A stretch of 64,000 nt of DNA from positions 70,157,809-70,221,808 of the forward strand of contig CM068827.1 in the NCBI GenBank assembly GCA_028554795.2. Reading direction: 5' to 3'. Positions 1 through 64,000 of the stretch are shown in pieces. Numbering within the stretch: the first letter of the stretch is position 1; each line of letters starts with the position of its first letter. The notes below the pieces were generated by a model, which saw nothing but the letters and a program-made list of their open reading frames with translations, ran no database searches and was not told the origin of the DNA. Source of the stretch: Sinohyriopsis cumingii (taxonomy: Eukaryota; Mollusca; Bivalvia; Unionida; Unionidae). Position numbers and translations under genes: made by a program.

Positions 1-2
1 AA

Positions 3-71
3 GAGCTCTTCAGAGAAGAAATGAACAAGGAAAAAGAAGAATGGACAGAGAAGTACAGACTTCAGAGACAG

Positions 72-103
<32 letters not shown>

Positions 104-230
104 ACCTGAAGCTGACAGAGGCTTTGTCGATTGTCGTATCGACACCAAAGAATTCTTCTTCTCTTTCCGAAGAAGCAGACCTATTGCCAGAAAGTCTATC
201 CTCAGAGGACATCGCATTCTTAGAAACTAA
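3..230 (+). CDS. Cassette 1: 3' end of a Lys/Glu- and Gln-rich small protein (5' truncated by window)
   Basis: The frame is open from the first full codon and stops at 230. It begins Glu/Lys-rich and charged (coiled-coil-like), runs through a stretch of 12 Gln encoded by mixed CAA/CAG, and ends in a basic tail. The stop lies 37 nt before a histone-type stem-loop, the same arrangement as in the next two units; this is why I prefer this frame. A second frame is also open across 124-309 with an acidic Ser/Glu-rich composition, but it has no ATG start there and runs through the stem-loop, so a frameshift between the two cannot be excluded. I do not recognise a family; function unknown. Confidence 0.5.
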
Positions 231-267
231 AAAAGAATGCCATAGCAAAAAAAAACAACAAAAAAAC

Positions 268-307
268 AGCCCTTTTCAGGGCTACCCCAATACTCTAGAA
301 AAGAAGT
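268..307 (+). terminator. Histone-type mRNA 3' stem-loop plus purine-rich downstream element (cassette 1)
   Basis: AGCCCTTTTCAGGGCT at 268-283 forms a perfect 6-bp stem with a TTTC tetraloop, preceded by an A-rich run and followed by ACCCC. Fourteen bases on, AGAAAAGAAG resembles the U7-snRNP-binding histone downstream element. This is the arrangement bound by SLBP and U7 in metazoan replication-dependent histone mRNAs. An AATAAA lies at 349-354, like the backup poly(A) site of many histone genes. Confidence 0.8.
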
Positions 308-603
308 AATGATCCATTTGCCAATGTGTGTAGGTAGAGAAGTGTGAAAATAAACACTAACTCTTTCTTAAAAATTTTGAGGGTATGTGTTAGTGTTTGT
401 AAGTGATAAAGTAGGTTGGTGTGGATAGTAGATTAAAATGATGTTAGTTTTTTTTTTTTTTTTGGGCTGCTTGAGGTGTATATTTGGGGTTAGATTGGAT
501 TGCTTTGAGTATGTGGATAGTCTATTGAAGTGATGGGTAGCATAAAAAAGTGAGCGAGTGTTTCTTTTAGGTCCGCGCGTTGTTGTTGTTTTTTGGTCAT
601 GAT
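284..603 (+). other. Spacer between cassettes 1 and 2
   Basis: No gene. The first part (from the stem-loop to about 440) is closely similar to the spacer after cassette 2 (1079-1250), including the AATAAA and a block around GTGTGAAAATAAACACTAAC. It also holds a T-rich run near 450-463. Confidence 0.7.
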
Positions 604-669
604 CTAGGTAAGATGAATTTTATGTTTTTAGGGGGATGTTTTCCTTCACGTTCGCGCTTTCAGTATAAA
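604..669 (+). promoter_or_regulatory. Conserved proximal promoter with TATA box (cassette 2)
   Basis: The block contains GATCTAGGTAAGAT, GATGTTTTCCTTCACGTTCG and CGCTTT, ending in TATAAA at 664-669. The same block in the same order precedes cassette 3. The TATA box lies 63 nt before the ATG, giving a short 5' UTR of roughly 30 nt, as in histone genes. Confidence 0.7.
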
Positions 670-726
670 TTGAAACTCGTTCGGCAGTCCAACTACCCTT
701 GTTGATTGATCAACACAGCCAGAAGA

Positions 727-1035
727 ATGACTAGCAGAATAGTGAAACTGTTAGAACTCCAGATGCACCTGGAATATGCCAGGCGGATAGTAAACGAACT
801 ATCAGCGGAGGCTATCGTAGAAGAAGCAAGAATAAAGAAGGAAGAAGAGGAGAGAAGACAGAGGGAAGAGGAGGAAAAGAAAAGAGAAGAGATGATGTCG
901 TTTAATATTCCTGAAACAGAGGATTGGGCTGCTGAAGCGAATCATCCTCCCTCTGCGCTCCCCAGAAGAAAGGTGAAAGAAGACTGGGGAAGAAGATGCG
1001 TGTGCGGCGCCAGGCCAGGAAGGTGCAACCATTAG
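727..1035 (+). CDS. Cassette 2: small Glu/Lys-rich coiled-coil protein, ~102 aa
   Basis: Start chosen at the ATG at 727 (context AAGA-ATG), 63 nt downstream of the TATA box; the frame extends upstream to 706 only through a non-ATG codon. The first ~35 residues form a helix (Leu/Glu-rich); residues ~40-58 are almost purely Glu, Lys and Arg, a single charged helix. A Ser/Pro linker follows, then a basic C-terminus with two Cys close together. No histone fold and no recognised domain. The stop is 27 nt before a histone-type stem-loop. Likely an intronless, non-polyadenylated mRNA; the S-phase or germline role is inference only. Confidence 0.65.
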   Translation: MTSRIVKLLELQMHLEYARRIVNELSAEAIVEEARIKKEEEERRQREEEEKKREEMMSFNIPETEDWAAEANHPPSALPRRKVKEDWGRRCVCGARPGRCNH

Positions 1036-1062
1036 ATAGGTGCATCTGGAGTTTAAAAAAAC

Positions 1063-1100
1063 AGCCCTTTTCAGGGCTACCCAATAGTCTAGAAAAGAAA
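1063..1100 (+). terminator. Histone-type mRNA 3' stem-loop plus downstream element (cassette 2)
   Basis: AGCCCTTTTCAGGGCT at 1063-1078, identical to the first copy, preceded by seven A and a C and followed by ACCC. AGAAAAGAAA at 1091-1100 sits in the place of the histone downstream element. AATAAA at 1143-1148 again lies about 65 nt past the stem-loop. Confidence 0.8.
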
Positions 1101-1309
1101 TAACTATTAATTTGCCAATGTGAGTAGGTAGAGTAGTGTGAAAATAAACACTAACTCTTTTTTAAGATAGTGTGAGGGTATGCGTTTGTGTGTTTGTGTG
1201 TTTGTGTTTGTAAGAGCTCAGGTATGTTTGTGTGAATAGTAGATTATGGGTTTCTTAGCGTATGTGAAGAGTAAAGTTAGGGTTTTATTATATGAAATGA
1301 GAAAGTAGG

Positions 1310-1415
1310 GGGATGTTTTCCTTCACGTACGCGCGTTGTTGGGTCATGATCTAGGTAAGATCCATTTTATGTTTTTAGGGGATGTTTTCCTTCACGTTCG
1401 CGCTTTGAGTATAAA
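1310..1415 (+). promoter_or_regulatory. Duplicated promoter block with TATA box (cassette 3)
   Basis: The GATGTTTTCCTTCACG element occurs twice (about 1312 and 1383) around the GATCTAGGTAAGAT block; the second copy leads into TATAAA at 1410-1415, 58 nt before the ATG. The local duplication is absent in cassette 2. Confidence 0.7.
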
Positions 1416-1467
1416 ACTAACAGTGTTGGCCATTGGAACCCATTCTACGGAATAAGCAAACAAGAAG

Positions 1468-2067
1468 ATGCCAGCAGCTTCAGCTTTATATAACAATCTT
1501 ATGGGAAGTTGGTATTGGATGGTAGATGGATTGAGTGTAGTAGAAAGGGTTGAACAGGAATGGAGGTATGCAGTGACAAAAGACTTCGTCTCAAGACAAG
1601 TAACCAGCCTCCACTTATCCGTAAATATTGTAAAAGAAATGATACAGGATGAGGAGAAGAGAATCAGAGGTTTAATTAACCCACCGTATGTCAAAGTGGG
1701 TAAGTTAAAAGAAGCGATAGATCATGTGACGAGTGCAAGGTGCTTTCTAGAAGACATTGTAGAATGGACAGATTGGTGTTTCGCGAAGTGGGGGTTAGAA
1801 AAACTTAAGAAAGCTGAAGAACTAATGAGGAATGTGCTGACCGAAGAGGTCAAGAAGATCAAAGAAAAGTGGTTAAAGGAAAGAAAAGAAGAAGAAGAAA
1901 ATAGAAAAAAAAGGGATGAATTCGAAAAACTGAACACAAACTGGATGAAAATCCAAGAGAAGTTCCGGGCCATGGGCCACCCGGACTGGTTGCCGGAAAC
2001 AGAAAAGAAAAAGAAGAAAGGAATGATGGACAAAATAAGAGGATGGTGGAAGAAGTTAAGAAGTTAA
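1468..2067 (+). CDS. Cassette 3: 199-aa Lys/Glu-rich helical protein with histone-type 3' end
   Basis: A single intronless frame with the ATG in AAGAAG-ATG context. The N-terminal ~75 residues carry several aromatic residues (Trp/Tyr near residues 13-18) and look like a folded helical domain. Residues ~76-115 have two Cys and three Trp. Residues ~115-160 are a long Lys/Glu helix. The C-terminal ~25 residues are strongly basic (a Lys run, then Trp-Trp-Lys-Lys). No signal peptide or membrane segment, so probably cytosolic or nuclear. It shares the charged-helix character of cassette 2 but not its sequence. I do not recognise the family. Confidence 0.75.
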   Translation: MPAASALYNNLMGSWYWMVDGLSVVERVEQEWRYAVTKDFVSRQVTSLHLSVNIVKEMIQDEEKRIRGLINPPYVKVGKLKEAIDHVTSARCFLEDIVEWTDWCFAKWGLEKLKKAEELMRNVLTEEVKKIKEKWLKERKEEEENRKKRDEFEKLNTNWMKIQEKFRAMGHPDWLPETEKKKKKGMMDKIRGWWKKLRS

Positions 2068-2091
2068 AAGAAGAAGAAGAAAAAACCCAAA

Positions 2092-2129
2092 GGCCCTTTT
2101 CAGGGCCAGCCATATTTCTCGAAAAGAGA
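2092..2129 (+). terminator. Histone-type mRNA 3' stem-loop, canonical flanks (cassette 3)
   Basis: GGCCCTTTTCAGGGCC at 2092-2107, immediately preceded by ACCCAAA, which matches the CCAAA upstream flank of histone stem-loops, and followed by AGCC. CGAAAAGAGA at 2120-2129 fits a downstream element. This is the best match of the three to the metazoan histone consensus. It starts 24 nt after the stop codon. Confidence 0.85.
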
Positions 2130-2191
2130 TAGCCTTTCCATTGCCTACCCCTTTTTTTAAAAAAAATTTTTTTTAAAATTTAAAGAAAAAA

Positions 2192-2372
2192 AATCCCATG
2201 TTAAATTCCCCTTGTCCGTAGAGTGACCCACGATTTATTCCCATGTTAAATTCCCCTTGTCCGTAGATTGACCCACGATTTTTCGCCATGTTAAATTTCC
2301 ATTGTCCGTAGAGTGACCCAGGGGTCCCTGTAATGCTAATTCCCATTGTCCGTAGGGTGCCCCACTTCACTA
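2192..2372 (+). repeat. Fragment of the 30-47 kb element's terminal repeat
   Basis: About four copies of a ~45-bp subrepeat containing CCATGTTAAATTCCCCTTG and TCCGTAG. The same subrepeats, same spacing, form the ends of the viral element at 30.3 kb (reverse orientation) and 47.2 kb (this orientation). No flanking viral gene is visible here, so it is a solo fragment or an independent repeat that both share. Confidence 0.75.
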
Positions 2373-2374
2373 CT

Positions 2375-2521
2375 TAGGGCTATTCAGTTAGGCCAAATGA
2401 GACATCTACAGATTGGCCAATGATAGGGCTATTCAGTTAGGCCAAATGAGACATCTACAGATTGGCCAATGATAGGGCTATTCAGTTAGGCCAAATGAGA
2501 CATCTACAGATTGGCCAATGA
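2375..2521 (+). repeat. 49-bp tandem repeat, three near-identical copies
   Basis: Unit begins TAGGGCTATTCAGTTAGGCC and ends TTGGCCAATGA; copies at 2375, 2424 and 2473, followed by a degenerate partial copy. No coding potential. Confidence 0.95.
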
Positions 2522-2742
2522 TAGGGATATCCATTAGGCCTGATAAGACTAATTGCTTTATGGTTACATAATGTGGGTTAACACGTGAGAAATGACCTCA
2601 CAATCTTATCTAAAAGTCATTGATACTGCGAATCATTTGCCATGAAAGTACCGTCATTTTGTCAGTCAATTTATAGAGCATATGTGTTTAAAGAGTCCAA
2701 GAGTATATTTTAATTACATCTTTACAAATCCTTATTTTTCAG

Positions 2743-3029
2743 GTACATTCCATTTTTCATCAGTTTGTTCCTATACTTTTGTGGCTGTTTCCGAGATGTA
2801 AATGATTCCAGTGCCAAGAAAGGGGGCATCCTGTGGTGGATTCTTACATTATTCAGTGCAGTCTACTACTGGTACGTTGTAAGCACATATACAAGCAATT
2901 ACGACACATATTACAACACATATTGCGACACATATACAAGCAATTACGACGCATGTAAACAAAGAAATCAACGAGTATATACGAGCTAATCAGCCAGCTT
3001 AGTTTTTCTGTTTGTTTGTTTCTCATCAT

Positions 3030-3064
<35 letters not shown>

Positions 3065-3819
3065 TTTTATTAAAATCAAAACTAAAAATATCAATCAAAG
3101 CTTGACAAAAGCTGCATTACTTCAGGGCCAGTCGGACTTAAGATCTTGGTCACTCTGACACTGAATTCTGCTAAACACGTTCTCGCTTCTTTACATGTAC
3201 ATGTATGTGCACTTGAACTCAAGAAAATGGATACGTCAGGATTACGTTGACAGGCATTGGAGACGGATTTCAAGTTTAAGTTTTGAATCTCTAATTAAAT
3301 TTAGGTCCGCTGAAGTCGTATACAACTATACAGTGTCTTCTATGATTGCATTGCTGCTGTTTTGTTACTGAGGTGGGCATTGGTGCTGATAATGTTGTGA
3401 TGGTGGTATTACTGCTACTGGTTTTAAACGTTTTCATCCATTCCTCCACTTTTGATAGTTATCATTTTTTTATTCAGTGTTCTTCAAGTGAATTAGTTTC
3501 TACGAAGTTCCAGGAGCAACATTATTCACAAAAAGACCATTATTTCTATTTCAGGTATCTCGTAACCGAAGGTCAAATTTCATCAGTTTATCTCTTGACC
3601 TATGTCGCCATGGTGATTTGGATACTTAGAGAAAAGGTTGCAGGCCATGCCCTTGACATCAACGGCCGTTTTCTGTTCTATTCCTTTACTGCAACGTTGA
3701 TTTTAACCGTTGTTTGGGTGGCGTGGCTTTGGAATGATGCAGTATTGAGGAAAAAATACCCAGGGTTGCTCTATGTACCGGAACCATGGTCATACTATAC
3801 TCTTTACTGGAAGGGTTAA
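2743..3819 (+). CDS. Last two exons of a multi-pass membrane protein
   Basis: Exon 2743-2871 follows TTTTTCAG and ends at a GTACGT donor; exon 3555-3819 follows a TATTTCAG acceptor and ends at TAA. Both introns are phase 2, and the frame continues cleanly across the junction (a split Trp codon). The joined 131-residue tail has about four hydrophobic helices: one in the first exon (PFFISLFLYF), one spanning to the exon end (ILWWILTLFSAV), and two in the second exon, then a short polar C-terminus with Tyr and Trp. An AATAAA lies at 3985-3990. Upstream exons must lie in or before 2.1-2.7 kb, but none is recognised, so they may be left of the histone-ended cassettes. Family not identified. Confidence 0.65.
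3027..3068 (+). repeat. (TTTA)n microsatellite
   Basis: About ten TTTA units inside the intron between the two membrane-protein exons. Confidence 0.95.
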
Positions 3820-5336
<1,517 letters not shown>

Positions 5337-5656
5337 GTCTGATTCCGTTCGTTTTATTTCGTCTGTGTGAATTTGGTAAACAGTAAATATTATCGCAAAC
5401 AGACCTTACAGTTATCACCCATTTGGAAACATTAAATAATTGTAATGTTTAGCTATTCTCATCATTGTATCTACCAAAGAAGCTGTCATTTACCATAGAT
5501 ATTTCAGGCCTGAATTATGGCATCTAGAGAACGTTGAAAATTTTCTTACCTTCGCTTTCATTCACCTGTACCTATCAAAATCGTTTAGTTTATTCAAAGT
5601 ATTTTTTATATAATTATTTTACTGCACACGAAAAAAAAAATACATAAATAAATAAG

Positions 5657-5898
5657 GGGCCCCGAGTGGTCTAAAGCGCACTCCGTTACGGATCACTGCC
5701 ATCTCACCTCTGTCTGCGTGGGTTCGAGTCTCAGATTCGGCCAATGTGTGTATGTGAGAAAGCCTTCCAGTAACTTCTCGTGGGTCGGTGGTTCTTTTTG
5801 GAGTTTTCCTGGGTTCTTCCTCCACCATTAATACTTGCCGCCATGTATAGCCTATCGTGTGCTGAAAAATGGCGTTAAACCCTACAACAACAACAACA

Positions 5899-5949
<51 letters not shown>

Positions 5950-5960
5950 ATTTTAGTTAT
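5657..5960 (+). mobile_element. tRNA-derived SINE (family 1), near full length
   Basis: The tRNA-like head has an A box (GTGGTCTAAAGC near 5666) and B box (GGTTCGAGTCT near 5721). The body contains GGTTCTTCCTCCACCATTAA and CCATGTATAGCCTATCGTG, then GGCGTTAAACC, a (CAA)n stretch and an (AAAT)n tail. Further copies of the family lie at 13.2, 50.3, 50.9, 62.9 and 63.2 kb. It would be mobilised by a LINE. Confidence 0.85.
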
Positions 5961-8017
5961 GAAGATTTGTAGTATTTTCCGACATTTTCAATATAAATAA
6001 TGCTCTTTACTGCATAGTGAAGCGTTTATTACAACGAATTTGAAAAGCAGATTAAACAAGGTGAAGCTGCCGATGAAATTTACTTTTACCCAAAAAACTA
6101 TATGGTCCTTTTTCTGGCGTTATTTTTTTTAAATAAATTTTACTCGTAGAAGATAGTTATTTATTTCTCATAAGAAGAACATCAAAAGAATGTTATTTCA
6201 TCCCAGATATTACTGGTATGAAATAACCTCCATATATAAATGTATGGAAAGTCAGATTCTCTAACAAGTAGTTTATTTTATCTTCAAGGAAAGGTGGAGA
6301 ATAATCACTGAGCTTTTAATGCATTTCCTTTTTTTTCTCTTGTTCTTTTTATTTTTTTATTTTTGTTGTTCTTTGCAGTTTTTGATGATATGCTAAGTAT
6401 CTCAAATTGGCTATCTTCCGATTACATTTCGGTCTCGTTTTTCTAATAGGTGATTTCTTAAATTTCAAAATTCCTCCATAAACTGAAACTTGAGAGCATC
6501 TTTTAAATAAATTTATAAATTTCAATTAAATTAACGGGACGATTGAATTACTTTTATATTTACCTGCATGATGACTTTATTAAAACTATGGATAACGCTT
6601 TTATTTAGTAAAGTTATGATTAGAGTTTATTTTCTCAAATGTATGCCTCGTATTCATATTAACTCGAGTAAAAGTATAAATTCGAAGCCTTTTGAGAAAT
6701 GGCAAAGTCGTTTTCGAGTGTACCGTTTTTCCTTAATGGCGAATGTGTGTAGTGACACGTAATGGCGATGGGTAGGTAAATTCTATCAAAAGGTCTTCAG
6801 GTCCACGTAGTGAAACTAAGGATAGTGGAGTGGTCTGTTTACGATAATAGGAACTGCCCCAACTTGAGGTATCACGGTACCAATTGTTTTTCCATATACC
6901 TCAATGCTAATGTTTTGTGCAGTAAATATACTTTCTATCCTACTTTAGCAAGAATGTCACACACTGTTATAGAGAACAATGCTATATTGTCAATATCACA
7001 AGGACAAAACCAGGTACTCCACTGTATTTAAGAGAGATAATTCTACTGGAACTAGACAGGAGTAAGAGTTATCTAGTGACAACATTCTCAGCCATGTGTA
7101 CCACATTTTTGTTATATATTTTTAAAAAACAATACAAAATATTATCTATATATGAATTAACATAATCTCACATGTTGTCAAGAGGCTCATATTCTTTTTA
7201 AGCCTAACAGAAAGTATAACTCTTACATAATGCACCAGTCACATCTAGTATTGTTGTTTATTTCTTAATACACTGTTCGAGCTCCGCCCACCTGTGGGTT
7301 GTTCAGTTGGTACCGTTATACCTTGAGAATCGTGGAGTGGCCTGTTTATGATGGGGGCGCTCACCAGTTATTATGTACTTTTAAAAGAGTGACCTATGTA
7401 AGGTGAAGTTGTTTGCGTTTGAAGCATGCACAGTGGAGAGAATGTTGGCATACCTCTATGCTTCTTTGGTGTAATGTGCCTGACATTTCTTTGGATATTA
7501 TAGTTGTGGAAATTGTACATGATCTAAGCACACTGCTAACTAAATTGACTGCCCCCTTGTGCTAACAAACATCAGTATGAATTTGTCTAAAGTAGAGCAT
7601 CTTTAGCAGCTATTAAAATAGGGAAAATGAATTTTGCCAGACTAGACAATACCAGCTTCTAAAAGTGCAATAAATGAATTACCAAATATATAAAATGTAC
7701 ATAAGCTATCGGCTCTTTTAGTTTACAATTTACCTCTGATGTTCAGGAAGTGAAACTGTTGAAGTGGAGCTAGCAGTTTTTAAAAGGTGCAAATCTGGAG
7801 TAAGGCCAAGCTGTTTACTGTATAACCCATATTACACTCATCAGTCATACGCCCAAATAAAGGGAATTAAAGGTTCTTTGAACAATATCTAAGATATACA
7901 AGGTGTTTTTAAAAAGCCAGTATACCCAGTGGGGAAACCCGTGGAAATTCTTTTTCTTTAAAATTCTAACATATGCAAAATACGAAATAGTATAGCGCCA
8001 TCATAATAGGTACTCTT
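5961..8017. other. Non-coding DNA with scattered copies of the 48-bp repeat
   Basis: No credible gene. Single diverged copies of the GGATAGTGGAGTGG motif of the following array occur near 6820 and 7330, suggesting dispersal before local amplification. Confidence 0.5.
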
Positions 8018-8306
8018 TCAAATTGACGATAGTAGTATGGCCTGTTTACGATAATAGGAGATAATAGGTACTGTACCAAATTGAGGATAGTGGAGTGGCC
8101 TGTTTGCTATAATATGTGCTGTCCCAAACTGAGGATAGTGGAGTGGCCTGTTTGCGATAATAGGAGCTGTCCCAAATTGAGGATAGTGGAGTGGCCTGTT
8201 TGCCATAATATGTGCTGTCCCAGATTGAGAATAGTGGTATAGCCAAATTGCTATAACAGAAACTGCCCCAGATTAAGGATTGTGGAGTGGCCTGTTTATG
8301 ATAACG
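8018..8306 (+). repeat. ~48-bp tandem repeat, about six diverged copies
   Basis: Unit contains GAGGATAGTGGAGTGGCCTG and TTTGCGATAATAGG. Confidence 0.85.
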
Positions 8307-8356
8307 TTGAACTATTGTTCTTGTTCTTGTTTTTGTTGTTTTTGTCGTTGAAGAAG

Positions 8357-8975
8357 CATCGACCCGATTGATATAGACGCTGGAGGCCACGACGATCAAA
8401 GCTTGATGTGAAGCTGATTTATGGATACTTGAAACAAGGACCCGATTTACAAAGACGCTGGACGCCACGACGAGCAAAGCTAGATGTGAAGCTGATTTAT
8501 GGATACTTGAAATAATGACCCGATTGATAAAGACGCTGGACGCCACGACGATCAAAGCTTAATGTGAAACTGATTTATGGATACTTGAAACAATGACCCG
8601 ACTGAAAAAGACGCTGGAGGCCACGACGATCAAAGCTTGATGTGAAGCTAATTTAAGGATACATGAAACAAGGACCCGATTTACAAAGACGCTGGACGCC
8701 ACGATGATCAAAGCTTGATGTGAAACTGATTTATGAATACTTGAAACAATGACCCGATTGATAAAGACGCTGGACGCCACGACGATCAAAGCTTAATGTG
8801 AAACTGATTTATGAATACTTGAAACAACGACCCGACTGACAAAGACGCTGGAGGCCACGACGATCAAAGCTTGATATGAATCTGATTTATGGATACTTGA
8901 AACAATGACCCGATTGATAAAGACGCTGGACGCCACGATGATCAAAGCTTGATGTGATGCTGATTTAAGGATACT
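8357..8975 (+). repeat. 78-bp minisatellite, about eight copies
   Basis: Unit contains AAAGACGCTGGACGCCACGA, CGATCAAAGCTT and GATTTATGGATACTTGAAAC. Because 78 is divisible by three, the reverse strand stays open through most of it (8046-8555 and 8559-8789), giving Ser/Val-rich repeats; I treat that as a by-product. Confidence 0.9.
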
Positions 8976-9231
8976 TGCAAGAGTTCTCTCAAAGACAAAG
9001 ATTTAAAATTCCAAACATTATTTTAAGCCGAAGTGTTTTAAAGCTTTCGATAATAACAGACACAAGAGTTACAACCGTATTATGAGGATGTAAATATATA
9101 ATTTATAAACATTTCAAATTTAACCGAGCATGGTCATCTTCCAATGATAAAACACTAATTCACTTATCGACTAAAAGTTACTCTCATAAAATGTTACATT
9201 GTCCACAAGCAGAATAAGGCTTGCGTGTGAT

Positions 9232-10741
<1,510 letters not shown>

Positions 10742-10816
<75 letters not shown>
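10742..10816 (+). repeat. (TA)n microsatellite
   Basis: About 37 TA units. Confidence 0.97.
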
Positions 10817-10817
<1 letters not shown>

Positions 10818-10857
10818 CACTTCTTATCTATTTCTCTTTAAATGTCGGTCATCGTCG

Positions 10858-11626
10858 GTTGTTTCACCTTCTATTCATCGATGATTGCTCCCTGAATGCC
10901 AAATCTGACATGCAACAGAACTTGTTATTATTTCGACCTCACAAGAAGAATAGGTTGTTGCACCAACCAGGACCACGAAAACTTTACACAGAACCTACCA
11001 ACACATTAAAATGGCTACACCCACCTGACAGTGGACAAGTTCACGTATCTCGGCAGTAAACCGTCAGGTGCAAATCACATCAAAGATGAAACCAACGCCA
11101 GAATTGCTAAAGCAATTGTGGGCATTGGCAGACTTCGCGCGAATGTGTGGGAGTGCAGTGGCATCAGTCCGCAAACAGAACTGAAGGTCAACAAAGTCAT
11201 TGTCATCTCGATCCTTCTAGATGCCTGCGAAACGTGGACTGTGTACAGACGTTATACCTAAAGCTGAACCATTTGGCATGGGTTGTCTGAGGAAAGTCAC
11301 GAGGGTAAGATGGCAGGATATGGTTCCAGACACTAAGGTTCTGTCACGGGCATGAATTCCAAGCTTCAACATTATGCCGATAAAATCACAGATGAGATGG
11401 GCAAACCACATCGCCAGGATGTCAGAAGAACGATAACCCAAAAATTCTCATACGGGATGTTGAGGGATGGAATGCTATCCCAGATTAATAAGAAAAAACG
11501 CTTCAAACATTCTGCCAAGTCATCCTTGATACACTTTAACATTGACCCTGGATTTCACACAGGATCTCTCTTTCTAGCGCACCCTAGTCCATGGTGGAGA
11601 CACAGACTGCGAACTGACGAGTATTG
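10858..11626 (+). pseudogene. Degenerate non-LTR retrotransposon: reverse transcriptase C-terminal region
   Basis: Three frames in succession give recognisable pieces: FIDDCSLNA (altered F/YADD catalytic box) at ~10877, DKFTYLGSKPSG at ~11034, then NARIAKAIVGIGRLRANVWE and DACETWTVY to ~11255, and after a frameshift the 3' part (MGKPHRQDV, KKRFKHSAKSSLIHFNIDP) to 11626. This is the order found in the common invertebrate endonuclease-reverse transcriptase LINEs that annotation pipelines often label craniofacial development protein 2-like. At least three frameshifts or stops: dead. No endonuclease domain and no clear 3' tail. Confidence 0.75.
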
Positions 11627-11778
11627 AGGAGGTACTGCCAAAATCTCATAACTGCAGCAATGCGTCTAGTGATCAAGCAACCCTAAGCGGTATCTACTAT
11701 CCATTGTGTTACAGACAGTTCAAAGATCAAATTTGCCTGATCAGCCATTTACAGAAACCAAATCAGTTAGTTGTGTCA

Positions 11779-11880
11779 TGTATGTATGTATGTATGTATG
11801 TATGTATGTATGTATGTATGTATGTATGTATGTATGTATGTATGTATGTATGTATGTATGTATGTATGTATGCATGCATG

Positions 11881-11914
<34 letters not shown>

Positions 11915-11995
11915 TGCATGCATGCATGCATGCATGCATGCATGTATGTATGTATGTATGTATGTATGTATGTATGTATGTATGTATGTATGTAT
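11779..11995 (+). repeat. (TGTA)n/(TGCA)n microsatellite
   Basis: About 54 tetranucleotide units with an inner TGCA-variant block at ~11923-11943; all frames across it are Cys/Met/Tyr/Val artefacts. Confidence 0.97.
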
Positions 11996-12508
11996 CTGTG
12001 TGTCTATCCGTCGGCCCGTTTATCTTTCAGTCGTCATATTTATCACTGACCAGTTTTTCTTTGTGCATGTATTTGAGCTGAGGGATAGTGGTGTCACGAT
12101 ACATCGTTGAACAAGGAAGCTCGTGTGTATAAAAGAAAAAGGCCACCCAGCTGCTCATATGTGTCAAACAAACATTCAAAATTGATAACAAAAGCTTTAT
12201 CATGTATTTTAAAACCTAGATACCCGAGTATTTCTGTTCTGATATATCAAGCTGATCGATAATACATTTCAACACACCCATTATTGGTATGCACATATAT
12301 GTACTTTGAACTGTTCCTACTTGAAATAATAATCGACAAAATTGCATAGGTAGCATTATAAAGTATTTCATTAGATTTTTGAACCAGCTCACCTGTAGTT
12401 TTACTCCCCTTGAAACCAGTCTTTGATGAAAGTCTGGGTTAGAAACAATTTCATTGAAACGAACTCAAAAGGAATTTGCAGATATTCATATTTCAGGTCT
12501 TTCAGTTG

Positions 12509-12512
<4 letters not shown>

Positions 12513-12554
<42 letters not shown>

Positions 12555-12635
12555 ATACAGAGAAAGATATGTAATGTAGGTAGGTAGTGAAGTATGTATG
12601 TATGTATGTATGTATGTATGTATGTATGTATGTAT
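12513..12635 (+). repeat. (GT)n and (ATGT)n microsatellites
   Basis: GT at 12513-12552 and ATGT at ~12592-12635, separated by unique sequence. Confidence 0.95.
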
Positions 12636-13156
12636 TTTCCATGTTTTTATTTGTATATTCAAAGAACTAAAACTAATTGAAATTCATCAGAAAGTTAAAC
12701 CTTTTTCTCAGGGCATAAAGACATTTCCGAAGCATATTTCATAACTTCACTGTTAAAGCTTGCTATTTATTTAGTAATTACCAAGATATTAACATGGCAA
12801 GCTAGACTAAATGTTTGACATCATTCCTTGCAATGTCCAGGTAATCGAGAATGACTTGGTGGTTGATGTTGAGAATTTTTAAAGGACTGTCAATATTTTG
12901 TGGATGAATTATTGAGACGTATTCCTTTAAAAACGATATTTACACGAAGAAGATAGACATTTACAAAACTAAATCAGTCTATAAACTCTGTCAATGCATA
13001 TCTATAGAAATCTATTTATTTTACATCTTGCAATCAAAATAATCCAACATATAATTAGGTTCATCTTGATTTCTCCTTTATCAAATGTCCTTTCGGACGT
13101 TATTTAGTTTCTCAAGTTTGTCGGAAGATGATCAGTTAATGTTGTGTTCTTTATAG

Positions 13157-13373
13157 GGTTTAACGCAATTTTCAGCACAAGAAATGGCGGCCAGTATTAA
13201 TGGTGTAGGAAGAACCCTGGAAAACCCCGGAAAGAACCACCTACCCACGTGAAGCTACTGGCAAGCTCTCTCACATACCCTCATTGACCGAGCCCTAGAC
13301 TCGAACCCACGCAGATAGAGCTGAGATGGCAGTGATCCGTAACGGTGAGCGTTTTAGACCACTCGGGGCCCCG
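13157..13373 (-). mobile_element. tRNA-derived SINE (family 1), reverse orientation
   Basis: Read on the reverse strand: GGGGCCCCGAGTGGTCTAAA head, B box GGGTTCGAGTCT, then the body ending in GCGTTAAACCC. It nearly touches the Thr-rich frame that follows and may have displaced a first exon in segmental unit 1. Confidence 0.85.
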
Positions 13374-13377
13374 GCAG

Positions 13378-14157
13378 ATGATCATAACAATTGTGATCTG
13401 CTCCACAAATTGCTGTGAAATGATTATCAATTCGGATTTTTTGCAAAGCTTAACCCTACCAAAGAATCCCCAAACCTCAAAACCAACATTAGATGTTCCC
13501 TTTTCTAGCAAAAACTTCACATTTATAAAGGAGCAGTCTGACAAACTCTTCACTAAAGAGACCATATGCATTAGATGCAAAGATGAGTACGTTAACAACG
13601 ACAACAGTAACAATATTAACGACGACGACTGCAACAACAACATGGACAAACACAATCGACACTACACGAGAGAATCAGTCTTCGTCAGCTGCAAATACGA
13701 GCACTTTAAAATGGTAACAGTAACAACATCAACAGCAACTACAACAATAACAACAGGGACAACAACGGAAATATATTCGCCAACAACATCAACGACAACA
13801 GACAAAACAAGGACAACAATAATGAAAACACATCCACAATTAGAACAAAATTTAATAGGATCTTTTACAAATCATACAAAAGAAAATGTGACAAATAAAG
13901 TTTTCAATAAGCAAGAGTAATACTGGTACAGATTCTTCAAATAAAACATCTCTTACTAAAACATCATGTTTTCTACTATTCCAAAAACAAAACCTCAACT
14001 GAATATCAACGAATCTGAAGAAGACAAAATCACCAAAGTAACAATGATCCCACTGAATGCAAGTCCACTGAATGTCAATGGCTCCTCTAAAATAAATATG
14101 GTATATATTCCCGCACGAACTTCCACCATGAGCCAAGTTGCAAGAATCTACCAATAA
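13378..14157 (+). pseudogene. Thr/Asn-rich relic, probable decayed paralogue of the mucin-like gene
   Basis: An open frame (ATG at 13378, stop at 13920) encodes a segment with Asn/Asp clusters, then a Thr-rich stretch (MVTVTTSTATTTITTGTTTE and similar) with several N-glycosylation sequons; a second frame (13966-14157) continues Ser/Asn-rich sequence. Flanking DNA is paralogous to that around the intact mucin-like gene at 20.4-21.3 kb, which supports common origin. There is no visible signal-peptide exon upstream and no membrane segment downstream, and stops separate the two pieces. Alternatively it is simple ACA-rich DNA that happens to be open. Confidence 0.4.
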
Positions 14158-15090
14158 GATAAATACCCTGGGGTATATTGTCATGTAATGTCGAGGAGAA
14201 AGAGATAAAGGTGATATGTTACGACATATTGAGATATCATACTTGGGACAAAGCTTTCCCTTAAGTTGGTGATTAGATTAGGTTACTGAACCTTCGAATG
14301 CAGAAGGTGACAATAAAGTAATCAGTTCAAGGACAGCGGAGGAATAACACAAATAGTAACACCTCAGTTTTGATTCTGGAAGGATGAACAAATTGCAAGG
14401 CTACTTTTATGTCGTTCTACCTAGTAGATCAGGATAGATATAAAAAGAACCTCTAAACTTGTTTATGTTAACGTAATGAAATGCAGTTTAGTAAATGCGA
14501 CAAAAAATATCCATTTGTTACTTTAGAAAGGTCGTATCAATAAAACTAAATTTAGACGTTTGCATTTGGAAGTACTTGGGATTAATGTAACCGATGAAAA
14601 ATTTAACTACAGTCATTTTGTACTGTTGCATGAAATTACTAATCGTAAAGTAAAAGGAAAAATATGCGGAATATTTTGGTTTTTGCTGCATTTGTCAATA
14701 AAATTGTATTCCTTCTGCCGGTCGTATTTCTTCTGATTCATGAATGTTAACTGGAAAATATTTTAGATAAGCTAATTTCGATTTTTGCACCCATTCATTC
14801 TCCAAACTGTAATAAATGACTAAATATAAAAAGAACATAGAAATTTGAATAAATTTCTCAAAAGCGCTGTGTGGAAGAGACGTAGCCATGCTGTTTAAAG
14901 AATTCTTTTACTTTATGCCTTATATATACGATTTTAAAAATTTGTACTACAAGCAATACAAAATTGCTGAATGAGTATTTAAAACGTCTTCGAATTTCTA
15001 TATGTTTCATATCACATTGACTTATGAAATATATATTGGAAAGGGTGTGTTGGAGGGTGAATCTGTTCGTGTTGCACAATTTTTGAGACA
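14158..15090. other. Non-coding part of segmental unit 1
   Basis: No gene seen; ~14600-14760 aligns with ~21570-21750, downstream of the intact gene in unit 2. Confidence 0.5.
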
Positions 15091-15240
15091 ACGTCTGTTT
15101 CCCCAACAGAAAGCCTACAAACACCTGTTTCCCCAACAGAAAGCCTACAAACACCTGTTCCCCAACGGAAAGCCTACAAACACCTGTTCCCCAACGGAAA
15201 GCCTACAAACACCTGTTCCCCAACGGAAAGCCTACAAACA
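15091..15240 (+). repeat. 29-bp tandem repeat, about five copies
   Basis: Unit reads CCTACAAACACCTGTTCCCC then AACGGAAAG; the first two copies carry TTTCCCC and CAGAAAG variants. Confidence 0.95.
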
Positions 15241-17875
15241 TGGGGAAGGTAAATTATATTATATAGAATATAAATGTTAGTTTTCCAAATACATTGATGT
15301 GTGAGATAGTATTATGTACTTTGTGTTTTTTTCTGCATTGGATTGTAGAATACATTTTCTTTTCTCTCTGTGTATCTTCTTCTCGTGTCGACTTTGCATA
15401 GTGTGTTCACTTCTTTTCTTCATAAAAAGTATCTGCATTTAGTTCCAGTTATGTACATTAATACAAACGGACCAAAACTTTTTAAAAAAAACTACCTTAT
15501 CATAATGATTTTGAGTAATTAATTGTGAATCAATATTGGGCTAAATTTACAAAGTGATCTGAAATATTTTAATTACTTCTAAAGTTGCTTATTATATTAT
15601 CTAACTTTGTGTTTGTTCTCACCAACAGCATGTTGTCCGGACAACCTAGATTCAAGCTGTCCGATCAGTTAAAGCTTAACCAATCAAGAACCTTAAAAAT
15701 TTACTTCAATCAGACCACTCGCGTGGCACCGTGAGATCTCTGCTATACAAGTGTTCTTTATGTAGCTAAAATCTCACTGAGTCAAGCGAAAGGTCTGGGT
15801 GAACGATGTACGTGAAACAACATAAACGTTTCCCAGAGTAAGTTTTCTTTATAGTTAGATGGTTAAAATGATGCCCTGGAAATATGCAGAAGCTACTGGT
15901 GATGTAATCCCACCCAACCCTCCAGGGTTCCCCTGGGGGTTATGTCCCACAGACCTTTAGCCCACTTTTATTGTCCCCTCCCCAGCTACCATTTAGTTGC
16001 AAAGCGAACTGTTATAATAATAATAATAATAATAATAACGATCAATATGAAGATTTTCCATAGTGTACGTTTTGAGCAAATTTCGTCATCCGGACTCTTT
16101 ACTTGAAATCCTAAATCTGCAAACAATTCATCCAGAATGATTTAAATATAAACTCTTTAACAAAATTATTCTGTGCAACTAACTGCATAACAGTAAAATA
16201 GTTTGTAATAAAAAGTTTGTTTTAAACCGAATGGAAATAATCTAAACAAATAAAGATGTACCATATTCAGTGTAGTAAAGTTTTCACTGCTAAAGCTAAG
16301 AACGCCAACACGTCGCATTCTGACAATCATGCGCAATGTCTGTTAGTGACGTCATGTGAAACCAGTCATATATATTGCTTCATATTAATTTTGATTACTT
16401 CATATTAATATGCAACAAATTAATTAGCATATATGTAAGTAATAATGCTAGGGACACTTGACCCAAAAAGATGGACATATATTTCCAAAGGATGAGCAGA
16501 AGCCATGTTTCAGAGAAAATAACATTGTGATCATCTTGTCCGATATTAATTTTTGTCTTGATTCACAAGATCATCTATAAAATAGTGAAACATTAATAAC
16601 ATGGATTGCCATTTCCATCAGCGCAAATAGAAATAGTATGAAGTTTAGAGGGTATCATAACAGAAACAGAGCACAAATGTTTACATAGGATGATCCAAAT
16701 AATTTCTAAGAAGTGTCATTTTGTCATCTATTAATTCATTTTACAATGTCTTTTTTAAGTCTTGTGATCTATTTGTTTTTATATATCTTTACTCATTTGT
16801 CGTTTTGTTTTGTCTATTTATATGTTTATGTTTCCGTTACGATATCTCTGCTCTATTATCTTTCTCTTTGCACATGAACTTACGTTGTTTGTTACAAGGT
16901 GAAACGCAGATCTTCATATGTATCAATGTCAAACACCACCCGAGTGTTCAGCTTTGCAAAGGAAGCAACATTTGATTACGAATACTTTCCCGTGTATCTT
17001 AAAACCTAGATAGCCCACCATTTTAGTTCTGCTATCTCAACCTGATCGATAATACATTTCAACACACCCAATCTTGTTATGTACAGGTTTTGTACTTTGA
17101 ACTGTTGCTACCCAAGATACTAGTGGACAAAGATTGGAATGCTAGCAATAGAAATTACTTCTTTAGGTTTCGTACTCATCAAGCTCATTGGTAGTGTTAT
17201 TCCCTTATAGGCAGTGCAAAACATCGTTGCTGAAAATGTGGTTTCAAAATAATTTTCATCGCACAAATTGTAATACAAATATAACGAGACGCACACTTAA
17301 TACAGCAGTTCAGACTATAATACTTTCTTTGAAAATATAAGATTTAAAACCATTTAAAATTCACGAGAATGTTCAGCTTCACCTCATTCATAAAGAAGTT
17401 TACGAAACAATACGTAATAGCTTCTCGGCAAGGCAATCTAATTCTTTGGTAATCACTGTGATATTAACACGACAAGGTAAACTCAGCTGACGTCATCATT
17501 ACTCACATATACTTTTTATGAAATTTTATTCAGTTCAAAGCCTTGCTTCCTGAGTCATTAGAAACTTTTTGTCATACGATATAATTAAAAAGGATTACAC
17601 CAAGATTTCGTGTTTTGAAGACGATTTGTGTCTGAAACACAAGACAAAGTACTCTGAATTCTAATATTATACCATGATTCTTTCATGTGTGTTGTCAGGT
17701 TCGAACAGCAACGTTTTACAAGATGATATTGACGACACAGACCGCACAAGGTGTTCATAAGGACGTAACAGTGTAAGCAGGAGAAAATTAACCATCGTGG
17801 ATCGGTGATCTCTTACGCGTCAAAATCGGAAGGCATGAAATAGTTTGGGTGCACCAGACAAGACAGACTCTATAG
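15241..17875. other. Intergenic DNA, no gene seen
   Basis: Contains the end of segmental unit 1, a (TAA)n tract at ~16013-16038 and the start of unit 2. Open frames are short and AT-rich. Confidence 0.5.
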
Positions 17876-17991
17876 TAGGGGTGGGAAAAATTCAGCCCAT
17901 AACCCGATTTTATCCTGTGATTTACACCACAGTGTGTGGCTTTAAGCATAACTTATCCGGCCCGCGCCCTGGAGTAAGTTGCCCATGCCTG
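17876..17991. mobile_element. hAT-type MITE, 116 bp
   Basis: Starts TAGGGGTGGGAAAA and ends TTGCCCATGCCTG, imperfect inverted repeats of the hAT CAGGGGTGGGCAA type. Flanked by CTCTATAG (17868-17875) and CTCTATAT (17992-17999), a 7-of-8 target-site duplication. Non-coding, non-autonomous. Confidence 0.75.
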
Positions 17992-18197
17992 CTCTATATG
18001 CTGACAAGCAATGTACTTCTTTGTAGAAGCATGATAACGTCAGTTTACGAGCTTAGTTTTTGCACAACAGTGTCTTGGATATTGTAGTGAAATGAGATAG
18101 GACAGAAAATTCCAACGGCTTGATTTGGCGGAAAACAAAAGAGGTTCTTCTGTTTTATTTTATATCCGCATTTGGCAGTTGTATTAAGATAAGAAAC

Positions 18198-21100
18198 ATG
18201 GCTGTTGGCATCACAATCTTCATCCTCTTACTCGTTCTGCAATCATGCGCCTCTCAGGTATGTTACGATCATAATCCAAATTAACGAGTTTTTTGTTGGA
18301 TACCACTCAACAGCATTTAACTAATTCCTACTCTATGACATAGATGTCTTAATTAATATTTTTGTATTTAAAATAACGATATATATGTTTCTCAATACTT
18401 GGCTGTGTCACATTTTATCATACATCATTGAATTTTAATATAGGTTTTTCATCATTCATGGTTTTATGTTAACTGCATTCGTTTACACGTTGTTTATCGT
18501 CATTATAAGCAATGATAATTGTAATATTCTAGTGAAGTCATTACATACTGAGGTCGGACTATGCGCTGTATATTTTTTTTTCTCCTTTTGGATTTTACAA
18601 ATATAATGAATTCTTTTCAGAAAACAATTTTTGTTTATTTTGTTTGTTGGTATTATTCTTGCCTCTATCTCTGTACAAAATGGTCTCTGTAAAAACGCAT
18701 GGTCATACATTTATATGCGGCAATGAATAGGTTGATATGTGTACGTTTGTCAACATTAGACCGATGGGTGGGTTGGTTGGTGCATGGGTGGATGGATGGA
18801 AGGACGTACATACAGACAGAAGGATAATTATTAAGACATACATACATACATACATACATACATACATAGAGATTTACTCGTAATAAGTACTTGTTTACTG
18901 AGTACAGGTCAGTCAGATGATGGAATACGTATGACGAATGGTCATTCTATGAGTGGATATACAGAGAGATAAGTGTGTTTGGGTGATTTAATAAATGTAT
19001 GTATGATACATAGATGGATAGACAGATGGGTGAACGGATAAATGTTTGAATGGAGAGACAGATATGAGGGGTTTGAAAAAGACCCCGACCAAAAGGGGGA
19101 GAAAACAAATCGAAATATTCAGTAAAGCTTTACTACGATTCTTTTCTTTATAGACCACTTCGGTGGTCTAAGTGATTAGATCATCCGCCTCGTATGTTGG
19201 AGGTCGTGGGTTTGAACGCCGGTAGAGTCATACAAAAGACTTATAACAACGGTATTAACAGCAACATCGCTTGGCGCTCAACATCAAAAGTTTAGTGTTA
19301 GGACTGGTCGGCATGATGTCAGGATAATGAAACTGGGTGGGTCATGATGCCACATGTCTGCGGTATGATGCCCCGGGGCTATACATCAGTATAAACTACC
19401 ACACTTCAGACATCGTAGCGATATGACTAAAATTGTTAAACCTACGTTAAAAGTCCAAAAATCAACATACTTTTCTTCTTTTTCAAATAAATATTTATAA
19501 TTCCCTGTTGGTTTCATTTGATTTTAAATGTACGGTCTACATCAAGTACACCATACTTTCATATCAAGGATATATTTCGACACGCATCCTATCAAAAACA
19601 GCAGGGCTCTTGGTTGACAGTTCAACATAACCCCCGGAATGTTTCTGCCTCAATATTTGTATGCGTACGTTGTTGTGACTTTTATCAAGTACATAAATAT
19701 TCAACAGTATCTTCTCGAACGAAAGATAAAAGTAGTTGTGCCTTCAGATCAAACACAGGATCTAAAACTTTGGGGCTTTTTTTATTTATATTTTATGGAA
19801 AGCGAATACCCAAACGATCGAGAAAGGGTTTATGGCTGGTGGTCCTTGTTAAGAATTTTGGAGGGAATGCCATTATTAAGAAAATATCGATTCCCAAACT
19901 TTTTTAATGCAAGGAAGGGATGTTACATCCGATGAATGTTATTTATTTCAAATCAGGAGCGCCCACCGATTTATTTTCGGGGGGGGGGGGGAAGAGCAAA
20001 TATGTAGTGGTCAGCAATTAAGTTTCACGGTTATAGGCCAAAATATGCAAGTTCCCTACCCCCCCCCCCCTCCGCCACTATATGCGGGCGCCCGTATTTC
20101 AAATGTTGCAATTAAAAGAAGTCAATACATTTTCCATGATTATTGTGTACTATACTTAGCTAAAGGTACTCATGAGAGTTACTCGGTCCAAAGTTGGATC
20201 GAAGCCGGGGCGATGTGGGCTCAAAACATGAGCGCGAAACAACAGGTACGTTTCTTAGAGCACGATTTCTTTGCAGTTAGATTGATAAAGTATGTCCTAG
20301 ACGCCCTTACAATGCAGGAGCTTCTGGTCTCACAAGTTTACAGTCAGAAGTTTTATGAAATAATGATCAGTTCCACAAACGACGCATTAAAATGATTATC
20401 AATTTAATCAGATAATTTCTTGATTTTGTACAGACCTCGAAAGCATCAACAGTATCTTCAAATCAACCGAAAGAATCTCCGGGAATAACTGTAACAGTTG
20501 CTCACAGCACCAACACAATTTCTAGCTCTGCATCTACATGGACTACAACAACAACAAGAGAGATAACAAATGTCACACAGACAATTTCAGCACAAACTGT
20601 AACAACGAGCACACGTTTGACCTCTACACACTCTATATCTCCTACCTCGATCAAGGGTACCGACGGTAAAAATTCCTCCAATAAAACAATCACACCAACA
20701 ACTATGCAAATAACAAATACTAGAAAAGATGCACCGAGCCATGGCTCCCAAACAGTGATTTCGAGTACGACAATACCGACATCTATTTCAACAGAAAATT
20801 CCACCGTCAGCCGAAATGTTACAGAAAGTGATAGAACGACACTCCTCTCGAGCTCATTCTCAGACAGCTCTAACCTAAATAGCAGTGTGTCCACAACAAT
20901 ACCTCCAAGTACAACCGTTTCCAAAGTTACTTCACGTGTGGCAACAAAGGATCCCACGAACAAAATGCAAAATTCCACCGTCAGCCAAAATGTTACAGAA
21001 AGTGATAAAACGACACTCCTCTTGAGCTCATTCTCAGACAGCTCTAACCTAAATAGCAGTGTGTCCACAACAATACCTCCAAGTACAACCGTTTCCAAAG

Positions 21101-21342
21101 TTACTTCACCTGTGGCAACAAAGGATCCCACGAACGAAACGCAAAGGGACAAGGGGAATGAGAAAGAGATAAAGAATGAGCTTGGATACGACAGAGACTT
21201 AGTTATCATATTTGGTACAATGCTTTCCCTTATGCTGGTGGCAAGTATAGGTTATGGAATCTTCAAATGCAAAAGGCGGCAAAAAAGGAGACAGTTCATG
21301 AAGGGAGGCGGAACTATTCAAATAGAAATGTCTAAGTTCTGA
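18198..21342 (+). CDS. Two-exon mucin-like type I membrane protein, ~322 aa
   Basis: Exon 1, 18198-18257, encodes a 20-residue signal peptide (MAVGITIFILLLVLQSCASQ) and ends CAG|GTATGT. Exon 2, 20434-21342, follows TTTTGTACAG, both in phase 0. The ectodomain is very rich in Thr and Ser with many N-glycosylation sequons and no Cys-rich domain, as in mucin-like stalks. It holds a 58-residue internal duplication (174 bp; 20797-20970 and 20971-21144), nearly identical. A membrane helix (LVIIFGTMLSLMLVASIGYG, residues ~274-293) is followed by a basic stop-transfer stretch (KCKRRQKRR) and a ~25-residue tail. It probably acts as a glycosylated surface protein. The 2.2-kb intron carries a SINE and a MITE. 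No homologue recognised; a small extra exon cannot be excluded. Confidence 0.8.
19153..19455 (+). mobile_element. tRNA-derived SINE (family 2) with conserved mollusc-type 3' body
   Basis: Head with GGTGGTCTAAGTGATTAGA (A box region) and B box GGGTTTGAACGCC near 19210. The body contains ATGATGTCAGGATAATG, GGGTGGGTCATGATG and ATATGACTAAAATTGTTAAA, which I recognise as a 3' module widespread in gastropod and bivalve SINEs. Lies in the intron of the mucin-like gene. A 5'-truncated relative sits in reverse at 30.9-31.1 kb. Confidence 0.75.
19954..20094. mobile_element. hAT-type MITE, ~141 bp, with G and C homopolymers
   Basis: Starts CAGGAGCGCCC and ends GGGCGCCCG. Flanked by TATTTCAAAT on both sides (19944-19953 and 20095-20104); the hAT duplication is 8 bp, with two extra matching bases. 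A run of 12 G near the left end and 12 C near the right end are part of the inverted arms. Intronic. Confidence 0.7.
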
Positions 21343-22168
21343 TTTGAGGATGGATGAAAAAATGCGCTCTTTATTTTATTTTCATTCTAACCATGTCACT
21401 CAAGAGAGATGAAAAATGAAAATCTGAACTCAAGTACTTTTATGGAATGAACGCTGGTTAGCAATTGCGATAGACTATCCGTTGATTACTTTTGAATAAT
21501 TTTATCAGTAATGCTAAATTTGGATTGTTTGTGTGTTAAAGTACTTGACTTTCAATATAACTGACCAAAAAGTAATGTTTGCTGCTTCATGAATTTCTTA
21601 ATCGTATCGCAAATGAAAAACATGCAGAATATGTTGTGTGTGTGTACCGCATTTGTCAACTAAATGTAATTATTCCTAATTACTGAAAGTTAACAGATGA
21701 ATATCTTTGATAGGCTAATTTCGACCTACTGCGTCGTTTCGTTTTCGCATTAAATGGTTAAACAACACCAAATTCAAGGAATTTGAAGAAATCTAAAAGC
21801 TTTTTATGGAAGACACGTGACTCTGGAGTAGGCTTATAGTGGATTCACTTTTTTGAGCCTTAAGGATGATCGATTATGAAATCTTGGAGTATTTTAATTT
21901 TCTTTAAATGAAATATTTACATAGATAAGTGTCCGAATAATACAATTTCATTACTAAGAAAAGCGTAGTTAAACATAAACCCGTCACAAACTGTCCATAA
22001 ATTTCAAGCTGAATGAGTATTCAAATCAGCACAAACCGATGGTCATATCCTCCTCTAAAGAAATATACGACGAAGAGATATGCTGGTGTGTGAATAATTT
22101 CAGCTGCAGCAATTATTGAGATCATATTAATTTCCGCCTACGCCACGAATTTCAATAGGTTGTAATCG

Positions 22169-22255
22169 CTGTATGTATGTATGTATGTATGTATGTATGT
22201 ATGTATGTATGTATGTATGTATGTATGTATGTATGTATGTATGTATGTATGTATT
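22169..22255 (+). repeat. (GTAT)n microsatellite
   Basis: About 21 units. Confidence 0.97.
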
Positions 22256-24317
22256 AGCACAGCTTTTTTCGCAATTATTAACGAAGTTAACTTGTCTTTC
22301 TACGTCCAGTCTGTCCAAGAGTTGATCATACATCTCACAGTGAGTTACCTCCATTGGGAAAGATAAGTGGCCTCAGGTCACGATTATTTTTCCTATATAG
22401 TCCCTGCATTTATTTGCCATTACTGAACTTTCTAGGATTATAATAAATAATATCTTAATCTAACATACTTTCAAAGATGAACTGACGGTCAACCGACATT
22501 TTGAGTGAGGCTTGACAGTAAATATAACAACATGCAGTTGGAACACAGATTTCACCGCCAAACCAGCCACAATTCCTCATTACTCACTGTGCACTGTCGC
22601 AAAAATATGCACACCATAATGCTCATATTCTAAATAATCAACAATTTCCGTTCAATCAGTTCCAATAATGCATAAATCTAACGCATTCGTCACCACCAAA
22701 ACGAGACGAAAAACGCTCTAAAATTAGACCGGGGCTACGGGTACTGAGCCGAAAGTAATAATTGTGACCCGAGTCCAAGTGCCACTGTCACAACCCTGTT
22801 AATCTGACACCTGACTTAAGTGGCACCTGGGATAAAACCGTACGCTCTGATAAATGCAATACTCAGTTGGTCGGAATGTCTTCTCTACAATGGGTTTAGT
22901 AGAGATGGGGAAGATTTTACCAATATTGTTTTATTTGCGGGCGGTGGCTGAACAAATAAGCAAGAGGTCTTTGGGTTCCAGGAGACAAAGAAAACTTACT
23001 ATAGGTAATGTTCCGACCTTTGCTTCGTGGTCACTTTGTCACTCTATATCCAACCTTTTACCAAATACGGATGAGGAAAGTCAGTAATGCTTTATCTCGA
23101 CACGCTGGCGCAAAGGGCTATGTTATTAGGTTGCACGCGGTACACGTAACAAACAATATACAAATGATATCACAGTTTGGCTCTTTCTCCTTTGGTTTGA
23201 TTAAATATCGATTTGTGACAGATTTACAACAAAATCAGACAACTTGCTGTTTACTAATTCGAAGACCATATACCCGTGGGTCAAAAGAGACTTACGGCAA
23301 CAATTTATACTAAAAAAGTATGAGCTGTGAAAATTCATAGTGGTACAATACACCTAGGCAAAAACTTGCATTATATTTGATGACGTCATAATGTAATCAT
23401 CACGCCTGTGCAGCAACGCAATAAACTTTAAGTTTAGGAAAGTGGACTCCATTAACTTGAAATAGTGTATATGAATAAGAACAGAAAGGTCAATGTATTC
23501 AGTTCAGCCTGTCATAACACCCATACGCAACATTAATTTCAAATATTGAAAATACATAATGCATTGTTTTCAGACATATAACTATATTATTGTGTGAACT
23601 GCTTAATTTTCTGTATCGGAGTGCAAAATAAATTTTCTTTTCTCTCTGTGTATTATTTCTATATTGTATGCCTATTCTTCGTACTGTATTAACTGCTAAT
23701 TCTTGCAACAATTTTCTACATTTAAATGACTGGCCTGACAGGCATGATATAAACACAAACTTTTGTTTTCTAAATTGATACAAACGGACAAAAACAGATG
23801 CTTATCATATCATAATGGATGTTTGTAATTTATTGTGACTCATTACCGGATTTATCTAAAAAAAAGTTTTACATTTCTGCTAACTTTGTTTAAATTTCTG
23901 TTACTTTTGTTAAATGTCTCCTAACTTCATTTACATTTTTGCTAACTTTGTTTATCAAACAATCTAACTTTGCGCTTTGATTTTACCAATAACACCTTGT
24001 TAGGACTTGCACCAATAAATAGATTCAAGCAGTCTGTTCTGATGAAGTTTTACAAATCTAACTAGTTAAGAGTTTGTTCAACCAGATCTCTCGTGTGGAT
24101 CAGTCAGATCTCAGATATACGAGTGTCCTTTGTGTGGCGATCTCAAACAGAGCCAGGCGATATGTCTAGTTGAATGAGACTAGTGCCTTAAGTATAGATC
24201 TAAAGGTTACTATAAAACCTGTTCTTAAAATATGGGCCGGGCCAACCACTGACTTATGAAGCACTTTGTGATTTAAAGTTTAATATGTCCAAACTATTCA
24301 CTGAATGATTTTAATTT
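22256..24317. other. Non-coding part of segmental unit 2
   Basis: No credible gene. ~23980-24190 matches the end of unit 1. A ~50-bp segment at ~23830-23880 (CTCATTACCGGATTTATC) recurs at ~24606-24655, on the far side of the next minisatellite. Confidence 0.55.
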
Positions 24318-24602
24318 ATGTAAGATAAAAACTAGATATGTGAGATAAAAACTAGATATGTGAGATAAAAGCTAGATATGTGAGATAAAAACTAGATATG
24401 TAAGATAAAAACTAGATATGTGAGATAAAAACTAGATATGTGAGATAAAAACTAGATATGTGAGATAAAAACTAGATATGTGAGATAAAAACTAGATATG
24501 TGAGATAAAAACTAGATATGTAAGATAAAAACTAGATATGTGAGATAAAAACTAGATATGTGAGATAAAAACTAGATATGTGAGATATAAACTAGATATG
24601 TG
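24318..24602 (+). repeat. 20-bp minisatellite, about 14 copies
   Basis: Unit TGAGATAAAAACTAGATATG with G/A and A/G variants (TAAGATAAAA, AAAGCTAG). Confidence 0.97.
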
Positions 24603-24752
24603 GTTTGTTGTGACTCATTACCGGATTTATCTAAAAAAAAGTTTTACATTTCTAGATATGCGAGATATAAACCATAAAATCTTTTTGGTCGAGTGCCAGA
24701 ACATGATTTACTACATTTTACATATTTATTGACCTCAACCACTTTTCTCCGT

Positions 24753-24756
<4 letters not shown>

Positions 24757-24785
<29 letters not shown>
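24757..24785 (+). repeat. Poly(T) tract
   Basis: 29 consecutive T. Could be the tail of an old reverse-strand retrocopy, but no body is recognised. Confidence 0.9.
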
Positions 24786-24786
<1 letters not shown>

Positions 24787-25343
24787 TTAGCGTTTAAACT
24801 TCGTCCAAGTACGATTTTATGCCCGTTGTAAGCAGTTAGGTTTCTTTTTTGTAACCCAGTAAAAAAAAATTACTAGTGACAACGCTTGTTCTGGACGACT
24901 GGCGCCAACTTCACAGAAAGGTCCCATTTTTAGAACATAAGATGTATACAACTGTTATATGATTGCCGAGGTAAGTAACTTAGTGAGAGGCTGGTGGTAG
25001 TCGTCTTGAAGGTACTGGTTATTATCAATCATATTACAAGCAGAACGTTATCAACGAGTTATGTGTGCAAACATCTATTTGGACATTGTTTAGTTCCCAC
25101 TACTGCATTAGTGGCAGCGCGACCGGGGTCAGTGCTCTTACTAGCGTCCCTACTCTGCCATAGAAAATAGTCTTTTTGACAGTTGCCAACCTCCATCCCG
25201 CCCCCATCCCCATCTAAATGTAACTTTGTGACGAATTGTCCTCGTTACACTAAGGTGAGGTAAAATGCCACGAAAAATTTCAGCTGCAAAAGTAAACGCT
25301 CCAGAGGCGCCCCCTACGCCTGGAGCCCTTGGATAATTGCTGC

Positions 25344-25378
<35 letters not shown>

Positions 25379-28083
25379 ACCCTCGCGCTGCTCCTGAAAG
25401 GAATTCTGCTTGTTGTTGTTGTTGTTTGTATATTTTTAACCACTCAGCAGGTGAACATAAAAAAGACTGACGGATATTTGTCTTCAGGTAAAGATTACTG
25501 TATAAACTTAATTTATTTTTCGCCGCTTTTACGAAAGTCTTAAGTATGTGCGTAGTGAGATCTTATTTTAAACAGTACCTCTTTTTGATTTTCAACAAAT
25601 TAAAAAAAATGTTTGCCTATGTTTGAGATGATCATTTATTAATTTCTTCTAGATTAAGATTCTTATTTAGATTCCTATCGAAGTCCGTCGCTAGCAAGAG
25701 AATAAATTAAATTTTACTGGGGTAATGAACGGTAGTAGTTACTGACGTATGGGAAGAAAATTGTCAGTATTTGGGGATGGAAAATCTTTCTAAAAAAATA
25801 TTTTAAAAAGTGGAACTATGGGGCAAATGTGAATGTAATGTTAAAAACTTCCACAAGATTAAATGTGCATTGGCACTAAGGGAGACAATGGGATTTTAAC
25901 ACTGTGTGACACTCTGATACAACCAATTACAAATACTCTCCAAAACCCACACCTACTGACCATCACCTATATTACTGGCTAACACCCCACACTTAAATAA
26001 CCAAAGTAAATCCCAAACATGAAGTGAATTCGACTAAAAGTCGTCCTAAAAATTGAGACCGACTTAAGTGGAGACTAATAAAAGTCCTAAATCTTATATT
26101 AAAAATGACCTAGACCAAACGTCGTCCTAAAATACAGAAATGGACAAAGACTTTAGTGGAACTAAAATAAAAACTATAAATAGTTTAAAGCAAATTAAAA
26201 ACTAATATCTTAATAAGATGTAAAAAATTAAAACAAAATCTTAAAAATAAAACAATAAAGTCAATATTTGTACATTTATTAGAAAATATTGAAAAATAAA
26301 AAAAGAATTTACAAAATTATTAAATTCAATTTCCTATTTAAAAAATATAACGATCAGTTTTAAAAAAGGTTACAACAATAGCAAAGAATAAAATGTATAA
26401 AAAAATTAAAACAGCAAATAAAAATGTAAAACAAGAATTTATGAAAGAAAAGGAAAAGAAAATTGAACAAAATATTTACATTAAGTACAAGTTAGAAAAA
26501 TGTCAAAAGTTTAAAAAAAATTCAAAAACAAAATATCTAAATAAAAATAAAGACAACAAATTTACTCCAAAACAGTTACAAAGCAAAAGTTAATTGAAAC
26601 TAAACGAAAGAAAATATCTGTATAAAACAATAAACTTTTTACAAAAATACAAAACTTACAAGAAAATAGTAACAACTTGGAAACAAACACTGAACGAATT
26701 TCAAACAAAAAGGAGTGAATATTTTTGTTAATTATATGCAAAAGAAATATTTATGTAGCTTGCGACTTTGATCTAAGTTTTTGGGGTTATCCTTTAAATA
26801 AATGAACTTTAATTGAAAAGTAAATAGGTACGGACATAAATGAAAACATTAAATAAGGTAAATAAAAAGATATTCCTAGATATAAAGTGAGATCAATACA
26901 ATAAAATTAAGGTATGTATTGATTTATTACAACACAGTGAATAGTGAAGCTCACATCATGAGTGTTAATTATTTGCTATTGGGTTTTCTATCCCAAAAAA
27001 AACGAACATATCATAAAGCCAATATAAATATAAAGAAACCTCAAATATTTAATTCTTTACTTTTAGTATGACTTAAAAAATGTTGCAACTTTATTTATTA
27101 CAAGACAAAAGGTAAAAACTCATAAATATAAAACTATTATTTTGAGTTTTAAAATGATATTGAGATAATTTTACGAAATTATGTCAACAACTTATTAAAA
27201 ACAGGATGATCTGATTTCTCGGTGTGATAAAAATGTTCAACAACTGCATCGAAGTTACATTACTGTTTCTCTTATCGAATATTTTTTCACAAAAGAATCT
27301 GAAGAGAGCATGATATACATTTTATCATAATATTAAATGCTGATATTATCTGCACTGTCATAAAGAAAGAAAAATCATTTTACTCGTTCAGCAGCTGTTC
27401 TTTATACCTTTTATACCCTGTCGATATTTCTACGATCACCTCAATCTATGTTATACACTGTTCCAGAGAATGTTTTGGATTTGGGTTTAGATTTCTGCAA
27501 TTTCTTGTTGTTGCAGGGATATTTCTCTTTTCTTTTATTTTTGTTGTTGTTGTTTTGTTTTTGTTTTGTTTTGCCGCGCCCCATACGTCACTACCGTAAA
27601 AGATTACGACGATTTGTAACAGAAACATAAAGAAAGAGAGATACATTCTTGCAGCGACAAAAAGAAGAGGACACTTTTGTTCCATAGCAAGAGGAAGTGA
27701 GAGATGAAGACCACTAATACGATCTATGAACTGAGCAAACAGACCTTCAGGAACCGAGAGTCTGTTACATGATATTCTGCTTGTGCTGAAACAGTTAATA
27801 GCTTCTTTGATAAAGCCTAAAAGAACGAGACCAACATTTTCCATGAATTCTAAACCATTAAAAACAACAGATGCAGCGAAACTCAGAAACGGGAATAGAT
27901 TAAGACAACTACAATCAATTATTGAAATTCCACGAATTGTTTGACAACTTTTTAAAACTTTTAAGAGCCATCCATGTCTCTATAAACAGAATAATGGTCA
28001 AAAATACTTGTTTTCTATTTGTGTTTGTATGTTTGTATGTAGGTGTCTGTATATACATGTCAGATCTTTAACGCATCCAGTCA
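24786..28083. other. AT-rich intergenic DNA, no gene seen
   Basis: Contains (AC)n at ~25346-25377. From ~26.1 to ~26.9 kb the plus strand is extremely A-rich. A 132-residue reverse-strand frame at 27446-27844 has no recognised domain and includes low-complexity Lys/Thr. Confidence 0.5.
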
Positions 28084-28290
28084 TTATGTATGTATGTATG
28101 TATGTACGCACGTGTGTGTATGTATGAATGTATGTATATATGTATGCGTGTGTGCGTGAGTGCGTGCGTATGTATGTATGTATGTATGTATGTATAAATG
28201 TATAAATGTGTGTATGTATGTATGTATGTATGTATGTATGTATGTATGTATTGTATGTATGTATGTATGCGTGTGTATGTATGTATGTAT
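28084..28290 (+). repeat. Degenerate (TGTA)n microsatellite
   Basis: Interrupted TGTA/TGCG units. Confidence 0.93.
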
Positions 28291-30305
28291 GAACGATGCA
28301 CTTTACATTTGACACTTTTTACAATACATTTTTTGCAATCTGTTTAATTTTTCATTATTAATTTCGCTTATTTCACAACTTTTTTACGTTTTATTTTGTA
28401 CAATTTGAACAATTTGACTATCTTTTACAAGTGATTTAATTTCTCTAATATTTGAATTTTTTCATGATTTTAGACACTGCTTTAGTTTTCCAAATACTTT
28501 CCTGTAAGTAATTTTCTAAATTTTAAAGTTTTGACAGCAAGTATTAAAATACCTTTCAGTGTTTAACTTCTTCTTACATTGGGTTAATATGTAAAAAAGT
28601 TATTTATTTCAATTATATATTTTTATTTCTGTTGTAAATTTATAAATGTTCATTCGTTTATAATTTTTTTATAAACTGGCTTTGATTTTTCAAATTATCC
28701 CATCTATTTTTAATATCGTTTTAATTTTTTCAATTTTTGGTACATTTTCAATGTTTTTAAATTATTTTAACAATTTTTATTTTTTAGTTTTATTCAAAGC
28801 AATGTTTTATATGTTGAGCTCGCTATTGTTAAATTTGTTTTCGAATGTGACATTTTCAGAAAACAAAGTAATGTTTCTTCTTATCATTGCTTATAATTTT
28901 TGTTCAATATTTTATTTGTTGTTTTCATATTTTGCTGTAAATGTCTTAATTTTGGCAAATCTCCTTTTTACTTTGAAATTTCTTTTTTGCTTTTAAAATT
29001 TTGTTTTTATATATTTTATTTTTTAAGATGAATTTTTAATTTTGATAACATTTTCGACTTAAGTTGTTTACAAACATATTTGTTCTATTAAGTATATCTA
29101 TGATTTTTGTAACTTCTGGCATATGATTTTGTCTAATTTTTTTAATTTTAATTTATAATTGTAAATTGTAGTGAGTATTTGTAGCTGGATTTGGCGTATA
29201 TGCACAAGGTCTATTTTAAGATAATAAAGAATGTCAAACTGCATATATTCTATAAATAGATGCTTACGTCCGTCTTGACAGCTACTAATAATAGAATCAT
29301 TAGTAAATATGTTTACGAGTTGGGCCATTTTCCTATTGATCAGGTGGTATCTTAGAAGTATTAAGTTCATTCCCATTGGATGGTTTAAATCATGTGAGTT
29401 CTTCTACGGAGTTGGAAATTTCCGATTTGTCACGTAAGTAGTGATGAGGAAATGCGTTTTTAGCTTTTTCGCCTGTATATAAATATCTCGGACTGGAAAG
29501 TTTTCTTATTCTTATTTCTAGGGTTCCTGTTGCAGCATCAAGTTTGCAGACGTATTTATGTTCTACTTAAATGTTATTTAAGAGAAAACATTTATTTGGG
29601 TTGTTCAGTATAAATAAAAAGCACTCATTGAACTATAATATTATTGCAACTATTGTGAATTTATCATATGTGTGCTGGTCAACGTCATTTTGACAAAGTC
29701 ACGATTCTTGGCGGAGCAGGACGTTTCTGGATCTGATATTTATACGGAATATTCCATTCTTTTGGACTTTAATAGAACTTTTTCAGGATTATTTTGGATT
29801 CACTTCATAATACTGTAAGTTATTCTCACATTTTCATTTATAACTTTGATATATAAATTATTTGGTAAGTTTTACAAAACTTCTTGGTTTTGCTTCATTC
29901 TGTTACTTAGTTTATGACCACAGATTTGTAACAATCTTGTATTTGTACATTTTTTTTCGGCATTTGTTTTCGTTTTCGTTTAAGTTGTTGTCAGTGTGAC
30001 TTTTAGTCTAAACCATATTTTGTAACATAATATTCCATGTTGTTGCGTCTAAACTAAATTCAAAAGTTAAATTCACAGCGGAATTAACTCTGGTTACATT
30101 CCCCAGCGAAAATATATTTTAAACTAACACTGACTCAGTAAGAAGAGAAAGGTATTGACTGTTATTGAACAAAGACGCACTTATGATATCAAGGAAACCA
30201 CGCTATTCGTAAAACATAATCGGTGATCGACATTGCATTCGTGGTCTGATTCATATGATTCACCTCCATGTTGCGAATGTGGAGTACAGAAGATGACGCA
30301 AGAGT
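28291..30305. other. T-rich intergenic DNA, no gene seen
   Basis: The plus strand is strongly T-rich from ~28.3 to ~29.2 kb, the mirror of the A-rich stretch at 26 kb. The open frames here are Phe/Leu/Ile-rich by composition. Confidence 0.5.
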
Positions 30306-31285
30306 AGTATATGGGGACGAAATAGGGCAATATAAGATTATATAAAGAAAAAAGAGGGGAGGTTGTACCCTACGGACAAGGAGAATTTAACATGGGTGGG
30401 ATAATCTAGGGTCGATTTGAATTTAACATAGGGAATGCATAGCGACAATGTATTGGATATGTATAGGGACAATGGGAATTTAACATAGGGAATGTATAGC
30501 AACAATGTATTGTGTCTTTCTACGGACAAAAGGAATTTAACATGGGTGGGTCTGTCTATGGACAAGGGAAATTTAACATAGCAATAAGGGATTGGGACTG
30601 TATAGTAGTGACAAGAGAAATTTACCATAGCGACAAAGGATTGGGACTGTCCAGGGTCAATGGGAATTTAACATGGTGGGACTATCTGGAGCACTAGATA
30701 GGAATTGAACATGGTCGGGACTGTATAGGGACAAGGGGAATATGATAGGATGACGTCACGGTACTGGACACTGGGGAAACAATGGCAACAATGTTACAAG
30801 GGGCTAACCTCAATCGAGCGGAGTAGTTAGGAACAGTGTTGCAAGTGGCTGACTGAATATGCGCTACTCTAGGAACGATGGACAAATAGAGACATAGACG
30901 TGTGTGGTGTGACCTGTCTTTTTAACGTAGCTTTAACAATTTGTAGTCATATCGCTGCGATGTCTGCAGTGGGGCAGCCTATAGTGATGTCTAGTACCAT
31001 GAGGCATCATGCCGCATACATTTAGCATCATGTCCCACCCAATCACATTATCCTGACACCAAACCGACCAGGCCTAGCACTAACTAACCTCTTAATGCTG
31101 AACGCCAAGCGAGGCAACTGTTTGTACCAGTTTTATAAGTCTTTAACATGGATGGAACCGTCTAGGAGCAATGGCAATTGAACATGGGACTATCTAGGGA
31201 CAAGGGGACCTTGAACATGCATGGGCCTGTCTAGGGACAATGGGGACATTTGTATAGGGCCTGTCTAGGGACAAGGGTGGTAGAA
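30306..31285 (+). repeat. Left terminal repeat of the palindromic viral element
   Basis: Starts AGTATATGGGGACGAAATAG and GGCAATAT, then CCCTACGGACAAGGAGAATT and many ~45-60 bp subrepeats of the type ACAAGGGGAATTTAACATGG. The reverse complement of 46936-47248 matches this from the first base, block by block. A SINE fragment interrupts it at 30.92-31.14 kb. The AG...CT termini fit Polinton-type ends, but no target-site duplication is evident. Confidence 0.8.
30920..31145 (-). mobile_element. 5'-truncated SINE (family 2) inside the left terminal repeat
   Basis: The reverse complement carries the GGCCTGGTCGG, GTCAGGATAATG, GGGTGGGACATGATG and ATATGACTACAAATTGTTAAA signatures of the 19.2-kb copy, but no tRNA head. 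It is absent from the right terminal repeat, so it landed after the two arms existed. Confidence 0.7.
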
Positions 31286-31456
31286 GGCCAAACACAACAC
31301 AGACAGAGACAGACATATACAAATACAAACACGAGATTTATTTATAAAGCATTACCGAGCCCTGAAATTATGTTGGCGGTGTTCATAAATTTGCATAATT
31401 GTAATGATGCTGTAAATAGCTATAATCAAGGAAAAGACAAACGCCAAGCTGGATGT

Positions 31457-31700
31457 GACTAAAAGCAACACTAAAATTACGAAATTGTCCCAGAAATTAA
31501 CGGAGACTAAATATATCCCGGAACATTATATTTCATATTTTCAGACTAAAAGTAGTACAAAAATTATGACATTATCCCTGATTATAGCGGAGACTGAGAA
31601 AATCTGGAACATTAATGTTCAAATGGCTGTGACTAAAAGTAACGCTAAAATTATGAAATTGTCCCAGAATTTAATGGAGATTAAACATATTATATCAATA
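31457..31700 (+). repeat. Imperfect tandem repeat upstream of the first viral gene
   Basis: Three diverged copies of a ~85-bp unit (ACTAAAAGCAACACTAAAAT and GAAATTGTCCCAGAA). It is open in the frame of the next gene but begins outside it; possibly promoter-associated. Confidence 0.6.
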
Positions 31701-32658
31701 ATGGAATCTCGCACAACTAGATTAGCTCGAGAGCGATTAGAGGCAATTTACAAAAATATATTCCAGTTCGTGATTCTGTCAGACAAAAATTACAAGCGTG
31801 TAAGGAGTATCAGGTGGAATTTGTAGAAGGTGCAGAACAATTATTTAAACTGGTTATAAAGGCTATGGAAGGAGTTACAGACGCTACCAAAGGTCTTCTT
31901 CCTACGTTGGAGCAAACCGCTAGAGCAACTGGAAAAAATAGCAGAAGGAACTAAAAAAAAAAAAGATTTTACCAGAACTTCCAGGTAAAAAAGCTGTTGT
32001 TCAACCACAAGTACACAATTACAAGAAGAAATACAACAAGCACTTGAGACTGTTGATAAAGTTCATGAGGAGGTCGGTGATGTAATGGATCTTGTTACGC
32101 CAAAACCAAACGAAAACCACCAGCCCGATTTACCGAAGAAGGTCTTAGACAACTTCAAGAAAATGCTGTAAGGGCTGCCGCAACAATATATCCAGATCGT
32201 GATAAATTATTAGATCCAAACACCGCCAGTTTTCCAGAAAAAATTGGATTCCATTTTTATTTCGAAAGTCTAGTGATAAATACCTAAAATCACTATAAAA
32301 AAATTATAAGGATGATTTTGCGAAATTTGAGAAACAAGTCGAAGAGGTTAAAAGAAAGTCCTTACTGGGAGTTTTGCCATTCAGCCCACCTCGTATTGAG
32401 GAAGAAGAAGTAATTGGAAGTGGTATTGGTTCAGGTACCAGGGGGAGTGGCCCTTTTACTCCATGTCCTAGCAACGTTCTTGCCGATGTTGAAAGACTAG
32501 AAATACTCATTGGAGGAAAACGAACCGGTAATAATTCCCCAGAAATCATTAATGAAGCAGCTGGTATTTGTCAAGGACCATTTACAGGCGGTTTCATGGA
32601 TATTAATGTTTATCGGTCTCTCATTGATGAAATCGTTGATGATTATCACAGTGATTGA
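31701..32658 (+). pseudogene. Left arm gene 1: virus-like structural protein, broken
   Basis: Begins MESRTTRLARER, which the right arm matches with MESRTARLARER. The frame shifts after about 15 residues. A second piece (EGAEQLFKLVIKAMEG) and a third (RFTEEGLRQLQENAVRAAAT) follow, each in another frame, then a longer intact C-terminal piece at 32374-32658 ending in IINEAAGICQ and DINVYRSLIDEIVDDYHSD. The C-terminal stop is a TGA where the right arm continues with Arg. The N-terminus is basic, the middle helical. I recognise the neighbourhood as that of invertebrate Polinton-like elements but cannot assign a precise virion role. Confidence 0.55.
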
Positions 32659-32692
32659 GGGTATACAATTAGATCAGTGACAAGAAAATAAG

Positions 32693-33145
32693 ATGATTAT
32701 ACATAATGCTCAACGTGGACCTGTAATGGTCAAGGTGATAAAGTCGCGATTACCAATATATAAAGTTACCTACGGAGATGGACTCGGTGATGTTGTTCAG
32801 GGTCTATTTGGAAGGATAGCTCCAAAAGCAATACTGATTGCAAAGCAACTGGGAATGAAAGCTATTGATGTTGTTCGTGATAAAGGTATTGGTGTTGTTT
32901 GTGATGTTGCCAGTAAAGCATTCTCATCAATCAAGGAAAGACTAGCATAATTAATACGACGAAAACCGCAGCCAGTAAAATTACTCCGCACCGAGGTTAT
33001 GCCTCCAAATGTTAGTAAAATAATAAATCAAGCTGCAAATCAAAATCTAGAAGAGTTGACTGGTGTACCCATGTCAGAAAAAGAAAAAGAAAAAAGAATA
33101 ACTGCTAGTCTGATAGCAGGAAGTGGTCTTCGTGTTAGACAATAA
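32693..33145 (+). pseudogene. Left arm gene 2: small basic core-like protein, split by a stop
   Basis: The first piece (32693-32950, 85 residues) has a Gly/Val-rich start (YGDGLGDVVQGLFGRIAPKA) and a basic helical end; the second (ATG at 32999, end 33145, 48 residues) follows in frame after one TAA. In the right arm this junction is open, but there the stop lies elsewhere, so the two copies decayed independently. Small size, basic character and position next to the capsid gene suggest a DNA-binding or minor virion protein, as in adenovirus-like gene orders; this is inference. Confidence 0.5.
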
Positions 33146-33158
33146 CAATTATAATAAA

Positions 33159-34366
33159 ATGTTCAAACGTGTATCTGGTCCAGCATTTGACATGGATGCG
33201 CCAGTGCTCAAAGATGAATCTGTGCACGATTATCAATACTATTCTTATTCTACCTGGCTTTGTTAACATTGGTATTATGGCATTCTTTAAAAGTGCCATA
33301 TGAATGATTGATGGAAAACCCATTGAATCATGCCTGAAAACTTATTGCTACGACGATACTTGGCCTTGCAAGATACAGCGATGATTACATAAAATCAGCT
33401 ATTCCGTCAATGATGTTTGCGAAGGATACATCTGATCATCCAGAAGACAGAAACGTGAGAATGAATGCAGCTGGAACTGAAGTTGCATCAATGAATGAAA
33501 ATCACAACGTAGCTCAATGCTAAATGATGAAGAAGAATTTTCATGTATGATTCCACTATCACAAATATTTGGATTTTGTAGACATGTCAGAAAGGTTATT
33601 TTTTGGAGCCGAGCATACATTTGTGCTTGTTAGAAAAGACAACGACAATGATGCAATCTGGCGACCCGACGCAATTGGTGCGTGTATAGTAAGACTAACA
33701 AAACTTTCGTTGTGGATGCCAGTAATGACTCCATCATTCGATGAAGAACAACAGTTACTCTCTTTTATGAGTCAGGGTGGTAGATCATCATTGACATGGT
33801 TGACGATGACAACAGACAGTGTTCAAAGTGAAGTTGTTGGTTTATTTACATAACATACAGCATCACAGCAGAGTGTTTCTGCACCCCGGCATATATTTAT
33901 TGCATTTCAGGGAAATGCACGAGAAAACATACAAACACGAAATCCAATGCTATTTGACATTCTTGGAGTTAGTGAAGTTTCTTTAAGGATAAATGGACAT
34001 CAGGAACCATCCGAAAAAGTATTACTGAGGTTTGATCACAATCATGTAGCACGTGCTTATCATCGGTTGATGACATTCATGGGTAGTGATCAGAATGTTG
34101 ATTCTGGTTTATATACATCTCGGCGTGATTTTACAACGTTGTATCCAATCTATTATTTTTCATTGAAACATTTACAGTTACTCAGGCAATATGTCTTTGA
34201 TATACACTTCCTAGCTCGTGTAGCACGATCATCACCAAGTAGACCTACACCAGTTATTCCTGGTGGTTATAGAGCAATTGTTGTTATACTCTCAGATAAC
34301 GCAATGTTGCTTGAATGTGTTGGTGGACGAATGAGAGTCATTGATGCCCCAGTAGAAAACATGTAA
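33159..34366 (+). pseudogene. Left arm gene 3: major-capsid-like protein (double jelly-roll candidate), broken
   Basis: The N-terminal third is scrambled by frameshifts (MFKRVSGPAF at 33159, then FVNIGIMAFFKSA in another frame). From 33569 a clean frame runs to 34366 with a single internal TAA at 33851. Recognisable blocks are RLFFGAEHTFVLVRKDNDND, LTKLSLWMPVMTPS, FTTLYPIYYFSL and YRAIVVILSDNAMLLECVGG. I recognise this as the family annotated in invertebrates as F54H12.2-like, whose gene context and length fit a double jelly-roll capsid protein. The right arm keeps the N-terminal half instead. Confidence in homology is good; the capsid fold is inferred. Confidence 0.6.
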
Positions 34367-34377
34367 TTAAATCGCTC

Positions 34378-34770
34378 ATGATATTTATAATGTCATATCA
34401 TCATGTTAGTATCAGACTGACTCATGGTCAGATTAAAAAACTACAATCAGTATCAATAAAGAATTCTGGATCAAAAATAATAGTAAAGAAAGATCAGATC
34501 AGAGGTAGTCAAAATAAAATATCACTGACTGAACGTCAACTCAAGCACTTTAATAACGCCAAACGATCAAATATTGGTGTTAAATTTGATCTTTCTGCGG
34601 ATGCCATTAAAGAAGCAGTTAAAACAGGTTGTATATTTCCATTTCTTGCAGCTATACCAGCGTTAATAGCGTTAATTGCCGCTGTGGCTCCAGCTGTTGC
34701 AAAAGCAGCTGCACTTGGTGCTGCTGGAGCTGCTGATAAAAAGTTAAATATAAAAAACTTCAGAGGTGTT
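34378..34770 (+). pseudogene. Left arm gene 4: membrane-active minor capsid-like protein
   Basis: Starts at ATG 34378. The N-terminal ~80 residues repeat a pattern of short Gly/Lys-rich segments, each ending in a hydrophobic-polar strand (LTHGQIKKLQS, LTERQLKHFNNA, FDLSADAIKEAV). After a Cys there is a long hydrophobic Ala-rich segment (PFLAAIPALIALIAAVAPAV) and a Gly/Ala helix. This layout resembles the pVI/pX-type minor proteins next to capsid genes in adenovirus-like elements. The frame runs on to 34896 over the next gene, which looks like loss of the proper stop. Absent from the right arm. Confidence 0.5.
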
Positions 34771-34772
34771 TT

Positions 34773-34919
34773 ATGCGTGATCAATTACCGAAAAAACCAA
34801 ACAATTTTGAAACAGGAATTATTAATCTTGACAAAAGTTCCGATCCATGTAGCCATTTTGATTCGTGTGGGTTGGCACCACCAAAAGAACTTTTAAATTA
34901 CGTAAACACCATAAAAACT
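34773..34919 (+). pseudogene. Left arm gene 5: adenovirus-type cysteine protease, N-terminal remnant
   Basis: ATG at 34773. The sequence has MRDQLP, then ETGIINLD and HFDSCGLAPPKELLNYV, the spaced landmarks of the adenain-like proteases carried by Polintons and adenoviruses. The segment that should hold the catalytic His (the GTHW-type motif) is missing between NLD and FDS, and everything after the first third, including the catalytic Cys, is gone. Certainly inactive. Its reading frame runs on into unrelated downstream sequence to 35183. No protease sequence is seen in the right arm. Confidence 0.6.
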
Positions 34920-35183
34920 CCAGTATGGTATTCAACATTACCAGCACAGACAATAACCGATCTGCCAATATGCGGGCGTGAAACAATTGCTGTACTTACA
35001 ACATTTACGATGTCTACCACAATTTCACGGCGTTGTCCACTCATGACTCCGTCAGGTGGATCTCCTAGATATATGCTAGTGATGTTGGAGCGAAACGACA
35101 AGGAAACATTTGTAGTGGAACCCGATGAAAACCCGATTTATTATTGGTGTCTTGAATCATTCGCTAAATTCCCATCCACTTAA
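34920..35183 (+). pseudogene. Left arm gene 6: C-terminal part of a fibre-like or surface protein
   Basis: In frame with the protease remnant, but homologous to right-arm sequence that follows the fibre-like repeat there (ISRRCPLMTPSGGSPRYM here, ISRHYPLLTPSSGSPGFM there). So the left arm has probably lost the fibre N-terminus in a deletion that fused this tail to the protease. Ends YYWCLESFAKFPST. Confidence 0.45.
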
Positions 35184-35189
35184 AATATA

Positions 35190-35640
35190 ATGAGCATTCC
35201 GATCAACATTCAGCGTTTTAGATACAATCAGGCACGTCAATGGCTAACCAAACTGAAAAATATCGTTCACGAGTATACAATAAAAGTAACAAACATTGCA
35301 GACGTGTAGCTGTTGTTGACATAATTGTGTATTCGGAGTCTGCTGTTATCGCTGGAACAGTTGTATTGATATCAACAATAACAATGACATCTCCAGCAAT
35401 TATAACAATTTGTTTATCAAATACAACAAAAATTGCTGCTCATCTTAATCTCATCGCAAAAAATATGTATAAATAAAAATACAAAACTGCATGATTCTTT
35501 ATTCAAACTTCATACATCAGTGCTGGCTTATTATGTGTTATCTTCGTTATTGACATCGAGTCTCGGCGATGGAATAATATCCGATTTTGTAAATTTACAC
35601 AGATGATTGGAATTTACAAAGATGCAATGACTGTGATAGA
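35190..35640 (+). pseudogene. Left arm gene 7: small membrane protein, frameshifted
   Basis: ATG at 35190 (MSIPINIQRFRYNQARQW); after ~40 residues the frame ends, and the homologous sequence continues in another frame to 35476 with two hydrophobic segments (VIAGTVVLISTITM, SPAIITICLSN). A further frame at ~35545-35600 retains a GDGIISD motif, matched by SDGIISDAEF in the right arm. Two membrane helices plus a soluble C-terminal helix pair; the right-arm copy has the same plan. Precise role unknown. Confidence 0.5.
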
Positions 35641-35657
35641 ATCTACGTCTGATTTAA

Positions 35658-35722
35658 ATAATAATAATAATAATAATAATAACAATAACAATAATAATTA
35701 TAACTATAATAATAATAATAGT
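35658..35722 (+). repeat. (AAT)n tract in the left arm
   Basis: AAT/AAC units that would encode poly-Asn; the mirrored right-arm tract is at 43258-43311. Confidence 0.9.
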
Positions 35723-35759
35723 GTCAACCTCGAACGAGTTATCACAGCAGATTGTCGTT

Positions 35760-36904
35760 AATACAACCCCGTCAAGAACAACGATGATAATCTAAAATAG
35801 CTATCACTGTTCACGAACCAACATTATAAGCTGCGATAGAAATATATTCGCAAGATTATTCTGTAGATATTTATCAATCATCAATCAGAATTGTGTTAGG
35901 ATGGCCAGAAATTCCGCATGTTCATCAAGGACCACCAGAACCACAACGCGACGAATTCTTCACAGACAAGAAAATATGCTTAAAGGATCCAGAATATCGA
36001 AAAATATATCCATGGAATAGTGGATATCATCATTTTGAATTTGATGAAAAAGTTTCTGGCTAACCAAAAGTTTTACCTACAACCAAAAATGTTGTTGGAG
36101 TTCCTTCTATCCTACCAGAAGATTTATTTAATTTTTCTGAAACTCCTAACTAAGACTTTATTAATTTATGTGCTAAAAGAATTAAAAACAAACATCAAAT
36201 TATATTTAATTTATTTTCTAGTGTCATACAATACAACAATAACGACTTAAAACAACAAAATGTTGAAACAATACAACATTTTAATCAAGTTACAGCAGAC
36301 CTTGAGTATGTCAATTTAGTTATTACTGAGTCTTTAATCTTCGGACGATATAGATTTACGAGTAAACCCCGGAAACAATTATTTGCTGAACATTATAAAA
36401 TAACCGAAGCAGAATTACCAACATTCGTAATACGAGAATTTAGAACCGACGAACTAAAAAATATCAGTCAACGATCTTATCAATGAAAACTTTCCAAATA
36501 TTGTTGAGTCATGTAGAAAAATAGCCCCACCAGAAATTATTCTCAAACATAACAAAAATCCGTACGTTGGAGGTCGTCATATTTCACCAGGAATTGTTAA
36601 TATACCATCAATAATTTTAGTTAATCTTGTATGTAATGCAATTGGCGGCAGCTATCAAATCGATCTTGAAAAATCAAATCAGGCTCAGGAAGGATATATT
36701 CTGTATGCATTTACGCCTCAAGTACCTCCTGGATATTTGATTGTACGAGAGTCTATTAATCCGGTTTATCTACGTTGTCATAATCCGCTATTATCAAGGA
36801 TACATTTCAAGCTTATTGACCAATCCGGATACTTGCTTGATTTGAGACAGGTAGATCCGAAAATAAATTTGTATATGAGATCAAATCTTCCCGTTCTTGA
36901 TTGA
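35760..36904 (+). pseudogene. Left arm gene 8: large penton-like structural protein, near-complete but broken
   Basis: One frame runs from ~35770 to 36483 with only a few stops, then a -1/+2 shift, then a clean frame to TGA at 36902. Blocks include YQSSIRIVLGWPEIP, the middle helical region around YNNNDLKQQNVETIQ, YVGGRHISPGIVNIPS, and a C-terminal beta-rich end (LRCHNPLLSRIHFKLIDQSG, YLLDLRQV). The right arm reads the same blocks. A large late protein downstream of the capsid gene with a beta-strand C-terminus suggests a penton or vertex protein; this role is inference. Confidence 0.5.
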
Positions 36905-37744
36905 TATTCAATCCTGGTTCATAATCAGGGGAAATAAAATATATATAACAATTTTTTTACTGATTCTCAATCAGATTTAGGTATATGATATTCAAAATAA
37001 CAAAAATCAGACAGATTTTATCATTGATGACGTAAAATGATACTCAAAGTAACGAAAATTAGTTAGATTTTAAAATTGTATAGGTATATTACCCATAATT
37101 TTTCAGATTATCAAACAATTATATCGAATTCACGGGTATATTAGCCAATTAAATCAGATTATCAAATAATTTCATCAAATTGGCGGTGTAATTAATACTT
37201 AAAGTAATAAAAATCTCAGAAAAATTAAAAAATTACATAAAATAGTAATAATTTCATTCTAGAACTTGTAAAGGAACAATCAATATAGCATAACAAAATG
37301 TATTTTTTACTGATTCTCGTCCAGATTTCAGGTAAATGATACTTAAAATCATGAAAGTCAGTCAGATTTTAAAATTTGATGGGTGAATGGTACTTAAAAT
37401 AAAAAAATTAGTTAAATTTTATAATTTGATGGGGTGAATGGTACTTAAAAAATTTTAAAACAGTCAGATCTTAAAATTTGATGGGGTATATGGTGCTTAA
37501 GATAATAAAAATCGCATCGGAAACAGAAAATTACATAAAAAATATTATTTTCAGAATCAGAATAAATATTATTATCAGAATAAATATTATAATCTTGTTC
37601 TTCACTGAATCTCAAACTTGATAGGGTGAATGGTACTTAATGTCATGAAAATTAGTCATATATTGTAATTTGATAGGTCGAATGATACTCGTAAACAGAA
37701 AAATGCATAAATTTTGCAATTGTTTGATGCATAACAGTTTCACC
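36905..37744 (+). repeat. AT-rich ~55-60 bp tandem repeats, left arm
   Basis: Degenerate copies of GATGGGGTGAATGGTACTTA followed by AAATAATGAAAATCAGTCAG and ATTTTAAAATTT. The reverse complement of 41225-41750 is the same array. Genes from both sides converge here, so it may hold termination or replication signals. Confidence 0.75.
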
Positions 37745-40700
<2,956 letters not shown>

Positions 40701-40873
40701 GTAAATATTTTTTGTATTCTAAATAATATTTACTTTATAATGAATTACGAAAATCTGATGAATTAAATCCTGAGAAAATTATTTGTGATTTTGAATCACT
40801 GCAACAACGAAAATTTTAAGATAGATATACACTATCAGCAAAATATATATTCATAAAGCTCATTCAACAAGCT

Positions 40874-41200
40874 ATGTTCCAATCCTTGGCTACGGTCAAA
40901 GATAACGAAGTTGACAAATTCGTATATCTCTCACGCGCGATTGAAAATATTAGATCAGAATTATCCCACGAAACAAAAAATACAATTAGCACTCGTATCA
41001 GACAATTAAGAAAGATTATGTCTGATCGTGAAAACGAAAACAGTGACAAAGTCATTACTGATTATGAAAGTGAAAGTACTGTCAGTGACTGTATTAACAA
41101 CGTCACTAAAGGGGATTGTGAAAGTGAAAGTAGTGACAATGAACGTTACGAAGTTATGGCAACTGGGGCTCCTGTCGCTCGTGATTGTGAAAATGAATAA
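40874..41200 (+). CDS. Unassigned 108-residue acidic ORF in the right arm
   Basis: ATG start, no internal stops, unlike all the virus-like genes around it. The N-terminal half is a charged helix (IENIRSELSHETKNTISTR, RQLRKI). The C-terminal half is acidic with two ESES motifs and ends VARDCENE. It reads outward like the HNH gene and has no match in the left arm. Downstream (41218) the DNA returns to the mirrored repeats. No family recognised; it could be a younger acquired gene or a chance frame. Confidence 0.4.
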   Translation: MFQSLATVKDNEVDKFVYLSRAIENIRSELSHETKNTISTRIRQLRKIMSDRENENSDKVITDYESESTVSDCINNVTKGDCESESSDNERYEVMATGAPVARDCENE

Positions 41201-41224
41201 TTATCCTTGACTTTGTCAAGGGAT

Positions 41225-41750
41225 TCAGATTTATTTTTATTCTGATTATAATATTTATTCAAAATATAATATTTATTATGTTATTTTTCTGTTTTCATTA
41301 AGATTTTTATTATTTTAGTATTATTTGCTCCATTTAATTATGAAATCAGTCCTATAGTTATTATTTTAGGTACCATTTACCCCATCAAATTATGAAATCA
41401 GAGTCCTATAATTATTATTTTTAGGATCATTTACCCCATCAAATTCAATAATTAGTGAAGAATAAGATTTATTTTTTATTCTGATAATAATATTTATTCG
41501 GATTATAAAATTTATTCTGATAATAGTATTTATTCTGATAATAATATTCGTTATGTAATTTTCCGTTTTCAGTAGGATTTTCACAATTACGAGTACCATT
41601 CACCCTATCAAATTATAAAATCTGACTGATTTTCAAAATTACGAGTACCATTCACTCTATCAAATTATAAAATCTGACTGATTTTCATTATTTTAAGTAT
41701 TTGAAATCTGGACGAGAATTAGTAAAAATAAAATTCTGTTATAAAATATT
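41225..41750 (-). repeat. AT-rich ~55-60 bp tandem repeats, right arm
   Basis: Reverse-complement match of 36905-37744, with the same GATAGGGTGAATGGTACT core and interspersed ATAATATTTATTCTGAT units. Confidence 0.75.
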
Positions 41751-41875
41751 TATTTGCTTCTTGGCTTTCAAATGTGAAATTATTCTTATTATGTAATTTT
41801 TTTAATTATTTTTTTATGAGATTTCATTATTTTGAGTAATATGATCTTAAAATCCTTAAGATCTTACATACAGAT

Positions 41876-43215
41876 TCAAAATGCAAAAGTAACATTGAAA
41901 TGTATCATTGATATTAACAGATTATGACATCGCAAATAGACCGGATTAATAGGTTCTTGTACAATCAAAAATCCAGGAGTTACTTGAGGAGTAAATGTAC
42001 ATAAAATATATCCTTGTTGAGCCAGGCTGGATTTTTCAAGATCAACTTGATAACTGCCATCGATTGCATCACATACAAGATTGAGTGCGATCGTTGATGT
42101 GATATTTACAATTACTGGTGAAATATGACGACCGCAACCATATGGATCATTATTATGTTTGAAAATATTTGCTGGTGGGGCTATTTTTTTCCATGATTTG
42201 ACGATTTTAGGATAATATTTACTGATAAGATCGTTGACTGATTTCTTCAGCTCATCTGTGGCAAATCCTGGTACTATGAATATTGCTAATTGTTCTTCTG
42301 TGATCGCGTAGTGTCGTAGAAATAACTGGTTAAATGTTTTTACGTTGAGGGTATGGAGGAATTTGATATATTACATGATCACCACATTCAAAAACATTTG
42401 CAACGATCTACATATTGATAAACTCTAGGTCTGATACAACCTGGTTTAGATGATCGGTTGCTTTATATCATCGTTGTAATGTGCAACACTGGAAAATAAC
42501 TTTTGTAGTTTATTAATTACTCGTTTATGTTCAGACTTAATGACGTCCGGAAATGATTTGATTTTTTTATCGTCGATGAAAAATTTATTTTCCTCCTCTA
42601 TATCTTGTAAACCGTTTATATCTAATAATTAAGGATGTCTTGTGTCATCAGGATCAGTAACATAATCGTATATATTTGTTATGTTCCATGGATGAGTTTT
42701 TCGATACTCTGGAAGTTTATTAAATATTTTCTTATCCGTTAGGAAATCATCTATTTTTGGTTCTAACGTTCCTTGATATTTTGGCGGGATTTCTGGCCAT
42801 CCTAATACTGTTCGGATTGACGACTGATATATATCTACAGCATAATCTAGCGAATTTATTTATATCGCAGCTAATAATGTTGGTTCGTGAATAGTGATAG
42901 CTATTTTAGATTCTTTTCTGTATAAGACTTGATTCTGCGCTGAAATTCGTCGTTGATCTGTTCAATTTTATAAATACCTGTAGGTACGCCGACAACTTGC
43001 CATCAGGAGTTCCATCATCTTTATTTTTATTTGCAAATACAAGCGAATTATATGCCTTTACTCAACCGAATGATTTTGATCTGATATTTGGCCAGCTGTA
43101 AATATACTCGTAATTATGCTAGCACTATTTCTTTCGCTGGAATTGCAGTTGGAAAATTAACACTAAATTCAGGATTAGTCGAACGTGCTGATATCATCGT
43201 GGTTTTCAACGGAGT
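41876..43215 (-). pseudogene. Right arm gene 8: penton-like structural protein, broken
   Basis: On the reverse strand, blocks shared with the left arm are YQSSIRTVLGWPEIP, YRKTHPWN, ISKYYPKIVKSWKKIAPPA, GRHISPVIVNIT and LRCHNLLISMIHFN, ending at a TGA at 41876. Several frameshifts and stops at positions different from the left arm. The region around KIDDFLTDKKIF is better preserved here; the C-terminal strands are better preserved on the left. Confidence 0.5.
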
Positions 43216-43257
43216 TGTATCAACGATAATCTGTTGTAGTAATTCGTTTGGCGTTGA

Positions 43258-43309
<52 letters not shown>

Positions 43310-43311
43310 TT
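43258..43311 (+). repeat. (ATT)n tract, right arm
   Basis: Encodes poly-Asn (17 residues) on the reverse strand, between the membrane-protein and penton-like genes; mirrors 35658-35722. Confidence 0.95.
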
Positions 43312-43800
43312 CTAAATCCTGATTATTCGGATCTTGTGTAGTGCCTTCGCGGGAAATTTTAATCATCTCGGTAAACTCGGCGTCTGAAATTATTCCATCG
43401 CTACAGCCTGAGGATATTAACAAAGATAATTTGGATTACAATGTTGTTGCAGTATGTAGTTTTATCATATATTCGTGTAATTTTGTATTTGTGCATGTTG
43501 ATATTTTCTTCACAATAATATTGAGAATTACAGCAATTGTTGTTGCGGCTGAAACACAAATCGTTACAACTATTGGTGATGTCATTGTTATTGTTGATAG
43601 TAATACGCCTGTTCCAGCAATAACAGCGGACACAGAATAAAAACTTATATCAATGGCAATTATGCGTCTGGTTTTTTTAATTACTTTTATTGCATATTCA
43701 TTAATGATATTTTTTGGTTTTGTTTGACATTCACGTACTTGATTATATCTATAATGTTGTGCTGCAACATAACCTTGAATGTTGATCGGAAGGCTCGTTT
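43312..43800 (-). pseudogene. Right arm gene 7: small membrane protein, broken
   Basis: Reverse strand: two hydrophobic helices (SAVIAGTGVLLSTITMTSPI, VVTICVSAATTIAVILNIIV), a basic stretch (KKISTCTNTK), then after a frameshift SDGIISDAEFTEMIKISREG leading into the poly-Asn. The same plan as 35190-35640, with the helices better kept here. Confidence 0.55.
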
Positions 43801-44180
43801 TTTAATCAGGTGGGAATTTATATACTAATTCAAGACACCAGTAGTAAATCAAGCCAGGTTTCCTCGTCGTTTTGCTCCAACATCAATAGCATAAATCCAG
43901 GAGAACCACTTGACGGAGTCAGGAGTGGATAGTGCCGTGAAATTGCAGTAGATATTATAAATGTTATATCACTGGAAGGATGTATTTCTTCGTTATAGCG
44001 TCATTGTCTGATCCTGGTTCTCCAAGATCAGTAATTTTTTTATTAGACATATTGAGTGAACCAGTCATTGTATCACCGGATTTTTGTACTCGACCACGAA
44101 TAATATCTAATATCGTTGGCATAATAACACCGGGTTTAATTTGTTCATTACTATCAAATACAGCTATGCCCGTTGTTCTT
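43801..44180 (-). pseudogene. Right arm fibre-like repeat protein fragment
   Basis: Reverse strand, readable from ~44180 to a TAA at 43964: VIMPTILDIIRGRVQ, then SGDTMTGSLNMSNKKITDLG and EPGSDNDAITKKYI. The pattern GDTMTG-x-L-x-M-x-x-x-x-I-x-x-L, followed by P...D.A.TKKYI, is the trimeric shaft repeat of phage and virus tail-fibre proteins. A further piece after it in another frame (ISRHYPLLTPSSGSPGFM) matches the left arm tail at 34920-35183. It abuts the broken capsid gene through a deletion that removed the capsid C-terminus, the minor protein and the protease. Confidence 0.55.
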
Positions 44181-44219
44181 CAGAGAGTGATGGTGACATT
44201 ACTGGCATCCACAACGAAA

Positions 44220-45020
44220 GGTTTGTCAGTGTCACATTTCCATGAAGTGCTGCGGTTGCAGTAGCATCAACTCCTTCAGCATGCCAGATAGCTTCGTCTT
44301 TCGTGGATTTTCAAACGAGAACAACTGTATGTTTTGCCCAGAAGATAACCTTTCTAATATTTCTGCAGAAACCAATGCTATATGACAGTGGTATTGCACA
44401 ACTAAATCTTTTCTGAGCATCAATTTGATTTTTACGTGCTGAGAATCCCAGATTAAAATTTGCATTTACAAAGAATAAACTTTCAACATCAGCGTCGTAA
44501 GCTGCAGCAGTAACCTTTTTGGGGCGCCGAAAAGTATAAGGTCTGTCATCAGTGCGATTAACGGTATCTTTTGCAAATATCATTGACGGACCAGAAGACC
44601 GTGAAAAGTCACCGCTGTATCGGGATAACCCTAATATCGTCGTATCAACATCAACATCATTATGACAAATCTCAATTTCCCGACCATCATTAACATATCG
44701 TGCACTGTTAAATAATGCCATAATTAGGTTATTAACAAACCCACCCTGCGCATCAACATATGGATTATTATCATTTTTTTACAAGTCTACCCTGAACTTA
44801 TATGAATGTCTCGGCGGGCATGAAATATTTGCTTGTATCCTGAACTTGTAGTTCAGTTCGTCCACGCTGATTTGGCTCTCGTGCTTCATAAGAATATTAC
44901 TGATAATCACGCACAGACTAGTCTTTGAGAACTGGCGCATATATGTCAAATGCTGGATCAGATATGCATTTGAACATTTTATTATAATTATTATCGTTTA
45001 ATACGAACATCAGTTCGAGA
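44220..45020 (-). pseudogene. Right arm gene 3: major-capsid-like protein, N-terminal half
   Basis: Reverse strand: MFKCISDPAFD near 45015, GRTELQVQDTSKYFMP, FVNNLIMALFNSARYVNDG, TTILGLSRYSGDFS, FNLGFSARKNQIDA, FSCAIPLSYSIGFCRNIRKV, then LTNLSLWMPVMSPSLSEEQ. The longest uninterrupted frame is 44311-44721. It stops where the left arm continues with the C-terminal half, so the two arms keep complementary halves. Frame breaks at ~44840 and ~44310. Confidence 0.6.
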
Positions 45021-45049
45021 AATTCCATTTCCAGTATTCAGACTAGCGG

Positions 45050-45454
45050 TTATATGTTTTGTTCTTTTTCTGACAGTGGTACACCAGCCAACTCTGCTAG
45101 TTTTTTATTTGCAGTTTGATTTATTATTTTACTGACATTTGCAGGCATAATTTCGGTGCTGGGTAATTTTACTGGTTGTGGTTTTCGTCGTATTAATCGT
45201 GCTAATCTATCTTTGATTGCTCAGAATGATTTACCTGCAATATCACCAACAGCACCAATACCTTTTCCACGAACAACGTCAATAGCTTTCATTCGCAGTT
45301 GCTTTGCAGTCGGTATTGCTTTTGGGGCTATCCTTTTGAATAGACCCTCAACAACATCACTGAGTCCATTTCCATGGGTAACTTTATAGGTAAGTAATCG
45401 CGAATATATTATTCTGGCCATTACATGTCCACGCTGAGCATTATGTATGATCAT
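45050..45454 (-). pseudogene. Right arm gene 2: small basic core-like protein, broken
   Basis: Starts MIIHNAQRGHVM at 45454 (left arm MIIHNAQRGPVM). One TGA at ~45220 splits it; the frame then continues through LIRRKPQPVKLPSTEIMP and ANVSKIINQTANKKLAEL. The left arm is intact at the TGA site but has its own stop 15 codons later. Confidence 0.55.
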
Positions 45455-45461
45455 CTTAATT

Positions 45462-46638
45462 TACTGTCACTGATCTAATTACAAAACCTCGATCACTGTG
45501 ATAATCATCAACGATTTCATCGATGAGAGACCGATAAACATTATTGTCCATGATACCGCCTGTAAATAATCGTTGACCAATACCAGCTGCCTCATTAATG
45601 ATTTCTGGGGAATTATTACCGGCTCGTCTTCCATCAGTCAGAATTTCTATTCGTTCAACATCGGCAATAATGTTATTGGGACAGAGTTCATCAAGGCCAC
45701 TTCCAGATTTTTCAGTTACTTGCTGTAGATTTTCAATTTTTTCTTAAGACATTTTTTTTTTGGTTTACTTTCCCTGATATTTCTTTTATACGTTTTTGTT
45801 TTATTGGTTGTTGTAGTTTATATAATTATTCTTCTGTTTTATAGATTTTTTCAGCAAGACCATCTCTAGTTTTTTCTTTCCTACTTGGTGAACGTAATTC
45901 CCTCCTTCGTCTAATTTCTTAAAATTCAATATCTTCTTCTTGCCTTTGTTTTCTTTTTTGTTTAGCACCTTTAAGTTTCAACTTTACTCCTCTTTGTTTC
46001 CTTTCTGCTTTTGATTCTTCAAGTTGCTGCTTTATTTCTTCTTCTCATTCTCTCCTTTCTTGTCTTACTTGTTCAATATACTCATCTACTTTCTGGTCAA
46101 AGATTTCAAAATTACGAATATCTTCCTCAGATCTGATTTGCGGAATATCAGTAGTGATGCGATATATATAATTTCTCCAACTGAGATATTTTAGAGTTTC
46201 CAACATGTTCGGGTTTTACATACTTATCTCTATTACGATATGCAAACGCGGAAATATCAGTTAATTGGTTTGGGTCTTTGATAGCGGTAATACCATTAGT
46301 CGTGAATTTATCTATAATGTTAATTCTACCTCTTGGCAGAGGTTGTAGTTCTTCAGGTTGTGGTTGAGGAGGTTGCTGGGGTGGTGGTAGAGCTGCTTGA
46401 ATACAGCCAGCAATATCACCAGGCAATGTTTCAAGAGCTCTTTGAGTCGCCTCAGCTGCTCTAACAATTTTCTTTGTTGGTTCGACAATTGGTTTAAACA
46501 TTTTTTCTGCACCACTGAAAATTCAACCTGAGATTCTTGACGAGCTTGTAATTTTTGTTTGACAGAATCACGGACGGGGATATATTTCTTAACTGGCTCT
46601 ATTCGCTCTCGAGCTAATCTAGCTGTGCGAGATTCCAT
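45462..46638 (-). pseudogene. Right arm gene 1: virus-like structural protein, broken
   Basis: Starts MESRTARLARERIEPVKKYI at 46638. A frameshift follows near 46505, then a clean frame to 46148 with a Pro/Gln-rich segment (ALPPPQQPPQPQPEELQP). A Lys/Glu/Arg-rich stretch with many stops follows (~46140-45750), and the C-terminal SPEIINEA and DNNVYRSLIDE motifs end it near 45462. The Pro-rich and charged middle is not clearly seen in the left arm, so the left copy may have an internal deletion. Confidence 0.55.
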
Positions 46639-46701
46639 TTTTAGCGTACAATCACACATTATTATTTTACATTATTGATGATTTAATTACTCACACATTT
46701 A

Positions 46702-46935
46702 TAGCAGCAGGGAGGGTGCGACCACAAATAAGTGTCACAGTGGGTAAACAAAACACATACTTGTTGAAAACAAACGACAAAGTAACAAAATGAGCTAACC
46801 CAATCAGAGGACATCTCGGTCAGTTAGAGGCTTAGGGTTGACGTTATTGACCTTATAGTTTTCATTTTCATAGGAAGCTTTATTTTTGCGAATGGACTTG
46901 TCTAAAAAGTGGCCTGTTCACCCTCCCTGCTGCTA
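46702..46935. mobile_element. MITE with perfect 17-bp inverted repeats in the right arm
   Basis: Begins TAGCAGCAGGGAGGGTG and ends with its exact reverse complement. 234 bp, non-coding. Sits between the terminal repeat and gene 1 in the right arm only. TA-rich flanks make the target duplication unclear (TA or TTA). Confidence 0.7.
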
Positions 46936-47248
46936 TTTCCCTTGTCCCTAGACAGGCCCACCCATGTTAAATTCCCCTTGTCCGTAAACAGACCCAATAC
47001 ATGGTTGTTATACATTCCCTATGTTAAATTCCCATTGTCCCTGTACAGGCCCAGCCATGTTAAACATTCCCTATGTTAAATTCCCATTGTCCCTATACAT
47101 ATCCAATGCATTATCGTTATACAGTCCCTATGTTAAATTCCGATTGACCCTAGAGTATCCCACCCATGTTAAATTCCCCTTGTCCGTAGGGTACAACCCC
47201 CTTTTTCTTTATTTAAACTCATATTGCCCTATTTCGTTCCCATATACT
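46936..47248 (-). repeat. Right terminal repeat of the palindromic viral element
   Basis: Same subrepeats as the left end in reverse (TTAAATTCCCCTTGTCCGTA, TTAAATTCCCATTGTCCC), ending CCCATATACT at 47248, the mirror of AGTATATGGG at 30306. Confidence 0.85.
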
Positions 47249-48448
47249 ATTCGCAAGTATTTTCCCGTTCATCCCTTACCCTTGCTCAAAGATAGAAGAA
47301 TTTAGCCATGCAGCATTATGCCCACGCCTCTCTTTGCAACTGCAACCACACCACATCCCCTTCACATATATATACAAACCTGTGTCCCGTCCCACCTCGA
47401 ACATTTACAACCAAATTCCCAAACCGTTGTCCAAGGACTATTTAAACTGTATCGCAGTTTGTAGTTTACCTCAAACGGTGTTACAGGAGTTGAATGACAT
47501 TACATATGAACACGCATGTTCAGAGAGCCGAACAACACCTAGCGGTCATTTATCAATCCACGCGTTTTAAGGGATGATTGCTACGTGGTAGCGTGGTAGA
47601 TATATGATAATGTCGCAAGGCAAAGGTGCGGCAAGGTAACTATTGCCAGCAATGTGCTTTGTAAGTTTACCGACGATTGCAGTTTCATGATTTCAAGATT
47701 TAGTTATTTACTCATTGTTCTCAAAGATGTAGTTGTTTACTCATTTTTTCTCAAAACTCCATAAGGGTACAATAAATTAAAACTCTCGGGACAAAAATAG
47801 CATGGTATATATAACAAAAATCTAATCAAAATTCGTGGAGTAATCTGCCTGAGAACTGTACTGCCCACCGACTATTCACGTATGACTGTTCAGAGAGATG
47901 TGTTTACTTAACTATAAGCAGGGATGTAGAGAGCGATCACGGGCCCTGGAGTAAGAAACACCTAGGCCTCTCCTAGTTCTTGTTCAAATTAAAAATTTAT
48001 TTTATAAAATTAAAGTGTTGTTCAGCCCGGGCCCCGGTACGGGCTTGGGCATCGGGGATATATCCCCGGTACCCTCCCACCTTGTCGGCCCTCGGCATAT
48101 GTATGTATTGAAATCGGCCACCATCAATTTCTGTAACAAGGTTAACTATATATGTTGATACTTACTGATGGGCAGTCGGCTAAATGCAAACAAGGACCAT
48201 ATAATATGTCTTATTTGTGTCATATATTTGAAGTGATTAATTCTACAAGCCCAAAGACGTTGGCAAGATTGTCAGCTACTTAAACAAACGAATGCACACT
48301 TAAATAATAAACAATATTTGGAAAAAGTTTCCACTGATAAAAATATCACATACTTCTTTAATTTTTTGCCAAGGTACCATAATTATGAACTGCATTAGTT
48401 TTATCAGAATTATACAACCCAGTAATCACGAATGCAAACAATCTACTG
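47249..48448. other. Intergenic DNA, no gene seen
   Basis: A GC-rich patch at ~48020-48095 (GGGCCCCGGTACGGGC) may be an old inserted element, but I cannot define ends. Confidence 0.45.
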
Positions 48449-48459
48449 CAGGGCCGGCG

Positions 48460-48495
<36 letters not shown>

Positions 48496-48632
48496 CTGAT
48501 TTCAGGGGGCGCATTTTAACAAAAAAATATTGTTTATAAATTTTGAAATTGATATTTTCGGGGGGGGGGGACGCCAGAATCTAACCTTGCCTAGGGCGCC
48601 AGAGAGTCTGGCCGGGTCTGCCGCCGGCCCTG
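48449..48632. mobile_element. hAT-type MITE, 184 bp, perfect 8-bp target duplication
   Basis: Starts CAGGGCCGGC and ends GCCGGCCCTG, perfect 10-bp inverted ends. Flanked by ATCTACTG at 48441-48448 and 48633-48640. Internal imperfect inverted copies of CTAGGGCGC extend the hairpin; a G run near 48561. Confidence 0.9.
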
Positions 48633-50289
48633 ATCTACTGCCACCTTTTGTAACTTTAAGATTAAGAAAAAGCAGACTGTATGATAAGTACATACTTTTA
48701 TGGATTGATCTCATTCCTAATATTTGCATATTTGTACAGTACTTCTTTATATAATGTTTTCGCTACAGCTCTACAGTCCGTTTTAAATTTTATATATATA
48801 TATATATGACAAATGTGCATGGCCGGATCTGTATCAAATTACTTACGTAGAGGAATATTCTTATATTTTCATTTGATGTAATCTTTACAGCGCATATGAA
48901 ATTAATCCCCTCTCTAACTTAAATAATAATATATATATATATATATATAAATCACTGCTCAACAAAAGAAATCAACTTTTCTCAAGACCTTAATCAGAAA
49001 CATTTTTCTTTTCCTGAATCGTCTACACCACTACATTTGCTGGTTATATCGACTAATAACGAGTTGAGGTTTATACACCTCCTCCAGACCCCCAGTTTCG
49101 AACACATGCATAATAAATAGTTTCGCCTTGTCAAGTATGGCGGCCGTGTTATGAGCACGGGCCAATGAAAAGCGTTATTTATAGCATCCAGTGGTTTAAG
49201 GCTGTTTCATCAGTGTAGTGGTTATGAACCACAAGAAACTGTATTCTGTATTATTTTGAATGTGCATGTCTACCCAAACAGTCATCGGACAGAAAGAAGT
49301 CGGCGGAAGGGTAGAGGCTCACTTTCAAATTTGAACTCCAACCGACCTACGGTGTGGGCCCAGAACTTATTCAGGTAAGTGATTGCCAATATATAATAGA
49401 GTGAAATGTTACATAATAATTTCATCTCTAGGTGAAGCGGTATTTTTATTTCCCGGAAAGATTGTATTGGCTTTTGAAACATTCGCACAGTACCCGCGGG
49501 ACCAGTTTTGTTTAATATGATTATATCTGCAATTTGATTTAAATAGGTCTTCTGTTGAGTGACGTGTAATTTTATCCAATGTGTTCAGGTTGCAGTGAAT
49601 GGTACCTGCACCGCATCCATTTGACGGCAGACGACAACAATTCAATTACCCAAAGCGTGTCAGAAAATGGTTTTTATTATGGCTGTAGATCAAATACGAT
49701 AAAACGTGAAATGTGTTGTGATAAAGGAAATTTGTTTTTAAAAAAAGTAGAAAACGTCGGTATAGAGATAAAAACAATACCGCGTTTCTGTTTTTCGTGG
49801 TTGGTGCATGAGTAATCGATCCTCTCCCTATGTACAATGAAAATGTTAAAATCTCAATGTACTTGTCGTGTGACGAGAGAGAGAGAGAGATTCTGTTCAT
49901 AAGCATGAAAATCTGTCAGATACTAGAATAGCTATGGCACTATCATATAATAGCTCTTGAAAAATATATATTTATTGTTTAGTGTTGTCAACAATGGTCT
50001 ACGACATTAATGAAGCTGAGTGGAATTGCTTAACTTCGCCAGATTCCTAAAAATGCTTGTCCTGCGTCCATGATCATGATTTTGTTTTCTACTTTACAGC
50101 CATATCATCTTGTAAGAAATAGTACATCAGTATATCCCACATATTCATTTTTAGTTCAGATTGATGCACTTACTACGCATGCAGTGTACATGTGCAGTTA
50201 CTATGCATGTATTGCACATGAACCAATTAAATCGTACATTAAAAAAAAAATGACACAGTATGCCAGTCGATTTGTAGTTGAATTTGTTA
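48633..50289. other. Intergenic DNA, no gene seen
   Basis: Two short (TA)n tracts at ~48792-48808 and ~48930-48948 and a (GA)n at ~49877-49890. The frames are short and unsupported. Confidence 0.45.
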
Positions 50290-50528
50290 TGGGTTTATAA
50301 CGCCAGTTTTCAGCACATGGTAGACTTATACATGGCGGCCAGTATACCTGGTGAAAGAAGAACCAGGCAGAACCCAAGGAAGAACCACCGACCCATGGGA
50401 TGCTACTGGCATGCTTTCTTACATATCCACGTTGACTGAGCCTGAGACTCGAACCTAAGCGAACAGAGGTGAGATGTCAGTGATCCGTAAAGGCGAGCGC
50501 CTTGACCACTCGGCCGCCTGGGGCTCCA
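50290..50528 (-). mobile_element. tRNA-derived SINE (family 1), reverse
   Basis: Read in reverse: GGAGCCCCAGGCGGCCGAGT head, GAGTCTCAGGCTC, body, GGCGTTATAAACCC end. Confidence 0.8.
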
Positions 50529-50844
50529 AAGTCGATATGTAGTTTGTTCCTTTAAATCAATATTGTACATTTATTTTTCGTACTCTGCTAAAGTAAAATG
50601 CAATTCCTGTATGACAATTTACTACACTGTACATAACAGCTCTATTAGCCATAAAAACAATAAACCCGATCGATAAGCGATACTTGTATGGTAAATATTT
50701 ATTTAGTGACATGTCCTAACTAATATTGTCAAGGCGTTTTCTTGCCACCATATATCATGTGTCCTATTCCATTACTTACATTTGTAATTACATCTCACCC
50801 CCATACTTCCGCATTTGTTTGATTTTTTATTGTTTTTGTTGTTG

Positions 50845-51057
50845 TTTTAGGTTAAACGCCATTATTCAGCGTATGATAGCTATACATTGCGGCCAGTATA
50901 ACTGGTGGTGGAAGAACCTCCCAAACTAAGGAAAGTTAATGGCAAACTTTTTCACATACCCACATTGGCCGAGCCTGAGACTCCAACCCAGGCGGACAGA
51001 GGTGATCTTGCAGTGATTGGTAAAGGCGAGCGCTTCAGACCACTCGGCTACCCGAGC
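50845..51057 (-). mobile_element. tRNA-derived SINE (family 1), reverse, diverged
   Basis: Read in reverse: CTCGGGTAGCCGAGTGGTCT, B box GGGTTGGAGTCTCAG, body, GGCGTTTAACC then (CAA)n. Second copy within 550 bp of the previous one, same orientation. Confidence 0.8.
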
Positions 51058-51295
51058 ATTTAATTGCCTGTGTTAAATATACAGGTATTAGCCACAGTAA
51101 AATGTGTGTCCTTTTGTTTCTTGTAAGTAATCAGTATTGATTTAAAGACCACGGAGTCTCGAGTACCTCAGCTCATGACCTACCTACCTATCCTACAAAA
51201 TACCCACCTACCAGTGTCTGCTTAAAGTTATACTCGCTTTTCTGCCTAAACACACTGGTTCATCCCAGGACTCAACAAATTTTATATAAGCTTGC

Positions 51296-51935
51296 TATTG
51301 GAGCATTTTAACTTGCCCGAAAATATGATAACAAAATTGTCGTAACTAAAGCCCCCAAAATATGATAACAAAATTGTCGTAACTAAAGCCCCCAAAATAT
51401 GATAAAATAAAATATAAAATATGTCTGTGTGTGTGTACGACTTTCCTTTTCTTGTTATTTTTGTTTGCACCTTTATAGTACAGGTAGGTAGTTATGTAGA
51501 TGAGGAAAGAAAGGCTGGCTAGAATACAAATAATGTTAAATGAGCCAAGACAAGTATATTCAAGTATACCTCTATCCCGGGGCTTTACAATTTTTTTACA
51601 TAAAATCCGGTTGCCCATGGCGAACTTGCACTTGAGGGATTTTAGCTTGCCCAAATATATTATGTTGTCATAACCAAAACTAAATATACATCATAACATA
51701 AAATATAAGATGTTTTAAGTTAGCTATGTTATATTTACTCTTCAAATATTGAATTTCGTTTTCTTGTTTTTATTCGCACCTTAAAACATTTTGTCGATAA
51801 GTAAGGTTATCGAAAAAGACCCTTAAACAGTACGTAACGTACGTGTAGGTAGGTATATGGATGAGAAAAGAAAGAAAGGGTTAGAATGCAAATAATGCTA
51901 AATGAGCAAAGACAAGCATATACAAGTATACCAGT
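51296..51935 (+). repeat. Local tandem duplication plus 37-bp repeat
   Basis: 51296-51575 and 51640-51935 are diverged copies (TAACTTGCCC...GATGAG...GACAAG...ATACC). The first copy contains 2.4 copies of a 37-bp unit (ATGATAACAAAATTGTCGTA, ACTAAAGCCCCC). Confidence 0.75.
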
Positions 51936-53919
51936 AGACTGATAAATGGATAGGTAGATAAGGGTTTTAAAAATGATTAGATTGTTAAGAGAGAGAGAGG
52001 TGTTTCGGTAAACGTTCTTAAACTGAAATAGTAAACAGCTAAGAAAATAAAAGTGTTCTAACTTAATTTTAGTATTGTTGTACTATAATAACTTTGTTTA
52101 CCTTTCCACTTAAAGGTTCGTCATGTAGTTTAATTATCAACCTCATTTTTAAAAAAAAAGGTAATACCCAGTTCCACACTGAAATAGTTCAGTATCAGTG
52201 AATTCACTCTTTGCTTTTTACTGGAGAGTGTTGTGTTCACTCACATGTCTGCTTCTGCGTCCACGTCATCAATTTTTCACATCGATATTGGCGTCATGCA
52301 TCTAAACAGTCTTTGACAATCCGACTTTTGGAAATGATTTGAGAGCAATTAATTGTTAAAATTAATTATTAATTATTTGTCGATCAATTAGTATGTATCG
52401 GTCCCCTGCAACGATCACATACTCTCACTACTCACTTTTAAGTTCAGTCTAACTGCAAATAGCACAGACCCAGATCTGCCGGCGCATCATGCGCTGGCAA
52501 ATCTGGTTCTGTGCAATTTGTTAGGTGTAATCAGTAGAACAAACAACGTAGACCTGGTATGCATGTGTATTATCCTGTGGCAGATTATGATCGTTGTTTT
52601 CTGCAATTTGAGTCGACTTGTAAGCGAATACTGACGGTCAGTAATATACTCTAAACACCGCTTGTGGGTGCAAGATTTCCAGATCGCTAGTTGTTGGAGA
52701 CGATTGCCAAAATACTTCTGTCAAAGAATGTCACCCATTATAGTATTAGCCATTATCACCTAGTCACCTTGAAATCGGCAGCATAGATCAAAACATTGAA
52801 ATGTTCCGATTCGGTAATCTCTGCACTTTCGGAGCTCACAAACTGTCAGTGATCAGGTTAGGACTTGAAAGTCGACAACACACACACACACACACACACA
52901 CACATTGGAATAATGTGGTACATATAAATCGGAAATAAAGGTCATGATATACGTACAAGGCAATATCGCAGTGTATAAAACCTGCGGATCATAACACATT
53001 GCAAACTGAACACTACCTCTCTCTCTCTCTCTTTCACACACACTTGCCAGCTGTAAAGTACATTTAAAACTTGAGCTGCACATCGACACACGCGTAGAGA
53101 TCTATTTTTAAAACTATTTATATTTTATGTTGTTATGTGCATTTTGTACCTGTCGATCTCTATAGCGAGTTGTCTGTGCATTTTTTCATCCACCCATCCA
53201 TATGTATGTTTATCTACCTTCTTATTCATATATGCTTAGTTATGAATAATGATCATCATAAAGCAATTATGCTTGCAGTCTGTTACATTATAGATAAACA
53301 AAACGATTCAAAGACGAGTGCAAATTAGAGACTATTGTCCAACAGAACGATCATATGCTATTTAAAAGATAGCCTGTCATTCAGTGTCTTATTTTAGATC
53401 TTCTAGTCAGACGAGCTTATGCGATGGCCTGTTGTCGGACGTCCGGCCATTGTCTGTCTTTGAACAGAAGTTTATTATCGATAGTTCTTCTGAACGACTA
53501 GGAGGATTGTCATAAAACTGTACAGACACCTTCAATCAAAGGTCGTGTTTGTTGTGAATCATAACGTTGCCACAGGGAGACCGGATATGGCTACCAAGGC
53601 AGCAATCTTGAATATACTGTTATAGCCACTTTTCATGAACTGTTGGTCATATCGGCATGAGGTTTTTGTTATTAAAAAAAAACTTCTTATTCTTTTTATT
53701 TGGTCTTAAATACAAATGGTGCAGATCTTACATACAGTATGGTAATATCAGCATGGGGATTTCAGTAAAAGACGTCTGATGTATATACTGGTGTCCTAAA
53801 TGAAAACGGTACCGATCAGATACAGCTGACACAGCGGCCATCTTGAAAATCGTTTTATGGCTACTCCTTCTGAACTACTTCTTGCTGGTTTGGGGATAAA
53901 GAATAGGTCCGATCCCCCA
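51936..53919. other. Intergenic DNA, no gene seen
   Basis: (AC)n at ~52877-52905 and (CT)n at ~53017-53034. No supported coding region. Confidence 0.45.
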
Positions 53920-54055
53920 CCCAGTGGCTCTGTAGTTAGCTTTCTGTTTTGCGACCGAAAGGGTACAGGCTTGAATCCTACCATCGGATCAGTCTGGGTC
54001 GGTTATTCTGGTTTGGCCTTGGGCAAGATGCTTTTCTCCATTTGTATGGGTACTA
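53920..54055 (+). mobile_element. tRNA-derived SINE (family 3)
   Basis: A-box-like TGGCTCTGTAGTTAGC and B-box-like GGCTTGAATCC near 53969; the 3' part has CTTGGGCAAGATGCTTTTCT, a motif common at SINE 3' ends. It directly precedes a LINE fragment. Confidence 0.6.
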
Positions 54056-54069
54056 TTCTGATCACATTC

Positions 54070-54330
54070 TGATCACAACACAAAGACTTTCTCATTCACA
54101 CCTTTTACCTCAAACAGTAAATATCAGCAACACCAACATTAAATTCACACAGTCAGTATGAAACCTAGGTGTTACTCTGGACAGTACTCTCACATTGCAC
54201 CAACATGTCATGAACATATGCAAGGCTTCATATCTTGACCTGAGACGCATCAGCTCCATTCGCAAATATCTTTCAGTTGATGCCACTAAAACACTGGTGT
54301 GTTCAGTATCTTCCAGTACAGTACTTTAAA
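54070..54330 (+). pseudogene. Degenerate LINE reverse transcriptase fragment
   Basis: One frame gives VTLDSTLTLHQHVMNICKAS, YLDLRRISSIRKYLSVDAT and KTLVCSVSS, the C-terminal RT segment of CR1/jockey-like LINEs. An in-frame TGA precedes it at 54159. A ~260-bp fragment only. Confidence 0.7.
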
Positions 54331-56848
54331 AGCGTTCATGCCCCGGATATTGCATTTACTCGGAATAAGTAACTTGAATCTTCTGCCAGACATGCTGGAT
54401 ACGCAATTTTGTTGCACTAAGACATTATATGCCACTGTTGGAAAGGTCTGCAATTTTCAGCTGACATGCAATTCTTAAAATTACATCTTCCATCGATTGC
54501 TACCATGCAATTAAAAAAAGATCCAGTCTCACGAATTGTGTATATTACAATGCCAGTTTGCCTTAATTAGATTTAATTATTCGTCTGTTCGAAAATGTTG
54601 CAATTTTTGGTTAACCTGCAATTCTTCAAACTACATCTTCCATCAGTTTGATTAGAAATTGCTAGCATGCAGTCAAGACATGCGTATTGAAAGTACAGTG
54701 CTTATTTCTATGCGGGATGTCTCGGTTGGGCTTTTTACTCACCGATTCGAAAATGTCTGCAATTTTCCAGGGATATGTAATTTCAAGTTACATCTTACAA
54801 TGTTACTTGAGCGACCAAAAAAATCCCCCCAAACCCACCAACGTTCTGTTTGCTGGAGAAGATTGGAACTAAGTATGGAAATTGAGTTGAATGATTGATT
54901 TGCGCTGACGTCATTGACATGCACATTGCATGCTTATGGAAAATTGAGTCTTCCAAAGAAATGAGTTTTCATTGTCAGAGGATATTAAAATAACACCGAA
55001 TGATATCGATTTATTCGTTTAAATATACTGAGACGACGAAATCCTGTTTATTTGTCTTTAGTTATTTTTTGGAATCCTATTAGCAAGGCCTATTTTTAAT
55101 CTGCTGGATGTAGTCTGTTATAATTGTCTCCTGTTAATTTGTCTGCAAACATTCTTGATTTGACCTACTATTAAGGCTTGCTATTAATCTGCCTACAGTA
55201 CCTACCATTGCAGATATCCACTTGTTAATTTTTTTATAAAACAATTTTAGTCTGCTAAGGTAACGCAAGGTGGGGCAAAAGTAGAATCGTTATATGGCAC
55301 ATAATTCTTAAGGCTGTTCATTATTTGACATTAATGTAGACTACTAATTTTTTATATTTTTTTTGTACAATTTAACTGATGAAATTTGCTTTCATTTAAT
55401 ACCTCAAGAACAAGTTGTCATAAACCTAGACGCCTCGAAGAAAGAGCTTTCTTTCTTGGTAAACTAATAATATTAGCCTGCGGGATTTTTTTTTTTTTTT
55501 TTTTTTTTTAAGGGTAAAACCACGGATTTATTTCATACGTATAACCCCATCTTAATTTTCGATAAATGTCGCGTGCTATTCTCATCACAATTCTTATCAT
55601 ACAGGCCCAAAACATAACGTTCTGGCTAAAGTAGAAAACTTCTTTACCGATTTTGGTATTTGCAAAGGATCGTATGCCGAGAGACATGCATTTCTTCAAA
55701 CCACATATAAATTAGAGAAGAAAACAATGCAACACGTGCAGTCAAAATTACTGTTTGCAGCAGATTTATCTTGGGCATACACTGGAAGTTGGAATAATCG
55801 ATATGTGATTAAAGCAGTCAGTATTGAATTTACACGCTGACGGAGACTTGGATTTTCGAGGCCTTGTTTTCTCCATGTACTTTATAGAATTCCAACAACG
55901 TAATAGTCTTTAGAACAAGCTTTTTCGTTTCCCCGTTGGATATTATGCGACTGTTGGAGATGGTAAAATTCCGTGCACATTGCTGTGGATTTATGGCTCG
56001 AATGAATAAAGCAAACATGACACACTGCGGTCGATATATATTATACATGACCTGAATCGACGTGATCTAAAACACTGCTACAGCCGGACATTGTTGATAA
56101 AACTACATGTAAAGTGGTAGGAAAACAACTGTCCTTGCAAATCTGTGTATCTCTTAGTCTTTTAAACATAATAATTCGCCCAAAACGTACCTCATATTTT
56201 GTTTCATTCTTTCATGGTTGCTAATTTTAGTGTTACTGACACGACCCGAAACGTCTTTTCATGTAATTACTCTCTCTTTTCTGGCCAAGATTACGGTCGA
56301 GCTAATAATAACTGTCGACTCCTATACGTCCGACATCGTCTAACCAAGGAAATCTCTTGATGTCCGCTTTTATGGATGGCAATAAAAGTAGCTATCGTAC
56401 GGAAATCTGGCATCATGTCAGGCAATAATGAAAGCAATAATAGCCAGGATAACATGGCAGATCCAAAAAGGACAAGTCGTCATATTGGACAGTATTACAA
56501 ATAACGATATTAATGTTACGAGTAATAGCAATGATTCGTCTTTTAGATAAAACTTCTACGTCACTTATAAAACTTGATAAAGCGGCTCTTGTTTGGTACA
56601 TTTTTCAAGTGGTAATTACGTAATACGCAGATGTTGCTATCCTGTGATATCTAGTTGCAGTAGAAATTACGGGTAAGACAATGTTTTGACCTGAATGCGT
56701 TTTGATTTAGTTGTATATATGTATAGCGATGGGATATACTACCATATTCAGCAACATGTTAAATTTTGTTTTGTACAATAAAACTGCGTTTAGTAGATAT
56801 ATAATATTACCTGTACTACTTTTCCTTGAGCGAGTCGAAGAGCGAGTG

Positions 56849-56880
<32 letters not shown>

Positions 56881-57540
56881 CGTTTCTACCTACCAAAAAA
56901 AACAAACAAAAAAAAAACAGGGTTTTAACCCATTTATATATGTATCATGAACTATTTAATACGAAGCCTCTGAGTTACGCAAACTGTGCTTGGGTGCATT
57001 AGGATCTTTTTAATATTAAGCCTCTGATTTGCGCAAACTAAGCTAGGGTGCATTAGGAATCTATTTAATATTAGCATGCTTCATCCTAAAATACGTAGTA
57101 GGTTATGGTCGAATACCCATAGAATAGAGCTTTGCGGGGAAAGGTTAAATACGATAATAAATATTGTGAATGAAATTGCTTGCTTTACTAACCCACGCAA
57201 GCGGTACGCCTGCTTGAATAAGCTTTGAAAATGTTTGTTTTTTCAGGCAGGACTGGCGTTTTGGATGACCTATTTTAACATCCGATATCTAATAAAAATG
57301 AAATCTGCATTACTGTAATAGGTGTGATCACTTTATAACGAAACTGTTGATAATGGTTTTGCATTGTAAGCAGGTTACTGTACTGATTTGGTGTTGTTTG
57401 TCATATGTATACGACAATGATAATCAACCTGTTTTCTATTTGTTGTTCGCTTACAAACATTTTTACTTTAGGTTGCTTAAAGCCTAAATGTTTTACACTG
57501 ACCTTTTCTTGAGTTTAATATCGTGTTTTCATCAGTGTAG
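54331..57540. other. Intergenic DNA, no gene seen
   Basis: Poly(T) at ~55487-55510, (CA)n at ~56848-56882. A duplicated ~65-bp segment at ~56960 and ~57010 (AATACGAAGCCTCTGA / AATATTAAGCCTCTGA). No supported coding region. Confidence 0.45.
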
Positions 57541-57700
57541 GAAATTTCGGTTGCTCAGTTAGTAGAGCGTCAGACTCGTAAGTCTCGGGTCGCGAGTTCA
57601 ATACCAGACCAGGTCCGATGCCACGTTGTGTGCTTGGGAAGGCTCCCATTTCCTCGTCATGATATAGCCAGTGATGTGCTAAATAAAAGTATATTTGCAT
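57541..57700 (+). mobile_element. tRNA-derived SINE (family 4), tRNA-Thr-like head
   Basis: GGTTGCTCAGTTAGTAGAGC (D arm/A box), an anticodon-like stem-loop CAGACTCGTAAGTCT, and a B-box-like GAGTTCAATACC, then GTGCTTGGGAAGGCTCCCAT as 3' body. The acceptor stem does not pair, so it is a SINE head rather than a working tRNA gene. Confidence 0.6.
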
Positions 57701-58784
57701 CCCACAAGAATAACAACAAAATCGCTCATGGCGTTCTCCAAAGAAACGAAACCTGTCTTTATCATCTTGGGTTTGAAGCATTTTTAATTCAAAACGTATT
57801 GACTGGAAATCATATATTGATTGGCAGGCTGTAAGGTTGTAATATGGTTGGTAATGCAAGTTGTGTATTTGTTGAATTTTAAGAATACAACCAAGGTTAT
57901 ATACAAAAGGTTGTATATTTGTTGATTTACTGGAATTGTTTAATTATATTGCTGTCTCTGGGGATGCATTTCCAAACTTTAATGGAAATCGAATTAAGCC
58001 CCAAGCTAATGGTGTTGATGTGACTGTGGCGGCTTGTATCGTGTTGTTGTACCAAAAGTCTTTTGTTGAAACACAGTTATATAATTCCAGGTCTGAATTT
58101 ACCATAAATCCAGTGAATGTCTCTGTCCAAGAATTTTTTTTTTTTTTTTTGAGCATTCTGTATTTCCAGATAAAATAATCACTGAATTAAATAATTTGTT
58201 TAAATAAATTCCAGCCCAAATAAACTTCTGGACACAACAATAATAGAAAATTTATTGTACTAGATCTTAAAACGCGAATGAATAATTCTTCCAATAACAA
58301 GATTATTTAGTCCTCTACTCTACCGCAGGTCACAATTAAGCATTTTCTAAAACAAAAAACTATTACCTAATGAAGAATAAGCTTCTAGAAGGTTCTTAAT
58401 GTTGACAAAATAAAATGTTAGTTATTATCAGAAAGTCTGTTACTAAAAGTATAATATATAACGTGGATTATGTCACGTACGCCAGGTAAATTATGGGGGA
58501 TCCCAGTAACCTAGAGCCAGACCCAAATAAACTTTTTTACTTCTTTTAATAATGATCCTAATATTAAACCCATACACATGGATAATGTTTTAGCAATGTA
58601 TTAGTTGTTTACGGAATAAAATGGTGTATGTTAGGATTCGAATGATCTGTAGAAGAGTTTAACACATGAGTGCTAACATACATTTTGCTTTAAGAACTTT
58701 GTTTATAATGTTTTATCCTCAGTTATTATCCTTTAACCATTATATCTTCACAGTTGAGACGTGTAATCCTCTAGCATTACCAGG
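57701..58784. other. Intergenic DNA upstream of the TRIM-like gene
   Basis: A T run at ~58134-58151. The promoter of the next gene must lie here, but no clear TATA box is identified. Confidence 0.5.
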
Positions 58785-60426
58785 ATGACAGAAGCTGCCT
58801 CAAAGAAACTGGAAGAAAAGCTGAAACAATTTGAAGAGAACACAACAGCAGGTGAGCAGTTATTCCCTTTGTTTTCGAATCTCATTTCTGCATTAATTAC
58901 CACCAATAGTTATTACTGGCGTTTCAGACCGAGTACGGCAATGTCTGCCTGGCAAAGTGAAAATAATAACTCCACGTGATCTTCGCTGCTTGCCTGTTGC
59001 GAGATTCGCAACGTCCATGACCGAACACAAAAAGTAATACAGTTCAATTAAAAAGTATAATTAAAGCACCATATCACGGAAAATGCACAGAATTTAAGTT
59101 TAAAAAAGCCTTTGAAATCACGTCAATAAAATTCACAGTCAAGTCATTCGTTACACAATTTTTTTAGAGTTGTCTTCTTTTTATAAAGGTTAATCACGTG
59201 GATTGACATCAGACAATATTTTATTAAATACAAAGAATCTTTTGCGCTATCAGGAATGTACATGTAGCACACTTTAAAAAATTATGCAGGTTTCACAATT
59301 CACAAAATTAATGTCTATCGTTTAATTCTTTTTATTTTATTTTTTTATTTATTTTTTTTGTTTTGTTGGTTTTAACGGAACGTTTATCATTTCAGATGAA
59401 AGTAAGGTAACCTCTACAGTCAAACCTTACCTTCCTGACGGTCGGAAGCGAAACTTAATCCTGGACGAGGAAAGATTTGAGGACACTTTTTTGAAGTGTT
59501 TGATTTGCCGAGAAACATATGATGAAAGCGACAAATTACCAAAAATGCTTCCATGTCATCACACCTTCTGCCTTGACTGCCTGCGACAGATGTTTCGTGT
59601 AGAAGGCGAATATCGTCAGACGCTGACGTCCGCGTTTCGTAGTATGCCTATGGCTGTAAAGATCAGTTGTCCGACCTGCCGTGAGGGTTTGATTGCTTCC
59701 GAGGCAGAAATTAGAAGGCTTCCAAATGACCACACAGTGTTGGAACTCGTGTCGTTTGTAAAACGTATTGGAAAGCAAGATGTGCCGTACTGCGATAAGC
59801 ATCAAATGCAGCCATTGAACTTTTTCTGCGAACCTTGCATGGCGCCAGTATGTTGTGATTGTACAGTTATTGATCACAAAGAAAGAAATGGTCACTTGGT
59901 CATCAATCTAGAGGAAGCAATGGCAAAATACTCACCTACCTTAGACGTCACTCTCGGAGATATTGCTAAACAAAAGAAAGCCATGGAAGAAAAACGGCAG
60001 GCTTTAGTAAAGGGTTTTGACAACGTGGAGCAAATACAGCGCGAGCTTGCTGTTCAAATAAGGCAAACATTCGACCGAATAAGAGATGCTGTTGACGCGA
60101 GAGAACGAGAGTTGTTTGAGCTTTCAGAACATCAGATTGAGCGAAAACAGAATTCGCTGAAGGACATCATGAAACAGGTCACAGACCGGGAAGCCATTTT
60201 AGATCAGCAAAGGGAAAAACTAGAGCAAGCCAAAGAAAGGAAAGATCTAGTCCACATGTTTGAACTAAACGAGGCTGCAAAGGACACGCTTGCAGTAGAA
60301 GTTGATATTCCAGTAACCAAACCATCGGACGATTTCTCTGTTAGTTTCCAGTTCAACAGCCGCCAAGAAGCTAGCATCAGGCAAACCATAACAAACTTTG
60401 GTGATGTCACCTTTAAATTTGAATAA
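58785..60426 (+). CDS. TRIM-like RING/B-box/coiled-coil E3 ligase, ~365 aa, two exons
   Basis: Exon 1, 58785-58851, starts MTEAASKKLEEKLKQFEE and ends at GTGAGC. Exon 2, 59396-60426, follows TCATTTCAG; the junction is phase 1 and completes an Asp codon. The RING finger is C3HC4 with Cys57, Cys60, Cys76, His78, Cys81, Cys84, Cys114 and Cys117, with a long loop before the last pair. A B-box 2 has Cys155, His158, Cys167, Cys170, Cys175, Cys178, His183 and His189. Residues ~195-330 are a long coiled coil. The protein ends 35 residues later (FGDVTFKFE) with no SPRY, NHL or filamin domain. All zinc ligands are present, so it can be active as a ubiquitin ligase; the substrate is unknown. Such C-terminally short TRIM proteins are expanded in bivalves and often tied to innate immunity. 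Confidence 0.9.
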
Positions 60427-61604
60427 TGAATGAGACGGCTGTATTTTGTATTATTTCTCGTACATGCAGCTTAGTTGGATTTGTTCGCAAACATGTAAGC
60501 GCTCGACAAATCAGATTTCAGGGACCATAAACAGTTGTATTCCCAGCTATATTATCAATCTTTTTTAAACACCCCCTTGTGTTCTAACCTTCTCCCATAT
60601 GCGTTGGTCTCTACCCCAGCGCCTATTGCTAAAACCATGTGCTTATTGACTTGAAAAGGTTAAATTGTGCCCGGGGTGACGATGATGCCCCAAAGACATT
60701 TTGGCGCCCCAAGACCTCTGGGCAACCGCCCCGTCCGCCGCCCCCCCGTTAAGTACGCTGCAGCGTGTGCTTGCTGACACCGGGCAACATAACTGGCAGT
60801 GACCTGATATGGCTGATATGTCTTAGATTTTTCAAATCTAGTTTCTTTCAAAATATACGTTATTCGCTTTACAGTGACAAAAATAACAAAGTACACATTT
60901 TTACATTGACCTTTCACCCATCATTTTTTCTTTATTAGCATTGCTAGAACGTCCGTTGCATGCGCTGCGTATCATCAGCATATAGAGTCGTTACAGACGG
61001 AAAGAATTGTTTATGAATAGCATTATAATAATTACACACAAATGGTTGATTGTTTAACGTCTTTATGAATCAAATGAAACTTGCCGTAGACTAGAATGCT
61101 ATAGAGGCTGATGTAGTCATTAAATAAAAACGTTTTTGTCCTCTGATCTGAATTGTGGAGTTACGTTAAAGGTTCGGCTTTGATATGTAAAATTAACATG
61201 ACATTGCTATCGTAACTTGGTTTTGTTAAAAGTCGCTATAATTTATTGATATTGTGGATTATTTTATTTTTTTAGCATTTGGGCATGTGCATGGCAGACT
61301 GTTTATTTCTATAGACACAAGACAGTAAAGATTCAAAAGAACTGCAAAAGTAGAAGTACTGCGCGGGACCAAATTATCGGTTACGAGTTTTTGCTCGTTT
61401 CGAGTTTACTCCGTGTCCAAGGAATGAGAATGTTTTTACAGCGAGCCCAGGTGGGCCTTCGGGGTAATCCCGAGTATTCGAGTAATTGATGTTTGAAATG
61501 TCGAAGATTTGCTGTATTTGTAAAGTGTAAGAGCTATAGTTTAGAGCTTAATGTGCTCAAGCAGCTACAAAATATGTCTAATTGTGACTCGTAATCGAAG
61601 GATT
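60427..61604. other. Intergenic DNA downstream of the TRIM-like gene
   Basis: A GC-rich patch at ~60670-60765 (CCCGGGGTGACGATGATGCC, then a C run) looks like an old hAT-type insertion without clear ends. Otherwise nothing. Confidence 0.5.
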
Positions 61605-61752
61605 CATGTCCGCCCCTAGGGCAAGGCGAACGAGGCAGCCGCCTTGGGCCTTCTCCGCAATGCAGTTTTTTGCTTGGGGCCCCGCGCTCATCGCTTGCTG
61701 CATTGGGCCCCGCATGCTGCCTTGGGCCCCGCACATCTTAGGGCTGGACCTG
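61605..61752. mobile_element. hAT-type MITE, 148 bp, perfect 8-bp target duplication
   Basis: Starts CATGTCCGCCCCTAGG, ends TTAGGGCTGGACCTG (imperfect inverted ends). Flanked by GAAGGATT at 61597-61604 and 61753-61760. Contains internal repeats of TTGGGCCCCGC. Confidence 0.85.
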
Positions 61753-62844
61753 GAAGGATTCATACATATTTGTTCACTTAATATGTATCTTTGCCTAGAG
61801 TATCAATAGCAACACAAAGCCCTGTATGATATATTTATATCCTGATATGTTCCTTGATACATAATTCTAATATAATTCTAACGTAATGCCCATTAAAGAT
61901 GTATACACAGCCAGCATTGCTTTCCTTACAAAAATAACATTTATATTAATTTAAAGTTAGTTTTGTATGATTGTACATACATTAGTGCGAAAATGAGTCA
62001 CTGTGAAGTTCAGCAATTAAATTACATAATAATATTCTGTTTTTATTTGCTATTTAACTTACCCTCTGGTAAGGCGCATTATTTTCATTTAGATTCTAAC
62101 TCAATGGCGTAAAATCAAACGAGTTTCAACACGGATTGATGTCTAACTTTACCTAATTGAAATTGATGATATGAAATAATATAATACGTATAGAGAGTAT
62201 ATCACGTTTGAATTACCTTTTTAATGACATTTTAATTTTTACATTTTTCTCATGACTCTTGTAGCAGTCACAATAACTAAATTTAATTACATGTGTTAAG
62301 TGATCTGGAATTTTATTAATCAACTGAGATATTTCAGGGTTAATATTTTAATTACATTTGTACTTTAATACGAAGGTTTATCATCATTTGACCTGTTTCA
62401 CGTATTTAGACCCCTTTTTCGCCATATATCAATTCGAAATGTTTTGGTACTTTAAATTTTGTATCAGTATTTTATATTTTAATTCCTTTATGTTTTCGCG
62501 TTTTATTTCATTAGTCTGTCTTCCCTTTCTTTTTCGGTAAAATTATGTTTGATGGTTTACGAATTCAACTTTATCTCCTTTTGTGTGACTTTTTAATGCT
62601 TCTTTAATGGAAACGATTACTTATATTGCTGCCTACATCTAATATTAATTATTTTTTTTTTAGTTCATGCATTATTTCAAAATAGAGAATATGGCTTCTC
62701 GATATGTTCAATAGTAAATGCAACTCGCAATGAAAGCAACAAAATGATTATACTGTTGGACACCATTCAAAGCAAACTAAATAAATAAAATGATAGGGTT
62801 TAAAGTTGTGCACATGATTTACAATCATCCAAGTTTGTACCTTA
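61753..62844. other. AT-rich intergenic DNA, no gene seen
   Basis: No supported coding region or repeat. Confidence 0.5.
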
Positions 62845-63051
62845 TGGGGATGACGAGTGGTTAACGGCGCTCGCGTTTACAGATCACTATCATTTTCCCT
62901 TTCTCCGCGTGGTTTCTAGCCTCTAATTGGCGAACGTGGATATATGAGAACACTTGCCAGTAGATTCGATTGGGTTGGTGGTCCTTCCCGGGTTTTTATC
63001 TGGGGTTTTTTCCCCACTAGATCTGATCGCCATGTATAGCCTATTATTTGT

Positions 63052-63052
<1 letters not shown>
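62845..63052 (+). mobile_element. tRNA-derived SINE (family 1), diverged, forward
   Basis: GACGAGTGGTTAACGGCGCT head and body to CCATGTATAGCCTATTATT, then (TA)n. The B box region (CGTGGTTTCTAGCC) is decayed. Confidence 0.7.

Positions 63053-63117
<65 letters not shown>
63053..63117 (+). repeat. (TA)n between two inverted SINEs
   Basis: About 32 TA units. Confidence 0.97.
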
Positions 63118-63127
<10 letters not shown>

Positions 63128-63277
63128 AGTGTTTAACGCCATTTTTCAGCACACGATAGGCTATACATGGCGGCCAGTATTAATGGTGGAGGAAGAACCC
63201 GGGAAATCCCCAGAAAGAACCACCGACCCTCGAGAAGCTACTGGAAAGCTTTCTCACATACCCACATTGGCCGAATC

Positions 63278-63279
<2 letters not shown>
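63118..63279 (-). mobile_element. tRNA-derived SINE (family 1), reverse, head-truncated
   Basis: Read in reverse: GGATTCGGCCAATGTGGGTA, body, GGCGTTAAACAC and (CAA)n. It faces the previous copy tail to tail across the (TA)n. Confidence 0.8.

Positions 63280-63349
<70 letters not shown>
63280..63349 (+). repeat. (TA)n microsatellite replacing the SINE head
   Basis: About 35 TA units, starting exactly where the tRNA head of the reverse SINE should be. Confidence 0.97.
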
Positions 63350-63351
<2 letters not shown>

Positions 63352-64000
63352 CACCGTATCTACTGACCTAGGAACGTACAGTAATCACTATGCTTTGAAC
63401 GTATTTTGTCGTGTAGTATGTATGATACATATAAAATCATTAATTCGTTCTAATTGTGATACTTTAGACAGGTTAGGTGCCAGAATTCATTTTAATGATA
63501 CCTGGTGATAGAAGCACATTTTCCAATAAACTTGTAACTCGGCTGCCATTGTTTAATCTTCTTTACTCCAGATTTCTTTCACACAGACATATACATCAAG
63601 GGTCACCGAGTAATCGAGTAGACTATGGCGTTAGCCTATGGTTGAGTCCGATTTTCGGCTGGACCAACGTAACATGATTGTGACGGTCAGTGACACTGGA
63701 CCAACCAGCTCCAATTAAATGTTTCCACATTTATGCTTCAGATGACCGTTTTGTATGATTTTTTCTGTTCATTTTTGTTTTTTTAAAGTATGGATGATTT
63801 TCATATCGAGTTTGGAATCGCAAGGAAAAGCCGAACTTGAAAAGAATTGATTGTACCGCACATTATACAACATTACACGAGATTTTACTGATCTTGCTTT
63901 CATAAAAACCTGTGAACTACGTTATTTACTTTTGAAAATTAAAAAATATCCGTTAACCGAAAATTTAGCAAGAAACAATATATTTTCAAGAAACGCCGTG
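63350..64000. other. Intergenic DNA to window end
   Basis: No supported gene or repeat. Confidence 0.45.

Follow-up and report, generated by a model that had tools for sequence, protein, structure and literature searches.

A 17-kb mirror-image locus in Sinohyriopsis cumingii is probably a nested composite of three decayed mobile elements

Introduction

Adintoviruses and Polintons (Mavericks), as endogenised by animals, are among the described systems closest to the locus studied here. The passages of PMC11071296 that define adintoviruses list a PolB with an N-terminal OTU-like domain and an rve integrase with a C-terminal chromodomain, identify the Hexon (double jelly roll) by BLASTp to reference sequences, and place a penton in most genomes. 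Terminal inverted repeats with a 5–6 bp duplication, a hallmark of Polintons/Mavericks, are present in both elements described below, A and B (working names, as are L and R for the arms and their subfamilies). Element A further resembles adintoviruses and Polintons in its 5-bp duplications, its ~250-bp inverted terminal repeats, and its predicted double-jelly-roll capsid, candidate penton-like gene, DUF5679 gene and HNH gene, whereas our locus holds two truncated copies rather than one genome. Nested transposable-element composites offer a second comparison: they too consist of an element within an element, each with its own ends, in truncated and degraded copies, but here the inner two lie by chance in opposite orientations and touch at a (TA)n tract, which would yield a 17-kb false palindrome. 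Fold-back and inverted-duplication palindromes share with the locus a large inverted repeat and a short centre; they differ in that our arms derive from different subfamilies and not from one another.

The locus lies in a window of 64,000 nucleotides of the bivalve Sinohyriopsis cumingii (contig CM068827.1), in which a single palindromic virus-like element had been predicted. We conclude that it is most likely built from three mobile elements, nested and decayed, with two truncated A elements lying head to head within B.

Results and discussion

Extent and symmetry of the inverted structure

The original prediction of a real inverted structure was borne out by the self-comparison (dot-plot check), in which an antidiagonal runs from 30302/47252 inward to a (TA)n tract at about 38380–38526; the shuffle control, carried out on one arm, gave 0 matches in each of five shuffles. 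The mirrored arms are 30303–38379 and 47251–38527, and the (TA)n tract between them (38380..38526, no strand), set in the AT-rich spacer adjoining the HNH genes, forms the centre of the palindrome. Gene order, terminal repeat, opposite-strand HNH and (TA)n centre are all as first described. The two arms had also been credited with the same gene set, and the order of genes is indeed shared, but neither copy is complete. The right arm lacks ~1.2 kb, the counterpart of left-arm 33752–34997 (the 3' part of the capsid gene and a small hydrophobic protein), a gap filled by ~200 bases of other sequence, and the left arm lacks ~2.1–2.4 kb, the counterpart of right-arm 39136 to about 41300–41590, including a NUMOD-like part, as well as a native end. 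Both arms end within the same native spacer, of which the left retains ~45 bases absent from the right. Divergence between the arms is uneven, with 9–23% substitutions per 100-column block in 32443–33248 and ~20–50% in many other blocks, and dating by neutral decay was abandoned because this divergence is a mosaic.

The outer element had been placed at 30306..47248; the element stands, but its exact ends do not, as it spans 30303–47251 and is flanked flush by the 6-bp direct repeat CGCAAG. These target-site duplications of B (30297..30302 and 47252..47257, no strand), the left one flush with the terminus AGTAGTATATGG, surfaced once the left end was moved 3 bases off the coordinate first given, and a flush 6-bp match is expected by chance about once in 4096 per offset.

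Gene content of the arms

The outermost genes are represented by small, partly basic ORF pieces of putative structural type (left, 32299–32658 and 32681–32950, + strand, ~83% to the right arm and without codon-position bias; right, counterparts at 45059–45704 and an ORF at 46148–46522, − strand). The predicted double-jelly-roll capsid gene survives on the left as frameshifted pieces (33255..34366, +; Pfam PF21738 at E 0.019 and 8.6e-4, under the cut-off) and on the right as an N-terminal piece (44155..44778, −; E 3.5e-4, also under the cut-off) with 40 scored genome matches, itself included, among the best ~40. The left capsid sequence has 21 environmental relatives that are 50–75% identical, 10 of them with a precomputed PF21738 double-jelly-roll domain, and these, with the penton-like relatives below, agree with the predicted old structure of Polinton/adintovirus-like genes. 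A small protein with a hydrophobic alanine-rich stretch (34345..34896, +), present in the left arm without a right-arm counterpart, has 30 relatives (best E 1.8e-33), one from a freshwater mussel. The left piece 34740..35183 (+) is a putative adenain-like protease; Pfam returned only the unrelated DKCLD for it (E 0.0026, under the cut-off), PDB a best E of 0.48 and NCBIfam nothing.

Further inward, hydrophobic, membrane-like protein pieces (left, 35222..35788, +, aligned to right-arm 43723–43193) precede penton-like gene pieces (left, 35789..36904, +, the counterpart of the right-arm piece; right, 41876..42912, −). The right-arm piece and the four relatives of its part 41876–42370 (P0031–P0034, E down to 4e-56) are presumably penton-like, and profile comparison of the penton piece with PDB gave no credible match (best E 0.27). 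HNH gene remains in the left arm (37655..38287, −) are 75% identical to the right HNH region and match HNH_3 at E 0.21 only; their relative at locus L038 matches it at 4e-9. The right HNH region, with a NUMOD1-like part (38640..39318, +; NUMOD1 E 0.034, under the cut-off), has 41 genome matches, itself included. Five of eight IMG/VR scans (left capsid piece, left penton piece, alignments A1, A2 and A4) found no relatives, nor did a prokaryote genome scan with alignment A4; the best PHROGs match (2.3e-4) was to a family without assigned function, and NCBIfam gave one weak match (E 0.012). Cellular proteins behind the capsid-like blocks had been named as grounds for refutation, and the searches gave no cellular family. 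A lone PDB match by sequence (E 9e-4), to a chromatin-remodelling protein, was not accepted as kin.

Two subfamilies of element A inside element B

We read two native copies of A elsewhere in the genome, C6 (L069 4974 to L070 6301, 13.6 kb) and the internally deleted C2 (L071 2853 to L072 6176, 10.3 kb). Both terminate at the base matching window position 46935, inside the outer repeat, and both (2/2 checked) have flush 5-bp duplications (AAGCT and TTCCC). C6 carries a single HNH, a single capsid and a second half of different content; C2 gave no penton or HNH match, so that the native layout of A rests on C6 and the HNH loci. ORF pieces beside HNH may correspond to the N-terminal region of PolB; those at L069:8286-8543, L069:9286-9672, L014, L019, L024 and L036 gave 0 Pfam matches, and PF03175 is abundant in the genome, with none of the hits listed falling in the two A elements read. 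Two candidate integrase-like pieces, L069:6898-7146 and L033:3226-3618, likewise gave 0 Pfam matches, the latter also 0 in PDB and NCBIfam, and a candidate packaging ATPase (L010:3021-3362) matched Pox_A32 at E 0.0054, under the cut-off. The arms belong to an adintovirus/Polinton-like family, A.

The left arm (31680..38379, +) is a truncated A element assigned to the L subfamily by its nearest relative read (C2, 86–89%) and the capsid tree, and is missing the native terminal ~250–290 bp and the replication/integration half. The right arm (38527..46935, −), assigned to the R subfamily from the C6 native element and the same tree, keeps one intact native terminus, at 46935. This tree, of the capsid N-part, has 39 rows, comprising 7 of the 8 loci of one match set and 29 of the 30 of another (self locus omitted from each), L070 and the two arms; loci with a capsid match of <380 columns were dropped, and the rows are a non-random sample. 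The arms fall in different clades, the left paired with L040 (98/91) and the right within a 9-row clade (100/100), and the topology uniting them is rejected (p-AU 3e-6). They evidently come from different A subfamilies and are not sisters.

The minisatellite-like left terminal repeat of B (30303..31690, +) matches both ends of a separate B copy, L077 (30438–30899 at 84%, 31144–31551 at 83–85%), and contains a dispersed-repeat insertion at about 30919–31144 (30920–31144 matches 19235–19452). The right terminal repeat is broken by the A terminus; its outer portion (46936..47251, −) pairs with 30303–30621, differing in 40 of 296 columns. L077 has AGTAGT ends, its own 6-bp duplication (CACATT) and no match to A genes; both B copies checked thus have 6-bp duplications (CGCAAG, CACATT). 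These characters mark B as a separate transposon that owns the outer repeat. The single palindromic element originally proposed does not survive these comparisons, as its terminal repeat is foreign to the virus-like element, whose own native end lies at 46935, and its arms are not mutual nearest relatives. With native A ends found inside the outer repeat, we also dropped the 6-bp duplication as proof that a palindrome inserted in a single event.

Neither B/A junction is shared with other loci among the matches scored (in each genome search the top ~40, from loose candidates numbering in the thousands). The left junction (31680–31697) is spanned by 0 of 40 other matches (36 A-side, 4 B-side) and the right one (46935) by 0 of 40 outside the composite (33 A-side, 7 B-side), the 33 beginning near the A terminus.

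Origin of the locus

The history that we favour would begin with insertion of B, with its long terminal repeats, AGTAGT-type ends and 6-bp duplication. An R-subfamily A element would then have entered the right terminal repeat of B, its outer end being kept at 46935, and an L-subfamily A element would have inserted in the opposite orientation. A deletion between the HNH genes, with endpoints in the spacer (TA)n tracts, may have removed both replication/integration halves, and a further deletion may have fused the left repeat of B to the L element, with loss of the L terminus. A (TA)n tract reads the same on both strands, so that tracts of inverted elements act as direct repeats. Such a deletion is suggested by the position and enrichment of these tracts: (TA)12+ occurs in the HNH-adjoining spacer of 9 of the 29 other HNH loci, at 1.19 per kb vs 0.031 elsewhere in the same loci. 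Against it, 20 of these loci have no such tract there, the spacer position was extrapolated by 41–154 bases for 11 of all 29, and the left arm retains the ~45 spacer bases that the right arm lacks. Neither A insertion has a second copy of its duplication in the window.

An unlikely alternative, to which we nevertheless give some weight, is that two co-replicating A-type genomes of different subfamilies were joined extrachromosomally, head to head at (TA)n, and that the resulting symmetric chimera, made of two structural halves, integrated into B as a unit and later lost its left terminus, for which palindromic defective adenovirus genomes provide a comparison. It would explain the single intact A terminus at 46935 and the ending of both arms within one native spacer, and it takes no more steps than nested insertion. 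However, the arms come from well separated subfamilies, an intact far end or duplication is absent, and none of the 29 other HNH loci has a mirrored HNH within 1.5 kb. A search for single-arm copies had been suggested as a check; as far as sampled, head-to-head organisation is confined to this locus.

Self-duplication of one element into a palindrome as it inserted or later, through copy-back or an inverted duplication, followed by decay of the arms, is very improbable. It would account for colinear arms about a simple-repeat centre and for 32443–33248, which differs by ~17–18% and whose two counted ORFs show no codon-position bias, but the tree refutes it for the capsid segment, and C2 is a closer match to the left arm (88.6% over 32415–33248) than the right arm is (82.3% over 32443–33248). 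Moreover, the arms differ on average more than the outer repeats do, and the capsid and penton segments diverge more and lean to third codon positions (differences of 58/52/72 for the capsid and 97/73/116 for left 35782–36522 vs right 42919–42194, among the rows listed). We consider it just as improbable that an assembly artefact at (TA)n fused two unrelated loci: the join, a ~146 bp simple repeat in the assembled sequence, would allow it, but the same terminal repeat with a flush, identical 6-bp duplication at both ends is expected only for one locus, to which the CGCAAG pair ties both outer ends. A palindromic native genome for the A family, supported at this locus only, has next to no probability given the layout of C6 and the unmirrored HNH loci, which refute it for the copies sampled.

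Implications

The 17-kb mirror structure is most likely an oddity left by a decaying genome rather than a novel type of virus genome. Ordinary nested insertions can yield a convincing 'palindromic virus', and native ends, arm phylogeny and junction uniqueness provide a simple check for such claims. Were the extrachromosomal chimera true, the locus would preserve as a fossil the head-to-head recombination of two virus-like genomes, an animal parallel to the palindromic defective genomes of adenoviruses. For the mussel itself, our results point to capsid-bearing elements that form a multicopy family in the 2.9-Gb genome, and to self-complementary (TA)n spacers as sites of possible fusion between inverted elements.

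Structure and gene content of the palindrome

The self-comparison of the window showed an antidiagonal running inwards from 30302/47252, and direct comparison of the left (30303-38379) and right (47251-38527) arms yielded matching blocks of 62-82% identity, against none in each of five shuffles. The arms meet at a (TA)n tract (~38380-38526), their terminal sequences are AGTAGTATATGG and AATAGTATATGG, and the same six bases, CGCAAG, flank both ends (30297-30302 and 47252-47257). The original prediction of an inverted structure with a (TA)n centre and common ends was therefore correct in outline. It had also taken the palindrome for a single virus-like element, a reading that does not survive: none of the 29 other HNH loci read is mirrored within 1.5 kb, the two native elements read from the family forming the arms (family A) end inside the outer repeat, and the two arms fall in separate clades of a capsid tree. 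The self-comparison also revealed a dispersed, SINE-like short repeat on both strands (5656-5902, 13136-13372, 50284-51047, and 62854-63280), and an ORF at 59326-60423 is TRIM-like, with RING and B-box domains.

Judged from sequence similarity, the arm genes look like the structural genes of a Polinton/adintovirus-like element (for the definition of adintoviruses, see the excerpted text of PMC11071296). Capsid pieces of the left arm (E 0.019 and 8.6e-4) and right arm (E 3.5e-4) matched the double jelly roll-like Pfam family PF21738 below its cut-off; environmental data contain 21 relatives of the left piece at 33854-34366 (50-75% identity), and ten of these relatives carry a precomputed PF21738 assignment. 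A right-arm piece with four relatives (top E 4e-56) is penton-like, and a small palindrome protein has 30 relatives, one of them from the mussel Potamilus streckersoni. The HNH gene has a weak Pfam match in the window and a clear one in its genomic relative L038 (HNH_3, E 4e-9). The Pfam scan found no polymerase or integrase match among the 17 ORF pieces of the palindrome (10 and 7). Elsewhere in the genome, the polymerase family PF03175 (DNA_pol_B_2) gave 150 matches from 75 candidates scored, many in stop-free frames of ~1360 aa, with none of 14 control genomes positive; these copies are apparently a separate, young Polinton-type expansion.

Divergence and ancestry of the arms

Divergence between the arms is a mosaic. 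At 32443-33248 they differ by 9-23% per 100-column block, and in the basic-protein ORF the differences are spread evenly over codon positions (15/13/15). The N-terminal parts of the capsid (142 codons, 58/52/72) and penton (233 codons, 97/73/116) differ far more than 32443-33248 and lean towards third positions, the pattern expected of genes under selection, although the lean is modest and includes frameshifted stretches; the penton piece 36458-36815 taken alone gives 20/18/32 (p 0.08). In a tree of the capsid N-terminal part (39 sequences, 35 of them different), the left arm paired with the genomic copy L040 (98/91) and the right arm fell inside a clade of nine rows (100/100). Neither arm is a copy of the other. 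A constraint making them sister sequences was rejected in this tree (p-AU 3e-6). Some 200 bases present only in the right arm (43968-44167) match an element on contig C2 at 92%, out of order, and are probably a dispersed repeat.

Native elements of family A

Searches of the 2.90-Gb genome, scoring the best 40 candidates per query, returned 40 matches for the right-arm capsid, 41 for the HNH gene and 42 for the left-arm capsid, self included, and 2221, 3199, and 6518 places, respectively, passed a loose first look. Family A thus numbers some 40 copies at the least and may be far larger. Among the 30 HNH loci read (1.5 kb on each side), the gene was mirrored only in the window's own, and in none of the 29 others.

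Two elements place the termini of the family. The first, on contig C6 and covered without gaps by three loci read (L069, L011, and L070), follows the right arm as far as the counterpart of window base 46935 and stops there; its far end, 13.6 kb away, is an inverted copy of window 46678-46935. It ends in AGCAGC and AGCAAC, is flanked by a flush AAGCT duplication and carries a single HNH and a single capsid gene. Only a microsatellite in its second half (~5 kb) matches the window; this half contains a DUF5679 gene (E 1.3e-7), a putative integrase-like ORF and a weak HNH-like piece. The second, the C2 element, is closer to the left arm than any other relative read and terminates at the base matching 46934 with a TTCCC duplication. 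This copy is internally deleted and yielded neither a penton nor an HNH match. Since both subfamilies have members ending inside the outer repeat of the window, this repeat is not family A's own.

Also on C2 (63716160-63717067), facing A terminal repeats are separated by only ~0.9 kb and make up a short, MITE-like derivative of the family. Right-arm-type capsid copies on the small contigs C46 and C270 (L003-L008) recur at 372-441 kb spacing, five of them (L003-L007) identical across 573 bp, which looks like a megabase tandem repeat.

The outer element B

The outer repeat, queried against the genome, gave 60 matches, including itself and its partner end, and belongs to a separate transposon, B. 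One B copy, L077, is bounded by AGTAGTTAA and flanked by a flush 6-bp duplication, CACATT; its ~1.1-kb terminal repeats match window 30438-31551, and nothing in it matches the A genes. In the window, the left B repeat extends to ~31690 and the right one is broken at 46935 by an A terminus. Of the 46 matches to a query across 46935, six lie inside the composite; among the 40 outside, 33 start on the A side near that base, seven lie on the B side and none spans it. Across 31680, the 41 matches comprised, besides self, 36 on the A side (starting at 31675-31696) and four on the B side (stopping by 31697), none spanning the junction, with any short overlap there below resolution. As far as matches were scored, both junctions are private to the window copy. 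The outer B repeats differ in 40 of 296 columns, below the mean difference between arms.

Window 1-2374, with subterminal repeats resembling those of B and the bases ACTACT at 2369-2374, probably represents one end of a further element. Within it, a 203-aa ORF (1456-2064), for which no family gave a credible match, is followed at 2087-2132 by a histone 3' UTR stem-loop (Rfam RF00032, 35.6 bits, cut-off 34); a transposon gene with a histone-type 3' end would be unusual.

The (TA)n centre and the probable order of events

Ahead of the HNH gene, many of the 29 other loci show an AT-rich spacer followed by a stretch similar across loci; this stretch has no family match, and we take it to be where a PolB gene on the opposite strand begins. 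The spacer, whose position was extrapolated by 41-154 bases in 11 of these loci, holds (TA)12 or longer in 9 of the 29 and lacks it in 20, at a density of 1.19 runs per kb versus 0.031 elsewhere in the same loci. Both arms join inside this spacer, the left one retaining some 45 bases more. A (TA)n tract reads the same on both strands, so that two of them lying in inverted elements can pair in the manner of direct repeats.

Most probably, two A elements inserted, nested, into B; their (TA)n tracts, in inverted orientation, would then have paired and the DNA between them been lost, leaving two structural halves head to head, and a further deletion would have occurred at 31680-31697. The main rival, that A genomes were joined outside the chromosome prior to insertion, requires no more steps than nested insertion. 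Misassembly is unlikely, since both outer ends share the repeat and the duplication.

On contig C119 (552344-560107, L078), the inner arms of two inverted PolB copies share 99% identity over 304 bases and are separated by ~0.8 kb of other sequence that includes a 94% direct repeat; this pair shows that near-identical elements can sit head to head in this genome. The excerpted text of PMC12220804 describes 5-6 bp duplications, and retrotransposons nested in polinton-like viruses; excerpts of PMC2836005 were covered as well. No palindromic Polinton is described in the titles and abstract openings listed from the Maverick/Polinton/adintovirus and TA-repeat palindrome literature. Two nested insertions and two deletions would suffice to explain the observed structure, and the palindrome is a real structure, most likely of ordinary cause.
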